A stretch of DNA of 64,000 bases, taken from assembly GCF_008639165.1 (NCBI RefSeq), contig NZ_CP029197.1, forward strand, positions 558,001 to 622,000, written 5' to 3'. The translations under genes and the position numbers were made by a program. Shown here piece by piece: positions 1 to 64,000 of the stretch; positions within the stretch are counted from its first letter, which is position 1, and each line of letters starts with the position of its first letter. Below the pieces are notes generated by a model. It saw only the letters and a program-made list of their open reading frames with translations, was not told the DNA's origin and did no database searches. This DNA is from Streptomyces venezuelae ATCC 10712. GTDB taxonomy: Bacteria > Actinomycetota > Actinomycetes > Streptomycetales > Streptomycetaceae.

Positions 1-1247
1 AGGACGCGCTTGCCGTGCAGCAGGCTCCGGTACAGGGTGGCTCTGCTCGCCAGGTCCCCCGGGATGCGGGCGTTGTCGCCGCCGAGGCTGCGCAGCACCT
101 GGAGCAGGGCTTCGGAGGCGCTCAGGGAGCGGCCCTCCATGCTCGTGCCGCGCAGGTCGACGTAGAGCTGGCCGTCGGGGAAGTGCTCGGAGACCCGGTG
201 GGCGAGTGCGAGCGCGAAGGCGCTCTTGCCCACGCCGGCCGGTCCGTCGACGACGACGATGGGGGTGGAGGCGCTCCGGCCGTCGTTCTCGGTCAGGAGC
301 CGGGCCAGCTGGCCGAGTTCTCGGGAGTGCCCGACGAACCCCCGGGCGACGGGAGGCAGTTGGGCGGGCCTGGGGGTGTCGGTGAGCAGCATGCGGGCCT
401 TGGCGGGCTCCGGGCCCGCGGTCCGGGGTCCGGTCGGGGCGATCGCGTAGCTGCCGGCGGGCCCGGTCCAGGTGCCGGGGCTTCCGGTGAGGATCTGCTG
501 GTGCAGGGACCGGAGTTCGGGCCCGGGGTCGATGCCGAGTTCGTGCCGCAGCAGCCTCCTGGTCTCGGCGTACACCTCCAGGGCGTGTGCCTGGCGGCCG
601 CAGCGGTAGAGGGCCGTCATCAGCAGCCAGCGCAGTTTCTCGCGCAGCGGCTCCTCGGCTACGGCGCCGAGGAGCACGGTGACGGCCTCGACGGGGCGGT
701 CCGCCTCCAGCATGTCGGCGGCCCACTCCTCGACGGCCGTGAGCCGCAGGTCCTGGAGCCGGGTCCGTTCCATGGCGGCGAACGGTCCGGGCACCCCGGA
801 GTGCGCCTCGCCGTGCCAGAGGGACAGTGCGGACTCCGCGGTCTCCAGGGCCTCCTGGAGCCTGCCCTCGGTGCGGGCGCGGCGCGCCTGGGCGTGCCGG
901 CGGGCGAAGAGGGTGGCGTCGACGGCCTCGGGGTCGGTCTGCAGGGCGTATCCGCCGGCGGTGGAGATGAGCAGTTCACCGCTCTCCCGCCGGCTGCGTT
1001 CGGGTTCCAGGACCCGCCGGAGCCCGGCGACGTAGGTGTGGACGCCGTTGGCCGCGGTCTGGGGGATGTCCCCGCCCCAGACGGCGTCGATGATGTGGTC
1101 CACGCTGACCACGTCGTTCGCCCGGCCGGCGAGCAGCGCGAACACGGCTCGCTGCTTGGGCGGGCCGAGGACGACTTCTCTTCCGTGCCGCCAGGCCCGT
1201 ACCGGACCGAGCAGTTGTACTTCCAAGAGCTCCCCCGCTGTCGGCAT
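1..1247 (-). CDS. SARP-family transcriptional activator with NB-ARC domain, 3' end outside window
   Basis: About 415 N-terminal residues are visible; the gene runs off the left edge. The first ~95 residues form an OmpR-like winged helix (starts VQLLGPVRAWRHG), followed by a bacterial transcriptional activation domain to about residue 260. An ATPase module follows, with a Walker A motif GPAGVGKS. This order is that of SARP/AfsR regulators, which bind direct repeats and recruit RNA polymerase to secondary-metabolite promoters. The ATG at 1247 has a good ribosome site (AGGAGG, 10 bases upstream). It lies 59 bp downstream of the salicylate synthase gene on the same strand, so the two may be cotranscribed. 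It is the probable pathway activator; that role is inferred from position. Confidence 0.85.
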   Translation of the reverse strand, partial: MPTAGELLEVQLLGPVRAWRHGREVVLGPPKQRAVFALLAGRANDVVSVDHIIDAVWGGDIPQTAANGVHTYVAGLRRVLEPERSRRESGELLISTAGGYALQTDPEAVDATLFARRHAQARRARTEGRLQEALETAESALSLWHGEAHSGVPGPFAAMERTRLQDLRLTAVEEWAADMLEADRPVEAVTVLLGAVAEEPLREKLRWLLMTALYRCGRQAHALEVYAETRRLLRHELGIDPGPELRSLHQQILTGSPGTWTGPAGSYAIAPTGPRTAGPEPAKARMLLTDTPRPAQLPPVARGFVGHSRELGQLARLLTENDGRSASTPIVVVDGPAGVGKSAFALALAHRVSEHFPDGQLYVDLRGTSMEGRSLSASEALLQVLRSLGGDNARIPGDLASRATLYRSLLHGKRV

Positions 1248-1306
1248 CGCCCTGTCGCCTCCTGAGGTCGTGTGCGCGGTCGTCGGACCGCTCGGTGGGG
1301 GGTGAG

Positions 1307-2671
1307 TCAGACATTCAGACGCTTCTCGGATGCCGTCACCGGCACCGCTCCGTGCCCGGTGCCGCGGGCCACCAGGCGGTCCGCGACGCACTTCAGCTTC
1401 TCCCGGGTCTCCTCCAGTTCCCGGTCGGGTACGGAGTGTTCGACGACGCCCGCACCCGCCTGGAGCCAGGTCTCGCCGCCGCGGCGGAAGACGCTGCGCA
1501 GGGCGAGGGCGGCGTCCATGGAGCCGTCCTGGGCCACCGTCATCACCGTGCCCGCGTAGAGGCCGCGCTCGCGCGGCTCGCTGGCGACGATGGCGTCGTA
1601 CGCGGCGTGCTTGGGCACGCCGGAGGCGGTGACGGCGGGGAAGACGGCGGCGAAGGCGTCCCAGGGGCTGGCGTCCTCGGGCATCCGGCCGACGACCTTG
1701 GAGGCCAGGTGCTGCACCGAGCCGCGCTCCTTGATCACCATGTACTCCTGGACGACCACCGTCTCCGGCTTGCAGGGTCCGGCGAGTTCGTCGACGGCGA
1801 CCTTGACCGAGATGGCGTGCTCGTGGAGTTCCTTGGGGTCGGCGAGGAGCCGTTCGCGGAGCCGCCGGTTCTGCTCGGGGTCGCCGGTCAGGGCCCGGGT
1901 GCCGGCCAGCGGCTGGCTGGAGACGGTGCGGTCGGGTTCGACCTCGACGACGGTCTCGGGGCTGAAGCCGAGGGCCTGGAGGTCTCCCATGGCCAGCAGG
2001 TAGGAGCGGGCGGGGGTGTTGGCGCGGCGTCCGGCGAGGTAGCTCGCCGGGAGGTCGACGTCGGAGCTGACGGGGACGATCCGGGAGACCACGGCCTTCT
2101 GGAGTTCGCCGTCGCGGATGCGGTCCACGACGCCGGCGATGGCCTCGCGGTAGGCGGCGGCTCCGGCCTCGATGTCGGCGGTGACGGGCCGGTCCGGGAT
2201 CTCCGGGCCGGGCCGCAGGGCGGTGAGGGCGGCCTCGACGCGGGCGGTCTCGGCCGGGTCCACGCCGCGCAGGACGGCCTGGTGGCCGGAGAGGCGTATC
2301 TCGGTGCGGGGCACGACGAGGTGGAGCAGGACGTCGTTGTCGACGGGGCGGCCGGCGACGGCGTAGGCGAGCTCGAAGGCGGTCCAGCCGTACGCGCGCC
2401 AGCCGTCCAGTTCGAGGCCGTCGAGGAACTCGCGCACCTGGGCCAACGGGTCGCCCTGCCAGGGCCGTTCGACCGTGTGGCCGTCCTTGGTACATCGGAC
2501 GGTGTCCCGTTTGAGCAGGACCTCGGCCGCGATGCCGCCGGCCACCGACCAGCCGTGCGGGCCTTCGTAGACGACGTAGGTGGCGAACAGGCCCGAGGCG
2601 GCGAGCCCGGTTGCCGCGACCAGTGGATCGACATGGGTGCGCACGATCGTTGAATGGTACGAGAAAGCCAT
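1307..2671 (-). CDS. Salicylate synthase (Irp9/MbtI/YbtS type)
   Basis: This 454-aa chorismate-utilising enzyme converts chorismate to salicylate through isochorismate, giving the aryl starter for hydroxyphenylthiazolines. It has the single-domain length of Irp9/MbtI. Family motifs are visible: QKAVVSR with Lys192 (the position I recall for the Irp9 general base), SPET with Glu239 (general acid), PLAGTRA, ELHEHAISVK, and the C-terminal LQAGAGVVEHSVPDRE. The one-step enzyme replaces the two-gene PchA/PchB route of Pseudomonas. The ATG at 2671 follows a strong AGGAGG. A 700-bp AT-richer region lies upstream. Anthranilate or isochorismate synthase activity is less likely because of the siderophore-type neighbours. 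Confidence 0.93.
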   Translation of the reverse strand: MAFSYHSTIVRTHVDPLVAATGLAASGLFATYVVYEGPHGWSVAGGIAAEVLLKRDTVRCTKDGHTVERPWQGDPLAQVREFLDGLELDGWRAYGWTAFELAYAVAGRPVDNDVLLHLVVPRTEIRLSGHQAVLRGVDPAETARVEAALTALRPGPEIPDRPVTADIEAGAAAYREAIAGVVDRIRDGELQKAVVSRIVPVSSDVDLPASYLAGRRANTPARSYLLAMGDLQALGFSPETVVEVEPDRTVSSQPLAGTRALTGDPEQNRRLRERLLADPKELHEHAISVKVAVDELAGPCKPETVVVQEYMVIKERGSVQHLASKVVGRMPEDASPWDAFAAVFPAVTASGVPKHAAYDAIVASEPRERGLYAGTVMTVAQDGSMDAALALRSVFRRGGETWLQAGAGVVEHSVPDRELEETREKLKCVADRLVARGTGHGAVPVTASEKRLNV

Positions 2672-2762
2672 GGTTCTTCCTCCTGCAGCTGACGACCGAA
2701 ATTGACCACTACAAGGGCGGAAAACACTCGACCGATCCCACAGGAGATAACCAGAGAAGTAT

Positions 2763-2775
2763 TAACGAAGCGTTA
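2763..2775. promoter_or_regulatory. Inverted repeat TAACG-N3-CGTTA, possible operator
   Basis: The sequence TAACGAAGCGTTA is a perfect 5+3+5 inverted repeat, 92 bases upstream of the salicylate synthase start. It lies in an AT-richer stretch and reads on the minus strand as CGTTAATACT next to a plausible -10 region. It could bind a TetR or other dimeric regulator. The function is inferred from position only. Confidence 0.35.
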
Positions 2776-2981
2776 CGGAAAAGGCAGCACGGGAAGAGCG
2801 TCGCGGAATGGGACCGCGACGCCGACCTGGCCCGAAGAATCGTTTAGGCATGCAGGAGGAGAGCACCTTGCCGTTCTCTCCCACACACCGTCGTGCACCC
2901 GGAATTAGTCCGCTGCACCCGGGTCGCCGACTCCCCCGACAACGCCCTGAAAATCCCCAGGAGTGGTCGAACAGGTGGCCG

Positions 2982-3011
2982 ACTCTACCTAACAACTTCA
3001 ACTCAAATCAA
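2982..3011 (-). promoter_or_regulatory. Candidate vegetative promoter for salicylate synthase
   Basis: On the minus strand TTGATT and TAGAGT are separated by 18 bases, resembling an HrdB-type -35/-10 pair. Transcription from here would leave a leader of about 300 nt before the salicylate synthase start. A nearer promoter at the 2763 palindrome is an alternative. Confidence 0.25.
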
Positions 3012-3223
3012 CAAACTTTCGGTCACCCCACGATTTGACCACACCATGGATGAATTCCCGTCACGAAGGACTCGGTGAAGGCGGCCCGGCGCTTTTGCAC
3101 GGGGGAGTTGCCGGGCCGCCCGGGACCCTGCCCGTCGCACCGTCCACGGATGAGCGGCAGGGCCGTCTGGTACGGGCGCCGACGCCGTCGTCGCCTCCCG
3201 CGATCGCTCCGCCTCCTTAGTTT

Positions 3224-3250
3224 TCTTACTCGTAAGACGTACGCGTACAA
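3224..3250. promoter_or_regulatory. Paired palindromes before tetR1, candidate TetR operators
   Basis: Two adjacent palindromes are seen: TCTTACTCGTAAGA (3224-3237) and GTACGCGTAC (3239-3248). The second, read on the minus strand as TTGTACGCGTAC, matches TTATACGTGTAA found before the ABC/NRPS operon at 16867-16881. The pair sits about 125-150 bp upstream of the first TetR gene in an AT-rich pocket. The most likely reading is an autoregulatory operator for one of the two TetR proteins of this operon. Confidence 0.5.
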
Positions 3251-3374
3251 TAACTGTAGCCCGGGCTCCTGTCGATGTCACCCCCCTCCCCAAGAGCCCA
3301 GCGCAGCACGGTGATCCGGCCTGCGGCCGGAGCGCGGACCGGACAGCTCCACGACTCCGATGGGAGAAGCAAGG

Positions 3375-4064
3375 ATGAAGCCCCGAAACGGGCGCAGAGG
3401 AGGTGCGCGGCGGGCCGCACCCCTCTCGCAGGAGAGCATCGTCGTGGCCGCGCTGCGCATCCTCGACGACGAGGGACCCCGGCAGCTGTCCATGCGCCGG
3501 CTCGCCAAGGAACTCTCCATCACGCCGATGGCCCTCTACCACCACGTCCGCGACAAGCACGAACTGCTGCTCCTGCTCGTCGCCTCCCGGTCCCGGGGCG
3601 CCGTCCGGCCCGTCCTCCCCGACGACCCCCGCGAGCGGCTCCTCGCCGCCGCCGAGCTGCTCCACGACGTCCTCGCCCAGTACCCGTTCCTGCGCGAGAT
3701 CCTGGCCTCGCCCGACCTGCTGGCCGTCGCGGCGCTGTGGGTCATGGAGGCCCTCCTCGACGCGGCGGTCGAGTGCGGGCTCACCCTGGAAGAGGCCGCC
3801 CAGGCCCATCAGGCCATCTGGCACTACACCGTCGGCGTCCTCCTGATCCGTACGACCAGCCGCCGGCACCACGCCGAACTGACCCGCCCCACCCAGCGCG
3901 AGCAGGTCTTCGCCACCCTGTCGCCCGAGGCGTTCCCCCGAGTCACCTCGCTCGCCGACCGCTGGCCCGCGCTCACCGCGCGCGACACCCACCGGAGGGC
4001 CCTGGAGGACATCGTCGAGGGACTGCTCGGCGGGCGGCGGCCCCACCCGGGAGAACACGCATGA
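3375..4064 (+). CDS. TetR-family regulator 1 of the thiazoline cluster
   Basis: This 229-aa protein has an N-terminal TetR helix-turn-helix (residues ~20-65, SMRRLAKELSITPMALYHHV) and a helical ligand-binding C-terminal half. I chose the ATG at 3375 because GGGAG lies eight bases upstream; an in-frame ATG at 3360 has no ribosome site. It is closely similar along its whole length to the TetR protein at 5384-6070, so the two are paralogues. Its stop overlaps the start of the PchK-like reductase gene (ATGA), so the genes are translationally coupled. It probably represses its own operon and the ABC/NRPS operon through related palindromes, perhaps sensing a pathway product. This role is inferred. 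Confidence 0.85.
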   Translation: MKPRNGRRGGARRAAPLSQESIVVAALRILDDEGPRQLSMRRLAKELSITPMALYHHVRDKHELLLLLVASRSRGAVRPVLPDDPRERLLAAAELLHDVLAQYPFLREILASPDLLAVAALWVMEALLDAAVECGLTLEEAAQAHQAIWHYTVGVLLIRTTSRRHHAELTRPTQREQVFATLSPEAFPRVTSLADRWPALTARDTHRRALEDIVEGLLGGRRPHPGEHA

Positions 4065-5272
4065 ACACGCACCCCGCACCGATGATCGGCATCCTCGGCG
4101 GATACGGGAACGTGGGCGCGGCCGCGGCCCGCATCCTCGCCGCCGAGGGCGGCTACCGCCTGCGGATCGGCGGCCGTTCGGCCGCCGCGGCCTGGCGGAT
4201 CGCCCGGCAGCTCGGCGCCGGCGCCGAGGCTGCGGTGGTCGACGCCTCCGACAGCCAGAGGCTGACTCATTTCAGCCGTGGCTGCGCCACCGTCCTCGAC
4301 TGCTCCGGCACGGCGTTCTCGCTGCGCGGCCGGGTCCGCGCCTCCGTCCTCGCCGCCGGCGTCCACTACGTGGGCATGACCGACGACGGCGGCTCACGCA
4401 CCCCGGCGGGACCGCGCTCCGCCGTGCTCTTCACCGGACTCTCCGGCACGCTGGCCGGCTGGGTGCCGCGCTGGCTGGCCGAAGGGCTGGACTCGGCGAC
4501 CCGGTTCAGCGGCTGGTGGGGCGGGCTCGGCGCCATCCCGCCCCACACGGCCGTCTCCTGCCTGCTCGGCAAACGCCTCGCGGTGGACCTCCCGGAGGAG
4601 CCGTACGGGGCCGGCGGGCCCGCCACCGGCCCCACGGGCGGCACCGGCGGCCGTACCACCGCCCCGGACGCGGCCGACGACGAACTCAGGGCGCTCGCCG
4701 AGGAACTGCCCTCCCCCGCCCCGCCGCTGCCGCCCCACGCCGTCGCCGTCCGCCGCGTCCTCCCCGAGGAACTACGGCAGCAGGCCTACCTGCTGAGACT
4801 CCACGAGGCCCACTGGCACGAGGTCCTCAAGGGGCCCGGGGTACCCGCCTTCCTCGACCGGTTCGCCCTCGGACACCCGGCGGCAGGCGACGGCGGGGCC
4901 CTCATGGCGGCCGCGAGAGAACTGGCCAGGGCGAGCCTCCGGGACGCCGCCGGGAGCTCTCCGTACCAGGTCATGTACGGGTCCCTCGACGGTCTGACGC
5001 CCGACGGCACCCCGGTGCGGCGCACCGCGCTCCTGCACTGCACGGACGTGTCCGGCCTCGTGGGAGTGATCGCCTCGATCACCACGGACGAGGTCACCCG
5101 GGGCCGGGTCCCGTCCGGCGTCCACGTCATGGCGGCTACGCTGCCGCCCGGGGACACCGCCGACTGGATCACCCGTCACCTGCCGCGCACGACGGCCCGG
5201 ACGACGGAGGTCCCGACCGGCGGACCGGGCATGATGACATCGGCGTCACCCTCCGCCCGGCGCCCCGGATGA
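4061..5272 (+). CDS. PchK-like thiazoline reductase homologue 1 (saccharopine dehydrogenase-like)
   Basis: This 403-aa oxidoreductase starts with a Rossmann fold (GILGGYGNVGAAAARIL) and has the overall shape of saccharopine-dehydrogenase-like NAD(P) enzymes. In enantio-pyochelin biosynthesis PchK is the thiazoline reductase of this family. A second homologue lies at 18781-19995. The two share the N-terminal fold and a C-terminal segment (SPYxxxYG/GGxL... then a V..A..EV.RGRVP motif), but this copy has a diverged middle (WWGGLGAIPPHTAVSCLL) where the other has GYYVSLGAFTLTGATDYLL. In the published S. venezuelae study only one of two PchK homologues was needed; I cannot tell from sequence which one. 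This copy, sandwiched between two regulators, may be the dispensable one. Confidence 0.75.
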   Translation: MNTHPAPMIGILGGYGNVGAAAARILAAEGGYRLRIGGRSAAAAWRIARQLGAGAEAAVVDASDSQRLTHFSRGCATVLDCSGTAFSLRGRVRASVLAAGVHYVGMTDDGGSRTPAGPRSAVLFTGLSGTLAGWVPRWLAEGLDSATRFSGWWGGLGAIPPHTAVSCLLGKRLAVDLPEEPYGAGGPATGPTGGTGGRTTAPDAADDELRALAEELPSPAPPLPPHAVAVRRVLPEELRQQAYLLRLHEAHWHEVLKGPGVPAFLDRFALGHPAAGDGGALMAAARELARASLRDAAGSSPYQVMYGSLDGLTPDGTPVRRTALLHCTDVSGLVGVIASITTDEVTRGRVPSGVHVMAATLPPGDTADWITRHLPRTTARTTEVPTGGPGMMTSASPSARRPG

Positions 5273-5383
5273 GCGGGACGGCCGGTGCCGGGGCCGGGCG
5301 GCGGCGGACCCGGGCCGGGCCGCCACCGCCCCGCGACCGACGCCCCGTTCCGCACCCGGCACGAGCAACAGGAAGACACGAGG

Positions 5384-6070
5384 ATGACACCTCAGACCCG
5401 ACGCACCGGCAGGACCGGACGCCCACCCCGCCTGTCCCAGGAGGCCATCCTCACGGCCGCCCAGCACGTCCTGGACACGGAGGGGCCCGAGCACCTGTCG
5501 ATGCGGCGGCTGGCGACGGAGCTGTCGAGCACCGCGATGGCGCTCTACCACCACGTGCGCGACAAGGACGAGCTGCTGCTCCTGCTGCTGGAGCGGCACG
5601 CCCAGCGGTTCCCGCGCCCCGAGCTGCCGGCCGACCCGCGTGAGCGGCTGATCGCGGCGAGCCAGGCACTGCACGACATCCTCGCCGAGTGCCCGTGGAT
5701 CGTGGAGGTGCTCGCCTCCGACGACCTGATGGCGGTCTCCGCCCTGTGGATCGTGGAGAACATGATCGACGCGGCGATCGGCTGCGGGCTGAGCCCCGAG
5801 GAGGCCGTCTACGCCTACCGCGTCATCTGGTACTACACCGCGGGCGAGCTGACCATCCGGGTGAACCGGGAGCGGCACCACGCCGAGCTGGAGCGGCCGC
5901 CGCACCGCGACCGGGCGTTCGCGGCCCTGACCCCGGAGGAGTTCCCCCGGCTCGCCTCGCTCGCCGCCCAGTGGGACGAGATCACCACCCGGGACACCCA
6001 CCGCGAGGGCCTGCTGGCGATCGTGGACGGGCTGCTCGCCCGGACCGGGCCCGGGCGGAAGGCGACATGA
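5384..6070 (+). CDS. TetR-family regulator 2 of the thiazoline cluster
   Basis: This 228-aa TetR protein (HTH SMRRLATELSSTAMALYHHV, residues ~35-55) is a paralogue of the regulator at 3375. Both share the block MALYHHVRDKxELLLLL and the C-terminal segment ending in TRDTHR. The ATG at 5384 has GGAAGACACGAGG upstream. An upstream in-frame ATG at 5285 would add 33 proline/glycine-rich residues with no family match and is rejected. It is 111 bp downstream of the PchK-like gene and probably in the same transcript, which ends at the strong terminator at 6073. Having two sister repressors around one enzyme gene suggests a local duplication, with different ligands or operators. Confidence 0.85.
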   Translation: MTPQTRRTGRTGRPPRLSQEAILTAAQHVLDTEGPEHLSMRRLATELSSTAMALYHHVRDKDELLLLLLERHAQRFPRPELPADPRERLIAASQALHDILAECPWIVEVLASDDLMAVSALWIVENMIDAAIGCGLSPEEAVYAYRVIWYYTAGELTIRVNRERHHAELERPPHRDRAFAALTPEEFPRLASLAAQWDEITTRDTHREGLLAIVDGLLARTGPGRKAT

Positions 6071-6072
6071 CG

Positions 6073-6110
6073 TCAGGGCCCGGACCACCGTCCGGTGGTC
6101 CGGGCCCTGA
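6073..6110. terminator. Strong bidirectional terminator
   Basis: A perfect 17-bp stem (TCAGGGCCCGGACCACC and its complement) closes a 4-base loop. It sits two bases after the TetR2 stop and between two convergent transcripts, so it can end both the tetR operon and the long leftward NRPS operon. Confidence 0.85.
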
Positions 6111-6158
6111 CGCCTGATCGGGGCCCCGGCGGTCCGGCCCCACCAGACCCCGGCCCGG

Positions 6159-7760
6159 TCAGGTCTCCAGCTGGGCGAGCAGCGCCCGCTTGTCGACCTT
6201 GCCGACGCCCGTCATCGGCAGCCGCTCCAGGACCACCAGCTGGTCGGGCACCTTGTACGCGGCGACGCCACGGCCCCGGAACGCGGCCTTCACCTCCCGC
6301 AGGGTCGGCGGGTTCGCACGGTCCCGCGGGACGACGCAGGCGCAGGTCCGCTCCCCCATCAGGGCGTCGGGCAGGGCGATCACGGCCGCCCCGAGGAGCG
6401 GGAAGGCGGCGAGCAGATGCTCCTCGACCTCCAGCGTGGGCACCTTCTCCCCGCCCCGGTTGACCACGTCGTTGATCCGGCCGACGACCTCGAAGTCACC
6501 GTGCTCGGTGCGCCGCACGAGGTCGCCCGTGCGGTAGAAGCCGTCTTCGGTGAACCGGGTGCGGTTGCGCTCCCCCGCGCGGTAGTAGCCGCGCAGGGTG
6601 TACGGGCCACGGGTGAACAGCTCCCCCACCTCCCCCGGTCCTGCCTCGGCCCCGTCCTCCCGGATCACCCGCACCTCGTCGGCCGGTGACAGCGGCCGCC
6701 CCTGGGTGTGGACGATCACGTCCTCGGGGTCGTCGAGCCGGGTGAAGTTCAGCAGGCCCTCGGCCATCCCGTACACCTGCTGGAGGGTGCAGCCGAGGGC
6801 CTTCGGGACCTGGCGGGCCGTGTCCGGATCGAGCCGGGCGCCGCCGACCTGGAGGACCTCCAGGGAGGACAGGTCGTGGTCGGTCCACTCCGCCGCGTCG
6901 AGCCAGAGCGGCACCAGCGGCGGGACGAGCGAGGTGATCGTCACGCGTGCCCGCTCGATCAGCGGGAAGCAGGCGTCGGCCGTGGGCGCGGGGGCGATCA
7001 CGGCCGTTCCGCCGGCGCGCAGCGTGCCGAGGACGCCGGGGCAGCCGAGGGCGAAGTTGTGCTCCACCGGCAGCGCCGCCAGATAGACGCTGTCGGGGCC
7101 GACCCCGCAGAGCCGCGCGGTCTCGCGCAGTTGGTACGCGTAGTCGGCGTGGGTCCTCGGGATCAGCTTCGGCGGCCCCGAGGTGCCGCCGGACAGCAGG
7201 AAGAGCGCCACGTCCTCGGGGTCGGGCGCCGGCAGCGCCACGGGTTCCGCGTCGACGGACGACAGGGCCGTGAACGGCCCGGGATCGCCCGCCACGAACA
7301 CCTGCCGGAGGCTGTCCGTCCGGTCGAGCACCTCCTGGGCGAGGAGCCGGAAGTCGCAGTCGAGCACCCGCTCCGGGCAGACGTAGGCCGCCGCCCCGGC
7401 CGTGCTCACCAGGTGGGTGATCTCCGCGGAACGGTGCGCGGGCAGCGCGTACACCGGCAGGATGCCGGTGCGGAACAGCGCCAGGCTCAGCACCACGAGC
7501 TCGGCCTCGTCGAGGAGTTGCACCACGACCCGGTCGCCCGGTGCCAGACCCGCGCCCAGCAGCCCGGCGGCCATGCGGTCGGCCGCGCGGTCGACCTCCT
7601 CGTGGGTCAGGACCCCGGCCCGCGTCACCAGAGCGGTTCTCGCCCGTGCCTCCGGTGCGCGGGCGGCGGGCCAGACCCCGAGGACCTCCGTGGTCCAGTA
7701 GCCCTCCTCCCGGTACGTACGAACCGCCGACTCAGGCCACGGCACACAGCCCTCTTGCAT
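6159..7760 (-). CDS. Salicyl-AMP ligase (YbtE/PchD/DhbE type)
   Basis: This 533-aa stand-alone adenylation enzyme activates salicylate as the AMP ester and transfers it to the aryl carrier protein of the NRPS two genes upstream. ANL-family core motifs are present: LLSGGTSGPPKLIPRTH (A3), YGMAEGLLNFT (A5), YRTGDLV (A7), GRINDVVNRGGEKV (A8) and GVGKVDKRAL with the C-terminal catalytic lysine (A10). YGMAEG and NFT are typical of aryl-acid ligases. It is the last gene of the five-gene leftward operon, 69 bp after the thioesterase gene. 2,3-dihydroxybenzoate is a possible alternative substrate, but the salicylate synthase in the cluster argues for salicylate. Confidence 0.93.
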   Translation of the reverse strand: MQEGCVPWPESAVRTYREEGYWTTEVLGVWPAARAPEARARTALVTRAGVLTHEEVDRAADRMAAGLLGAGLAPGDRVVVQLLDEAELVVLSLALFRTGILPVYALPAHRSAEITHLVSTAGAAAYVCPERVLDCDFRLLAQEVLDRTDSLRQVFVAGDPGPFTALSSVDAEPVALPAPDPEDVALFLLSGGTSGPPKLIPRTHADYAYQLRETARLCGVGPDSVYLAALPVEHNFALGCPGVLGTLRAGGTAVIAPAPTADACFPLIERARVTITSLVPPLVPLWLDAAEWTDHDLSSLEVLQVGGARLDPDTARQVPKALGCTLQQVYGMAEGLLNFTRLDDPEDVIVHTQGRPLSPADEVRVIREDGAEAGPGEVGELFTRGPYTLRGYYRAGERNRTRFTEDGFYRTGDLVRRTEHGDFEVVGRINDVVNRGGEKVPTLEVEEHLLAAFPLLGAAVIALPDALMGERTCACVVPRDRANPPTLREVKAAFRGRGVAAYKVPDQLVVLERLPMTGVGKVDKRALLAQLET

Positions 7761-7829
7761 GGGAATCCTCTCGGGTCCGGTGCGGAACGATGGGTGTACG
7801 GCCCCGCTGCCGCCGCCGTCCGGCGGGGC

Positions 7830-8630
7830 TCACGGGGTGGACGGCCAGGCGGGGACGGTCTCGGACAGCACGGCCCGCACCGCCCGGAACACCCGGGGAA
7901 GGACGTCCGCGCGCCGCGTCTCCAGATAGAAGTGACCGCCGCCGAACACCTCCACGGCGCAGGGTCCCGTGCCGACCCCGGCCCAGGCGGCGGCCTCGTC
8001 CGCGGTGACCTCGGGGTCGTCGTCGGCGTACAGCACGGTCACCGGGATGCCCAACGGGGCGCCGGGCAGCGGACGGTAGGTCTCGGCGATCCGGTAGTCG
8101 CTCCGGACGGCGGGCAGCAGGGCCTCCAGGAGGGCGCGGTTGTCCATGACGTCCGACGCGGTGCCGCCCAGCCTGGTCAGGTCCGCGAGCAGCTCGGCGT
8201 CGGAGGCGCGGTGGAGGGCGCCGCCCCGGCTCCGCAGGGGGGCCGGCTGCCCGGAGACGACGAGCGCCCCCGGCGGCCGGCCGGTCACCGCGAGCCTGCG
8301 GGCGGCCTCGTACGCCACGAGGGCGCCCATGCTGTGCCCGAACAGCACGGTGGAGGCGAGCTCCTCGCCCGTCCGCCCCCGGGACAGCCCCGGCACGAGG
8401 TCGTCCAGGAGGCTCTCCAGGTCCGTGGCCGGCGGCACGTCGAAGCGGTCGCCGCGGCCGGGGTACTGCACCCCGCACACCTCGACGTCCCAGGGCGCGT
8501 CCAGGCCCCACGCCCGGTAGCCGCCCGCGGCCCCGCCTGCGTGCGGGAAGCAGATCAGCCGGGCCCGCGCGTGGGTGCGCGGCGAGAACGTGCGGAGCGG
8601 GGACGGGGCAGCGTGGTCCGCCGGGATCAC
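7830..8630 (-). CDS. Type II thioesterase
   Basis: This 266-aa alpha/beta hydrolase is an editing thioesterase that removes wrongly primed groups from carrier proteins. It has the RifR/PchC-type start (LICFPHAGGAAGGYRAW), the nucleophile motif GHSMG with Ser100, a DDDPE acid region and a C-terminal GGGHFYL histidine. It starts with GTG at 8630, overlapping the NRPS stop by GTGA, so the two are translationally coupled. PchC plays this role in the pyochelin cluster. Confidence 0.92.
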   Translation of the reverse strand: MIPADHAAPSPLRTFSPRTHARARLICFPHAGGAAGGYRAWGLDAPWDVEVCGVQYPGRGDRFDVPPATDLESLLDDLVPGLSRGRTGEELASTVLFGHSMGALVAYEAARRLAVTGRPPGALVVSGQPAPLRSRGGALHRASDAELLADLTRLGGTASDVMDNRALLEALLPAVRSDYRIAETYRPLPGAPLGIPVTVLYADDDPEVTADEAAAWAGVGTGPCAVEVFGGGHFYLETRRADVLPRVFRAVRAVLSETVPAWPSTP

Positions 8631-11600
8631 AGCTCCCCCTCCTCGTACTCCACGAGCGCGTCGGACGGGTCACCCGGCGCTCCGGCCCGGGCTTCGCCGC
8701 CCGGCCCCCGGTCGGTGCCGGAACCGGACGCCCCTCTCAACTCGCCCACCAGCGCGCTCATTCCCGCCACGGTCGGAGCCCGCAGGACGTCCCGCATCGG
8801 CAGCTCCACCCCGAGGCGGCCGCGAATGGCGGCGACCAGGCGGGTCGCGGTCAGGCTGTCACCGCCGAGGGCGAAGAAACCCGCCCCGCGCGCGGTCACG
8901 GGGACACCGAGGACACGGGCCCACAGCTCCGCCACGGCCTCCTCCACGGGGCCCCTCGGCGGATCGTCCACGCCCTCCGCCGGGGCGGTGGCCTCGCGCA
9001 GCGCCTGCTCGACGCGCCGCCGGTCCACCTTGCCGTTGGCGCTCAGCGGGAGTTCGGCGAGCCCGACGAGGGAGCCCGGGATCATGTGCGCGGGCAGCCG
9101 GTCGGCGAGCCAGGAGCGGAGCGCGGCGGGCCCGGACTCCGTCGCGGGCTCCGTGGCGGGGCGGCGGGCGGTGATCAGTGCCGTGCCGTCGGGCTCGCGA
9201 AGGGTCACCTCGCGGTCGGTGAACCCGGCGAGTTCCAGGGCCCGCAGCCATCGCGGCGCGTCCGTGGCCGGGGACGGGGTGGCCACGGTCGGGATCGCCG
9301 CCGGGGACGCCGTCTCCCGTGCGAGGAGGAACAGCCGCCCGCCGGGCCTGCCCATCAGCGCGAACACCCGCGCCGCCGCGTCCGGTTCCGGCTCCCGGCC
9401 CAGGACGTCGTTCACCACCAGGACGTCGAAGGCCGCGAGCCTCGGCTCGGGGACGGCGAAGGCGTCCTGGCGTGCCGTCCGCACCGGGTGCCCGCGGCCC
9501 GCGAGCCGGTCCTCGGCGGCGGCGGCCCGTGCGGCGCGCGGGTCGAGCAGCGTGTAGTCGACCGTGCCGGGCTTGATCCGGTCGAGGAGCGCGGCGGCGC
9601 TCCGGCCGCCCGCGCCGGCCCATTCGGCGACGTCGAGCGGCCGGGCGGCCTCCCGGTGCAGGGATTCGACCTGCTCGGCGACGGCGTCCAGGCAGACCGC
9701 GGTGCCGGGCGGCTGGAGCGCGAGGCCGTCGGGAGAGAGGACCGGGTCGTCGTCCAGGGCGTCGAGGGGCGCCGTGCCGGCGAGCACCGCGCTCAGCAAG
9801 GGCAGCGCACCGGCCCAGGCGTCGACGAGCGGCTGGAGGGCGGTTCCGGCGATCCGGGCGCGCAGGGCGCCGGCCCGTTCCCCGTCGCGCACGGTGCTCC
9901 AGCGGGGGCCTCGGGTCAGGGAGCCTTCGGGGCCGCCGAGGACGTCACGCCCTCGGAGGAACTCCAGCCAGGAGGCGACGAGTTCACGGTTCGGCCCGGC
10001 CGCCAGGAGCGGGGCCGGCTCGGCGGGTCCCTGCTCCCCGGGGGCGCCCTGTGGCGGGCCGAGGAGGGGGGCGAGCAGCGCGGCGAGGAACGTCTCGGCC
10101 AGTTCGGCTTCGCCCTCCGCACTCGCCAGGGCGGTGGCGGAGGCCTGGAGGGCGGCGAGCGCCTGAACGTCAGCGGCCGCCGGGGTGGCCGGAGCAACCT
10201 GCGTCAGGAACGCCGCCGCGATCTCCCGTGTGCGGTCGCCGATGACGGCGGCGAGGGCGTGCGCGACGGCGGGGTGGGTCTGGAGCACCGACTCGATCTC
10301 GCCGAGTTCGACCCGGAAGCCATTGATCTTGACCTGGTGGTCGATCCGGCCCAGGAACTCCAGTGTGCCGTCGGGCCAGTAGCGCCCCTGGTCGCCGGTG
10401 CGGTACCAGCGTCCGTCCGGGGCGTCGGGGAAACGTTCCGCCGTGAGCGCGGACTCACCGCGGTATCCCTGCGCCACTCCCGTACCGCCGATCCACAGCT
10501 CTCCGGGCACCCAGTCCGGACAGTCACGGCCGTGCGGGTCGACGACCCGGTAGCGCTGGTTGGCCAGCGGCCTGCCGTACGGGACGGACCGCCAGTGCGG
10601 GGGCACCTCGGTGACCTCGTGGGCGTTGGACCAGATCGCCGCCTCGGTGGCGCCTCCGAGGGCGACGAACCGGCACCGGCCCTCGGTCGCCCGGGCCAGC
10701 CGCCCGGGGAGGTCGAGGCCGATCCAGTCGCCTGAGAGCAGCGCGAGGCGCAGGGTCTGCGGCAGCGGTGATCCGTCGGAGGCCGTCAGGAGCATGTCCA
10801 TGAGCGCCGGTACGGAGTTCCACACGGTGACGGCGTGCCGCTCGCACAGCGTGCGCCACCGGTGGGCGTCGCGCCGGTCCTCCTCGTCCACCAGGACAAG
10901 GGCGCCGCCCTCGGCGAGCGGTCCGAACACGTCCCACACGGAGAGGTCGAAGTCCAGCGCGGAGACGGCGAGCACCCGGTCCCGGGGGCCGATCCCGTAG
11001 CGCTCGTCGATGTCCTCCACGGTGTTGACCGCGGCCCGGTGGCTGATCTCGACACCCTTGGGCGTGCCGGTGGAGCCCGAGGTGAAGATGACGTACGCGG
11101 TCTCCTCGCCGGACAGCGGCACGGGGGCGTCCAGCGGCGCCGCGCGGAGGGCCTCGGCGAGCGGCAGGCGGGGCGTCCCGGCCCCCTGCTCCGGCGCCGT
11201 GCCCGTACCGTCGAGGACGAGGACGCAGCGGCTGAGCGCGTGGATGCGGTCCCTGCGCTCCGGGGGCTGGTCGACGCCCACGGGGACGTACGTGCCGCCC
11301 GCCGCGAGGACGCCGAGCACGGCCGCGATCTGGTCGGGGCCCTTGGGCGCGGTGACGACGACGGGACTGCCGGGCCCGACGCCCCGGGCGGCGAGCGCTC
11401 CGGCCACGCGCAGTGCCCGGTCGGCGAGTTCGCCGTGGGTGAGGCGGCCGTCCTCGCCCCAGAGCAGCGCGGGCGCCGCGGCCCGGGCCGCCGCCCGCTC
11501 GAAGAACGCCTGGTGCAGGAGGCGGCCGCTCTCCTGGCGGGTCACGGAGTTCACGTCGGCGCGACATCGGAACTGGGAGGCGGGCAGGGGTATGTCCGGT

Positions 11601-13171
11601 GGCCGGTTCCAGTCGGCTTGCGCGAGGCCCCGGAGCAGCTCGGTGTAGGCCGTGAACATGGTGTCGATCACGCCGTCCGGGAAGAGGGCCTCGACGGCGT
11701 CCCAGGCGAGGAGCAGTCCGCCGTCGCGGGTGCCGTAGACCTGGTGGTCGAGCCAGACCTGGGGGGTCTGGGAGACCATCCAGGACAGTTCGCCGAACCG
11801 GTCGGCGAAGTCGTCGGGAACCAGCGGGGACTCGAGGTTGCAGGCGAAGACCACCGGAGCCGTACGAGGGGTTCCGGTGTCGGTGCGGACGAAGTCGCGC
11901 AGGACATCCACCCCGGTGTACGCGGCGTGGCCGACGTCTTCGTGCAGTCGCCGCTGGATCGCCCGGGCACGGTCGGCGAAGCCGTCCTCCCCGGCCAGCC
12001 GCACGTCCAGGAGCAGCAGGCTGGTGAAGTCGGCGACGATGCGGGTGATGTCGGGGTGGATTCCCTGGTCGCGGTCGAACAGCGGGATGTTGAGCAGGAA
12101 GTGCTGCTGTCCGCTCCAGCGCGCGAGGATCTCGGAGAAGGCGGTGACGAGCAGCACGGCCGGGGTGACGCCGTGCTCGGCGGCCCGCTGCCGCAGGGCC
12201 GTCCACTCCTCCCGCGACAGGGTGTGGTCCCGGCGTACGAAGCGGGGCGCGCCGATGTCGCCGGGGTCCACGGCGAGCGGGAGCGCCGGTCCGCCGGGGA
12301 GGTCCGGGAGCCGGCGCCGCCAGTGGGCGCGGGCCCGCTCGCGGTCGGCCGTCCGGCGGGCGGCGGTGTCGGCGAGGTACTGCGGGAAGCCGTACCCGAG
12401 TTCCTCGACGCCCGTGCGGTCGGCGTACAGCGCGGCCAGGTCGGAGAGGAGCAGCCGGATGCTGTGGACGTCGGCGACGAGCAGGTCGGCGTTGACGTGG
12501 AGGCGCTGGGTTCCGTCGGGGAGTCGGCTGAGCTGGACGTCGAACACCTCGCCGCGGGCGACGTCGAGCACCCGGTGGGAGAGCCGGTCCCGTAACCGCG
12601 CGAGGGCCTCGTCCCCGCCGTCGGGGAGTTCCGCGAGGTGGTGGACGGTGAGGCCGGGCCAGGTGATCTGCTCGCCGGTCCGCTGGGTCCCGTCGTCGGC
12701 GAAGGAGGCGCGGAGCATGGGGTGCCGGCGCATCAGGGCCAGGACGGCCGATTCGAGCCGGTCCGGTTCCACGTCACGGGTGTCGATCTCCAGATAGGCG
12801 TGGCAGCCGACGCCGCCGAGCGGCCGGTCGGCGCCCCGGCCGATCCAGTAGGCCTGCTGCACGGCGGTGAGCCCGAAGGGCGCGCCCGCGTCGAAGGGCA
12901 CGGCGGGCTCCTCCGGCGCGCGGTCCGGTTCGGACCGACGGGCCGTCAACAATGCCTCCCAGGACCGGAGTCGGGGGTCCTGGGCCATCTCGGTGAAGTC
13001 GACGCCCGCGCCCGACCGGTTCAACCGATTGACGAGGGTCATCAACTGCAAGGACTGCAAGCCGAGTTCGAAGAGATTGGCGTCCTCGTCGTCGGGACCG
13101 AGTGCGACGCCGAGCAGCGCGGTGAGCTCCTCGCGGAGATCCACCGGCTGCACTGCGGTGCTGCGTGACAT
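8627..13171 (-). CDS. NRPS 1, PchE-like: ArCP-Cy-A(Cys)-degenerate MT/E-T
   Basis: This 1,514-aa synthetase starts assembly by joining salicylate to cysteine and cyclising to the first thiazoline. Visible domains are: aryl carrier protein with Ser40 (LFELGLQS); cyclisation domain ~100-540 with the DxxxxDxxS motif at Asp229/Asp234/Ser237; adenylation domain ~555-1040 (FTSGSTGTPKG, YRTGDQG), whose FDLSVWD/WNSVP/LLSGDW/AAIWS segments resemble cysteine-activating PchE/PchF domains; a weak methyltransferase-like insert (EWAGAGGRS); and a C-terminal carrier (FFALGGDS). I start it at ATG 13171; the longer open frame to 14260 would overlap the ABC gene. Leu193 is a TTA codon (12593-12595), so translation should depend on bldA tRNA. 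Confidence 0.93.
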   Translation of the reverse strand: MSRSTAVQPVDLREELTALLGVALGPDDEDANLFELGLQSLQLMTLVNRLNRSGAGVDFTEMAQDPRLRSWEALLTARRSEPDRAPEEPAVPFDAGAPFGLTAVQQAYWIGRGADRPLGGVGCHAYLEIDTRDVEPDRLESAVLALMRRHPMLRASFADDGTQRTGEQITWPGLTVHHLAELPDGGDEALARLRDRLSHRVLDVARGEVFDVQLSRLPDGTQRLHVNADLLVADVHSIRLLLSDLAALYADRTGVEELGYGFPQYLADTAARRTADRERARAHWRRRLPDLPGGPALPLAVDPGDIGAPRFVRRDHTLSREEWTALRQRAAEHGVTPAVLLVTAFSEILARWSGQQHFLLNIPLFDRDQGIHPDITRIVADFTSLLLLDVRLAGEDGFADRARAIQRRLHEDVGHAAYTGVDVLRDFVRTDTGTPRTAPVVFACNLESPLVPDDFADRFGELSWMVSQTPQVWLDHQVYGTRDGGLLLAWDAVEALFPDGVIDTMFTAYTELLRGLAQADWNRPPDIPLPASQFRCRADVNSVTRQESGRLLHQAFFERAAARAAAPALLWGEDGRLTHGELADRALRVAGALAARGVGPGSPVVVTAPKGPDQIAAVLGVLAAGGTYVPVGVDQPPERRDRIHALSRCVLVLDGTGTAPEQGAGTPRLPLAEALRAAPLDAPVPLSGEETAYVIFTSGSTGTPKGVEISHRAAVNTVEDIDERYGIGPRDRVLAVSALDFDLSVWDVFGPLAEGGALVLVDEEDRRDAHRWRTLCERHAVTVWNSVPALMDMLLTASDGSPLPQTLRLALLSGDWIGLDLPGRLARATEGRCRFVALGGATEAAIWSNAHEVTEVPPHWRSVPYGRPLANQRYRVVDPHGRDCPDWVPGELWIGGTGVAQGYRGESALTAERFPDAPDGRWYRTGDQGRYWPDGTLEFLGRIDHQVKINGFRVELGEIESVLQTHPAVAHALAAVIGDRTREIAAAFLTQVAPATPAAADVQALAALQASATALASAEGEAELAETFLAALLAPLLGPPQGAPGEQGPAEPAPLLAAGPNRELVASWLEFLRGRDVLGGPEGSLTRGPRWSTVRDGERAGALRARIAGTALQPLVDAWAGALPLLSAVLAGTAPLDALDDDPVLSPDGLALQPPGTAVCLDAVAEQVESLHREAARPLDVAEWAGAGGRSAAALLDRIKPGTVDYTLLDPRAARAAAAEDRLAGRGHPVRTARQDAFAVPEPRLAAFDVLVVNDVLGREPEPDAAARVFALMGRPGGRLFLLARETASPAAIPTVATPSPATDAPRWLRALELAGFTDREVTLREPDGTALITARRPATEPATESGPAALRSWLADRLPAHMIPGSLVGLAELPLSANGKVDRRRVEQALREATAPAEGVDDPPRGPVEEAVAELWARVLGVPVTARGAGFFALGGDSLTATRLVAAIRGRLGVELPMRDVLRAPTVAGMSALVGELRGASGSGTDRGPGGEARAGAPGDPSDALVEYEEGEL

Positions 13172-13227
13172 CCCTACCCCCCGTGTGTCGGACGAAGTGT
13201 GACCGGCGAGCGCTCGCCGTCGTGCCG

Positions 13228-14937
13228 TCAGGCCGCCGCGTGTGCGGCGATGCGCCAGAACTCCGCGTACCGGCCGCCTCGCCGTACGAGCTCCTCGTGG
13301 CTGCCCTGTTCGACGATCCTGCCCTCCTCCAGGAAGGCGATCAGATCGGCGTTCTCGACGGTGCTGAGGCGGTGGGCGACCATGATGACCGTACGCCCCG
13401 CCATGAGCCGGTCGAGTCCGTCCTGGACCGCCGCCTCGCTCTCCGGGTCGAGGGCCGAGGTGGCCTCGTCGAGCAGCAGCACGGGCGCGTCCTTCAGCAG
13501 CGCGCGGGCGATCGAGACGCGCTGGCGTTCGCCGCCGGACAGGGCGGCGCCGCCCTCGCCGACCTGGGTGTTCCAGCCGTCGGGCAGTCGGTCCACGACC
13601 TCGTCGAGGGAGGCGGCGACGGCCGCGGCCCGCACCTCCTCGGTGGTGGCGCCGGGGCGGCCGATCCGGACGTTGTCCTCGATCGTCCCCTCGAAGAGGT
13701 AGACGTCCTGGAAGACCATGGACATCCGGGCCATCAGGTCCTCGCTGTCGATGTCGCGCACGTCGACGCCGCCGAGGCGCACCGCGCCCTCGTCGACGTC
13801 GTGGAAGCGGGCGACGAGCTGGAGGAGCGTGCTCTTGCCCGCGCCGGAGGAGCCGACGACGGCGACGCGCCGGCCCTGCGGCACGTCCAGGGAGAGTCCG
13901 GTGAGCACCTCGCGGTCGCCGCGGCGGAAGCCGACCGCGTCGAGGTGGACGCCGTCGTGGGCCGGGGTCGCGGGCGTCTCGGAGCGCGGCAGCGGGGGTT
14001 CGGTCAGGACGGCGTCGATGCGCTCCAGCTCGCCGCGCGAGACCCGCATGATGCCGCCGAGGTCGGCGAGCGAGAGCAGCGGGTCGACGCAGCGGGCGGC
14101 CAGGATCATGATGGCCAGGAGTTCGGGGGCGCCGAGTCCGCCGTCCAGCGTCAGGTACACCCCGAGTGCGAGGACGGCGGTGAAGACGGCCTGGACGGAG
14201 AAGGTGAGGCCGAGCAGGCCGGGCACGCCGCTGAGCGCGGCCCGCCGGCTGCTGCGCCACTGCTGGTGCAGCGCGTCGTCGAGGAGGCCGAAGCGCTCGC
14301 CGGTCCGGCCGCCGGCCCGCAGCACCGGCTGGGCGCGGACGAACTCGACGACGCGGCCCGCGGCCTCGTCGCTGCTGTGGGCCCGCTCGGCGTCCTGCCG
14401 GGCGGTGGCCTTGGACGTCCAGCGCTGTACGCCGCCGATCAGCGGGACGGCGACGAGGCCGGCGAGGGCGAGGCGCCAGTCGAAGAAGAACAGCACCACG
14501 ACGACGGCGAGCGGGATCAGGGTGGCGTTGATGAGGGGCCGCAGCCGGTGGGCCGGTACGGACATCACCTCCATCACGCTGCGGCTGGTGAGCCCCGAGA
14601 CGTCGCCGACCCGGCCGGGGGTGAACCAGCCGAGGGGCAGGCCCGCGAGGTGGTCGCCGAGGCGGTGGTGCAGGCCCCGGGAGAGTTCACCGCCGGTGCG
14701 GAAGCCGGCCTTGTCGCTGAAGTAGCCGAGGACGGAGGTCACCAGGACGGCCGCGGCGAAGGCGGCGAGCCACGGCCAGGCGTCCCCAGCGTCGCCGTCG
14801 AGCAGCGCCTTGAGCAGCGGGATGAGCAGCGCGTAGGACAGTCCTTCCACGACGGCGCAGACGGACATCAGGGCGACGGTGCGGCGCAGGGGGCCCGAGT
14901 GCCGCTCGCCCAGGACCCGCAGCAGCAGCCTGATCAT
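13228..14937 (-). CDS. ABC transporter, fused membrane and ATPase domains (YbtQ/Irp7-like)
   Basis: This 569-aa half-transporter has an N-terminal membrane domain with about six segments (residues ~20-300) and an ATPase domain: Walker A GSSGAGKST, signature LSGGERQRVSIARAL, Walker B VLLLDEATSALD and a switch histidine in MVAHRLST. It overlaps its partner by ATGA and lies upstream of NRPS 1, so it forms a heterodimer with the product of 14934-16775. Such pairs (YbtP/YbtQ, IrtA/IrtB) usually take up loaded siderophore or handle metal at the inner membrane, although exporters have the same architecture. No substrate-binding protein gene is present in the cluster. Confidence 0.9.
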   Translation of the reverse strand: MIRLLLRVLGERHSGPLRRTVALMSVCAVVEGLSYALLIPLLKALLDGDAGDAWPWLAAFAAAVLVTSVLGYFSDKAGFRTGGELSRGLHHRLGDHLAGLPLGWFTPGRVGDVSGLTSRSVMEVMSVPAHRLRPLINATLIPLAVVVVLFFFDWRLALAGLVAVPLIGGVQRWTSKATARQDAERAHSSDEAAGRVVEFVRAQPVLRAGGRTGERFGLLDDALHQQWRSSRRAALSGVPGLLGLTFSVQAVFTAVLALGVYLTLDGGLGAPELLAIMILAARCVDPLLSLADLGGIMRVSRGELERIDAVLTEPPLPRSETPATPAHDGVHLDAVGFRRGDREVLTGLSLDVPQGRRVAVVGSSGAGKSTLLQLVARFHDVDEGAVRLGGVDVRDIDSEDLMARMSMVFQDVYLFEGTIEDNVRIGRPGATTEEVRAAAVAASLDEVVDRLPDGWNTQVGEGGAALSGGERQRVSIARALLKDAPVLLLDEATSALDPESEAAVQDGLDRLMAGRTVIMVAHRLSTVENADLIAFLEEGRIVEQGSHEELVRRGGRYAEFWRIAAHAAA

Positions 14938-16775
14938 CGGCCGATCTCCTTCTTCCGGCCGGCACGGGCGTGCTGGGCACGCCACATGGCGGCGAACTTG
15001 CCGTTCATGTCCATCAGTTCGCGGTAGCTGCCGCTCTCCACGATCCGCCCTTCCTCCATGACCACGATCCGGTCGGCGCGGGCGACGGTCTCCAGGCGGT
15101 GGGCGATGACGAGTTGGGTGCGGCCCTCGACGAGGGTCGCCAGGGCGGCGCGCACCTCGGCCTCCGTCTTGGCGTCGGCGAAGGACATCGCCTCGTCGAG
15201 GACGAGGACGGGGGCGTCGACGAGCAGGGCGCGGGCGATGGAGAGGCGCTGGGCCTCGCCGCCGGAGAGGCCCACGTCCTCGCCGATCACGGAGTCGTAG
15301 CCGCGGGGCATCGCCCGGATGCGCTCGTCGATGCCGGCGGCGCGGGCGGCCCGCTCGACGTCGGCGCGGTCGGCGTCCGGTACGGCGAGGGCGATGTTGT
15401 CGGCGATTGCGGTCCGCAGCAGCCGGACGTCCTGGAGGACGAACGAGACGTGGCGGTAGAGGAGTTCGCCGGGGATGTCCCGGAGGTCGGCGCCGCCGAG
15501 GAGGACGGAGCCGCTGGTCGGGTCGGAGAAGCGCGGGACCAGCTGCGCGAGGGTGGACTTCCCCGCGCCGGAGGGGCCGACGAGTGCGGTGGTGGTGCCC
15601 GGTTCGAGGACCAGGTCGATCCCCCGCAGGACGGGCCGGCCGGTGTCGTAGGCGAAGCCGACGCCGCGGAACTCCACGCGGTCGCCCTGCGGTTCGGCCG
15701 GGGTGACCGGTTCGGGCAGCGGGGCGACGTTGAGCATGGCCCGGATCCGCTCGGCGGACCGCTCGGCGGCGTGGACGTTGTCCAGGCCGTGGCCGAGCGC
15801 GGCGATCGGGGCGGTCAGCGCGACGGCGAGCAGCGGGAACGGCAGCAGGTCGGTGGGCGGCATGGCGTCGGCCGCGATCAGGGCCGTACCGCCGGCCAGG
15901 ACGAGCAGCAGGACGAAGGGCGGGGAGAGCACGAGGGCCGCGAGGGAGGCGAGGCCCGCGGCGCCCGCCACGTAGGTCAGGAAGAAGTCGGCGAACTCGT
16001 CGGCGGCCTTGCGGTAGCGCTGGTGGGCGCGGCCGCCGCCGCCGAAGGTCTTGACGACCGAGATGCCCTCGACGAACTCGACGGAGGCGGCGCCGATGCG
16101 CCCCATGGCCTCGCCCATCCGGCGGCCCTCGCGCTGCCGGTCCTCGCTCTGGAGCATCCGCTGGAGCAGCAGGCCGAGCAGCACGGGCGCGAGGGCGACG
16201 AGCGTCAGCCGCCAGTCCACCCAGGCGAGGTAGAGCAGGGAGGCGACGGGGACGACGACGGCGGAGGTGGCCTCGACGGGGGCGTGGGCGATCAGGTGGT
16301 GGAGCTGGTCGACGTCGCCCTGGACGACGCCGTTGATCTCGCCGGAGCTGCGCCGGGTGAACCAGCCGAGCGGCACCTTCCCGAGGCGCTGGGCGAGCAT
16401 CCGTCGCAGGGTGAGCTGGAGGCGGCCGTCGACGAGGTGCGCGATGCCGCCGGAGGCGGCGGCGAGCACGACGCGGACGAGCAGGCCGGCGACGCCGATC
16501 CAGACGGCCGTCCAGGCGGCGCCGTGGTCGACGGGCCCCGGCACGAGCAGCACGCGGCCGAGCTCGACGACGGCGACGAGGGGGGCGAGTCCCGCGAGGG
16601 AGCTGACGATCTGGAGGACGAAGACGGCGACGAGGCTGGTGCGGTAGGGCCGGAGCAGACGCAGGAGCACCTGCCTGGACGTCGCTGCCGGACCTCCCGG
16701 TTCGTTCTCCGGGCCGTGGTCGTCGACCGCCTCCCTGCCGTCGGCACGGCTGTGCAGACCCTCTGCCGTGGCCAT
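14934..16775 (-). CDS. ABC transporter, fused membrane and ATPase domains (YbtP/Irp6-like)
   Basis: This 613-aa half-transporter has membrane segments at residues ~55-330 and a C-terminal ATPase with Walker A GPSGAGKST, signature LSGGEAQRLSIARAL and Walker B VLVLDEAMSFAD, followed by IAHRLET. The usual D-loop EATSALD is replaced by EAMSFAD, which suggests asymmetry between the two ATP sites of the heterodimer. I chose the ATG at 16775 (GGTGGGG upstream); an earlier in-frame start at 16826 adds 17 residues without similarity. It is the first gene of the operon ABC-ABC-NRPS-TE-ligase and follows a palindrome at 16867. Confidence 0.88.
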   Translation of the reverse strand: MATAEGLHSRADGREAVDDHGPENEPGGPAATSRQVLLRLLRPYRTSLVAVFVLQIVSSLAGLAPLVAVVELGRVLLVPGPVDHGAAWTAVWIGVAGLLVRVVLAAASGGIAHLVDGRLQLTLRRMLAQRLGKVPLGWFTRRSSGEINGVVQGDVDQLHHLIAHAPVEATSAVVVPVASLLYLAWVDWRLTLVALAPVLLGLLLQRMLQSEDRQREGRRMGEAMGRIGAASVEFVEGISVVKTFGGGGRAHQRYRKAADEFADFFLTYVAGAAGLASLAALVLSPPFVLLLVLAGGTALIAADAMPPTDLLPFPLLAVALTAPIAALGHGLDNVHAAERSAERIRAMLNVAPLPEPVTPAEPQGDRVEFRGVGFAYDTGRPVLRGIDLVLEPGTTTALVGPSGAGKSTLAQLVPRFSDPTSGSVLLGGADLRDIPGELLYRHVSFVLQDVRLLRTAIADNIALAVPDADRADVERAARAAGIDERIRAMPRGYDSVIGEDVGLSGGEAQRLSIARALLVDAPVLVLDEAMSFADAKTEAEVRAALATLVEGRTQLVIAHRLETVARADRIVVMEEGRIVESGSYRELMDMNGKFAAMWRAQHARAGRKKEIGR

Positions 16776-17090
16776 GGGATTCCCCACCTTTCGGGCACGA
16801 CCGTCCGGCCCGGGAGCGGCCAGCACTGCCCCGACCGGACGGCAAGATCCATGAAGACGGCAATAACTTTACACGTATAAGAACGCGGGTCGCAAGCGCC
16901 GCGGAGAAGGGCAGCCGGTCGGCCGACCCGGCTACCGCGCTGTCACCCGGGGGGGTCCTCCCGGCGAGATCCGGCCGGAGATCTGAGGCGCGGAGAATCC
17001 GTCCAGACGACACCCAGGACCGGCCTGGAACGATCGCGGTCCACCCCTCCCTGGGGCGGTCACGACCTCACCACAGGAGAGCTGGAACGC
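16776..17090. other. Divergent promoter region, ABC/NRPS operon and radical SAM methylase
   Basis: These 315 bases hold no gene. They separate the leftward ABC/NRPS operon from the rightward radical SAM gene. AT-rich sequence is confined to 16855-16885, where the candidate operator lies. The remainder is GC-rich with small palindromes such as GGTCGGCCGACC. The rightward gene has a good ribosome site (AGGAGAGCTGG) just before its GTG. Confidence 0.65.
16867..16881. promoter_or_regulatory. Candidate TetR operator before the ABC/NRPS operon
   Basis: CTTTACACGTATAAG contains TTAcACGTaTAA, a palindrome with a single mismatched pair, 92 bp upstream of the first ABC gene. On the minus strand, TTATACGTGTAA aligns with TTGTACGCGTAC near 3239-3250 (shared core TTrTACGyGTA). 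The repetition at two divergent cluster promoters supports a shared regulator, most simply one of the two TetR proteins. Confidence 0.5.
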
Positions 17091-18695
17091 GTGCGCTTTC
17101 TACTTCTGAGCGGGCTCGGGCCCGCGAACCTCAATTCGCCCTATCTGGAGGGTTCGCTTTTCACGGCGCACCCCTCCGAAGCGGCCAGGGAAATGCTCCG
17201 GAGGGCCGGAAGCGCCGACCTCTCCCTGGGACGGCTCGCCTTCGACCAGCACGGCCGGAGGTACGCGCTGCTCAGGCCGCGCGCGGACACGACGCCGCAC
17301 CTCACGACCGTCACCCTGCTGTCGATCCTGGAGAACAGCGGCCACTCGTTCGAGCGGCTGGACCTGGAGGACGTCTGGGAGGGCCGCGCGAAGGCTCCGG
17401 CCGGCGACGTGGACGTGGTGCTCCTTTCGACCACGTACATCTGGAACGGACCGATCCTCGGTTCGGCCGTGCGGTGGGTCCGGGAGAACCTGCCGGGGAC
17501 CCGGATCGTGGCCGGCGGACAGTTCACGAACCTCAAGTTCATGGCGGCCATGCGGGACCATCCGGAGATCGTCGCCGTGGTGCGCGGCGACGGCGAGATC
17601 GCCCTGCCCAGGACGCTGGACGCGCTGGCCGGACGGGGTGAGCTGAGCGCCGTGCCGAACCTCGTGTGGCGCGACGAGGAAAACATCCGGATCAATCCGA
17701 CGGAGTACGTCGACATCGAGGAGTTCCCGTCCCCGCTCGTCCTCGGCGACCAGCCGATCGTCCCGTACGAGTCGATGCGCGGCTGTCCCTTCGACTGCAA
17801 ATTCTGTTCGTTTCCCGCGGCTTCACCGAAATGGCGCTACAAGTCCGCGGAGAAGATACGCGACGACTGGATCTCCTATGCCGACCGGAACGGCGCGGAC
17901 GTCATTTCGGCCATGGATTCGACCTTCACCATTCCGCCGACCCGGCTGCGCCGGCTCCTGGAGATCCTGCCCGATTCCGGAGTTCCTCGGTGGGAGGGGT
18001 TCAGCCGGGCCAACACGATCAACTCGGCGGAACTCGTCGCGGGCCTCAAGGCGGCGCACTGCTTCCAGCTGCACATCGGTTTCGAGTCGATGAACGACGA
18101 CACGCTGAAGCGGATGAGCAAGCGGGTCTCGGTCAAGCAGAACCGCCGGGCGGTCGAGCTGCTGAGCGAGAGCGAGCTGTCGTACTACGGCCTGTTCATC
18201 GTCGGCTATCCGGGCGAGGACCCGGGGATGTTCCAGGACACCCAGGACTACCTCCTGCGGGAGTACTCCGGGCACTTCGCGCTGTCCCGGTTCTCCATCA
18301 CCGACGAGACCATGCCGCTCTGGCAGGACCGGGAGGAGTTGCAGATCGTGGCGGACGACCCCACCGATCCCGCCTCGCCGTGGTCCCACATCGGCATGAA
18401 CAGCGCGCAGGCCGCCCAGCTGTACAAGGAGACCCTCGACAAGGTGCGGCTCACCAACGACAAGGCGGTGCTGAGTCTGTGGCAGCACGACTACCAGCAC
18501 TGGCTGATGCCCCGTCATGACTTCGCCACCAACATCGCCGTGGAGAAGTGCCTGGAGCGGATGAGCATGGCGCCGGTCGACCACACGGACCTCGACGCGG
18601 GTGCGGCCGTCATCCGGGACAGCCTGCACCGGCTCCAGGACCACGGCGTCGAACTCGCCCCGGCGGGCCAGACGCTGGTGTGCGACCCGGTCTGA
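17091..18695 (+). CDS. Cobalamin-binding radical SAM methylase (class B), thiazoline C-methylation
   Basis: This 534-aa enzyme has an N-terminal B12-binding-like Rossmann domain (~70-190) and a radical SAM core with RGCPFDCKFCSF, giving cluster ligands Cys232, Cys236 and Cys239. The arrangement is that of class B methylases, which use methylcobalamin to methylate unactivated carbon. In the published S. venezuelae watasemycin work, loss of the class B homologue abolished watasemycin but not thiazostatin, so it methylates the finished thiazoline. It starts with GTG at 17091 after AGGAGAGC. It stands alone, divergent from the ABC operon, and ends at a strong terminator. Confidence 0.88.
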   Translation: MRFLLLSGLGPANLNSPYLEGSLFTAHPSEAAREMLRRAGSADLSLGRLAFDQHGRRYALLRPRADTTPHLTTVTLLSILENSGHSFERLDLEDVWEGRAKAPAGDVDVVLLSTTYIWNGPILGSAVRWVRENLPGTRIVAGGQFTNLKFMAAMRDHPEIVAVVRGDGEIALPRTLDALAGRGELSAVPNLVWRDEENIRINPTEYVDIEEFPSPLVLGDQPIVPYESMRGCPFDCKFCSFPAASPKWRYKSAEKIRDDWISYADRNGADVISAMDSTFTIPPTRLRRLLEILPDSGVPRWEGFSRANTINSAELVAGLKAAHCFQLHIGFESMNDDTLKRMSKRVSVKQNRRAVELLSESELSYYGLFIVGYPGEDPGMFQDTQDYLLREYSGHFALSRFSITDETMPLWQDREELQIVADDPTDPASPWSHIGMNSAQAAQLYKETLDKVRLTNDKAVLSLWQHDYQHWLMPRHDFATNIAVEKCLERMSMAPVDHTDLDAGAAVIRDSLHRLQDHGVELAPAGQTLVCDPV

Positions 18696-18716
18696 ACCGG
18701 GAGCGGAGGAGCAGGG

Positions 18717-18747
18717 CGGCGCGGCGGGCCGGAAGCCCGCCGCGCCG
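18717..18747. terminator. Bidirectional terminator between convergent genes
   Basis: A perfect 13-bp stem (CGGCGCGGCGGGC and its complement) with loop CGGAA lies between the radical SAM methylase and the convergent PchK-like gene. Confidence 0.8.
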
Positions 18748-18780
18748 TCGCGCCGCCGACCGGAAGACGTCACGGCCGGC

Positions 18781-19995
18781 TCAGAGCACACCCTCCTCCA
18801 TGACGAGGTCCCCCGGCTCGGCCGCCCCTGCGTGCCCGTCGCCGGAGAGGGTCACGAGCGTGCCCGGCAAGTGCCGCCGCAGCGCGTCCAGGACACCCCG
18901 GGCGGGCAGCACCCGGGCCGCCCGGTGCGCACCCCGGGGGACCCGCCCCCGGGCCACCTCACGGGCCGCGACCGCGCCCACCACGCCGGTCATCGCCGAT
19001 CCGTCCTCGCCCCGGATCACCACCCGCCGCCGCACCGGGGCGCCGTCCGGGCCGGGGAACTCCAGCTCGCCGCCGAGCAGGTGGTACGGGGAGCGGCCGA
19101 GCGCGTCGAGGGTGCTGGCCCGCACGACACCGGCCGCCCGCTCGCGCAGACCGCCGTCCGCGCCGTCCGTGGCCGCCCCCGGGGCCGTGCTGCCCGCGCC
19201 TCCGCCACCCCCCGCCCCGGCGCTCCCCGGCCGTTCCTCACCCGCCCGGTACCGGTTCAGGGCGTCGAGCAGGTGCCGCCCGTCGAAGGCGTTGTACCAG
19301 CGGGCCTCGGCGAGGCCGAGGGTGCGGGCCTGGCCCACCAGCTCCTGGGTGAGGTAGGGGTACGTGGTCACCGGGTGCGGCGCCCCCGCCACCAGCCGCT
19401 CCTCCGCGCCCCGCAGGGCCCCGTGCACCACGCGCCCGTCGCGCCACTGGGCGCGGGGCGTGCCGTAGGACCGGTCGAGGCTGAGCAGGTAGTCGGTGGC
19501 GCCGGTGAGGGTGAACGCGCCGAGCGACACGTAGTACCCGGTGAAGCGGGCGGTCCCCGGCGGTTCCCGCCCGTCCACCAGGAGCCGGGGCAGCACCCCG
19601 GAGAGCCCGGGCGAGAGCCCGGCCGACAGGACCGCCGTACGCTCGTCCGGCGGGGCAGGAGCGGGGCCGCAGCCGTCCATCACGTCCACGTAGTCGGCCC
19701 CGGCGGCGGCCGCCGCCCGGCGGGGGCGGTCGGCCAGTTCGTAGGCGGGGCCCGCGCAGTGGAGCAGGACGTCGCAGCCGCGGGCGAAGCGCTCCAGGCT
19801 CGCGTCGGACCGGGCGTCGGCTTCGCGCGCCTCGGCGCTCCCGCCCAGGGCGGCGGCCTGCCGGGCCGCCGCCGCGTGGTCCCGGCCGCCGATCCGCAGC
19901 CGGAACTCGCCCTCCGCCGCGAGGACCCGGGCCGCGGCGGCGCCCACGGCCCCGTACCCGCCGAGGATCCCGATCAGGGGCGTCCCGCCGTTCAC
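18781..19995 (-). CDS. PchK-like thiazoline reductase homologue 2
   Basis: This 404-aa Rossmann-fold oxidoreductase (GILGGYGAVGAAAARVL) of the saccharopine-dehydrogenase-like family should reduce the second thiazoline to a thiazolidine with NADPH, as PchK does for enantio-pyochelin. It starts with GTG at 19995, overlapping the PchF-like NRPS stop (GTGA), so enzyme and synthetase are made together. This coupling makes it the more likely essential copy of the two homologues. The middle segment YVDVMDGCGP and GYYVSLGAFTLTGATDYLL differ from copy 1. A low-complexity Gly/Ala stretch (~270-290) interrupts the C-terminal half. Confidence 0.82.
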   Translation of the reverse strand: MNGGTPLIGILGGYGAVGAAAARVLAAEGEFRLRIGGRDHAAAARQAAALGGSAEAREADARSDASLERFARGCDVLLHCAGPAYELADRPRRAAAAAGADYVDVMDGCGPAPAPPDERTAVLSAGLSPGLSGVLPRLLVDGREPPGTARFTGYYVSLGAFTLTGATDYLLSLDRSYGTPRAQWRDGRVVHGALRGAEERLVAGAPHPVTTYPYLTQELVGQARTLGLAEARWYNAFDGRHLLDALNRYRAGEERPGSAGAGGGGGAGSTAPGAATDGADGGLRERAAGVVRASTLDALGRSPYHLLGGELEFPGPDGAPVRRRVVIRGEDGSAMTGVVGAVAAREVARGRVPRGAHRAARVLPARGVLDALRRHLPGTLVTLSGDGHAGAAEPGDLVMEEGVL

Positions 19996-22900
19996 CGGCC
20001 GTCCTCCGCGAGCAGTGCGCGGGCCACGGCCGCGGCGTGCGGCGGCTGGACGCAGGAGAAGTGGTCGCCGGGCACGTCGACGACCCGTAGGCCCGCGCCG
20101 CACACCTGCTGCCAGTAGTCGGTCATGTCGCGGTGCATGCCGGGGAAGATCTCCGCCTCGCCGGTCTGCCGGACGAAGGTGGCGGGCAGGTCGCTGGGCG
20201 TCGCCTCGTGCGAGGCGACGGAGACGAGGCTGTGCTTGACGATGGCGTAGAGCCGGGACAGCCGTTCCTCGGAGCGGAGTTCGGCGTCCTCGACCGGCAT
20301 CGACGCGCCGATGGCCCGCAGCCGTTCCTCCTGGGGCCGCCCGGCGAGCAGCCGGAAGGCCCGCAGGGCCTCCTGTCCCTTCGCGGTCAGCAGCGGTTCC
20401 GGCCGGTCGACGAGGCTGCCGGGCGGCACCGTGTTCCCGAAGTGCTCGGTGGTGGCGCGGACGAGCTCGCGGGTCGCCGTCTCGTCCCGGGGGTAGCCGA
20501 GGCCGACCAGGTCGGCCCGCATGAGCCGGGCGAAGATGTACTCGGCGAGGAGGTCGTCCTCGACGAGGTACGGCACGCGGTAGCTGCTGATGACGGTGAG
20601 GCCGGTGACCTCTGCGCCGGCGGCGGTGAGGCGCCGGGCGAGTTCGGGGACGAGCAGTCCGCCCATGCAGTAGCCGACGAGGTGGACCCGTCCGAGCCCC
20701 TCGGCGAGCAGTGCCTCGGCGTGCCGTTCGGCGAGTTCGGCGACCTGGGTGCGCGGGTCCGCCTTGAGGAAGGCGTCGATGTCGTCGACGACGAGACCTG
20801 CCAGCGGCAGCCGGTCCGCGAGCTCGCGGATGACCGAGCGGTACGGGATGAGGGTGCCGGTCCCGTCGTGCACGAGGACCCGGGTGGCGGTGCCCGGGGC
20901 GGCGGCGGCGCCGTCGGCGATCCGGACGAGCGGGGAGGCGGGGGCCGTTCCGGCGAGGCCGGGCAGGCCGCCTCGTGCGGCGCCGAGGTGGCCGGCCAGG
21001 GCCGCCACGGTGGGCCGGTTCATCACGAGGCGCAGCAGGTCGTCCCATTCGAGGTCGGCGGCCTCGGGGAGCCGTTCACGCATCCGGGTGACGAGCCGGG
21101 CCACCAGGAGGGAGTCGCCGCCGAGGTCGAAGAAGCCGGCGTCGCGGCTGACGGTGGTGACCGGGAGCACCTCGGTCCACAGGGCGGCCAGGGTCTGTTC
21201 GAGGCCGGGGCGGGGTGCGTCGCCGCCGTCGTCGACCCGCCCCCGGGCGGTGGAGGCGGTCCAGGCGTCGAGGCGGGCGCGGTCGACCTTGCCGTTGGCG
21301 GTGAGCGGGACGCGGTCCACGATCTGGAGTTCGGTCGGGATCATGTATCCGGGGAGCCGGTCGGCGAGGTGGGCGGTGAGTGCCTCGGGCCGGAGCCGGG
21401 TCCGGTCGGCCTTGAAGCGGGAGGCGAAGACGTGCTGGCCGATCCGGGAGAGCGGGCTGTTGTCCTCGGGGAGGCAGAAGGCGACCTCGGCGCCGGCGGC
21501 GCGGAGCATCCGGAGCCACTGTTCGCGGCCGAAGAAGGTCTGGCCGGTCTCGCGGCGTTCGTCCTCGAAGCCGTGGAGGCCGGCGTTGAACTCCATGGAG
21601 GTCATGACGTGGTACGCGTCGCGGGTGGCCTCGATGAAGACGAGCCAGCCGCCGGGGGCGAGGAGTTCGCGGAGCCGTGTGAGGACCCGCTCGGCGTGCA
21701 CGGAGTTGTGCAGCACGTTGGCGAGGAGGATCACGTCGAAGGAGTTGGGGGCGAGGCCCTGGGCGCGGTAGTCGCGGTTGAGGTCGAAGAGGCCGTACCG
21801 GACCCAGGGGTGGTCCTGGAACTTCTCCTGGGCTGCGGTGAGGAAGAAGTGGGAGAGGTCGGTGAACAGGTAGTCGACGTCCAGGTCGTCGAGTTCGGGC
21901 ACGAGGACGGTGCTGGTGCCGCCGACCCCGGCGCCGATCTCCAGGAGCCGCAGCGGTTCGGGGCCGGTGTGGCGTCCGGCGATCTCGCGCAGGGCCGCCA
22001 CGACGACCGCGTTGTTGTGCCGGCTGATCAGGTTGTCGCGGTAGGCGGCCTCGGCGGTCTCCAGGCGGCCCTCGGGGAAGAGCAGCGTCTTCAGGTCGAT
22101 CTCGTTGCGCACGAGACGGGCGAGGTGCTGTTCGGAGACGCGGTGGTAGCGGACGAGTTCGGCGCCCCAGCGGATGCGGGGTTCGAGCGCGTCGATGCGG
22201 TCGAGGACGCCGTCGTGCTCCTCCCGCGTTCCCTCGCGCAGCCGCCGGTAGCGGCCGGTGTCGGCGTCCTGCTCCACCCGGCCCTCCTGCTCCAGGGCGT
22301 TGAGCCAGCGCCGTACCAGGTAGTGGTTCTCGGGGGCGGCGCCGACGGCCTCGATGACCTCCTCGGCGGTGTGCTCGGCCGCGGCGTCCGGGAAGAGCCC
22401 GCAGGACCGGAAGAGCAGTGCCATCGACTGGAGGGCGGACACGTCGAGGAGTTCGACCATCTCCGCCACTTCCGCCTCCGCCACGGCACGGACCGCGGCG
22501 GTGACGCCGGCGGCGGCCTTCTCCTTCAGCGCGGCGGGGAGTTCGGGGGCGCCGGTCCTGCCGGGTTCGGCGAAGGCGACCAGCCGGCGGGCGCCGCCCT
22601 CGCCCTGGACGGCGGCCGCGGCGGCCTCGACGGCGGGGTGGGACTGGAGCGCCGCCTCGACCTCGGCGAGTTCGACGCGGTGGCCGTTGAGCTTGACCTG
22701 CCGGTCGACGCGGCCGAGGAACTCGATGGCGCCGTCGTCGAGGCGGCGGCCCATGTCGCCGGTGCGGTAGAGCCGTTCGCCGGAGCCGGGGTGGATCACG
22801 AACCGCTCGGCGGTGCGCTCGGGGTCGCCGAGGTAGCCGAGGGCGAGTCCGGCTCCGCCGATGTACAGCTCGCCGGTGACGTGCGTCGGGCACTCCCGCC

Positions 22901-25472
22901 CGAAGGCGTCGAGGACGTGGAAGCGCTGGTTGGCCAGCGGAGTGCCGTACGGAATGCTGCGGGCGCCGGGCTCGACGGTGGTGACGGGGTGGAAGATCGA
23001 CCAGATGGCCGCCTCGGTGGCGCCGCCCAGGCTCACCACCTGGAGCCCGGGGACGCGGCGCCGGACGGCGTCGGGGAGGGTGACGGGGAGCCAGTCGCCG
23101 GAGAGCAGCGCGAGCCGCAGCCGGGAGACGTCCACGCCGGGGGCGGTGCGGAGGTACTCCTCCAGCATCTGCATCTGCGCGGGGACGGAGTTCCACAGGG
23201 TGACGGCGTGGCCGGCGAGGAGTTCGGCCCAGTGCCCGGGGTCGCCGCGGCGCTCGGCGTGGGGCAGGACGAGCGCGCCGCCGGTCGTGAGGGGGCCGAA
23301 GACGTCGTAGACCGACAGGTCGAAGCCGAGCTGGGCGAGGCCGAGCACCCGGTCGTCGGCGGTGACGGAGAAGCGGGCGTTGATGTCGTCGACCGTGTTG
23401 AGCGCGGCGGCGTGGCTGATCATCACGCCCTTGGGGGTGCCGGTGGACCCCGAGGTGTAGATGACGTACGCGAGGTCGTCGGGGGTGGCCCGAGGTTCCG
23501 GGTCCACGGCGTCGAAGGGGTCGACGGGGTACAGCGTGTCGACGGCGATCGCCCGGGTGCCGGCGGCGAGGTCCAGGGTGGGCAGCAGCCCCGAGCGGCT
23601 GAGCACCAGGCGCGCCTCGGCGTCGGCGAGGACGGCGTCGCGGCGCAGCGCGGGCTGGGTGGTGTCGACGGGGAGGTAGGCGCCGTCGGCGAGGAGGACG
23701 CCGAGGACCGCGACGATCTGTTCCCAGCCCTTGTCGGTCACGATGCCCACGCGCTCGCCGGGCCGCAGCCCGGCGTCGCGGAGGGCGGCGGCCACGGCGC
23801 GGGCCCGGCCGAGGAGTTCGCCGTAGCCGAGGCTCCTCGCGGTGGTCACCACGGCGGTCCGGTCGGGGGTGCGCCGGGCCTGGTCGACGACGGCGGTGTG
23901 CAGGAGCTGGTGGCGGCGCTCGGCGGTCGTGTCGTTGACCTCGGCGACGATCCGCGCCTGCCGGGCGGGCAGGGGCTGCGGCTCGGCGTCGGTCCAGGCG
24001 GCGCCGTCGACGAGCCGGGTCACGAGGTCGGCGAAGGCGGCGAACATGTCCTCGACCATGCCGTCGGGGAGGACACCCTCGCGGACGTCCCAGTGGGCGA
24101 GGAGGCCGCCGCCGTCCTCCATGACCTGGCAGTCGATCCAGACCTGCGGGGTCTGGGTGATGCCGTGGACCAGTTCGCCGCCGGGCATCAGGGAGGACGT
24201 GGCCGGGTCCCCGGCGGAGCCGCCGACGGTACTGGTGAAGGTGACCGGCAGCAGCGCCTCGGCGCGCCCCCGGCGGCGGGCCAGTTCCCGCAGCACCTCG
24301 ACGCCCGAGCAGAGCCGGTGGTCCATGTCCTCCCAGAGGCGGGCCTGGAGGGTCCGCATCCGGTCGGTGAGCGTCGTCCCTTCGGTGAGGTCCACGGCGA
24401 GCAGGCTGGTGGAGCTGAAGTCGCCGATGACGCGGTCGGCGCCGGGCTGCAGCGGGAGGCGGTTCTGCACGGTGAGGCTGAGGGTGAAGCGGGGGTGGCG
24501 GCTCCAGCGGCCGACGGTCTCGGCGAAGGCCTGCAGCAGGACGCCGGAGGGGGTGACTCCGGCCTCGGTGGCGCGCCGGGCCAGGGTCTGCCACCGGTCG
24601 GGGTCCAGCCGCAGCCCGTGCCGGGTGAAGCGCGGCGGGGCGGCCAGGGCGTCGGGCCGCAGCGGCAGGTCGGGGGCGGGCGGGAGCTCGTCGATCCGGG
24701 ACCACCAGTAGGCGCGGTCGCGGCGGTGGCGGGCGCCCTCGCGGGCCCGGCCGGCGGCGAGGACGTAGTCGCGGAAGGTGGCGCCCGGCGGCTCCGGCGG
24801 CCGGGCGCCGGTACACAGGTCCGACAGCTCGGCGAGGAGCAGCCGGATGCTGCTGTAGTCGCAGATGAGGAGGTCGACGGCGACGTGCAGGAGCAGGGCC
24901 CGGTCGGTCTCGCTGACGCGGACCTCGAACAGCGGCCACTGCTCGGTGGGCCGCACCTGGTGGGACATCTCGCCCCGGGTGGCCTCCAGGGCGGCGGCCT
25001 CGTCGACGGCGCCGCGGAGGTCCTCGTGGCGGACGTGGTAGTGCGGGACCTCGGGGAGGACCCGCTGGTGGCCCTCGGCGGAGACGACGGCGCGGAGCAT
25101 GGAGTGGCGCCGGACCAGTTCGTTCCAGGCGTCCTCGACCCGCGTGACGCCCCAGTGCGGGAGGGCGATCTCGAGGTAGCCGTGGCAGGCCACGCCGCCG
25201 TAGTCGAAGGCCTCGCTCCGGCCGAGCAGATAGGCCGCCTGCACGTCGGTGAGCGGGAAGGGCTCGTGGGCCGCCGCCGGGTCGGCCTCGGTGGCGGGAC
25301 CGTACTCCTCCGCGTGCAGCAGGGCGAGGACGGCGTCGCGGTGGGTGCGGAGCGCGTCGAGCCGCTCCGGTGTCATCACCCCGCGGGGCGCGCGATAGCG
25401 GAGCTTGCCCTCCTCCTCGTACAACACCACTCCGGCCGCGTTCAGCTCGGCCACGAACTCCCCGACATTCAT
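19992..25472 (-). CDS. NRPS 2, PchF-like: docking-Cy-A(Cys)-MT-T-TE
   Basis: This 1,826-aa synthetase adds, cyclises and methylates the second cysteine and releases the product. Domains: a TubC-like N-terminal docking domain (1-52); Cy ~70-490 with DxxxxDxxS at Asp200/Asp205/Ser208; A ~500-1000 (YTSGSTGTPKG; FDLSVYD/WNSVP/LLSGDW/AAIWS as in cysteine domains); a complete methyltransferase (LEIGAGVGGTS); carrier FFDLGGDS; and a thioesterase with nucleophile motif GYCMGG, where Cys ~1602 replaces the usual serine, and GDHFS with His ~1804. Start is ATG 25472 (GAGGAAGGGC upstream). Only the methyltransferase here keeps a proper SAM motif, so it probably makes the N-methyl group and perhaps the thiazolidine C-methyl group. 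Confidence 0.94.
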   Translation of the reverse strand: MNVGEFVAELNAAGVVLYEEEGKLRYRAPRGVMTPERLDALRTHRDAVLALLHAEEYGPATEADPAAAHEPFPLTDVQAAYLLGRSEAFDYGGVACHGYLEIALPHWGVTRVEDAWNELVRRHSMLRAVVSAEGHQRVLPEVPHYHVRHEDLRGAVDEAAALEATRGEMSHQVRPTEQWPLFEVRVSETDRALLLHVAVDLLICDYSSIRLLLAELSDLCTGARPPEPPGATFRDYVLAAGRAREGARHRRDRAYWWSRIDELPPAPDLPLRPDALAAPPRFTRHGLRLDPDRWQTLARRATEAGVTPSGVLLQAFAETVGRWSRHPRFTLSLTVQNRLPLQPGADRVIGDFSSTSLLAVDLTEGTTLTDRMRTLQARLWEDMDHRLCSGVEVLRELARRRGRAEALLPVTFTSTVGGSAGDPATSSLMPGGELVHGITQTPQVWIDCQVMEDGGGLLAHWDVREGVLPDGMVEDMFAAFADLVTRLVDGAAWTDAEPQPLPARQARIVAEVNDTTAERRHQLLHTAVVDQARRTPDRTAVVTTARSLGYGELLGRARAVAAALRDAGLRPGERVGIVTDKGWEQIVAVLGVLLADGAYLPVDTTQPALRRDAVLADAEARLVLSRSGLLPTLDLAAGTRAIAVDTLYPVDPFDAVDPEPRATPDDLAYVIYTSGSTGTPKGVMISHAAALNTVDDINARFSVTADDRVLGLAQLGFDLSVYDVFGPLTTGGALVLPHAERRGDPGHWAELLAGHAVTLWNSVPAQMQMLEEYLRTAPGVDVSRLRLALLSGDWLPVTLPDAVRRRVPGLQVVSLGGATEAAIWSIFHPVTTVEPGARSIPYGTPLANQRFHVLDAFGRECPTHVTGELYIGGAGLALGYLGDPERTAERFVIHPGSGERLYRTGDMGRRLDDGAIEFLGRVDRQVKLNGHRVELAEVEAALQSHPAVEAAAAAVQGEGGARRLVAFAEPGRTGAPELPAALKEKAAAGVTAAVRAVAEAEVAEMVELLDVSALQSMALLFRSCGLFPDAAAEHTAEEVIEAVGAAPENHYLVRRWLNALEQEGRVEQDADTGRYRRLREGTREEHDGVLDRIDALEPRIRWGAELVRYHRVSEQHLARLVRNEIDLKTLLFPEGRLETAEAAYRDNLISRHNNAVVVAALREIAGRHTGPEPLRLLEIGAGVGGTSTVLVPELDDLDVDYLFTDLSHFFLTAAQEKFQDHPWVRYGLFDLNRDYRAQGLAPNSFDVILLANVLHNSVHAERVLTRLRELLAPGGWLVFIEATRDAYHVMTSMEFNAGLHGFEDERRETGQTFFGREQWLRMLRAAGAEVAFCLPEDNSPLSRIGQHVFASRFKADRTRLRPEALTAHLADRLPGYMIPTELQIVDRVPLTANGKVDRARLDAWTASTARGRVDDGGDAPRPGLEQTLAALWTEVLPVTTVSRDAGFFDLGGDSLLVARLVTRMRERLPEAADLEWDDLLRLVMNRPTVAALAGHLGAARGGLPGLAGTAPASPLVRIADGAAAAPGTATRVLVHDGTGTLIPYRSVIRELADRLPLAGLVVDDIDAFLKADPRTQVAELAERHAEALLAEGLGRVHLVGYCMGGLLVPELARRLTAAGAEVTGLTVISSYRVPYLVEDDLLAEYIFARLMRADLVGLGYPRDETATRELVRATTEHFGNTVPPGSLVDRPEPLLTAKGQEALRAFRLLAGRPQEERLRAIGASMPVEDAELRSEERLSRLYAIVKHSLVSVASHEATPSDLPATFVRQTGEAEIFPGMHRDMTDYWQQVCGAGLRVVDVPGDHFSCVQPPHAAAVARALLAEDGR

Positions 25473-25686
25473 GATCCGTTGCCCTTCCTCGGCATCGTGC
25501 GCACACCCTGGGACAGGCACGCGAGGAGTGACAGCCTCGTGCAGGGGCCCTGGCGATGTTCTGGATGTCCGGCCGGACGGGCCGAGGGAGGGGTGACGGG
25601 GAGGAGGTCAGGCGCCGGGCGGCGCCCCGGTGCCGGCGGTCGCCGGGCCGCCGGCGACGTCCCCGACCGGGCGGTCCGGAAACGAC
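25473..25686. other. Promoter region upstream of NRPS 2
   Basis: This stretch between the PchF-like gene and the tRNA terminator has no gene. It must carry the promoter of the NRPS 2/PchK operon. I see no copy of the TTrTACGyGTA palindrome here, so this operon may be controlled differently from the ABC/NRPS 1 operon, for example by the SARP. Confidence 0.5.
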
Positions 25687-25722
25687 GACGTGGTGGCCGG
25701 GATGACTCCCGACCACCACGTC
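25687..25722 (-). terminator. Terminator of tRNA-Leu
   Basis: GACGTGGTGG-CCGGGA pairs with TCCCGA-CCACCACGTC as a 16-bp stem with one G-T pair and a 4-base loop, 12 bases beyond the tRNA 3' end on the minus strand, followed by TTT. Confidence 0.8.
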
Positions 25723-25734
25723 GACGAACTGTCG

Positions 25735-25819
25735 TGTCCGAGGGGGGACTTGAACCCCCACGCCCGATAAAGGGCACTAGCACCTCAAGCTAGCGCGTCT
25801 GCCATTCCGCCACCCGGAC
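25735..25819 (-). tRNA. tRNA-Leu (anticodon GAG)
   Basis: The 85-nt minus-strand sequence folds as a class II tRNA with a long variable arm. The acceptor stem pairs GTCCGGG with CTCGGAC (one G-U), the anticodon stem CTAGC/GCTAG holds loop TTGAGGT (anticodon GAG), and the T arm has GGTTCAAGTCC. Discriminator A is at 25735 and CCA is not encoded. It reads CUC/CUU leucine codons. It marks the right border of the thiazoline cluster. A weak TATATT box lies about 47 bp upstream (25866-25871). Confidence 0.95.
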
Positions 25820-26027
25820 AAGGTGTGCGTCGCGGTGAGCGGTGATCACCCGCAGCGACAAGATGAATATATCAGGGCTCTGACCTGCGATTCACCTCCG
25901 TTTCCGATCTCCGGACTTCCTCTGGCCGGGGGGTGCGCATGAGACACCGCTTCGGGGGCAAACGCGGGAGTGTCAAGGGCGTGCCCCGGATCGAGGCCCC
26001 GCCCCCTGATGACCCGGAGGTGTCGTC

Positions 26028-26183
26028 ATGGTCCCGCTCCTGCTCGTCCTGCTGCTGATCCTCGTCCTCTTCGGCGCCGGGTTCGCCGTCGAGGTGCTCT
26101 GGTACATCGCCCTCGCCGTGCTGGTGCTCTGGGTGCTCGGCTTCTTCATGCGCGCCGGGAACGGCCGCTGGTACCGGTGGTGA
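26028..26183 (+). CDS. Small hydrophobic membrane protein (51 aa)
   Basis: The 51-aa product is almost entirely hydrophobic, with two predicted membrane segments (residues ~2-20 and ~23-40) and a basic/aromatic tail (GRWYRW). Streptomyces genomes commonly carry such a 'hydrophobic protein' with a WYRW-like end; the function is unknown. The ATG at 26028 follows CCGGAGGTGTCGTC. Its stop lies just before a hairpin shared with the convergent SulP gene. Confidence 0.75.
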   Translation: MVPLLLVLLLILVLFGAGFAVEVLWYIALAVLVLWVLGFFMRAGNGRWYRW

Positions 26184-26190
26184 ACCGGGT

Positions 26191-26209
26191 CCCGGGCCTC
26201 AGGCCCGGG
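26191..26209. terminator. Compact hairpin overlapping the SulP stop codon
   Basis: CCCGGGCC and GGCCCGGG form a perfect 8-bp stem whose three-base loop is the complement of the SulP stop codon. It sits between two convergent genes and probably terminates both. Confidence 0.6.
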
Positions 26210-27716
26210 TGAGCTCCCCGCTGAGCCTGCCGTGGAGGGCCGCGCTCGGCCCGTTCAGCCCCGTGATCTCCACGGTCTTCCCGCGCTGGGCGTACCTCGT
26301 CGCGATCGTGTCGAGCACGGCGACGGACGAGGCGTCCCAGATGTGGGCGGCGGAGAAGTCGATGACGACCCGGTCGGGGTCGGTGGCGTATCCGAACCGG
26401 CCGACGAGTTCGTTGGCCGAAGCGAAGAACAGCGCCCCGGTGACCCGGTAGACGACGGTCTTCCCGTCGGGATCGGTCACCGGGGTGACCTCTGCGTGGT
26501 GGGCGACCCGCTTGGCGAAGATCACCATCGCGGTGACCGATCCGGCGACCACGCCGACGGCGAGGTTGTGGGTGGCGACCACGCACACCACGGTGATCAC
26601 CATGACCCCGATCTCCCCGGCCGGCATCCGCCGGAGGGTGGCCGGCGCGACGGAGTGCCAGTCGAAGGTCGCGACGCACACCATGATCATGACGGCGACG
26701 AGGGCCGCCATGGGGATCTCGGAGACCAACGGTCCGAAGACGAGGCACAGCACCATCAGGAAGACGCCCGCGAGGAAGGTGGAGAGGCGGGTACGGGCCC
26801 CGGACACCTTCACGTTGATCATCGTCTGGCCGATCATGGCGCAGCCGCCCATGCCGCCGAAGAAGCCGGTGACGACGTTGGCGATGCCCTGGCCGATCGA
26901 CTCGCGCCGCTTGTCCGAGCGGGTCTCGGTGATGTCGTCGACGAGCCTGGCCGTCATGAGGGACTCCATCAGGCCGACCAGCGCCATCGCCAGGGCGTAC
27001 GGCGCGATCGTCGTCAGGGTGTCGAGCGTGAACGGCACGTCCGGCAGTCCGGGCACCGGCAGCGACGACGGCAGGGCCCCCTTGTCGCCCACGGTCGGCA
27101 CCGCGATCCCCGCGGCCACCGTGACGGCCGTGAGGACGACGACGGAGACGAGGGGCGCCGGGACCACCCGGGTGACCTTGGGGAAGAAGACCAGCAGGAG
27201 CACGCCCGCGGCGAAGAGCGGATAGACGGCCCAGGGGACGTTCCAGAGCTCCCGGAGCTGGCTCAGGAAGACCAGGATCGCCAGGGCGTTGACGAAGCCG
27301 ACCATCACCGAGCGGGGGATGAACCGCATCAGCTTCGCCACCCCGAGCAGGCCGAGGGCCACCTGGAAGACGCCGGCGAGGATGACCGCGGCGACCAGGT
27401 ACCCGAACCCGTGCTCGCGGTTGAGCGGCGCGATGACGAGCGCGACCGCGCCGGTGGCGGCGGAGATCATCGCCCGGCGGCCGCCGAAGACCGCGATGGT
27501 CACGGCCATGGTGAACGAGGCGAAGAGGCCGATCGCCGGGTCGACCCCGGCGATGATCGAGAACGAGATCGCCTCGGGGATCAGCGCGAGGGCGACGACG
27601 AGACCGGCGAGCACCTCGGTGCGCCAGACCTTGGGGTCGGTCAGCCAGTCGGGTCGCAGGCGCGCCCACCTCGTGGGCGGGTGGGCGAGGGGGGCACGAG
27701 GGGGCGAAGAGGACAA
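26199..27716 (-). CDS. SulP-family anion permease with STAS domain
   Basis: This ~505-aa membrane protein has a SulP transporter core of roughly a dozen segments (SFSIIAGVDPAIGLFAS, GFFGGMGGCAMIGQT are family signatures) and a C-terminal STAS domain (~400-505, VVIDFSAAHIWDASSVAVLD). SulP proteins transport sulfate, bicarbonate or other anions; the substrate cannot be read from sequence. The start is uncertain: the frame opens at TTG 27716 without a clear ribosome site, and no ATG or GTG was found nearby that fits better. Confidence 0.85.
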   Translation of the reverse strand: MSSSPPRAPLAHPPTRWARLRPDWLTDPKVWRTEVLAGLVVALALIPEAISFSIIAGVDPAIGLFASFTMAVTIAVFGGRRAMISAATGAVALVIAPLNREHGFGYLVAAVILAGVFQVALGLLGVAKLMRFIPRSVMVGFVNALAILVFLSQLRELWNVPWAVYPLFAAGVLLLVFFPKVTRVVPAPLVSVVVLTAVTVAAGIAVPTVGDKGALPSSLPVPGLPDVPFTLDTLTTIAPYALAMALVGLMESLMTARLVDDITETRSDKRRESIGQGIANVVTGFFGGMGGCAMIGQTMINVKVSGARTRLSTFLAGVFLMVLCLVFGPLVSEIPMAALVAVMIMVCVATFDWHSVAPATLRRMPAGEIGVMVITVVCVVATHNLAVGVVAGSVTAMVIFAKRVAHHAEVTPVTDPDGKTVVYRVTGALFFASANELVGRFGYATDPDRVVIDFSAAHIWDASSVAVLDTIATRYAQRGKTVEITGLNGPSAALHGRLSGELTRA

Positions 27717-27882
27717 AGGAAGGGGAACCTGTCACGCGCGGGCACGCCCCGCGGTGGACGGGCCGGGGCGTGGATCGGAGCTGCGCCGGGGGCACCGTCG
27801 GCCCCGGCATGACGACGGCGGGGTCGCGGCCTGGCACCCTCGCCACCGGGAATTCTACCCGGCGCCCCCGGAACGACGTCCT

Positions 27883-27918
27883 GGCCGGGGGCCGGGGGCC
27901 GCCCCCCGGCCCCCGGCC
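27883..27918. terminator. Terminator of acyl-CoA dehydrogenase-like gene
   Basis: A perfect 16-bp GC stem (GGCCGGGGGCCGGGGG with its complement, loop CCGC) lies 22 bases past the stop of the leftward acyl-CoA dehydrogenase-like gene. Confidence 0.8.
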
Positions 27919-27939
27919 CCGGTCCCGCCGGGCGGACGT

Positions 27940-29664
27940 CTACGGGGCCATCTCGTAGGTGTCCGAGAGCGCCTCGACGCGCTGCCAGACCCTGGCCGAG
28001 CGCTCCTCGTCGACGACCGGGCGCCGGACCGCGCCGAGGGCCCAGGCCTGCTGCTGCTCGGTGGCCGAGTCCTTGCCGTGCAGCTCGACGGCGTGCGCGG
28101 AGAAGTCCCGTACGAGGACGGCGAACAGTTCGTCGAGGACGTCCTCGTCGAGTCCGGTCAGCGCGGCCTGCTCCAGGACCAGCTGGCCGTGGACGACGAG
28201 CGCGAAGAGCTGGCCGACGGCGAGGAGCAGGTCGAGGTCGCGGCTCTGGGCCTCGTCGGGCGCGGCGGTGCGGACGAACTCGCAGAGCGCGTCGGCCTGT
28301 TCGCGGAAGCGGGCGACGTTGGCGACGCCGGCGTACGCGTCGTAGGCCGGGCGCCAGTCGTGGAAGCGCACCGAGCCGAGACCGCGGGCCGGGCCCTGGC
28401 CGAAGAGGAAGGTGTCGTCGGCGGCGTCGAGCCGGGTCGGTACGGGCTCGTACGCGGCCGGGTCGAGGAGGTGGTTCCGCATGAACTTGAGGATCAGCGC
28501 CAGGTTGACGTGGACGGTGCCCTCCAGCTTCGGCAGGCCCCGGATCTCGACGGCGGCCTGGGCGAAGTAGTTGTCCTTCTCGAAGCCCTTGGCCGCGATG
28601 ACGTCCCACATGAGGTCGATGACCTTCTCGCCCTCCGTGGTCACCTTCATCTTCGTCATCGGGTTGAAGAGGAGGTAGCGGCGGTCGTCGGGTCCCGCGG
28701 AGCGGAAGTAGTCGACGGCGCGGTCGCTGAACAGCTTCATGCCGACGAGACGGACGTACGCGTCGGCCAGCTCGCGCCGCACGTGCGGGAAGGCGGTGAC
28801 GGGACGGCCGTAGAGGACGCGGTTGTGGGCGTGGGTGACGGCCTCGTACATCGCGTGCTCGCAGATGCCGATGGAGGCGGTGCACAGGTTGAACTTGCCG
28901 ACGTTCACGGTGTTGAGCGCGGCGTCGAAGGCGGCCCGGCCGGTGTGCAGGACGTCCTCGGCGGCGACCGGGTAGTCCTCCAGGCGGAACTCGCTGACGA
29001 ACTTCGACGAGTCGACGACGTTCTTGACGAGGTGGTACGCCGGGTGGCGGCTGTCGGCGGCGAAGAAGACGTACCCGTCGGGGCCCTCGACGTCGGTGCG
29101 GCGGCCGAAGACGGAGACGAGTCCGGCGGCGTTGCCGTTGCCGATGTAGTACTTGGAGCCGGTGGCGCGGAAGCCGCCGTCGGCCGCGGGCTCCAGGAGC
29201 ATGTCCGTGGAGTAGATGTCGGCGCCGTGGGTCTTCTCGGAGAGGCCGAAGGCGAACACCTCGCCCTGGGCGAGGAGTTCGGCGGCGCGGGCGCGGGCGG
29301 CGGCGTTGTCGCTCTGCCAGACCGGGCCGAGGCCGAGGATCGTGACCTGCCAGGCGTACCAGTAGTCGAGGCCGTAGAAGCCGAGGATCTCGTTGAGGGC
29401 GGCGATCCGGGCGGTGTCCCAGCGCTTGTCGGCCTGGCCCTCGGGGGCGTCGGCGGAGGGGGTCAGGAAGGTCTCGAAGAGTCCTTCCTTGGCGGAGAAG
29501 GCGAGGAAGTCGCCCAGCCAGGCCCGGGTGCGGTAGTCCTCGATCAGCCGGCGCTTGCCGCGCGCCTCGAACCAGTCGACGGTCGCGCGCAGCAGCCGGC
29601 GGGTCTCGGGGTCGAAGTGCGCCGGGTCGTAGGTGTGCGGGTTGAACAGCAGCGAGTCGGCCAT
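27940..29664 (-). CDS. Acyl-CoA dehydrogenase/oxidase-family flavoprotein
   Basis: This 574-aa protein has the acyl-CoA dehydrogenase fold: helical N-terminal domain, central beta domain (GLSEKTHGADIYSTD, ATGSKYYIGNG) and C-terminal helices with HNRVLYGRPVTAFPHVR. It is longer than usual dehydrogenases (~380 aa) and more like the long acyl-CoA dehydrogenase/oxidase group, with an extra C-terminal helical region (~430-574). It oxidises acyl-CoA thioesters using FAD; the chain length is not visible. It lies 77 bp downstream of a PadR gene on the same strand, so it is the likely target of that repressor. Confidence 0.85.
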   Translation of the reverse strand: MADSLLFNPHTYDPAHFDPETRRLLRATVDWFEARGKRRLIEDYRTRAWLGDFLAFSAKEGLFETFLTPSADAPEGQADKRWDTARIAALNEILGFYGLDYWYAWQVTILGLGPVWQSDNAAARARAAELLAQGEVFAFGLSEKTHGADIYSTDMLLEPAADGGFRATGSKYYIGNGNAAGLVSVFGRRTDVEGPDGYVFFAADSRHPAYHLVKNVVDSSKFVSEFRLEDYPVAAEDVLHTGRAAFDAALNTVNVGKFNLCTASIGICEHAMYEAVTHAHNRVLYGRPVTAFPHVRRELADAYVRLVGMKLFSDRAVDYFRSAGPDDRRYLLFNPMTKMKVTTEGEKVIDLMWDVIAAKGFEKDNYFAQAAVEIRGLPKLEGTVHVNLALILKFMRNHLLDPAAYEPVPTRLDAADDTFLFGQGPARGLGSVRFHDWRPAYDAYAGVANVARFREQADALCEFVRTAAPDEAQSRDLDLLLAVGQLFALVVHGQLVLEQAALTGLDEDVLDELFAVLVRDFSAHAVELHGKDSATEQQQAWALGAVRRPVVDEERSARVWQRVEALSDTYEMAP

Positions 29665-29741
29665 GTGCCTGCTCCGTCTTTCGGTCCGGTGGGTGCGGTG
29701 GTCGGATGCCGGGGGGTGCGGTGGTGGTGCCGGGGCGGTGG

Positions 29742-30395
29742 TCAGCGCCCGGCGGCGAGCCGGTGGAGGGTGGCGAGGACGTCGTCGAGCCAGGCGAGCG
29801 TCATGCGTTCGTACGCGATGCCGCCGCGCAGCACGACGTGCTGGAGCTCCCGGCCCGCGTCGAGCGGGCCGCCGGGCCGGTCGTGGGGGCCGTCGTCGGG
29901 GCCGTCGTCGGGGCCGTCGTCGAGCGGGCCGCCGGGCGAGCCGGTCCCGGCGTCCCGCGCGCCACCCGGTGCGTCCGGTCCCGTGAAGTCGCGCTCCTCG
30001 CCCGCGAGGTAGTGCGCGAGGCGCTCGGTGTGCGCCTGCCGGTGCCGTTCCACCTCGTGGATCAGGGCGGCGGGGTCGTCGAAGGCCGCGCCCCGGATCT
30101 TCACGGCGAGGTCGTGCCGGATGCTCTCGGGCTCGATGGGCTGGTGGATCCAGCTCGACAGGACGGCCTGGCCGAGATCCGCGACGGTGTACTCCTTCTT
30201 GTCCGGGCGGCCCTGCTGCGGCACGTCCCGGGCGTCGACCCAGCCGTCGCTCTCCATACGTTTGAGCACGCGATAGATCTGCTGATGGCTGGCGGTCCAG
30301 AAGTAGCCGATGGACCGCTCGAAGCGCCGGGCCAGCTCATAGCCTGACCCGGGCTTCTCCAGCAGGGACACGAGAATCGCGTGTTCGATCGCCAC
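29742..30395 (-). CDS. PadR-family transcriptional regulator
   Basis: This 217-aa regulator has the PadR winged helix at its very N terminus (IEHAILVSLLEKPGSGYELA, then IYRVLKRMESDGWV) and a C-terminal helical dimer domain. A repeat-rich acidic linker (GPDDGPDDGP, ~150-170) interrupts the C-terminal half. I chose GTG 30395 because AAGGA lies at the right distance and PadR proteins begin there; an open frame to 30455 runs through the operator. A perfect 20-bp palindrome starts 14 bp before the start codon, which argues for autorepression. The downstream acyl-CoA dehydrogenase gene is probably coregulated. Confidence 0.88.
   Translation of the reverse strand: MAIEHAILVSLLEKPGSGYELARRFERSIGYFWTASHQQIYRVLKRMESDGWVDARDVPQQGRPDKKEYTVADLGQAVLSSWIHQPIEPESIRHDLAVKIRGAAFDDPAALIHEVERHRQAHTERLAHYLAGEERDFTGPDAPGGARDAGTGSPGGPLDDGPDDGPDDGPHDRPGGPLDAGRELQHVVLRGGIAYERMTLAWLDDVLATLHRLAAGR
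29858..29937. repeat. Tandem and direct repeats inside padR
   Basis: Three perfect 12-bp units GGGGCCGTCGTC (29886-29921) are flanked by two copies of the 20-bp CGTCGAGCGGGCCGCCGGGC (29858-29877 and 29918-29937). They encode the acidic Gly-Pro-Asp-Asp linker. All units preserve the reading frame, so copy number may vary between strains. Confidence 0.8.
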
Positions 30396-30408
30396 ACTCG
30401 GAATCCTT

Positions 30409-30428
30409 CTATGCAACTCGTTGCATAG
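30409..30428. promoter_or_regulatory. Perfect palindromic PadR operator
   Basis: CTATGCAACTCGTTGCATAG is a perfect 9+2+9 inverted repeat containing ATGC and GCAT arms typical of PadR-type operators. It sits 14 bp upstream of the PadR start, where it would overlap the transcription or translation start. Confidence 0.75.
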
Positions 30429-30480
30429 GCAAGTCCGGGGGCCCGGGTGAGACACGGCTCACCGCGGGCGGCCCCTTCGG

Positions 30481-31563
30481 CTACCCCGCGACGTCCGCCC
30501 GGCGGAGCATCGCGAGGCGGCTCGCCGTCCGGTCCTGGTCGCGCAGGAGCCCGGCGTCCTCCGGCAGCCCGGCCAGCGGGTCGGCGCCGATGAGGAAGAG
30601 CCGTATGTCGCGGTCGCAGCACACGTCCACGAGGTTGGCGAACCGCTGGCGGCCGTCCGGCGTGCACGCGGCGAGCGGGGGCACGCCGTCCAGGACGAGG
30701 GTGCCGAAGCGCTCGGCGAGGGCGAGGTAGTCGGGCACCGTCGTGGCGCTCTCGCACAGCGCGTCGAAGCCGAACCACACCAGGTCGCCCCGGACGGCCC
30801 TGGCGGACAGCTCCTGGTGGTGACCGGGCACGAGCACGGCCTCGGCGGGCGCGGGCCGGCTCAGCTCCGGCAGGACTCCGGCCCCGTCGGCGAGCCTGGC
30901 CCCCTGCGCGAAGCGCCGCGAGCCGTCCCCGGGTGCCGCGAGGCGCCGGAAGTCCGTCGGGCCGGAGACGTCGAGGACGTCCATCCCCTCCTCGATCCGC
31001 CGGATCGTGGGCTCGAAGAGGTGGTGGTACACCGGATTCGGCATCAGCCCGGCGGGCGGGTAGTTGGAGGTGGTGACGAGCGTGACGCGCCGGTCGAGGA
31101 GCGTCCCGAAGAGCCGGGCGACGAGCATCGCGTCACCCGCGTCATGCGCGTGGAACTCGTCGAAGACCAGCAGCCGGCAGTCCCCGAGCAGCTCGTCGAC
31201 GGCGCGGTCGACGGCACTGTGCCCCGCTTCGTGCGAGCGGCTCTCCCGGGCCACGCCGTCGTGCAGGGCGCGGAAGAAGTCATGGAAGTGGAGGCGTCGC
31301 TTGCGGGTGATCGGCAGCCCGGCGAAGAAGGTGTCCACGAGCCAGCTCTTGCCGCGCCCGACCGGTCCCCACACGTAGAGGTTGCGGGGCGCGGGGCGGG
31401 ACCGGCGGAACAGGCCGCTCGGCGCCGCCAGTTCGGCGGCGAGCCGGGAGAGCCGTTCGACGGCCCGATCCTGCTCCGGGGCGAGGGTGAAACCCCGTTG
31501 TTCGGCGTCCTGTCGGAAGTGGCGTCTCATCGCCTCGTACTGCTCGTGCGTCGTGTGGTTCAC
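30481..31563 (-). CDS. AFG1/ZapE-type AAA ATPase
   Basis: This ~360-aa P-loop ATPase has Walker A GPVGRGKSW, FHDFFRALHDG, Walker B LLVFDEFHAHD, a TSNYPPAGLMPN sensor region and the C-terminal FANLVDVCCDRD segment of the AFG1/ZapE family. ZapE in E. coli acts with the division ring; AFG1 in mitochondria helps degrade respiratory subunits; the actinobacterial role is not established. Start is taken as GTG 31563, 14 bp after the GH15 stop; it has no clear ribosome site, and ATG 31530 is a possible alternative. It is transcribed with the GH15 gene. Confidence 0.85.
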   Translation of the reverse strand: MNHTTHEQYEAMRRHFRQDAEQRGFTLAPEQDRAVERLSRLAAELAAPSGLFRRSRPAPRNLYVWGPVGRGKSWLVDTFFAGLPITRKRRLHFHDFFRALHDGVARESRSHEAGHSAVDRAVDELLGDCRLLVFDEFHAHDAGDAMLVARLFGTLLDRRVTLVTTSNYPPAGLMPNPVYHHLFEPTIRRIEEGMDVLDVSGPTDFRRLAAPGDGSRRFAQGARLADGAGVLPELSRPAPAEAVLVPGHHQELSARAVRGDLVWFGFDALCESATTVPDYLALAERFGTLVLDGVPPLAACTPDGRQRFANLVDVCCDRDIRLFLIGADPLAGLPEDAGLLRDQDRTASRLAMLRRADVAG

Positions 31564-31577
31564 ACGCGGGGACGGTA

Positions 31578-33431
31578 TCAGTCGCGGTCGGCCGCCTTGT
31601 CGAGCTCCTCGTCGAGGGCCAGCGCCGCCGTGATCAGGGCAAGATGAGTGAACGCCTGCGGGAAGTTGCCGAGTTGCTCGCCGGTGGGCCCGATCTCCTC
31701 GGCGAAGAGACCGACGTGATTGGCGTAGGTGAGCATCTTGTCCATGGCGTAGCGGGCCTGTTCGAGGCGGCCCGCGCGGGCGAGGGCCTCGACGTAGAGG
31801 AAGCTGCAGAGGGAGAAGGTGCCCTCGGAGCCGCGCAGTCCGTCGGGGGACGCCTCCGGGTTGTAGCGGTGGACGAGGCTGTCGATGACGAGTTCGCGGT
31901 CCATCGCGTCCAGGGTGGCCAGCCACGACGGCGCCCTCGGGGAGATGAATCCGACGCGCGGCATGAGCAGCAGGGAGGCGTCGAGCACCGCGCTGTCGTA
32001 GTGCTGGACGAACGCCCCGCGTTCGGGGTTCCAGCCGCGCTCCATCACCTGGACGAGGATCGCGTCGCGCTGCGCGGTCCAGTGCGGGATGTCGGCGGGG
32101 CGGGCGTACTGGGTGGCGAGCCGGATGCCCCGGTCCAGGGCCACCCAGCACATCACCCTGCTGTACGTGAAGTCCTTGCGGCCGCCGCGGGTCTCCCAGA
32201 TGCCCTCGTCAGGCCGGTCCCAGTGGCCGGCGAGCCAGTCGAGGAGCGCCGCGAAGCCCTTCCACCCCTCGTAGCCCGCCAGTTCGGCCAGATCCGGCGA
32301 GTGGGTCATCGCGTAGGCGAACTCGCCGTAGATGTCGAGCTGCAGCTGGTCCGCCGCCCCGTTCCCGGCGCGGACGGGGAAGGAGTCCCGGTAGCCGGAG
32401 AGATGGCCGAGCACCTCCTCCGGCAGCCGGGGGTCGCCGTCGACCCGGTACATGATCTGCATCGGCTCGCCGCCGGGCGGGCGGGGGCCTCGGAAGCGGT
32501 CGCCGAGCCAGCGGCGGAAGGCGTCGGCCTCCTCGACGTATCCGAGGTCGAGGAGGACGCGCACCGAGAAGGAGGCGTCGCGGATCCAGGTGTAGCGGTA
32601 GTCCCAGTTGCGCTCACCGCCGATCTGTTCGGGGAGTCCCATGGTGGCGGCGGCGACCGGGGCGCCGGACGGGGCGTAGATGAGCAGTTTGAGGGTGATG
32701 GCCGAGCGGTTGACCATGTTCTGCCAGCGCCCCCGGTAGCGGCAGCGGCGGATCCACCGGTGCCAGAAGACCCGGGTCGCCTCCAGCTCGGCGTCCAGCG
32801 CCTGTTCGGTGACGGGCTCGGGGGCGGCGCCTCCCGGTGCGGAGGTCTCCAGGACGATTCCGGCGGTCTGGCCCTGGGTGAGGGTGACGGTGGCCCGCAC
32901 GTCCCGTCCGCCGCGTCCGTCGGGTCCTTCCGGCCCGTCGGCTTCCAGGGGGACGCTGCTCCGCAGGTGGACGTCGAGGCCCGGGCCGTGGAACGTGGCG
33001 GCGTGGCCGTCGAGCGTGAGGGTGTGCGGGGCGCGGCCGTAGTCGAAGCGGGGGGCGCACCGGACGTCGAAGGTGAGGGTGCCCCGCACCACGCGCAGGG
33101 CGCGCACCAGGCGGTGCCGGTCGGTGGGGACGTCCGGGTGGGTGCTCACCGGCATGAAGTCGACGACCTCGCCCACGCCGTCCGGGGTGAGGAACCTGGT
33201 GATGAGGACGGCCGTGTCGGGCAGGTAGAGCTGGCGGACGGTGACGTCGTCGAGGGCCGGGGCGATGGTGAAGTGGCCGCCGCGCTCCTGGTCGAGCAGC
33301 GAGGCGAAGATGCTCGGGGAGTCGACGCGCGGCGCGCAGAACCAGTCGACCGCCCCCGTGGCGGAGACCAGGGCGGTGGTCTGCAGGTCGCCGATCAGTC
33401 CGTGGTGGGCGATCGGAGGGTATTCGGGCAC
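31578..33431 (-). CDS. GH15-family glycosidase (trehalase/glucoamylase type)
   Basis: This ~617-aa cytoplasmic protein has an N-terminal beta-sandwich (starts IAHHGLIGDLQTTALV) and a C-terminal alpha/alpha barrel of family GH15. Family motifs include NWDYRYTWIRDASFSV, RKDFTYSRVMCWVALDRG and GLFAEEIGPTGEQLGNFPQAF; the glutamate in EEIGP is a probable catalytic residue. There is no signal peptide, so extracellular starch breakdown is unlikely. Actinobacterial proteins of this type include trehalases, but glucoamylase or glucodextranase activity is not excluded. Start is GTG 33431 after GAGG. Confidence 0.87.
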   Translation of the reverse strand: MPEYPPIAHHGLIGDLQTTALVSATGAVDWFCAPRVDSPSIFASLLDQERGGHFTIAPALDDVTVRQLYLPDTAVLITRFLTPDGVGEVVDFMPVSTHPDVPTDRHRLVRALRVVRGTLTFDVRCAPRFDYGRAPHTLTLDGHAATFHGPGLDVHLRSSVPLEADGPEGPDGRGGRDVRATVTLTQGQTAGIVLETSAPGGAAPEPVTEQALDAELEATRVFWHRWIRRCRYRGRWQNMVNRSAITLKLLIYAPSGAPVAAATMGLPEQIGGERNWDYRYTWIRDASFSVRVLLDLGYVEEADAFRRWLGDRFRGPRPPGGEPMQIMYRVDGDPRLPEEVLGHLSGYRDSFPVRAGNGAADQLQLDIYGEFAYAMTHSPDLAELAGYEGWKGFAALLDWLAGHWDRPDEGIWETRGGRKDFTYSRVMCWVALDRGIRLATQYARPADIPHWTAQRDAILVQVMERGWNPERGAFVQHYDSAVLDASLLLMPRVGFISPRAPSWLATLDAMDRELVIDSLVHRYNPEASPDGLRGSEGTFSLCSFLYVEALARAGRLEQARYAMDKMLTYANHVGLFAEEIGPTGEQLGNFPQAFTHLALITAALALDEELDKAADRD

Positions 33432-33623
33432 CGGGACCTCGGCTCTCCGCGGCTCCGGGCGTCCGGGGCCACTCCTCGTGCCCCCACGCAAGCCGGAGGC
33501 ACCCGTCCCGGCAAGGCGAAGGGGCCGACCGGGGGAACCGTGCCCCCGCCCGTCGCACCCCTTCCCCACGGTCCGACCGGTCGGTATGTTGCTCGCGACC
33601 CGTCGAGCGCCCTGGAGGACGTC

Positions 33624-34817
33624 ATGCCCGAGCCTGCTCCGTCCCGCACCGCACCCGCTGACACGACGGCGGTCCACGGCACGTGCGCCCCCCGCTTCAC
33701 CGCCGTACGGGAGGCCTTCGAGGCCAACTTCCGCGGCCGGGACGAGCTGGGGGCCGCCGTGTCGGTCCAGGTCCACGGGGAGACCGTGGTCGACCTGTGG
33801 GGAGGCTGGGCGGACGCCGCCCGCACGCGCCCCTGGGAGCGCGACACCGTGGTCAACGTCTGGTCCACCACCAAGGGCGTCACCGCGCTCTGCGCCCATC
33901 TGCTCGCGGATCGCGGACTGCTCGACCTGGACGCGCCGGTCGCCGCGTACTGGCCCGAGTTCGCCGCCGCGGGCAAGGAGGCGCTCCCCGTGCGCCACCT
34001 CCTCTCCCACCGCGCGGGCCTCTGCGGCCTCCGCGAGCCGCTCTCCCTGGCGGAGTTCTACGACTGGGAGGTCACGTCCGCCCGGCTCGCGGCGACCGAG
34101 CCCTGGTGGGAGCCCGGCACCCGGTCCGGCTACCACGCCCTGACGTACGGGTTCCTCGTCGGCGAGGTCGTCCGGCGGGTCGCCGGACGGCTCCCCGGGG
34201 CCTTCCTCCGGGAGGAGATCACCGGCCCCCTCGGCATCGACTTCTCCATCGGGCTGCCGGAGAAGGAGGCGGGCCGGGCGGCCGAGCTCGTCCACCCGCG
34301 CACCTCGGCGCCCGGCGAACGGGCCGCCGTCTTCGCCCAGTTGGAGCCCGCGGCGCAGGCCGCGCTGGCGAACCCGCTGGTGGGCGTGGCGGAGGCGAAC
34401 AGCCCCGAGTGGCGGGCCGCCGAGCTGCCCGCGGCCAACGGCCACGGGACGGCCCGCGCGGTCGCCCAGCTGTACGGGATCTACGCCGGGCGCGGTCTGT
34501 CCGGCGGGCGCCGGATCCTCTCCGAAGCGGCCGTGGAGCGGGCCCGCGAGGGGCAGGGGGCGGGCCGGGACCTGGTCCTGGGCGCGGGCTTCGCCCATGA
34601 CACGGAGTGCGGCCTCGGCCTCTGGCTCAGCGGGCCCAACGCCTCGTACGGCCCGAATCCGCGCGCCTTCGGCCATGACGGCTTCGGCGGCTCCTGCGGG
34701 CTCGCGGACCCCGAGGCGGGGGTGTCCCTGGGCTATGTGATGAACCGCATGGGACCGCGCATCGCCGACGACCCCCGCAAGACGGCGTTGGTCGAGGCGG
34801 TGTACGCGTCCCTCTGA
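33624..34817 (+). CDS. Class C beta-lactamase-like serine hydrolase/esterase
   Basis: This 397-aa protein has the beta-lactamase fold with VWSTTKGV (nucleophile Ser81, Lys84), the SGYHALTYG tyrosine motif and a C-terminal HDGFGG in place of KTG. The pattern is that of EstB-like esterases and D-aminopeptidase relatives rather than true beta-lactamases. No signal peptide is seen, so it is probably cytoplasmic. The ATG at 33624 follows CTGGAGGACGTC. It is divergent from the GH15 gene. Confidence 0.87.
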   Translation: MPEPAPSRTAPADTTAVHGTCAPRFTAVREAFEANFRGRDELGAAVSVQVHGETVVDLWGGWADAARTRPWERDTVVNVWSTTKGVTALCAHLLADRGLLDLDAPVAAYWPEFAAAGKEALPVRHLLSHRAGLCGLREPLSLAEFYDWEVTSARLAATEPWWEPGTRSGYHALTYGFLVGEVVRRVAGRLPGAFLREEITGPLGIDFSIGLPEKEAGRAAELVHPRTSAPGERAAVFAQLEPAAQAALANPLVGVAEANSPEWRAAELPAANGHGTARAVAQLYGIYAGRGLSGGRRILSEAAVERAREGQGAGRDLVLGAGFAHDTECGLGLWLSGPNASYGPNPRAFGHDGFGGSCGLADPEAGVSLGYVMNRMGPRIADDPRKTALVEAVYASL

Positions 34818-34905
34818 CGGCGCCCGGCGCGGGGCGCGTACGGCGTGAGCGCCTTGGGGTCCCCCGCACTCCCCCGGCCCACCGGCGGGCGGAGTACGCC
34901 GCCGG

Positions 34906-36189
34906 TCAGCGTTCCAGTTCCTTGTGGGCGCTCTCGGGCAGCCTGAGGTACACGGCCGAGGAGACGAGGCACAGCGCGGCCACGTACCAGGGGAAGAGGC
35001 CGGGGCGGTCAAGCTCCTTGAAGAGCGTGCCGAGGTACGGCGCCGTGCCGCCGAAGAGCGCGACGGTCAGCGAGTACGGGAAGCCGATGCCCGCCGCGCG
35101 TACCCGCGCGGGGAACAGCTCGGCGTTCACGGCGGCCGAGATCGACGTGAAGCCGGTCAGCAGCACCATGCCCGCGCACTGCACCAGGAGGAGCATGCGG
35201 AACGAGCCGTCCAGGGCGCGCAGCAGCGGCACGGCCAGGAGCGCGAAGCCGATGCCGAAGAAGAGCAGCGCGGGCTTGCGTCCGAACCGGTCGGAGAGCA
35301 GCCCGCCGACCGGTTGCAGCAGGGCGAAGAACGCCAGCGAGAGGGTGCCCGCGAGCAGCGCGTCCGCCTTGTCGATACCGGTGTTGAGTTCCGCGTACGT
35401 CGGCAGGTAGGAGGTCCAGGTGTAGTACGCGAGGGTGCCGCCGGCGGTGATGCCGGCGATGCGGAGCGAGGCGCGCGGGTGGAGGCGCAGCGCGTCGAAG
35501 AGCCCCGGCCGGGGGGCTTCCCGCTGGGCGGCGCTCCGGGTCTCCTCGGCGCCCCGGCGGATCCAGAAGCCGGCGAGGCTCAGAGCTGCGCCGAGGAGGA
35601 AGGGGACGCGCCAGCCCCAGCTGTCCATCCGGTCCTCGGCGAGCACCCCGACGAGCAGGGCGGCGATGCCGGACGCGGCGAGCTGTCCGGCGGAGGTGGA
35701 GACGTACTGGAAGGACGAGAAGAGGCCGCGCCGGCCGGGTCCCGCCGATTCGACGAGGAAGGTCGTCGAGGCGGCGAACTCCCCTCCCACCGACAGGCCT
35801 TGCAGCAGCCGGGCGACGACGAGCACGATCGGGGCGAGGACGCCGGCGGCGGCGTACGTCGGGGTCAGTCCGACCAGCAGGCTGCTGCCGCCCATGAGCA
35901 GGATCGTGGCGGTGAGGGCGGTCCGGCGGCCGGCCCGGTCCGCGAGCGCGCCCAGGAGGAGCCCACCGACCGGGCGCATGAAGAAGCCGACGGCGAAGAC
36001 GGCGAACGTGGACAGGAGGGGGACGAGGGAGTTCCCCGAGCCCTTGGGGAAGACCTGGTCGGCGATGTAGGCGGCCAGGAAGGTGTACGCGTACCAGTCG
36101 TACCATTCGACCGCGTTGCCGACGGAGGCCGCGAGCAACTGCCGTAACGGGCGCGGGGTGGGCGGAGCGGGAAGCAGCGTCTGTGTCAT
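34906..36189 (-). CDS. MFS transporter, metabolite:H+ symporter (MHS) family
   Basis: This 427-aa twelve-segment transporter opens with SVGNAVEWYDWYAYTF, the signature of the MHS family (KgtP, ShiA, ProP relatives), and has ADRAGRRTAL and LSDRFGRKPAL loop motifs. These proteins import organic acids or osmolytes with protons; the substrate is not readable. I chose ATG 36189 (AGGTCGTG upstream); the longer frame to 36258 adds an unsupported arginine-rich tail. Leu15 is a TTA codon (36145-36147), so production may wait for bldA tRNA. Confidence 0.87.
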   Translation of the reverse strand: MTQTLLPAPPTPRPLRQLLAASVGNAVEWYDWYAYTFLAAYIADQVFPKGSGNSLVPLLSTFAVFAVGFFMRPVGGLLLGALADRAGRRTALTATILLMGGSSLLVGLTPTYAAAGVLAPIVLVVARLLQGLSVGGEFAASTTFLVESAGPGRRGLFSSFQYVSTSAGQLAASGIAALLVGVLAEDRMDSWGWRVPFLLGAALSLAGFWIRRGAEETRSAAQREAPRPGLFDALRLHPRASLRIAGITAGGTLAYYTWTSYLPTYAELNTGIDKADALLAGTLSLAFFALLQPVGGLLSDRFGRKPALLFFGIGFALLAVPLLRALDGSFRMLLLVQCAGMVLLTGFTSISAAVNAELFPARVRAAGIGFPYSLTVALFGGTAPYLGTLFKELDRPGLFPWYVAALCLVSSAVYLRLPESAHKELER

Positions 36190-36261
36190 GATCACGACCT
36201 GCCCCGGCCGTGCCCGCCGTACGCCTCCGCGACGGACGCGGAGATCGCCGCCCCGCACGGG

Positions 36262-37743
36262 TCAGTCGACCGGCCAGGTGTGCGCCGGGGCGTTCATGTG
36301 CATGTACTCGACGTACTGCTGCGTCATCCGCCGCAGCGCCTCGTGCCGGTCCACGTGGTCGATGTCGTGGATGTGGTGGTACATCTCGGACTGCCAGGTG
36401 GCGCCGTTGCGGCCGCTGACGCACCGCTGCTCGATGATCCCGAGCAGCGGCTCCCGCCGGCCCGCGTCAAGACCCATCCGCTCCAGGCCCCGGTCGGCCA
36501 GGGGCAGCAGCCGGCGCAGCACCAGCTCGGTCACCGGCACCTCGCCCATCCCCGGCCAGTACACATGGGCGTCGATCCCGTGCCGCGCCGCGGCGTGCAG
36601 GTTGTCCTCCGCCGCCGAGAACGACATCCGGGACCAGACGGGCCGGTCCTCGTCGACCAGGGCGCGGACGAGACCGTAGTAGAGGGCGCCGTTCGCCAGT
36701 ACGTCGGCGACCGTCGGCCCGGCGGGCAGCACCCGGTTCTCCACCCGCAGGTGGGGGACGCCGTCGACCACGGCGTAGACGGGCCGGTTCCAGCGGTAGA
36801 CCGTGCCGTTGTGCAGGGTGAGCTCGGAGAGTTCGGGGGTCCCGCCGCGGGCGAGCGTCTCCTCCGGGTCCTCGTCGTCGCGCATCGGCAGCAGCGCGGG
36901 GAAGTACCGCGCGTTCTCCTCGAAGAGGTCGAAGACGGAGGTGATCCACCGCTCGCCGAACCACACCCGCGGCCGTACGCCCTGCACCTTGAGCTCGTCC
37001 GGCCGGGTGTCGGTGGCCTGCTCGAACAGCGGGATGCGGGTCTCCCGCCACAGCTCCTTGGAGAACAGGAACGGCGAGTTCGCCGCCAGCGCCACCTGCA
37101 CCCCCGCCACGGCCTGCGCGGCGTTCCAGTAGTCGGCGAACTCGTCCGGCGAGACCTGGAGGTGGAACTGGGTGCTGGTGCACGCCGCCTCCGGCGTGAT
37201 CGTCTCGGCCCGGGTCCGCAGCCGCTCCACCCCGTCCACCGAGATCAGCAGGTCCTCACCGCGCGCGGCGAAGATCTGCTCGTTCAGCAGGCGGTAACGG
37301 GCGTTCTCGGAGAGCGAGTCCGGGCCCGCGTCCGCGAGCTCCAGGGTCGGCAGGATGCCGATCATGACGAGATGGGCGCCGATCGCCGCGGCCTTGTCCT
37401 CCGCGTGGTTGAGCGCGTCGCGGATCTCCTGTTCCCAGGAGTCGGGGCCGCCGCCCGCGCTGAGCCGCCGCGGCTCGACGTTGATCTCCAGGTTGAAGCG
37501 TCCCAGCTCGGTCGACCAGGAGGGGTCCGCGATCGCCGCCAGGACGTCCTTGCTGCGCATGGCCGGTTCGGCGCCGTCGTCCACCAGGTTCAGCTCGATC
37601 TCCAGGCCGACCTGGGGCCGCTCGAAGTCGAAGCGTGACTCCCGCAGCATCCGGGCGAACACGTCGAGGCACGCGTGCATCTTGTTCCGGAACCGGCGGC
37701 GGTCGTCACGGGTGAACTCCTGCGCCGGGACATCACGTCCCAT
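36262..37743 (-). CDS. Glutamate-cysteine ligase family protein (GCS2 type)
   Basis: This 493-aa protein resembles the carboxylate-amine ligase/GCS2 family: VGLEIELNLVDD near the N terminus (metal and ATP binding), ELGRFNLEINVEP, the CTSTQFHLQV strand and PFLFSKELWRETRIPLFEQ. Relatives make gamma-glutamylcysteine, as in ergothioneine synthesis (EgtA), or other gamma-glutamyl compounds. The rest of an ergothioneine cluster is not here, so the product is unknown. The ATG at 37743 has GGAGGACCC upstream. Confidence 0.8.
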   Translation of the reverse strand: MGRDVPAQEFTRDDRRRFRNKMHACLDVFARMLRESRFDFERPQVGLEIELNLVDDGAEPAMRSKDVLAAIADPSWSTELGRFNLEINVEPRRLSAGGGPDSWEQEIRDALNHAEDKAAAIGAHLVMIGILPTLELADAGPDSLSENARYRLLNEQIFAARGEDLLISVDGVERLRTRAETITPEAACTSTQFHLQVSPDEFADYWNAAQAVAGVQVALAANSPFLFSKELWRETRIPLFEQATDTRPDELKVQGVRPRVWFGERWITSVFDLFEENARYFPALLPMRDDEDPEETLARGGTPELSELTLHNGTVYRWNRPVYAVVDGVPHLRVENRVLPAGPTVADVLANGALYYGLVRALVDEDRPVWSRMSFSAAEDNLHAAARHGIDAHVYWPGMGEVPVTELVLRRLLPLADRGLERMGLDAGRREPLLGIIEQRCVSGRNGATWQSEMYHHIHDIDHVDRHEALRRMTQQYVEYMHMNAPAHTWPVD

Positions 37744-37854
37744 GGGTCCTCCGGAGTCTCGTCGGAACGGACACCCACCCTCCAGCGTCCCACTCCCCGA
37801 GCCGCCCAACCACCGAAGCGGACCCGGAGCGCCCGGGCGTAGGCTTCGCCGGGC

Positions 37855-40308
37855 ATGGACACGGCGGGCCGAGCGGGGCGGGACGGGACGGGGGCGGGCA
37901 TGAACGCTGGGGCGGACGGCATGGCTGGGGCGACCGGGACGGCGGGCACGGCCGCGGCGGCGTCGAGGTGGGGATCGACCCTCGATTCGGTCGTGGTGTA
38001 CGCGCAGGGCGCGCTCTGCCGCCGCCTGGCCCGCGGCAGCGTGCCCCCGGGCGGCCTGATCCGGGTCACCGGGCTGCCCCGCGCCCTCGACCCCGGCTCC
38101 CTGCGGGCCCGGGTCCTCGGCCCGTCCGGGGTCCGCGTCACCGAGGCCCGGGTGGAGATCGAGGCGGAACCGCTCGGCGGCGACGACGGTACGGCGGTCA
38201 GCGACGGCGATACGGCAGTCAGCGGCGGGGGTACGGCTGTCAGCGCGGCGGCCGGCGAGGGCTCGGCCGGCCCCGGCGCGGCCGGCCGGAGCGCGCCCGG
38301 AGGCGGCGCGGGCGAGCCCCGCGCCGCCGGCGGGCTGCGGCAGGAGGTCGAGCGGCTGCGCGACGCGTACGCGGCCGCGGCGGCCCGCCGGGACCGGCAG
38401 TTGGGACTGATCGCGGAGGTCTCCGGGCTGCGCCCGATCGCACCGGCGCGCAAGCGGGAGGACCCGCACCGCCGCACCCCGGTCGACGCCTGGCTGGAAC
38501 TCGCCGATTTCGTCGACGAGCGGCTGACCGGACTCCACGCCCGCCTGGTCGAGCTGGAGGAGGAGCTGCGCCAGACCGAGCACGAGCTCTCGGTCGCCGC
38601 GGACCGGCTGGACCGTGCGTCGACCGCCGTCCCGTCGGCGCACGTCGCGACCACGTACACGGCGGTCCTCACCCTCGCGGGCGCGGATGCCGCGCAGGTC
38701 GACGGGGAAGCCGCCGGCCAGGACGGGCCGGACCTGGAGGTCGAGCTGGAGTACGGGGTGCCCGGCGCCGTATGGGTGCCGGCCTACCGTCTCACCCACC
38801 GTCAGGGCGACGGCACCGGCCGCCTGGTGCTGCGCGCCTCGGTCGCCCAGCGCACCGGCGAGGACTGGACCGGTGTGCGCATCGCCCTGGCCACCGCCGA
38901 CCTGCGGCGCCGCACCGATCTGCCGAAGCTCCGCTCGATCCGGATCGGCCGCCGCCAGGACACCCCCGCGCCGTCCGGCTGGCGCGAGCCGCCTGCCGGG
39001 CTCGCCGACCTCTTCGCCGGGTACGCGTCGGCCGGTCCCCGTCCCGCACCGCGGCCGGCGGCGGTGGCCGTCGGGGCGGGCTGGGGATCCGGCGCGGTCC
39101 CTGCGCCGTCGCGGCCGTCCTTCGGCGGTCCCCCGCCGCCGCCCCCGCAGGCGGCGGGGGGCTACGGCGCGGCGCCCGTCGCGCCTCCGATGCCGGGCGG
39201 CGGCTACGGCGCGGCCCCCGGGGCGGCCGGGGGCGGTCACGCCGAGACGGCGGAGGCCTACCTGGAGGCGACGCCCGACCGCGCGCGGCGCGCGCCCGCG
39301 CAGCCGGGTGGCAGGCCACGGTTCGGCGGAGCGCCCGCGGGGCCCCCGGCCCCGGCGGCCATGGCCCCCGCCGCGCCGTTCATGCCCGCCGCTCCGGTGG
39401 CCGCGGGCGCGCCTCCCATGGCCCCCGGCGCGGCCGTGCCGCCACCACCGCCGGCGCAGCCGGTGGCCGGGCCGCCGCAGCCGAGCGGTGCCGAGCTCGA
39501 CTACGGCGCCCTCGTCCTGTGCGGTCCGGACGAGCCGGAGGACCGCCGGGGCCGGCTGTTCCCCGGGGCGCGTACCGACGCGGTGGCGACCGAGTACCGC
39601 CGGCGTGCCGAGGCGGTGGCCGCGCTGCCGCTGCCCGGGCACGCCGTGCGCCCGCGTGAGTCCGCGGGCTCCTTCGACCACCGCTTCGACGCCGCCGCCC
39701 GGGCCGACGTCCCCTCGGACGGCAGCTGGCACACCGTCACCGTCGGGGAGGTCCCGGTCGGTCTACGGACCGAGTACCTCTGCGTGCCGTCGGTGGAGCC
39801 GACGGTGTACGCCACGCTGGTGCTGTCCAACGCCACCGACCAGGCGCTGCTCGCGGGGCCCGTGGAGGTCACCGTCGACGACGAGTTCCTGCTGACCGCC
39901 GCGCTGCCCACGCTCGCCCCCGGGGCGGTGCGGAGGGTGGGGCTCGGACCGGCGGAGGGCATCCGGGTGACCCGGCGCACCCACCTCACCGAGTCGACGG
40001 CGGGGCTCCGCAACAACATCACCGTGCTCGACCACCGCGTCCACGTGGAGCTCTCCAACGGGCTCGCCCGGCCGGTCACCGTCGAGGTCCGCGAACGCGT
40101 CCCGGTCACGTCCGAGCCGGACGTCCGCATCGAGGAGCGGCCCGGCTGGACGGCGCCGGAGACGGGCACGGAGCCCGAGCGGCACACCCCGGGCACCCGC
40201 CTGCGGCGGGTGGACCTGCCCGCCGGTGGCACGACCGCCCTCGACGGCGGCTACGAGATCCGCATCCCGGCCGGCAAAGCCCTGGTCGGCGGAAACCGCA
40301 GGAGCTGA
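37855..40308 (+). CDS. DUF4139 (mucoidy inhibitor MuiA-like) protein 1
   Basis: This ~817-aa protein has the MuiA-like layout: an N-terminal DUF4140-type segment (VVVYAQGALCRRL, ~45-90), a coiled-coil region (~160-250) and a C-terminal beta-rich DUF4139 domain (~265-817) with LEYGVPGAVWVPAYRL and RASVAQRTGEDW. A long Pro/Gly/Ala-rich insert (~395-545) splits the C-terminal domain. The start is uncertain; ATG 37855 and ATG 37900 both precede an Ala/Gly-rich tail. It pairs with the smaller relative directly downstream. The function of this family is not known in actinobacteria. Confidence 0.8.
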   Translation: MDTAGRAGRDGTGAGMNAGADGMAGATGTAGTAAAASRWGSTLDSVVVYAQGALCRRLARGSVPPGGLIRVTGLPRALDPGSLRARVLGPSGVRVTEARVEIEAEPLGGDDGTAVSDGDTAVSGGGTAVSAAAGEGSAGPGAAGRSAPGGGAGEPRAAGGLRQEVERLRDAYAAAAARRDRQLGLIAEVSGLRPIAPARKREDPHRRTPVDAWLELADFVDERLTGLHARLVELEEELRQTEHELSVAADRLDRASTAVPSAHVATTYTAVLTLAGADAAQVDGEAAGQDGPDLEVELEYGVPGAVWVPAYRLTHRQGDGTGRLVLRASVAQRTGEDWTGVRIALATADLRRRTDLPKLRSIRIGRRQDTPAPSGWREPPAGLADLFAGYASAGPRPAPRPAAVAVGAGWGSGAVPAPSRPSFGGPPPPPPQAAGGYGAAPVAPPMPGGGYGAAPGAAGGGHAETAEAYLEATPDRARRAPAQPGGRPRFGGAPAGPPAPAAMAPAAPFMPAAPVAAGAPPMAPGAAVPPPPPAQPVAGPPQPSGAELDYGALVLCGPDEPEDRRGRLFPGARTDAVATEYRRRAEAVAALPLPGHAVRPRESAGSFDHRFDAAARADVPSDGSWHTVTVGEVPVGLRTEYLCVPSVEPTVYATLVLSNATDQALLAGPVEVTVDDEFLLTAALPTLAPGAVRRVGLGPAEGIRVTRRTHLTESTAGLRNNITVLDHRVHVELSNGLARPVTVEVRERVPVTSEPDVRIEERPGWTAPETGTEPERHTPGTRLRRVDLPAGGTTALDGGYEIRIPAGKALVGGNRRS

Positions 40309-40316
40309 GACGCCTC

Positions 40317-44425
<4,109 letters not shown>

Positions 44426-44433
44426 CCGTCCCT

Positions 44434-44463
44434 CGGCCGGCCGGTGCGAACACCGGCCGGCCG
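44434..44463. terminator. Bidirectional terminator after katG
   Basis: CGGCCGGCCGGTG and its complement form a perfect 13-bp stem with loop CGAA between katG and the convergent GAF gene. Confidence 0.85.
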
Positions 44464-44470
44464 GGGCCGC

Positions 44471-45058
44471 TCACTCCTCCAGGAGTCGGCGGGCCTGCGA
44501 CAGCAGGCGCAGCAGTTCGCTGCGGGAGGGGTCGTCGGCGCCGTCCGGGGCCGGCGGCCGGCGCGGCGCGTGGGTGGTGAGCACGTGCAGGGCGACGGCG
44601 GCCTGGCGGGCGAAGAGGCTCAGCAGGTCGAGCTCGGTCAGGCTGGAGCGGGCCTGCGGGGACGGGTCGAGGACCTCCAGGACACCGAGCACCCGGTCGC
44701 CGTGCAGCAGCGGGGCGGCCATCAGGGCGTTGGGGACGTAGCCGGTGGACTCGGCGACGTCCCGGTCGAAGGACGTGCTCTGGTGGAGGTCGTCGACCAC
44801 CATCGGCTCGCCCGAGGCGGCGACCCAGCCGGCGATCCCCCGGCCCGCCGGGAACCGGCGGCCCACCAGGAACTCCTGTCCCTGGCCGGAGACTGCCTCG
44901 AAGACCAGCTCGTCCGCCGTGGTCTCCAGGAGCAGGATGGAACTCGCCTCGGCGCCGAAGATGGCCCGCGCGGTGTCCACCACCGACTGCAGGAGCTCCG
45001 CCATCGCCGGATCGGGCAGGGGTACGGGGGACACGGCGGGGGCGATCGTCTGAGCCAT
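44471..45058 (-). CDS. GAF-domain protein
   Basis: This 195-aa protein is essentially one GAF domain (~20-165: AEASSILLLETTADELVF, GIAGWVAASGEPMVV, SLFARQAAVAL) and a short basic tail. It has no HTH, kinase or cyclase part, so it is a sensor or adaptor for a small ligand or redox signal. ATG 45058 follows GGAAGGGAAG. It is the last gene of the leftward run that begins with radical SAM enzyme 1 and lies 25 bp after the subtilase gene. A link to that operon is inferred from spacing only. Confidence 0.82.
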   Translation of the reverse strand: MAQTIAPAVSPVPLPDPAMAELLQSVVDTARAIFGAEASSILLLETTADELVFEAVSGQGQEFLVGRRFPAGRGIAGWVAASGEPMVVDDLHQSTSFDRDVAESTGYVPNALMAAPLLHGDRVLGVLEVLDPSPQARSSLTELDLLSLFARQAAVALHVLTTHAPRRPPAPDGADDPSRSELLRLLSQARRLLEE

Positions 45059-45083
45059 GGGGCTTCCCTTCCGGCGCCGGTCG

Positions 45084-45923
45084 TTACCGGCGTCCGTGGA
45101 CACGGACGTTGGCTGCGGACAGGTACAGGGCGTTCTTCAGCTGGAACGGCGTCAGCCGCGGGCGGCTCGACAGGAGGCGGGCGCAGAGCCCCGCGACGAA
45201 CGGGGTGGCGAAGCTGTTGCCGGAGCTGCGGATCGAGGTCCCCCCGAGCCAGGCGACCTGGACGCGCTGGCCCGGGGCGAAGAACTCCACCGGGGGCTCG
45301 GGGTTGTAGAGGTGGAGGTCCGGGTCGTCCTCCTGGTGGCTGCCGACGGAGATCACCGAGGAGAAGCGCCAGGGGAAGCTCTCCACATGGGTGTTGTGCG
45401 CGGAGGCCACGATGACCGTCTGCTGGAAGTAGGCCTCGTCGGCGAGCCGGCGCAGCTCCTCCACGAAGCGGTCGCGGCTGGTGGACAGGCTCAGGTTCAC
45501 CACGTCGAACCGTTGCCGCACGGCCCAGCGGATGCCTTCGAGGAGGACGTCGCCGCTGCCGGAGAACCGCTCGCCGAGCACCCGGATGCTGGAGAGTTCG
45601 CAGTCCGGGGCGGTCCGCCGGATGATCCCGGCGCAGGCGGTGCCGTGACCGCAGAAGTCGCCCTCGTCCGTCTCCTCGACGCGGATGCCGTCCTCGTCCT
45701 TGACGACCCGCCAGGACCGGTCGACGGGGCCGACCATGGGGTGGTCGCGTTCGACCCCGGAGTCGACCACGCAGACGCGGACGCCGCTTCCGGTGCCGCC
45801 GAGGAGTCCGCCCTCGGGCGGCTCGGGCGGCCGGTCGGCGTCCACGGGTACGTCGGCGGGGCCGCGGCCCCGCAGCCCCCAGGTGAGTCCGGGCGTCGGC
45901 GCCGGTCGCTGACCGGTGGTCAT
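45084..45923 (-). CDS. Intracellular S8-family (subtilisin-like) peptidase
   Basis: This 279-aa serine peptidase has the catalytic triad in VCVVDSGVERDHP (Asp), CGHGTACAGII (His) and SSGNSFATPFVAGL (Ser). It has no signal peptide and no prodomain, so it acts in the cytoplasm. The start overlaps the upstream cyclase/ATPase stop by ATGA. Because it lies downstream of a putative RiPP precursor and its radical SAM enzyme, it may remove a leader peptide; cytoplasmic processing of the cyclase/ATPase is an alternative. Neither can be proved from sequence. Confidence 0.87.
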   Translation of the reverse strand: MTTGQRPAPTPGLTWGLRGRGPADVPVDADRPPEPPEGGLLGGTGSGVRVCVVDSGVERDHPMVGPVDRSWRVVKDEDGIRVEETDEGDFCGHGTACAGIIRRTAPDCELSSIRVLGERFSGSGDVLLEGIRWAVRQRFDVVNLSLSTSRDRFVEELRRLADEAYFQQTVIVASAHNTHVESFPWRFSSVISVGSHQEDDPDLHLYNPEPPVEFFAPGQRVQVAWLGGTSIRSSGNSFATPFVAGLCARLLSSRPRLTPFQLKNALYLSAANVRVHGRR

Positions 45924-48900
45924 CGCGCTGTCTCCTCTCCGGCGCCGGTACGGCTGCCGGGTCCGGGGCCGGTACGGGCGCCGGCTCCGGTGGCGGTGGT
46001 GGTGGTGGTGGGTACGGCGGCGGGCGCGGGCCCGGGGTCCGCGCGGCGGGCGGCGCAGCGGGCGACCAGGGCGTCCGCCTGGCGGACGGCCGGGAGGTGG
46101 CCCTTGGCCCAGAAGTGCCGCCGGGCCCGGGCCGCCGACCCCGCCGCCTCGTCCGGGTGGCCCAGGGCGAGGGCGGTGCGGGCCAGGTCGAGGGCGGCGA
46201 GGCCCTGGACGATGGGCGAGTCGGTGCGGGCGGCGGTGGCGAGCGCCCGGGCGGCCAGCCGGGTGGCCGTCACGGCGTCGCCCCGCGCGGCGGCCACCCG
46301 GGCCCGCAGTCCGTCGAGGTCGGCGGACTCGGCGCGCGGCCTGGCCGGCTCCGCACGCTCGGCGTCCGGTGCGCCGAACGGTCCACCGGCCTGCTCCAGT
46401 TCGGCGAGGGTCGTACGGGCGGTCCGCCAGTCGCCGAGGTCGAGATGGACGCGGGTGGCATCGAGCAGGGCGCTGCGCAGGAGCGCCGTGGCGCCCAGCT
46501 CCCGGGCGGCGGCGGCCGCCCGCTCCAGGTGCGCGAGCGCCTCGTCCCGGCGGCCCGCGGGCTCGGCCACGGTCGCGGTGAAGATCGGCAGGAAGGCGTC
46601 GGCCTCGGCGTATCCGAGCCGCTTGGCGAGCTGCTCCGCCTCCGCGAGGCAGGCCAGGGCTCCCTCGCGGTCGTCGTGCAGGGCGAGGAGCACGGCCAGC
46701 GGGCAGTTGAGCGTCAGCCGTACGGCCCGGCGGCCGGGGCCCTGGTCGGCGAGGAGGGCCCGGCAGCGGTCGACGGCGTCGGCGACCGGCTGGGGCCCGC
46801 GCCAGAGCGAGACCCCCGTGGCGCCGAGGGCCGCGGCCCGCTCCGGCTCGGCGTCGGCGCGTACGGCGTGGTCGAGCGCCCGGGCCAGCAGGCGCTCCGC
46901 CGCGCGGTGCCGGCCCTGCTCCTGGGCGCGCTGGGCGAGCCGCAGGGCGGCCCGGGCCTGGCCGAGCTCGTCGCCGGCCGCCGCGAAGACCGGCAGCGTG
47001 GCGGCGGCGGCCTCGGCGGGCGACTCGTCCCTCCGACCACCCCCGGACCGGCCCGGCCCCGTGGCACGCGGCGTCCCCGCCGTCCGGCCGACCGAGGCGA
47101 GGCCCAGGCGGGCGTGGGCGGCCTCCACGGCGTCCTCGCCGTCCGGCGGGGTCTGGGCCAGCACCTCTTCGAGGAGGGACCTGCCGTCCGCGCCGCGCCC
47201 CAGGTCGAGCAGTGTCTGGCCGAGCCGGCGGCGGGTCGCCGTCCTGCCCGGTTCGCCCGTCGTGTACCGGGCCGCCGCCCGGTTCAGCAGGTCGGCGGCC
47301 CACACCGGGTCGGCGTGGGCCAGGGCGAGGCGTCCGGCCTCGGCGAGGGCGTCGGCGGCGCGGCGGCGCAGCCCGTCGGTGTGCGCGTCCTGGGCGCCCA
47401 GTTCCACCCGGTAGCGGTACGCCTCTTCGAGGTGGGCGCCGACCGCCGCGCTGCCCCGGGCGCGGACCGAGTCGAGCCGGGCCGCGCGCTCGTGCCGGTC
47501 GGCCCGGTCCTGCTTGGACTGGCTCGCGTGCACGACCTCCTGGATCAGGCCTCCGGCGAAGCGGAAAGCCGCTCCGTCCGGCCTGATCAGGCGGTGCCGG
47601 ACGAGCCGGTGGAGGGTGGCCGTGAGTTCGGCCGCGGTCCACGTCTCGGCGGGGGGACCGGCGAGCGCCGCGAGTTCTCCGGCGGTGAAGTCGCCGCCCA
47701 GGACCGACGCGAGCCCCAGGGCCCGCTGTTCGGGCGCGTCGAGGGCGTCGATCCGGGCGCCGATGAGCGCCTGGAGCGGCAGCGGGACGCTGTCGGTGTC
47801 GACGGGTTCCCCGGCGACGAGCAGCTGCTCCAGGTGCAGCGGGTTTCCGCCGACCCGGGCGAGGACCTCGGCGCCGAGCGGTGCGCCGTCGGCCGGCCGT
47901 CCCGTCAGTTCGGCCGCGAGGAGCTGCGCCTCGGCGTCGGTGAGGCCGCAGAGCGGCACGGAGCCCGCGGCGAGCTCGGGCCGGACGTCGAACAGCGGGG
48001 GGCGGGTGAGCAGGAGGATCAGGACGGCCGCGGTGTCCCCGAGGGCGCGCAGCAGCCGGTCGAGGGCGTCGAAGAGGGGCTGGGCTCCCCAGTGGCAGTC
48101 GTCGATCACCAGCACGACGGGCCGGGTCGCGGACAGTTCGGCGAGGACCTTGGCGAGCGCCGCGCAGGTGTCGGCGGGCGAGGGGTTGGGGGTGCCGTCC
48201 AGGAGCAGCCCCTGTTGAAGCAGTTCCAGTTCGGGCGACGGTACGAGGGTGGTCTCGGCGTTCAGCAGGTCGGCCACGGCGTCGGCGAGCGGGCCGAGGC
48301 TGGGTTGTTCGCCGAGGGCCCGGCAGCGCCCGACGCCGTGGCGCGGTGCGGTGGCGGTGGCCGGGGCGGACGCCCTGCGGATCCACTCCCGTACGAGCCG
48401 GGTCTTGCCCTGGCCGGCCTCCCCGCCCACCACCAGCCGCTCGACCCGGCGGGTCCGTGTGACCCGCTCCAACGCGGCGTCGATCAGGTCGAGTTCATGG
48501 CGGCGGCCGACGAAGCCGAGGTCGAAGCGGCGCAGTGCCTCGGGGCCGTCCTCCTCGTCGAGGCCGGTCAGCCGGTGGGCGACGACCCGGTCGGTCTTGC
48601 CCTTGAGCAGCAGGGGCCCGAGCTCGGTCGTGCGGACGCCGGGTCCGGCGGCGGCGAGGGTGTCGGGCCCGATGAGGATCTCCCCCGCGGCGGCGTTCTG
48701 TTCCAGGCGGGCGGCGACGTTGACCACTTCGCCGGAGACCATCGCCTGCCGGAGGGTGGCCGAACCCGTCACCGCCTGACCGGTGTTGATGCCGATGCGC
48801 ATCTCCAGACGGACCCCGACGGCCTCCTCGAGGCGGGCGTTGAACCCGGTGAGCGCCTCCCGCATGGCGAGTGCGGCCGAGGCGGCGCGCCGGGCGTCGT

Positions 48901-49207
48901 CCTCCCGTACCGTCGGCACACCGAAGACGGCCATCACGGCGTCCCCGATGAACTTCTCCACGGTGCCGCCCTGTTCCTCGATCCGCAGCCGCATCAGGTC
49001 GAACCAGCGGAGCGTCACCGAGCGCAGGGTCTCCGCGTCCAGCGCGCCGGAAAGCGCGGTGGAGCCCACGAGGTCGCAGAACAGGACGGTCACGACCTTC
49101 CGACCGGTGGGCCTTGCGGCGACCGGCCCGGGCGCGCACGGGCTGCCGCAGGACGGGCAGAACCGTGCGTCGGGCGGCAGGGCGCTCCGGCACGAGGCGC
49201 AGGGCAT
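45920..49207 (-). CDS. Zinc-ribbon/class III cyclase/AAA-ATPase/TPR regulator
   Basis: This 1,095-aa protein starts with a zinc ribbon (CASC...CPSC), then a class III adenylate/guanylate cyclase domain (~38-210: VTVLFCDLVGSTALSG, KFIGDAVMAVFG, RIGINTGQAVTGS), an AAA ATPase (Walker A GGEAGQGKTR ~265, Walker B VVLVIDDCHW) and a long TPR-like helical tail (~560-1095). Such multidomain proteins are common in actinobacteria as signal-responsive regulators. FCDLVGST keeps a metal-binding aspartate, so cyclase activity is possible. It lies only 40 bp after the small 92-aa gene and is coupled to the subtilase gene, suggesting it belongs to the same transcript. Confidence 0.87.
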   Translation of the reverse strand: MPCASCRSALPPDARFCPSCGSPCAPGPVAARPTGRKVVTVLFCDLVGSTALSGALDAETLRSVTLRWFDLMRLRIEEQGGTVEKFIGDAVMAVFGVPTVREDDARRAASAALAMREALTGFNARLEEAVGVRLEMRIGINTGQAVTGSATLRQAMVSGEVVNVAARLEQNAAAGEILIGPDTLAAAGPGVRTTELGPLLLKGKTDRVVAHRLTGLDEEDGPEALRRFDLGFVGRRHELDLIDAALERVTRTRRVERLVVGGEAGQGKTRLVREWIRRASAPATATAPRHGVGRCRALGEQPSLGPLADAVADLLNAETTLVPSPELELLQQGLLLDGTPNPSPADTCAALAKVLAELSATRPVVLVIDDCHWGAQPLFDALDRLLRALGDTAAVLILLLTRPPLFDVRPELAAGSVPLCGLTDAEAQLLAAELTGRPADGAPLGAEVLARVGGNPLHLEQLLVAGEPVDTDSVPLPLQALIGARIDALDAPEQRALGLASVLGGDFTAGELAALAGPPAETWTAAELTATLHRLVRHRLIRPDGAAFRFAGGLIQEVVHASQSKQDRADRHERAARLDSVRARGSAAVGAHLEEAYRYRVELGAQDAHTDGLRRRAADALAEAGRLALAHADPVWAADLLNRAAARYTTGEPGRTATRRRLGQTLLDLGRGADGRSLLEEVLAQTPPDGEDAVEAAHARLGLASVGRTAGTPRATGPGRSGGGRRDESPAEAAAATLPVFAAAGDELGQARAALRLAQRAQEQGRHRAAERLLARALDHAVRADAEPERAAALGATGVSLWRGPQPVADAVDRCRALLADQGPGRRAVRLTLNCPLAVLLALHDDREGALACLAEAEQLAKRLGYAEADAFLPIFTATVAEPAGRRDEALAHLERAAAAARELGATALLRSALLDATRVHLDLGDWRTARTTLAELEQAGGPFGAPDAERAEPARPRAESADLDGLRARVAAARGDAVTATRLAARALATAARTDSPIVQGLAALDLARTALALGHPDEAAGSAARARRHFWAKGHLPAVRQADALVARCAARRADPGPAPAAVPTTTTTATGAGARTGPGPGSRTGAGEETAR

Positions 49208-49247
49208 GGGTTCCTCCGGTGGGCGGGGACGGCGGGGGCGACCGGGG

Positions 49248-49526
49248 TCAGAAGAGAGCGCCGCCGGCGACGTCCGCGTGCGCCTGCACCTCGGGCGCGG
49301 CGGCGTCGAGCCGTCCCCTGATGTCGACGAGCAGGGCGAGCTCCTCCGGGGTCAGCGCGCGGACGACCTCCTGCTGCTCCTCGCTGAGGGCGTCGACGTC
49401 GAACCCGGCGGCGGCGAGCGCCTCCAGGGTGGGGGCCGGCGGTGTCCCGCCGGCCGGGGCGGTGCCGTACGGGGCGGGCGTGCCGCGCGGGGCGGTCGTC
49501 TCGTACGGGGTGCTGTCGTCGGTCAC
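49248..49526 (-). CDS. 92-aa putative RiPP precursor ('aroma-sacti cluster'-like)
   Basis: The N-terminal third is rich in Thr, Pro, Gly and Ala. The C-terminal part has a helical leader-like block (LEALAAAGFDVDALSEEQ, EVVRALTPEELALLVDI) and ends EVQAHADVAGGALF. The helical block resembles proteins that databases label 'aroma-sacti cluster domain', found beside radical SAM genes; this is from memory. There is no cysteine, so a sulfur-to-alpha-carbon bridge cannot form, and modification would have to use other residues. Start GTG 49526 has GGAGGACACCC upstream and overlaps the stop of the iron-protein gene. It may instead be a recognition or partner protein rather than a precursor. Confidence 0.7.
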   Translation of the reverse strand: MTDDSTPYETTAPRGTPAPYGTAPAGGTPPAPTLEALAAAGFDVDALSEEQQEVVRALTPEELALLVDIRGRLDAAAPEVQAHADVAGGALF

Positions 49527-50185
49527 GGGTGTCCTCCGGGGGTGGCGGCGAGGTCGAGGAAGAGCCGGGTGAGGAGGTTGGCGGTGTGCAGCGCGCTGAC
49601 GGAGACCGCCGTCTGCTGGGCGGGGGTCGGCGCGAGGGCGTCGAGCACCCGGTGCAGGTCGTCGAGGTGGCCGCCGTCGAGCTCGGCGTGTTCCCTGAGA
49701 GTGCGGAAGGCGCGGCCGGGCAGTCCGGTGACCTCGGTGAGACGGTCCGCGAGCCGGGGCCCGGGGGCGTTGCCCTCCAGGACGGCGATGTAGCCGAGCA
49801 GGGTCGCCGGGTGCTCGTGCTCGATCCGGTAGTACTGCGCCCCGGCGAGTTCGACGACGACGGGGTGCGGCACGGCGGCGGGGCCGGCTCCGGCGGCGGC
49901 CAGGTCGTCGAGCAGCCAGGCGTCGTGGTCGCGCTCCTCCTCGGCGTGGCGGACGTAGTACTCCGCGAGGTGCCGCGAGGCCGGGTCGTCGAGCTCGGCG
50001 CACCGCTCGGCGGCGCGTTCCAGGAGCGGCACCGAGGCGCGGACGAGCGGGTGCATGGCGGCCAGGTAGCGCACGTAGCGTTCGCGGAGGCCGTCGGGGC
50101 GCCAGAGGGCGGCGGTGGCGGCCCTCAGCACGGGCGTGGTGGGCGTGAGTTTGGTCCTGAGCGCGAGGGACGCGGTGGCGTTCAT
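49523..50185 (-). CDS. Haem-oxygenase-like iron-containing redox enzyme
   Basis: This 220-aa helical protein resembles the 'iron-containing redox enzyme'/haem-oxygenase-like diiron (HDO) family. Candidate metal ligands lie in two helices: HAEEERDHDAWLLDDL (~83-98) and REHAELDGGHLDDL (~165-178), with further histidines and glutamate in YYRIEHEHPATLLGY. HDO enzymes catalyse oxygen-dependent oxidations, for example C-C cleavage, N-oxygenation or desaturation. It overlaps the genes on both sides by four bases, so it is made in fixed ratio with radical SAM enzyme 1 and the 92-aa peptide, and likely acts on the same substrate. Confidence 0.82.
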   Translation of the reverse strand: MNATASLALRTKLTPTTPVLRAATAALWRPDGLRERYVRYLAAMHPLVRASVPLLERAAERCAELDDPASRHLAEYYVRHAEEERDHDAWLLDDLAAAGAGPAAVPHPVVVELAGAQYYRIEHEHPATLLGYIAVLEGNAPGPRLADRLTEVTGLPGRAFRTLREHAELDGGHLDDLHRVLDALAPTPAQQTAVSVSALHTANLLTRLFLDLAATPGGHP

Positions 50186-51363
50186 CGGCGGCTCCTCTCC
50201 TCTGCGGTGAGCGACGCGACGGCGGCGGGCGGGGCCGCTTCGCGCGCGTCGGCGGCGGGGTGGGCCCCGGCGGGCGGGTCGGCGGCGGCCGGCTTCCGTT
50301 CTCCGGTGGACTCGACCAGGTGCGCGTACCGGGCGCAGCCCATGCGGCGTACGAGGGCGGCGGGTCCGGCGGCGAGCTGCTGGTCCGTGCTGAGCCGGTC
50401 GAGGACGGCGCCGACCCGGCCTCCGGCGTCCCGGGCGGCGCCCGCGAGTACCTCGGGCCGGTCGGCGAGCGCGTGACAGCTCCGGCAGTATCCGGCCGGG
50501 GCGGGCCCGGTGCCGTACCGGGCGTGCATCCGCTGCGGGCCGACGGCGCGCAGCATCCGCAGCACCGGGGAGCCGAGGGAGCGTGCGCGTACGGTCTGCC
50601 AGTCGTCCTCGGCGATGTGCCCGAGCCGCAGGTGCGGGGGGACGGGACGGCGGTCCACCGTCCACTGGTTGCAGCAGGCGGCCACGGTCCCGTCGAAGGT
50701 GACGACGGGCCAGGCGGCGAGCGCGCAGGGCGTCACCGAGGTGCCGTCGGGGCCGGCCGGCGTGGCCCGGGCGAGCCCGGTGCCGCGGCCGACCGGCCGG
50801 ACCTCGTTCACCAGCATCGGCATGCCGGGGCCGAAGGCGCGGTGGACGTCGGCGACGGCCTCCGCGAGGTACGGGTCGTCCGGTCCCGACCCGGTGAGGT
50901 GGATGCTGGCGGGGACTCCGGCGTCGAGCACGGCCCGCAGGGCGCGCAGGACGTCCGCGCGCGGGACCTCGCGCTCGTGGTGGACGTCCAGGCTGGCCGA
51001 GAAGTGGTCGAGGGCCGTGACCGTTCGCATGATCCGGTCGGGGACGCGGCCGCCGCGGGCGAAGAACATGCCGCTGAGCAGGGCCACCCTGGATCCCCTG
51101 GCGCGGGCGAGGCGGGCCGCGCGGGCGGCGAGCTCCGGCAGCAGCAGCGGTTCGCCGCCGGTGAGCATGACCACCTCGGGGCGGTCCTGGGGGCCGAACG
51201 AGCCGATGAAGCCGAGGAGTCGCGCCGGATCGGGCGCCCCGGCGGCCGTCGGGGAGGAGCCGGTGGAGCAGTGCGCGCAGCTCATGGGGCAGCGGCGGGT
51301 GAGCGCCACCAGGAGACCGCCGCAGGGCACCGGGCGCAGGCCGATGAGCTCCGCCAGTTCCAT
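50182..51363 (-). CDS. Radical SAM enzyme 1 (putative peptide-modifying)
   Basis: This 393-aa enzyme has the radical SAM cluster motif RRCPMSCAHC (Cys25, Cys29, Cys32), GGEPLLLPE for SAM binding, and C-terminal cysteines (VAACCNQW, YCRSCHAL) that could hold an auxiliary cluster as in SPASM/Twitch enzymes. No B12 domain is seen. The C-terminal ~60 residues are Ala/Pro-rich. ATG 51363 follows TCAGGAGGACAG. It opens the leftward operon and is followed directly by the HDO and 92-aa genes. It probably modifies the small peptide encoded beside it, or the 39-aa peptide encoded on the other side of the shared promoter region. Confidence 0.85.
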   Translation of the reverse strand: MELAELIGLRPVPCGGLLVALTRRCPMSCAHCSTGSSPTAAGAPDPARLLGFIGSFGPQDRPEVVMLTGGEPLLLPELAARAARLARARGSRVALLSGMFFARGGRVPDRIMRTVTALDHFSASLDVHHEREVPRADVLRALRAVLDAGVPASIHLTGSGPDDPYLAEAVADVHRAFGPGMPMLVNEVRPVGRGTGLARATPAGPDGTSVTPCALAAWPVVTFDGTVAACCNQWTVDRRPVPPHLRLGHIAEDDWQTVRARSLGSPVLRMLRAVGPQRMHARYGTGPAPAGYCRSCHALADRPEVLAGAARDAGGRVGAVLDRLSTDQQLAAGPAALVRRMGCARYAHLVESTGERKPAAADPPAGAHPAADAREAAPPAAVASLTAEERSRR

Positions 51364-51426
51364 GTCTGTCCTCCTGACGCGCGCGGAGGGTCCCCCGCTT
51401 CCCCCGGATCGTGTCGCCGGGCGGCA

Positions 51427-51450
51427 GGCTTTCGGTTCACGAACGCCTGG
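51427..51450 (-). promoter_or_regulatory. Shared activator/promoter element, leftward copy
   Basis: On the minus strand CCAGGCGTTC (51450-51441), four bases and ACCG occur 77 bp before the start of radical SAM enzyme 1. The identical arrangement, in the same orientation relative to its gene, precedes the 39-aa peptide gene. It is probably the binding site of a common activator such as one of the nearby SARP or LAL regulators. Confidence 0.6.
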
Positions 51451-51579
51451 CGATCGGTAAATCACCGGGTCAGGTGGGGTGCGAGGACATGCGGGGCAGG
51501 GCGGGCGGGGGCTCGCCCGCACGGTTCCGGGTCCGTCCCGCGCCCCCGTCGTCGCCGTTTACCGGCGCCGAACCGGCGA

Positions 51580-51597
51580 CCAGGCGTTCCCATACCG
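51580..51597 (+). promoter_or_regulatory. Shared activator/promoter element, rightward copy
   Basis: CCAGGCGTTC followed after four bases by ACCG occurs 66 bp before the 39-aa peptide start. It matches the leftward copy at all 14 fixed positions and with the same spacer length, which is unlikely by chance in two facing promoters. Confidence 0.6.
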
Positions 51598-51655
51598 CGG
51601 GTTCGTACGTTTTTCCCAGCCGGCGCAGCGACGCCGTCCAACGAGGAGGACGAAC

Positions 51656-51775
51656 ATGCCCGAGAACACGAACCCGAAGCCGATCGAGGACGAGGACATC
51701 GAGGTCGTGGCGCACGGGGAGGACGAGGAGGCCGAGGCCGGCTGCATCGTCAACAACTCCAGCGACATCTCCTGA
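51656..51775 (+). CDS. 39-aa putative RiPP precursor peptide
   Basis: The peptide has a polar start (MPENTNPKPI), a strongly acidic leader-like middle (about 11 Asp/Glu between residues 11 and 28) and a different C-terminal end, GCIVNNSSDIS, with a single cysteine at position 30. This split into acidic leader and short, Ser/Asn/Cys-containing core is typical of RiPP precursors. A strong AGGAGGA lies five to six bases before ATG 51656, and the gene heads an operon with a glycosyltransferase, radical SAM enzyme, exporter and peptidase. I know no named RiPP class with this core. It may form one Cys thioether crosslink and be glycosylated; both are inferences. Confidence 0.75.
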   Translation: MPENTNPKPIEDEDIEVVAHGEDEEAEAGCIVNNSSDIS

Positions 51776-51866
51776 CGCTTCGCGTCACGTCCTGAGTACC
51801 TCGCGGGCCACCCGGTTCTCGGCAGATCGTGCCAGGGACCGGGGGGCCCGCGGCCACTCGGCACCC

Positions 51867-51885
51867 TCGGCGAAACGCTCGCCGA
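51867..51885 (+). terminator. Stem-loop after the precursor gene, likely attenuator
   Basis: TCGGCGA-AACGC-TCGCCGA is a perfect 7-bp stem with a 5-base loop, 92 bp after the peptide stop and followed by a pyrimidine-rich tract with CCCTTCC repeats. Partial termination here would give more precursor than enzyme transcript, as seen in many RiPP operons. Confidence 0.5.
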
Positions 51886-51962
51886 ACCCCTTCCGTACCC
51901 CTTCCGAAGCCCTTCCCCACTTCTCTTCCCCGCCCGCCCGATCCCGAGGGAGCGAGCACGCC

Positions 51963-53159
51963 GTGAACATCCTGCTCTGCCCGCTCAGCGACGGCGGCTA
52001 TCTCTACCCGGCGATCGCGGCCGGCCGGGAACTGCGGCGCCGCGGCCACCACGTCAGCGTGCTCGCCAGGTCGTCCGCCGCGCCCGTCGTGGCGGAGTCC
52101 GGCCTGCCGTGCCTGCCGGCCGAGGACTTCGGCGGCCGCCGGGCGTTCTCCGCCACCTGGTGGGGGACGACGGGCGCGGCCCAGTACCGGGCGGTCGTAC
52201 GCGCGGCCCGGGAGACGCGGGCCGAGCTGCTCGTCACCTCGGTGCTGTGCAACGGCGCGCTGCTCGCGGCCGAGGCGTTGGACCTTCCGGTGGTCGTGGT
52301 CGGCCTCTCCGTCCATCTGTGGGACTACCGCGCCGGCGGCGACGGCGAGCCGCACCTGGGCAGGACCCGGGAGAGCCGGACCTTGGACTGCCGGGGCATC
52401 CTCGCCGCCACCCGGGAGGAGGTCGGCCTGGCCGGGCGCGCCTCCCGGTGGGACGACCCGCTCCTCGGCGACGCCCTGCTGCTCAGGGGTGACCCGGCGC
52501 TGGAGTACCCCGGCGGCGAACTCCCCGAGCGCGTACGGTTCGTGGGCCCCATGGACTGGGAACCGGCCCCCGGACGGGGCGAGTCGGAAGCCGTCGCCGA
52601 CCATCTGGCGCGGACCGGCAAGCCCGTCGTCTACGTCCACCTCGGCCGCTTCTTCGGCGGCAGGAGCCTGTGGCCACGGCTCAACGAGGCCTTCACCGGC
52701 GGGCCGTTCCAGGCCGTGGTCGAGCAGGGCAGGTCCACCGAGCCGCAGCCCGGACCGGACGCCGACATCCTGCTCGTACGCAAACCGTGGATGGGTCCGC
52801 TCGTCGATCTGGCCGGACTGGTAGTGGCCAACGGCACCTCGGCCCCCGTGCTCGCCGCCCTGCTGCGCGGCCGCCCCCTTGCGCTCTCGCCGAACGGGTC
52901 CGAGCAGCCGCTGCTCACCGGCGCCTGCGTCCGGGCCGGCGTGGCCGTACGCGACCCGAAGACCCCGTCCGCGGACCTGTCGGCGCTGCTGGAGTCGGCG
53001 TGGCACGACGAAGGGCTGCGGACCCGAGCCCGCGCGCTCGGCGACAGGCTGGCCGCGGCGGGCGGCGCGGCCCGCGCGGCCGACATTGTCGAGCGGGTGG
53101 CTGTGGCATCCGCGATCCCGAAGGAGGACCATGAGTACGCGATCAGTCGGCCTCGATGA
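51963..53159 (+). CDS. GT-B glycosyltransferase (MGT/UGT-like)
   Basis: This ~398-aa protein has a GT-B fold: the N-terminal domain begins NILLCPLSDGGYLYPAIAAG (acceptor side), and the C-terminal domain has VYVHLGRFFGG and a nucleotide-sugar region, VVANGTSAPVLAALLRGRPL...PNGSEQPLL. It resembles macrolide/flavonoid-type glycosyltransferases rather than sugar-polymer enzymes. The usual HGG motif is replaced by NGTS. It starts at GTG 51963 and overlaps the next gene by 29 bp. In this operon it most likely puts a sugar on the 39-aa peptide core (Ser, Asn or Cys). No sugar-biosynthesis genes are nearby, so the donor would be a common NDP-sugar. Confidence 0.8.
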   Translation: MNILLCPLSDGGYLYPAIAAGRELRRRGHHVSVLARSSAAPVVAESGLPCLPAEDFGGRRAFSATWWGTTGAAQYRAVVRAARETRAELLVTSVLCNGALLAAEALDLPVVVVGLSVHLWDYRAGGDGEPHLGRTRESRTLDCRGILAATREEVGLAGRASRWDDPLLGDALLLRGDPALEYPGGELPERVRFVGPMDWEPAPGRGESEAVADHLARTGKPVVYVHLGRFFGGRSLWPRLNEAFTGGPFQAVVEQGRSTEPQPGPDADILLVRKPWMGPLVDLAGLVVANGTSAPVLAALLRGRPLALSPNGSEQPLLTGACVRAGVAVRDPKTPSADLSALLESAWHDEGLRTRARALGDRLAAAGGAARAADIVERVAVASAIPKEDHEYAISRPR

Positions 53160-54102
53160 GGCCGTGGCGAGTCTGTCCGTGGGTGCGCGGCACTGGATAG
53201 CGCGGCGCGCGGGGTACCTCGACTCGCCCGAGGGTCACACGGACCTGCCGGTGACCCCCCGTGTCAAGGCCCTCCTGCAGCTCGCGCTGCTCCGCCGCTA
53301 CTGGGAGAAGACCGTGCCCGGCGAGACGGCCCTCGGCGAGGCGACCGCGATCGTCGAACGGGCTTGGCGGCGGCCGGACTTCCCCCGGCTGCTGACCCTC
53401 GACCGGCGGTACGCGCGGGAGTTCGAGCTGATGTACGCGGGCCTGACGCCCGCCGGCAGCACGACCGACGCACCGCGCCAGGTCCTGGCCCGGCTGGCGG
53501 CGGACGGCTATCTGGCACCGCGCCGGAAGGCCCCTTACCTCCACCTGGAGGCCAGGTTCTACGCCGATCTCGCGGGCGCGGAGCACACGTTCGCCTCGTA
53601 CGAGGAGCTGTACGCCGCGAGCCTGCTGGCCCGGGCGGCGACGCTGCCGGTGGCCGATCTCGACGTCTGCGTGGTCACGCACACCGTCTTCTACCTCAGT
53701 GACTTCGGCTTCCGGGACCCCGGACTCGGCGAGGAGGCGCGCGAGCAGGCGCTGCGGGTCGTGGAGCGGCTCACGCACCACTGCCTGGGGCTCGGCGAGT
53801 GGGACCTCGTCGGCAAGCTCGTCCTGGCCCAGTACTGCCTGGGCGCCGATCCGCTGAGCACCTCGTCCGGCGCGGCCGGGATACGGATGCTCGCGGAGGT
53901 CCAGGCGCCCGACGGCGCGATCCCGGGCCGGTCCGTCGTGCGGCGCGCCCCGGCGGACGCGACGCCCGTGGACTACTTCAGGAAGTCCTACCAGGCGACC
54001 CTGGTCACGGCGCTCGCGACGCTGATCATCGGGAACGGCCGGCAGCCCGGCGGCGGCGCGACCGCCGCCGCCGGAGCGACGACAGTACGGGAGTCACGGT
54101 GA
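53131..54102 (+). CDS. Helical DUF6895-like protein 1 (function unknown)
   Basis: This 323-aa, mostly alpha-helical protein has no known catalytic motif. It is a paralogue of the product of 55361-56323: both share HTxFYLxDFGxxDP, LVLAQxxLGxDPLSTxSGAA, GAIPGRS and a C-terminal YxxTLVTALxxxI. I tentatively place both in DUF6895. ATG 53131 has a perfect AAGGAGGACC site inside the glycosyltransferase gene, and its stop overlaps the radical SAM gene by GTGA. The repeated helical pairs may form a toroid that holds a peptide or a lipid-like substrate. A scaffold role for radical SAM enzyme 2 is possible. Confidence 0.75.
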   Translation: MSTRSVGLDEAVASLSVGARHWIARRAGYLDSPEGHTDLPVTPRVKALLQLALLRRYWEKTVPGETALGEATAIVERAWRRPDFPRLLTLDRRYAREFELMYAGLTPAGSTTDAPRQVLARLAADGYLAPRRKAPYLHLEARFYADLAGAEHTFASYEELYAASLLARAATLPVADLDVCVVTHTVFYLSDFGFRDPGLGEEAREQALRVVERLTHHCLGLGEWDLVGKLVLAQYCLGADPLSTSSGAAGIRMLAEVQAPDGAIPGRSVVRRAPADATPVDYFRKSYQATLVTALATLIIGNGRQPGGGATAAAGATTVRESR

Positions 54103-55358
54103 GCATCGACCAGGCGGCGCCCGTCACAGCGCCCACGGCCCGGCCCGACCGGGAGACCGGCCCCGACGCCACGCCCCGGCCCGACCTCGCGGCCTCCGGC
54201 GCGCGGCTTCTCCAGGGTGAGCGGAACTGGTGGTTCCTCGGCCCGGGCGGGGTGGCCCGGCTCGGCTCCCGGCACGTCACGGCCGACGGGGAGCTGCGCC
54301 CCGAGGCCGAGCAACGGCTGCGCGACAGCGGCATGTTCACCCCCGCTCCGGTCCGCGCCTACGCGCTGACCGTCCTCACCAGCACCCACTGCAACCTGGG
54401 CTGCGGCTACTGCTTCCAGAACACCGCGCAGGACCTGGCCGGCGGCAGCCGGCCGCCCCGGATCGCCCGGACCCGCCTCAGCTCCGGCACGATCACCTCG
54501 ATCCTCGGTTTCACCGAACGGCAGATGGCCGCCGCCGGCCTGGAGAAGCTCCGCATCCTCCTCTTCGGCGGAGAGCCGCTGCTCAACCCGCGCGGCTGCC
54601 TCGAACTGCTCGAACGGGCCGCGGACATCGCGCCGACCTCCGCCTGGATGATCTCCAACGCCACCCTGCTCACCCCGTCCCTCGCGCGACGGCTGCACGA
54701 GCGCGGGCTGACGTCCGTCCAGGTCACCTTCGACGGCGACCGTGACGACCACGACCGGATCAGGATCGGCCGGGCGGACGGCAGCGGCACCTTCGACAAG
54801 ATCGTCCGGAACATCGTGAAGGCCTCCGAGGTCACGCCGCTCCGCTGGACGCTCCGGGTGAACGTCTCCCAGGAGACCTTCCACGGGGTCGACGCGCTGA
54901 TCGACCGGCTCGCGGCCGCCCTCGACCCCGCCCGGTGCTCGCTGTACTTCGCCCGGGTCGGCGACGTGGGCGTCGGATACGCCAACAGCCTGCTGCACAC
55001 CGGCGAACTCTCGGCCGCCTTCACCCGGTGGCAGCGCCGGGCCCTCGGCCTCGGCTTCACCGTCAGCCGCCCCGGCGGCAGGAAGACCTGCGTCACCTGC
55101 GGCCACGCCGACGGCCGGTACGGCGCGGTGGTGAGCGCGGACGGGACGCTGGCGAGCTGCTGGGAGACCGCCGGCAAACCCGACTGGGAGGTCGGCACGG
55201 TCACCGACGGCTACCGGCCGGGCGCGGGGACCGGCGACCGCTGGATCGCCTGCCAGGACCTGTACAGCTACGACGAGGACGCGCGGACGCTCGCCCGGTT
55301 CCGCGACACCGTCGACACGGCCCTGCTGGACCATCTCCAGGAGACGGGGCGCCTGTAG
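54099..55358 (+). CDS. Radical SAM enzyme 2 with SPASM/Twitch-like tail (peptide maturase)
   Basis: This 419-aa enzyme has a ~95-residue N-terminal extension that could bind a leader peptide, then the radical SAM motif THCNLGCGYCF (Cys98, Cys102, Cys105), FGGEPLLNP, and a C-terminal cysteine set (CVTCGHADGRYG, LASCWETAG, WIACQDLY) consistent with an auxiliary iron-sulfur cluster of SPASM or Twitch type. CxxxCxYCF and YGxxVSADGTLxxCW are typical of RiPP maturases that make thioether or C-C crosslinks. Start is GTG 54099, coupled to the upstream DUF gene. It probably crosslinks the 39-aa peptide. Confidence 0.87.
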   Translation: MSIDQAAPVTAPTARPDRETGPDATPRPDLAASGARLLQGERNWWFLGPGGVARLGSRHVTADGELRPEAEQRLRDSGMFTPAPVRAYALTVLTSTHCNLGCGYCFQNTAQDLAGGSRPPRIARTRLSSGTITSILGFTERQMAAAGLEKLRILLFGGEPLLNPRGCLELLERAADIAPTSAWMISNATLLTPSLARRLHERGLTSVQVTFDGDRDDHDRIRIGRADGSGTFDKIVRNIVKASEVTPLRWTLRVNVSQETFHGVDALIDRLAAALDPARCSLYFARVGDVGVGYANSLLHTGELSAAFTRWQRRALGLGFTVSRPGGRKTCVTCGHADGRYGAVVSADGTLASCWETAGKPDWEVGTVTDGYRPGAGTGDRWIACQDLYSYDEDARTLARFRDTVDTALLDHLQETGRL

Positions 55359-55360
55359 CC

Positions 55361-56323
55361 ATGCCCTCACCCCTGGAGCAGCTCTCCGCCCGCGCCCTCG
55401 ACTGGCTGGGCGCGCACCTGGACTTCTTCGACCCGTTCTCGTCGAGCGGGCGGTCGGCCCCCCACGGGAAGGCGAAGGCCGCACTGGAGCTGGCGCTGCT
55501 CTGCCATCGCGCGGCGCGCCCGGACGCCGGCCCCGATCCGCTCGGCGGGGCGACGGCACTCGTCAGGAAGCTCTGGCAGGACCCGGACTTCCCCGGGCTG
55601 TTCGACGAGCTGCCCGCGTACGCCTCCACGTACGGGCTGATCTACGCCGCGCTCGCCCCCGACGGGATCGACGACACGCTGTGCCGGGACCGACTCGCCC
55701 TGCTGCCCCCCGAGTTCCTCGCGCCCGAGGGAAAGTCGCCGTACCAGCGCGTCGAGATCCGCTACTACGCGGAGAAAGCGGGCGTCCGCCACGGCATCGA
55801 GCCGTACGCCGCACTCGTCCCGCAGAGCCCGCTCGTCGCCTTCCGCGCGGCCGGCTCCGGAGCGGCGCACACCGAGGCGGGCTCGCGCGGCGGGGCACCG
55901 GGCCCGGACGACGGGGCGCCGCTCGCCACCCCGCGGGCGTACGCGCTCACCCACACCGCCTTCTACCTCGGCGACTTCGGCCGTACCGACCCCCGGCTCG
56001 ACGCGGACACCCTGGAGCGCGCCCGGGAGCTGGTCCGCGTGACCCTGCTGCACTGCGTCGAGCACGACCGGTGGGACCTGGCCGCCGAGCTCGTCCTCGC
56101 CCAGTTCATCCTCGGGACCGACCCGCTGAGCACCCCCTCGGGCGCGGCGGCCGTGGACTGCCTGCTGCGGGCCCAGCGGTCCGACGGGGCGATCCCGGGG
56201 CGGAGCGCCGAGCTCGAGGCCCCGCCGTCCGCGTCGGCCGGTGAGTTCTTCGGGAAGGCGTACCACACGACCCTGGTGACCGCCCTCATGGCCTCGATCG
56301 TCGCGTCGCCGAGGCCGTCATGA
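55361..56323 (+). CDS. Helical DUF6895-like protein 2 (function unknown)
   Basis: This 320-aa protein is the paralogue of the product of 53131-54102, sharing HTAFYLGDFGRTDP, LVLAQFILGTDPLSTPSGAA and the GAIPGRS and TTLVTAL blocks. It differs by an N-terminal acidic/aromatic segment (ALDWLGAHLDFFDPF) and a Gly/Ala insert near residue 165. It starts two bases after the radical SAM stop and overlaps the MFS start by ATGA. The two copies flanking one radical SAM gene suggest a heterodimer or two substrates, but nothing in the sequence assigns a reaction. Confidence 0.75.
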   Translation: MPSPLEQLSARALDWLGAHLDFFDPFSSSGRSAPHGKAKAALELALLCHRAARPDAGPDPLGGATALVRKLWQDPDFPGLFDELPAYASTYGLIYAALAPDGIDDTLCRDRLALLPPEFLAPEGKSPYQRVEIRYYAEKAGVRHGIEPYAALVPQSPLVAFRAAGSGAAHTEAGSRGGAPGPDDGAPLATPRAYALTHTAFYLGDFGRTDPRLDADTLERARELVRVTLLHCVEHDRWDLAAELVLAQFILGTDPLSTPSGAAAVDCLLRAQRSDGAIPGRSAELEAPPSASAGEFFGKAYHTTLVTALMASIVASPRPS

Positions 56324-57777
56324 CACGGACAGGGGCATCGCGTTTCACGCTGATCAACCGCGACTACACCCGGCTCTGGTTCGGCCAGGCCGTCTCGTCC
56401 GTCGGCGACGCCGTCTTCAGCACCACCCTGGTGCTCTGGGTGGCGACCGTGCTCGCGAAGGACGAGTCCTGGGCGCCGATGGCCGTCAGCGGCGTCCTGA
56501 TGGCCTCCAGCGCCGCCGTCCTGGTCATCGGCCCGCTTGCCGGGGTCTTCGTCGACCGCTGGGACAAGGTCGCGACGCTGCTCCGCACCGAAGTCGTCCG
56601 CGGCGCGCTCGTGGCACTGCTCACCGTCGTCTCCCTGCTGCCCACCGACGCCCTCCCGAAGGGGGTCTGGCTGGGCGTCGTGTACGTGACGGTGCTCCTC
56701 CTGCACGCGGCGGGCCAGTTCTTCTCCCCGGCGCGCTTCGCGATCCTCGCCGACCTGGTGAAGGGGGAGGCCGACCGCGCCCGGGCGGCCGGCATCGGCC
56801 AGGCGACCGGTGAGACGGCCTGGATCATCGGCCCGCCGCTCGCCGCGCCGCTGCTCTTCGCGGCGGGCCTGCAGTGGGCGCTGCTCTTCAACGCGCTCTC
56901 GTACGCGGTGTCGTACATCGCCATCCGGTCGATCGACCTGCGTCCGGCGCCCCCGAAGGCCGCCGCCGCGGGACGTTCCGACAAACAACAGGCGAGCCTG
57001 CGGCGCGAGTTCGTGGCCGGTGTGCGGTTCTTCGCCCGCAGCAGGTTCCTGGTCGCGCTGCTCCTGCTCGCCGTCATCGGGCAGTTCGGCATCGGCGCGC
57101 TGAGCACCCTCAACGTCTTCTTCACCACCGACAACCTCCACGCCGACGCCCATCTCTACGGCTACATCGGCATGGCCATGGGAGTGGGCGGCATCACCGG
57201 CGCGCTGTGCGGCGGGCGGGTCGTGCAGTGGCTCGGAGCGCGCCGCAGCACCTGGATCAGCCTCCTGGTGAGCGGTGTGCTGCTGGTCGCCTACTCACGT
57301 CAGACCGGCTTCCTGGGCGGTGTCGCCCTGCTCTTCGTCTTCACCGTCCCGCTGACCGTCCTCAACACCGCGATGGCGCCGCTGCTGCTCGCGGCGGCGC
57401 CGTCCGAGTTCCGGGGCCGGGTGATGGCCGTGTTCTACCCGGTGACGAAACTGGCGTCGATGCTCGCCGCCGTCCTGTCCGGCTGGCTGGCCGGTTCCGT
57501 GCTGACGGACGTGGCGGGCTCGGTCGCCGGCGTCCGGTTCGGACCCATCGACACGATCTTCGCCGCCTCCGGGGTGATCGTCGTGCTGGCCGGCGTCTTC
57601 GCCTGGCTCGCCCTGCCGGGCACCCGGCCCGACGAGGCGCCGGGCGACGAGGCACCGGGTGACGAGGCACCGGGTGACGAGGCGCCGGACGACGAGCCCG
57701 CCCGGACGACGGCGACGAAGGCCGCGGCTCCCGTTCCGCCGGTCCGCGACCGCGCCGAACCGCCCGCGACGGACTGA
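56320..57777 (+). CDS. MFS exporter of the RiPP-like operon
   Basis: This 485-aa transporter has about twelve membrane segments and the motifs of the MFS_3/antibiotic-efflux group (LWFGQAVSSVGDAVFSTTLVL, FFSPARFAILADLV, SEFRGRVMAVF). It is translationally coupled to the DUF protein upstream. The C-terminal cytoplasmic tail carries four near-identical DEAPG units encoded by 15-bp repeats, then a charged end. It likely exports the mature glycopeptide or gives self-resistance. Confidence 0.87.
   Translation: MTRTGASRFTLINRDYTRLWFGQAVSSVGDAVFSTTLVLWVATVLAKDESWAPMAVSGVLMASSAAVLVIGPLAGVFVDRWDKVATLLRTEVVRGALVALLTVVSLLPTDALPKGVWLGVVYVTVLLLHAAGQFFSPARFAILADLVKGEADRARAAGIGQATGETAWIIGPPLAAPLLFAAGLQWALLFNALSYAVSYIAIRSIDLRPAPPKAAAAGRSDKQQASLRREFVAGVRFFARSRFLVALLLLAVIGQFGIGALSTLNVFFTTDNLHADAHLYGYIGMAMGVGGITGALCGGRVVQWLGARRSTWISLLVSGVLLVAYSRQTGFLGGVALLFVFTVPLTVLNTAMAPLLLAAAPSEFRGRVMAVFYPVTKLASMLAAVLSGWLAGSVLTDVAGSVAGVRFGPIDTIFAASGVIVVLAGVFAWLALPGTRPDEAPGDEAPGDEAPGDEAPDDEPARTTATKAAAPVPPVRDRAEPPATD
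57631..57690. repeat. Four 15-bp repeats in the MFS tail
   Basis: Four consecutive units of the form GACGAGGCrCCGGGy encode DEAPG repeats at the C-terminal end of the exporter. All stay in frame; the last ends in GAC instead of GGY. Confidence 0.85.
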
Positions 57778-57840
57778 CGGGCCCCCACCGGCGCGTCAGC
57801 CGTCCCACCGTCCGCCCCACCACGAACGAGGGAGCCCCGA

Positions 57841-59985
57841 GTGACCACCGACGCCCGACCGACCCGGCGCCCGTACCCGCACGCGGAGCGGCAGGACGTC
57901 GTCCAGGAACTCCACGGGCTGCGCGTCCCCGACCCCTACCGCTGGCTCGAGGACGCCGAGGACGCCGCCACGCTCCGCTGGAGCGCCGAACAGCAGGAGC
58001 TCTACGCGTCGGAGCGCGCCTCGTGGGACGACCTGGAGCGGTGGCGGAGCGAGGTGGCGGCGCTCGGCGCCGTGGACCGCGTCTGGTCGCCCAAGGTCCG
58101 CGGCGACCGGGTCTTCTGGCTGCGGCAGGACGCCGGGCAGGAGCACCCGGTGCTCGTCGTCGCGGAGGCCGGGTCACCGGACTCCACACCGCGGGTGCTG
58201 CTCGACCCCAGTGTCCTCGACCCCTCGGGGCGGACCGTGCTCGACGCCTGGGAGCCGTCCGTGGAGGGCGGTCTGCTGGCCTGCCAGGTGTCACGGGACG
58301 GCACGGAGGACTCGCTGCTCCGGGTGATCGACGTGGCCACCGGGGAGACCGTCGACGGGCCGATCGACCGGGTGCGGAAGTCCTCGGTCGGCTGGCTGCC
58401 GGGCGGCGCGGCGTTCTACTACGTCCGGCACCTTGACCCCCGGCTGAACCCCGGCGAGGAGCGCTACCACCGGAGGGTGTGCCTGCACCGGGTGGGCACG
58501 GCGCCCGACGCGGACGCGGTGGTCTTCGGCGAGGGCCGGGACAAGACGCAGTTCTACAGCGTCTCCGTGACCGCGGACGGCCGCTGGCTCGGCGTCACGG
58601 CCACGCTCGGCACCGGGCGCGGCACCGACCTCCACCTCGCGGACCTGACCGCCGCGCCGCTCGACCGTCCGCTCCTGCGGCCGGTCCAGGAGGGCATGGA
58701 CGCCGCCACCCGGCTGCACGCGGTGCCGGGCACGGGACCGCAGGACCCGGTGTGGCTGCGGACCGACCGCGACGCGGCGCGCGGCCGCGTCGTCGCCTGC
58801 CGGCCGTCCGAGCTCCACCTGGGTCCCGCCGCCTGGCGCGAGGTGATCCCGGAGCGGCCCGGCGCGGTCCTGACCCATCTCGTCGTGCTGTCCGGCCCGG
58901 AGCTGAAGCACCCGCTCGGCCTGGCCGCCTGGACCCGGGACACGGTGGCCGAGCTGACCGTGCACGACCTGGTCGAGGGCCGGCAGGTGGCCACGGTGCC
59001 GCTGCCCGGCACCGGCGCGGTCGGCGACTTCTCGGCCGGCGCGCCCGGCGGTCACGAGGCCTGGTTCGCGTACACCGACTTCGTCACGCCGGTACGCGTG
59101 CTCCGCTTCGACGCGCGGACGCTCCGCGTGACGGGCTGGGAGCGCGACGCCCGGCAGGCGCCCGCCGTGGCCGGTGCCGTGACCCGCCAGGTCGCCTTCC
59201 CCTCGCGGGACGGCACGACGGTCCGCATGTTCGTGATCTCCCCCGCCGGACGCCCGGACGTGCCGCGACCCGCGCTGCTCACCGGATACGGCGGCTTCGG
59301 CCGCACGATGTCGCCGCGCTACCGGGCGCTGGTGCTCGCGTGGGTGAGGGCGGGCGGCGTGTTCGCCTGGGCGGGGCTGCGCGGCGGCGGCGAGGAGGGC
59401 GAGGCCTGGCACCGGGCCGGCAGCGGGCGGCACAAGCAGAACACCTTCGACGACTTCGCCGCCGCGGCCGACCGGCTGCTCGACGAGGGCTGGACCGAGC
59501 CCGGCCGGATCGCGATCATGGGCGGCTCCAACGGCGGCCTCCTCGTCGGCGCGGCCCTCACGCAGCGGCCCGCGGCCTACGCCGCCGTGGTGTGCATGTC
59601 CCCGCTCCTGGACATGGTGCGGTACGAACTGTCCGGCCTCGGGCCCAGCTGGACGCCCGAGTACGGCAGTGCGCAGGACCCGGCCGCGCTGCGGGTGCTG
59701 CTGGGCTACTCCCCGTACCACCGCGTCACACCGGGCACCGCGTACCCGGCGGTGCTCCTGACCGCCGCGGACGGCGACACCAGGACCGATCCGCTGCACG
59801 CCCGCAAGATGTGCGCCGCGCTCCAGCACGCCACGACCGGCCCGGGACCGATCCTGCTGCGCCTCGAACACGGCGTCGGCCACAGCGACCGGGCGGCCTC
59901 CCGCGCGGCGGCCCTGCAGGCCGAGTGCCTGACGTTCCTGGCCCAGCGGGTGGGCCTGCCCGCGCCGGAACGGCCGGGGACGTAG
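57841..59985 (+). CDS. Prolyl oligopeptidase-family serine peptidase (S9A)
   Basis: This 714-aa enzyme has the S9A layout: a short N-terminal segment (PYRWLED, typical of prolyl oligopeptidases), a seven-bladed propeller (~80-440) and a C-terminal alpha/beta hydrolase with GGSNGGLL (Ser563), DGDTRTD and HGVGHSD supplying the triad. No signal peptide is seen. POP enzymes cut small peptides after proline; FlaP-type POPs are known leader peptidases of class III lanthipeptides. The 39-aa peptide has prolines only at positions 2, 7 and 9, so a POP could trim its leader but not release the core directly. Start GTG 57841 follows ACGAGGGAG. Confidence 0.9.
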
Positions 59986-60009
59986 ACCGGAAGGGGCGCG
60001 GGGCGGGGC

Positions 60010-60028
60010 GGGCCCGGAGGCCGGGCCC
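60010..60028. terminator. Hairpin between the peptidase and SARP 2
   Basis: GGGCCCGG and CCGGGCCC form a perfect 8-bp stem with loop AGG between two convergent genes. Confidence 0.65.
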
Positions 60029-60045
60029 GGCCGCCTCCCGGGCGG

Positions 60046-61929
60046 TCAGTGGGCGGTCAGGAGCGGTGCTCCGTGGCCCGTGCCGCGTGCGTACAGACGT
60101 ATCAGGTGGGGCATCTCGTACTGCGCCGCGTGCGCGGTGACCTCGCCGCCGGGGGAGGTCACCATTCCGGCGTCGATGAGCGCCTCCACCACCCGCACCG
60201 CCTGCCGCTCGTCGCATCCGAGGGCCTCCGCCGCCTCGCTCAGGCCGAACGGGCCGTCCCCCGTACCGGCGGCCAGCCGGCCCGCGTTCCGTCCGCATTC
60301 CTCCGGCAGCGCCTCCCAGCCCCGGGCCAGCCGTCTGCGCACGGACACGTCGCCGGAGGTCAGTTCGTCCAGGGCCCCGGCGGGGTCGGTCAGCCGGTCC
60401 GCGAACTCCCGCAGGGGTACGTGGCGCAGCACCGCGAGCCGCATCCCGCTCACCCTGACCGCCAGCGGCGAGCCCCCGCAGGCGCGGACGATCCGCAGCG
60501 CGGCATCCCGGTCGGCCCGCACCCGACGCTGGCCGACGAGTCCGGCGAGCAGCTGCACGGCCTCCGCGGTGCCGAGCGGTGGTACGGAGACCCGGTGCAC
60601 GGGGGCGAGGCCGCCCAACTGGCCGCGTGCGGTCAGCAGGACCCTGCCCCGCCCGCCGCAGGGCAGCAGCGGCCGTACCGCGCGCTCCTCCGGCACGTCG
60701 TCCAGGATCACCAGCACCCGGTGCTCCGCCAGCCACTCCCGCCACGCCTCGGGGCCCGAAAGTCCCGTCTGCCCGGTGCGTGCGCCGATCTCGGCGAGGA
60801 CGGCGGACGGCGGACGGGTGCCGCCGTCGGAGTCCCGCAGGGAGACCCGCAGCCGGCCCTCGGTGAAGCGGTTGCCGAGCAGATGGGCGGCGCGTACCGC
60901 GAGGGCCGTCTTCCCCGCTCCGGCCGGCCCGGACAGCAGCACGACGCTCCCCGGCACGCTCTCGTCCTCCAACAGGTCCAGGACGTCGGCCAGTTCGTCC
61001 CCGTGTCCGGTGAAGTCGGCGAGGTCCGGCGGGAGTCCGGTGGCCACCGCCGGGGCGGCGGGCCCGGGGGCCGCCGGGCCACGGCTCGCACCGGTCCCGG
61101 CCGTGGACGCGGCCCGGGCGGTCCGGGTCGCCGCGGGGGCCGGGGCCGTCCCGGCCTCACCCGCGAGGATCTCCCGGTACCTGGCGGCCATGGCGCCGCT
61201 CGGTTCCAGGCCCAGTTCCCTGGCGAGGAGCTGCCGGTAGTCGTCGTACACGGCGAGCGCCTCCGGCTGCCGTCCGGCCCCGCTCAGCGCCCGCATCCAG
61301 GCGCACCGGAGCCGCTCGCGCAGCGGGTGCCGCTCGACGAGGTCGCGCAGCCCCTCGGCGACGGCCGGCGCGCCGCCCAGTTCGAGTTCCGCCTCCGCCC
61401 AGCTCTCGTACGCGGCCAGGCGGCGCAGTTGCAGCCGCTCGGCCTCCTCGGCGAGCGCGGGCGACTGCCGCAGGTCGTCGCCGAGCGGCGCGCCCTGCCA
61501 GAGGTCGAGGGCCTGCCGCAGCAGCGGTGCGGCCGAGCGGGGGTCCTGCCCTTCGGCGGCGCGTACCAGGGCGCGGAACGTCAGCAGGTCGAGCTCGTCC
61601 TCCGCGACGCGCAGCACGTATCCGCCGCCGGTGTGTCGCAGCCGGGGCCGTTCCAGGTCGTCGTCGGCGAGCAGCGCGCGCAGGGCGCTGACGTACACCT
61701 GGATGTTCTTGCGGGCGGTGCGCGGAGGCTCCTCGGGCCAGATCGCCTCGGTCAGGGCGTCCACGGAGACGGGTGAGTTGGCGGAGCCGAGCAGGGTGGC
61801 GAGCACCACGCGCTGCTTCAACGGGCCGAGGGGCAGGGCCCGTTCGTCCCGGTGGACCGCCAGCGGACCGAGGAGGGAGAACCGGAGCGCACCGGGTGAC
61901 GCTACGGGCTGCGCGGACGGACGCGGCAT
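60046..61929 (-). CDS. SARP-family regulator 2 with NB-ARC ATPase
   Basis: This 627-aa AfsR-like regulator has an OmpR-type winged helix (residues ~20-105, FSLLGPLAVHRDERALPLG), a BTAD domain (~110-260) and an NB-ARC-type ATPase (Walker A GPAGAGKTALAV, VILDDVP as Walker B) with a C-terminal helical arm. It has no TPR tail, so it is shorter than AfsR. ATG 61929 follows CGGAGG. It is convergent with the peptide operon and is a good candidate to activate the shared element at 51.4-51.6 kb; this is inferred from position. Confidence 0.9.
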   Translation of the reverse strand: MPRPSAQPVASPGALRFSLLGPLAVHRDERALPLGPLKQRVVLATLLGSANSPVSVDALTEAIWPEEPPRTARKNIQVYVSALRALLADDDLERPRLRHTGGGYVLRVAEDELDLLTFRALVRAAEGQDPRSAAPLLRQALDLWQGAPLGDDLRQSPALAEEAERLQLRRLAAYESWAEAELELGGAPAVAEGLRDLVERHPLRERLRCAWMRALSGAGRQPEALAVYDDYRQLLARELGLEPSGAMAARYREILAGEAGTAPAPAATRTARAASTAGTGASRGPAAPGPAAPAVATGLPPDLADFTGHGDELADVLDLLEDESVPGSVVLLSGPAGAGKTALAVRAAHLLGNRFTEGRLRVSLRDSDGGTRPPSAVLAEIGARTGQTGLSGPEAWREWLAEHRVLVILDDVPEERAVRPLLPCGGRGRVLLTARGQLGGLAPVHRVSVPPLGTAEAVQLLAGLVGQRRVRADRDAALRIVRACGGSPLAVRVSGMRLAVLRHVPLREFADRLTDPAGALDELTSGDVSVRRRLARGWEALPEECGRNAGRLAAGTGDGPFGLSEAAEALGCDERQAVRVVEALIDAGMVTSPGGEVTAHAAQYEMPHLIRLYARGTGHGAPLLTAH

Positions 61930-61990
61930 CGAGCAAACCTCCGTATGGCGACGGGAGTCGGTCGGTCCGTTCCATGATCCGCCGCGGTGG

Positions 61991-62012
61991 TCCGGCACAC
62001 ATCGGTGCCGGA
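61991..62012. promoter_or_regulatory. Inverted repeat upstream of SARP 2
   Basis: TCCGGCAC and GTGCCGGA form an 8-bp perfect inverted repeat around ACATCG, about 60 bp upstream of the SARP 2 start. It could be an operator or an extra terminator of the gene to the right. Confidence 0.35.
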
Positions 62013-62042
62013 CCCGCACAGTCGCGCCGCCGCCGGCCGCGT

Positions 62043-62064
62043 CCTGGGGGTCGGGACCCCCAGG
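62043..62064 (-). terminator. Terminator after the LAL regulator
   Basis: CCTGGGGGTC-GG-GACCCCCAGG is a perfect 10-bp stem, 74 bp past the stop of the leftward LuxR-type gene and upstream of SARP 2. Confidence 0.6.
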
Positions 62065-62137
62065 GAAACGGGAGCGGCCCCCATGCCGGGGCCGGCGGAC
62101 CCCCAGACATCGCGCCGGAGGGTTCCGGGCCGGCCCG

Positions 62138-64000
62138 TCAGGTGGCCGCGGCCCGGGCGGCGGCCGGCGGCGCGCCCCGCGCCTCCTCCGCGCGCTCTGC
62201 CGACAGGGCGCACAGCGCCGCCCGGTCCACGCAGCCCGTCTTGGTCATCAGGCTCGCCATGTGCTTCTCGACCGTGCGGGGCGAGATGCAGAGGCGCTGG
62301 GCGATCTGCTGGTTCCCGGGCCGTTCCATGAGCAGGACGAACACCTCGTACTCGCGCGGTGTGACGCCCGCGGTGCGCAGCTCGGCGGGGATGCGCTCCC
62401 GGCCGCCGCGGCGCTGCGGGACGCTGACCCCGGCCTGCCGGAGCACGGCCCGGCAGGCTCCGGCCACGGGCTGGACGCCCGCCTCGTGGAAGTACTCCTC
62501 CGCCGTACGCAGCCAGGCGACGGGGTCGCCCCAGGAGTCGGCGAGCGCCGCCTCGGCGGTCAGCCGCAGGGCGAGGTGCCATGCCTGCGGGAACACCGTC
62601 GCCGCCCGGCCGGCTTCTTCCACGGCGCGGCGCGCGCCTTCCGCGTCGCCGTCGCGGCCGCGCAGCACCGCGTCCGCCATGCCGAGGAACATGCGGTTCC
62701 AGGCCAGTTGGCCGCCCGGTGAGGCGAGCGCCTCCTCGTACGCCGCCCGGCCGCCGTCGCCCGGACCGGCGGCGTCGCCCTGCCCCTTGCCGTCCCCGCC
62801 CTCGAGAATGCGTAAAAGCGGGCGGAGCCCGTACCGGCCGCTGAGGTAGAAGAAGCTGGGGTGTTCGCGTTCCCAGGCGAGGGCGGCGTCGAGTTCGGCC
62901 GTGGCCCGCTGCCGGTCCTCGGCCATCAGTGCGCCCATGGCCTGGCACAGGCCGCGCTGGAGGGGGACGAGCATGGATTCCTCGCCGCCCGCCCGGCGGA
63001 ACCGGCCGAGGGCGCGCTCCTGCTCGCGGGCGCGCCCCTGGTGCGCGGCGAGGGTGGCGTCGACGAGCAGCAGGTAGCGGTGGGCGGACAGGTTCTGGAG
63101 GCGGGCGCTGGCCTCCACGGACCGCTCGACGATCTCCCGGGCCCGGTCCCAGCGGCCGCCCAGCACGCTCTGCATGGCGAGCAGTCCGTCGACGGTCTGG
63201 AGCACGGCAAGCGAGCCGAGTTCATGGGCCGCCGCGCGGGCGGTCTCCAGCTGGGTCGCCTCGCCGGTCCGCATGAACGCGTTGGTTCCGAGCCGGACGA
63301 GCGCCTCGGCCCGGGACACGGCGAGCCGGTGCTTCTCGGCGACCTCCAGCATCCGTACGAGGCAGGCGTCGGCCTCGTCGAAGCCGCGCTGGCGGGAGAG
63401 CAGGGCGAGCAGCTGCCAGGCCTGACAGGCCACGACGGGGCGGCCGCGCTGCTCCGCGGTGAGCGCGGCATGCCTGGCGGAACGTTCCGCCTCCTTCAGT
63501 CGCTCGCGTCCGGCCAGCCGTCCGGGACCGCCCCGGTCCTCCTGCTCCGGCAGCAGCGCGAGGTGCCCCTCGACCACCACCAGCGCCGCCTCCTGCTCCG
63601 GACGCGGCGAGGAGCCGAGCAGCCCCCGCGCCGCCCTGATCCGGCGGCGCGCCTCCTCCTGCTGCTCCGCCATCGTCGCGACCCACGCGACCTGGGTGTG
63701 CGCCTGGGCCCGCTCCTCCGCCGCGCGCGACCCGGCGAGCACCGGCGGGAGGTCGTCGAGAAGCACCGACGCGGCGGTCAGCCGACCGGACTCGGCCTGG
63801 GCGATGGCGAGTTGTACGGTCACGTCGTCCCGCTCGCCGTCGGCCGCGAGCCCTCGGGCGCGCTCCAGGAGCACGGCGGCCGAGCCCGACGCACCGGCGT
63901 CCAGCATCTGCCGTCCGACCTGGGCGAACTGCCGGGACGCCGCCACCTTGTCGCCCGCCGCGAGCCGCAGGGTCGCGACCAACTGGCTCTGCTCCCCCGA
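62138..64000 (-). CDS. Large LuxR-family (LAL) regulator, N-terminal part outside window
   Basis: About 620 C-terminal residues are visible and the frame remains open at the window edge. They consist of TPR-like helices and a C-terminal LuxR helix-turn-helix (VTPREYEVFVLLMERPGNQQ, then ISPRTVEKHMASLMTKTGC). This matches LAL regulators, whose N-terminal ATPase would lie to the right. The codon at 62813-62815 (in RPLLRIL) is TTA, so bldA tRNA is needed. It may regulate the RiPP-like operons or a cluster beyond the window. Confidence 0.88.
   Translation of the reverse strand, partial: SGEQSQLVATLRLAAGDKVAASRQFAQVGRQMLDAGASGSAAVLLERARGLAADGERDDVTVQLAIAQAESGRLTAASVLLDDLPPVLAGSRAAEERAQAHTQVAWVATMAEQQEEARRRIRAARGLLGSSPRPEQEAALVVVEGHLALLPEQEDRGGPGRLAGRERLKEAERSARHAALTAEQRGRPVVACQAWQLLALLSRQRGFDEADACLVRMLEVAEKHRLAVSRAEALVRLGTNAFMRTGEATQLETARAAAHELGSLAVLQTVDGLLAMQSVLGGRWDRAREIVERSVEASARLQNLSAHRYLLLVDATLAAHQGRAREQERALGRFRRAGGEESMLVPLQRGLCQAMGALMAEDRQRATAELDAALAWEREHPSFFYLSGRYGLRPLLRILEGGDGKGQGDAAGPGDGGRAAYEEALASPGGQLAWNRMFLGMADAVLRGRDGDAEGARRAVEEAGRAATVFPQAWHLALRLTAEAALADSWGDPVAWLRTAEEYFHEAGVQPVAGACRAVLRQAGVSVPQRRGGRERIPAELRTAGVTPREYEVFVLLMERPGNQQIAQRLCISPRTVEKHMASLMTKTGCVDRAALCALSAERAEEARGAPPAAARAAAT

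Follow-up and report, generated by a model that had tools for sequence, protein, structure and literature searches.

Divergent SARP-type operator arrays and the probable co-regulation of a constant gene cassette and a RiPP operon in Streptomyces venezuelae

A promoter word within a four-unit array

Two operons, each with a radical SAM enzyme gene and a small peptide gene, diverge from a short intergenic region in Streptomyces venezuelae ATCC 10712, and the question they raise is whether one activator reads both as a single regulated system. In the 64,000-nucleotide stretch of DNA analysed here (the window), the exact word CCAGGCGTTC-N4-ACCG lies at 51580-51597 on the forward strand and at 51433-51450 on the reverse strand, with ORF starts 77 bp (+) and 66 bp (-) past it and with the same orientation to its own gene, just as the original prediction had placed it. 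The word is a mere fragment, comprising two units of a longer four-unit element. Each promoter contains four NNNNCCG-type heptamers separated by 4-nt spacers at an exact 11-bp period, followed after 8 nt by a -10 hexamer predicted from the sequence:

51558-51597, forward strand: SARP-type array, TTTACCG (51558) gcgc CGAACCG (51569) gcga CCAGGCG (51580) ttcc CATACCG (51591)
51606-51611, forward strand: -10-like hexamer TACGTT, 8 nt past the last forward unit (spacer cgggttcg)
51422-51461, reverse strand: SARP-type array, TTTACCG (51461) atcg CCAGGCG (51450) ttcg TGAACCG (51439) aaag CCTGCCG (51428)
51408-51413, reverse strand: -10-like hexamer CACGAT, 8 nt past the last reverse unit (spacer cccggcga)

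The word covers units 3-4 of the forward array and units 2-3 of the reverse array; because CCAGGCG is unit 3 in one and unit 2 in the other, the distances of 77 and 66 bp differ by one repeat unit. The 14 identical positions from which a common activator had been argued are thus a real match, but one between differing repeat registers and not one fixed word.

A genome-wide scan, proposed along with the original prediction, uncovered no crowd of unrelated promoters: the exact word occurs three times in the whole 8.22-Mb genome, in the two arrays and once inside a coding ORF, a position that rules out the third copy as a target promoter. Matches with one mismatch number 28, versus 40 for a reversed control, which is chance level, so that the non-random part is the two exact copies 147 bp apart. 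A single fixed word is ruled out as the motif by this chance-level count and by its clade specificity, the family-wide unit being CGAACCG. A 39-nt degenerate array pattern, designed from the same two sites that it recovers, finds both arrays and no other genomic site at up to three mismatches (control, 0), and a relaxed pattern matches twice in the window versus 0.11 expected by shuffling. A position weight matrix trained only on reverse-type arrays nevertheless gives the forward array 28.0 bits; the reverse array scores 29.1 bits. No wider regulon was found in the genome with the degenerate pattern at three mismatches, and weaker sites may remain. Register shift apart, no array above 14.0 bits was found elsewhere in the window that could serve SARP autoregulation through the same box.

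A fixed cassette and exchangeable partner operons

The reverse array precedes a cassette of six genes:

50182-51363, reverse strand: rSAM1, radical SAM enzyme
49523-50185, reverse strand: heme-oxygenase-like (HOLE) fold protein with invariant E/H/D residues, from an AlphaFold model and PDB matches
49248-49526, reverse strand: aroma-sacti-domain peptide, C-terminus PEVQAHADVAGGALF, no Cys
45920-49207, reverse strand: adenylate/guanylate cyclase-AAA-TPR protein
45084-45920, reverse strand: S8 subtilase, triad D53/H92/S236
44471-45103, reverse strand: GAF-domain protein

All six genes are present in the 67 of 67 homologous loci with enough downstream DNA. The HOLE protein is modelled with a pLDDT of 93.8 and has 3dde, UndA and a TenA homologue as its best PDB matches, and the catalytic triad of the S8 protein is invariant at the 97% level. 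In 79 of 79 cassette peptides the C-terminal region carries EVxAH (DVQAH in one) and a near-invariant AG(G/A)(A/T)LF tail. This AGGALF-type C-terminus is unlike a diversifying RiPP core, and the sactipeptide label does not apply to the window peptide, since it has no Cys. Given both features, the reverse peptide may fall outside the ordinary RiPP products, whereas the forward peptide is a RiPP-like precursor.

The forward operon reads as follows:

51656-51775, forward strand: precursor peptide MPENTNPKPIEDEDIEVVAHGEDEEAEAGCIVNNSSDIS, 39 aa
51792-51861, forward strand: strong hairpin between the precursor and glycosyltransferase genes, z -4.95
51963-53159, forward strand: MGT-like glycosyltransferase
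53131-54102, forward strand: DUF6895 protein
54099-55358, forward strand: rSAM2, radical SAM/SPASM-like RiPP maturase (RiPP maturase model matches below cutoff)
55361-56323, forward strand: second DUF6895 protein
56320-57777, forward strand: MFS exporter
57841-59985, forward strand: S9 prolyl oligopeptidase

Its predicted layout is that of a RiPP operon, with a short precursor that has an acidic leader, rSAM2 beside it, an MFS exporter and an S9 peptidase. The hairpin is a probable attenuator or stabiliser and suggests attenuation that favours precursor expression. The two DUF6895 paralogues stand on either side of the rSAM2 gene, and three loci (L049, L051 and L053) have the forward peptide twice, with the second, diverged copy placed immediately before the S9 peptidase gene.

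The partner operon that faces the cassette varies between homologous loci: it is of the window type, a class III lanthipeptide type (with the LanKC-like assignment made by eye) and repeat-bearing multicore types. In L081, L084, L129 and L116, the multicore precursors have cores separated by DVVAH/EVKAH/DVIAH-type motifs. Elsewhere in the window, an NRPS-type cluster (1307-25520) encodes condensation, adenylation and methyltransferase proteins, a thioesterase, an ABC transporter, a chorismate-binding enzyme and a B12-binding radical SAM protein; a second SARP gene lies beside it at the left edge (C1:557358-559250).

Conservation of the arrays

The arrays were compared across 80 homologous reverse operons from Streptomyces, Kitasatospora, Streptacidiphilus, Actinacidiphila, Wenjunlia, an Amycolatopsis MAG and others. 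Within 170 bp upstream, a four-unit ACCG score of at least 13/16 is reached at period 11 in 66 of the 80 loci and at other periods from 7 to 15 in 0-2 of them. An array of at least 14 bits precedes 73 of the 80 operons, compared with about 0.001 expected per upstream region under the unit model; some of the same arrays had served to train this model, whereas the period test is independent of training. An autocorrelation analysis free of any motif model shows maxima at lags 11 and 22. When 41 non-redundant arrays were aligned by their repeats alone in a first model, before the -10 offset was counted, 95% had a hexamer with A in second and T in sixth place at offset 8, a share that was at most 5% at every other offset between 0 and 19. 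In some divergent lanthipeptide arrays the -10 is lost in the best-scoring register, and four loci with a nearby SARP gene (L079, L097, L125 and L130) have no array of at least 14 bits, two of them scoring 13.3.

On the forward side, a sample of 393 genomes from the genus contains the peptide in 16, and array and 8-nt spacing are kept in 16/16 forward promoters and in 11/11 syntenic reverse promoters. Three genomes have the forward operon apart from the locus with the SARP gene and the reverse operon, at a separation of 4.3 Mb in one (G065) and on different contigs in the others (G245 and G114). Their forward arrays are intact, and no SARP homologue was found in the 20-kb loci around these unlinked operons. 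Retention of the array at distant operons that have no local SARP gene supports one trans-acting activator. In the same genomes the reverse operon faces a lanthipeptide-like operon that also bears repeats; in the corresponding loci (L056, L057 and L058) this partner consists of an LDLQ precursor, an MFS gene and a LanKC-like ORF of about 870 aa, with its own repeats.

The candidate activator

A SARP site is made of direct repeats with a spacing of 11 or 22 bp, and 8 bp separate its 3' repeat from the -10; SARPs dock sigma region 4, replacing a good -35 (PMC10936776); the monomers bind heptamers with 4-nt spacers cooperatively (PMC5930380). Both promoters of the window have direct heptameric repeats (four each), the 11/22-bp spacing and the 8 bp between 3' repeat and -10, and a SARP gene lies in the cluster. 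Judged from its sequence, the promoter element is a further instance of this known kind of operator. Two regulator genes lie beyond the forward operon:

60046-62019, reverse strand: large SARP (winged helix, BTAD and NB-ARC), the proposed activator, from domain and AfsR matches
62138-63982, reverse strand: LuxR-type regulator with TPR, a conserved neighbour of the SARP gene

The large SARP has an OmpR-like domain followed by BTAD (Trans_reg_C 1e-6, BTAD 5e-34, NB-ARC 5e-12) and matches AfsR at 5e-64. Residues mapped by hand show that the backbone contacts of AfsR (W74/P79/S91/R94) are kept and that its base contacts T88 and R92 are replaced, which is in line with a heptamer unlike that of AfsR; because these base-contacting residues differ, the heptamer specificity of the protein cannot be predicted. 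A SARP homologue is nearby in 59 and a LuxR homologue in 30 of the 67 loci with enough downstream DNA, both counts being too low where the genes fall beyond the fetched flank.

These observations make it very probable that the paired divergent arrays are SARP operators through which the fixed cassette and the forward RiPP operon are co-regulated. We infer that the SARP encoded at 60046-62019 binds both arrays. Its monomers would occupy successive heptamers next to one another, and the bound protein would make up for the lack of a -35 and bring RNA polymerase to both promoters. The cassette (rSAM1, HOLE, aroma-sacti, cyclase-AAA-TPR, S8 and GAF) would thereby be switched on together with the forward operon (precursor, glycosyltransferase, rSAM2, the two DUF6895 proteins, MFS and S9). 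One activator and one regulated system, as originally proposed, are thus strongly supported, because both arrays are conserved across species, a SARP gene is linked and the unlinked forward operons keep their array.

It is improbable that the arrays are instead read by another OmpR-like winged-helix regulator, either PhoP or the global SARP AfsR, in response to a global signal. We count for this reading that the complement of the unit, CGGTTCA/CGGTTCG, loosely resembles a GTTCACC-type half-site. PhoP and AfsR are alike in using direct repeats of 11 bp, and at certain promoters the two overlap (PMC10972967), but the linkage of a SARP homologue in 59/67 loci and the 8-nt spacing to the -10, which is a SARP rule, speak for the linked protein, and a scan of 8.2 Mb that at three mismatches yields just two array sites indicates that there is no global regulon. 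Slightly less probable still is direct activation by the linked LuxR-type protein or by another SARP, with the linked SARP acting elsewhere. SARP-like proteins are indeed many in this genome (17 matches), and the LuxR gene is conserved beside that of the SARP; LuxR proteins, however, bind inverted repeats, whereas the array is made of direct heptamers, and the LuxR homologue was detected in about half as many loci as the SARP (30/67 versus 59/67). A chance resemblance or a recent duplication of promoter DNA with no regulatory function, which the chance-level one-mismatch count of the original word might favour, is extremely improbable given an array conserved in 16 species and a period-11 specificity and 8-nt spacing kept in divergent genera.

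Are the two operons also biochemically coupled?

Co-regulation by the linked SARP leaves a second question, that of a biochemical link between the operons, for which the argument is that precursors of both carry [ED]VxAH. The motif is common to the partner precursors and the cassette peptide, and a peptide of the [ED][VI]xAH type follows 55 of the 62 further arrays at these loci. This count is the less biased one, as the list of partner types was itself selected on [ED][VI]xAH; the background for the count, 13% of small ORFs, has both these precursors and the cassette peptides still in it. In most lanthipeptide precursors EVxAH lies upstream of the LxLQ motif and does not adjoin the core. A search of the available literature for EVxAH sequences and aroma-sacti found nothing relevant.

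Co-occurrence in genomes was counted through family NF045560. The aroma-sacti family is above cutoff in 63 of the 393 genomes overall, in 16/16 genomes with the forward peptide and in 20/20 with clear lanthipeptide-type matches (tables compared by hand). All 33 genomes with either precursor type carry it, including the three unlinked cases, for which (63/393) cubed gives about 0.004 when phylogeny is ignored; the linked cases cannot be counted as independent of it.

The motif suggests shared processing of both peptides, perhaps by the S8 peptidase of the cassette. With less confidence than is given to co-regulation, the operons would thus also be coupled through a shared factor that recognises [ED]VxAH, most simply this peptidase. 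More broadly, the constant cassette under the same SARP operator could serve interchangeable RiPP classes, either by [ED]VxAH processing (S8) or by supplying an IAGGALF-core signal or cofactor that they need, a proposal that we hold tentatively, at somewhat below even chances. Similarly plausible, and likewise short of probable, is that one activator controls unrelated products and that EVxAH is convergent or a leftover of leader ancestry, with no shared processing; this contests the biochemical coupling only and not the operator. Each operon does encode a separate radical SAM enzyme and a separate peptidase (S8 in one, S9 in the other), but the occurrence of EVxAH in 79/79 cassette peptides and in several partner types with unrelated cores, together with the aroma-sacti family in all 33 genomes, is harder to square with unrelated products.

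Implications and comparison with known systems

Less ordinary than the operator is that a constant cassette combines with partners that can be exchanged and that have a motif in common with it. A single cassette is matched here with changing peptide products, and the operator sequence lets RiPP operons of a SARP regulon be found even when they are unlinked. If EVxAH is a shared recognition site, it would offer a class-independent handle to find and activate silent actinomycete RiPPs.

Known SARP operators (those of DnrI and ActII-ORF4, the afs box of AfsR and the PimR operator) have the same direct heptamers, 4-nt spacers and 11-bp period, likewise with the 3' repeat 8 bp from the -10 and a linked SARP gene. 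They contain two or three units, whereas the arrays described here contain four, with the unit CGAACCG; also unlike them, two divergent operators lie within about 190 bp and the same array occurs at unlinked RiPP operons. AfsR-type large SARPs share the winged helix, BTAD and NB-ARC with the 60046-62019 protein, which differs in its length of 657 aa, in that a C-terminal TPR domain was not found, in the replacement of T88/R92 and in its place in RiPP loci. Among the aroma-sacti/StsA-related families (NF045560 and NF045559), the cassette peptide gives a match of 6e-23 to NF045560, and its gene adjoins a radical SAM gene, although the window peptide lacks Cys, has a C-terminus that is near-invariant and falls far below the NF045559 cutoff. 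Class III lanthipeptide clusters (LDLQ precursor, large LanKC-like gene and MFS) are the partner type in many homologous loci; the window partner is not of this class, and the lanthipeptide partner precursors carry EVEAH and a SARP array in addition.
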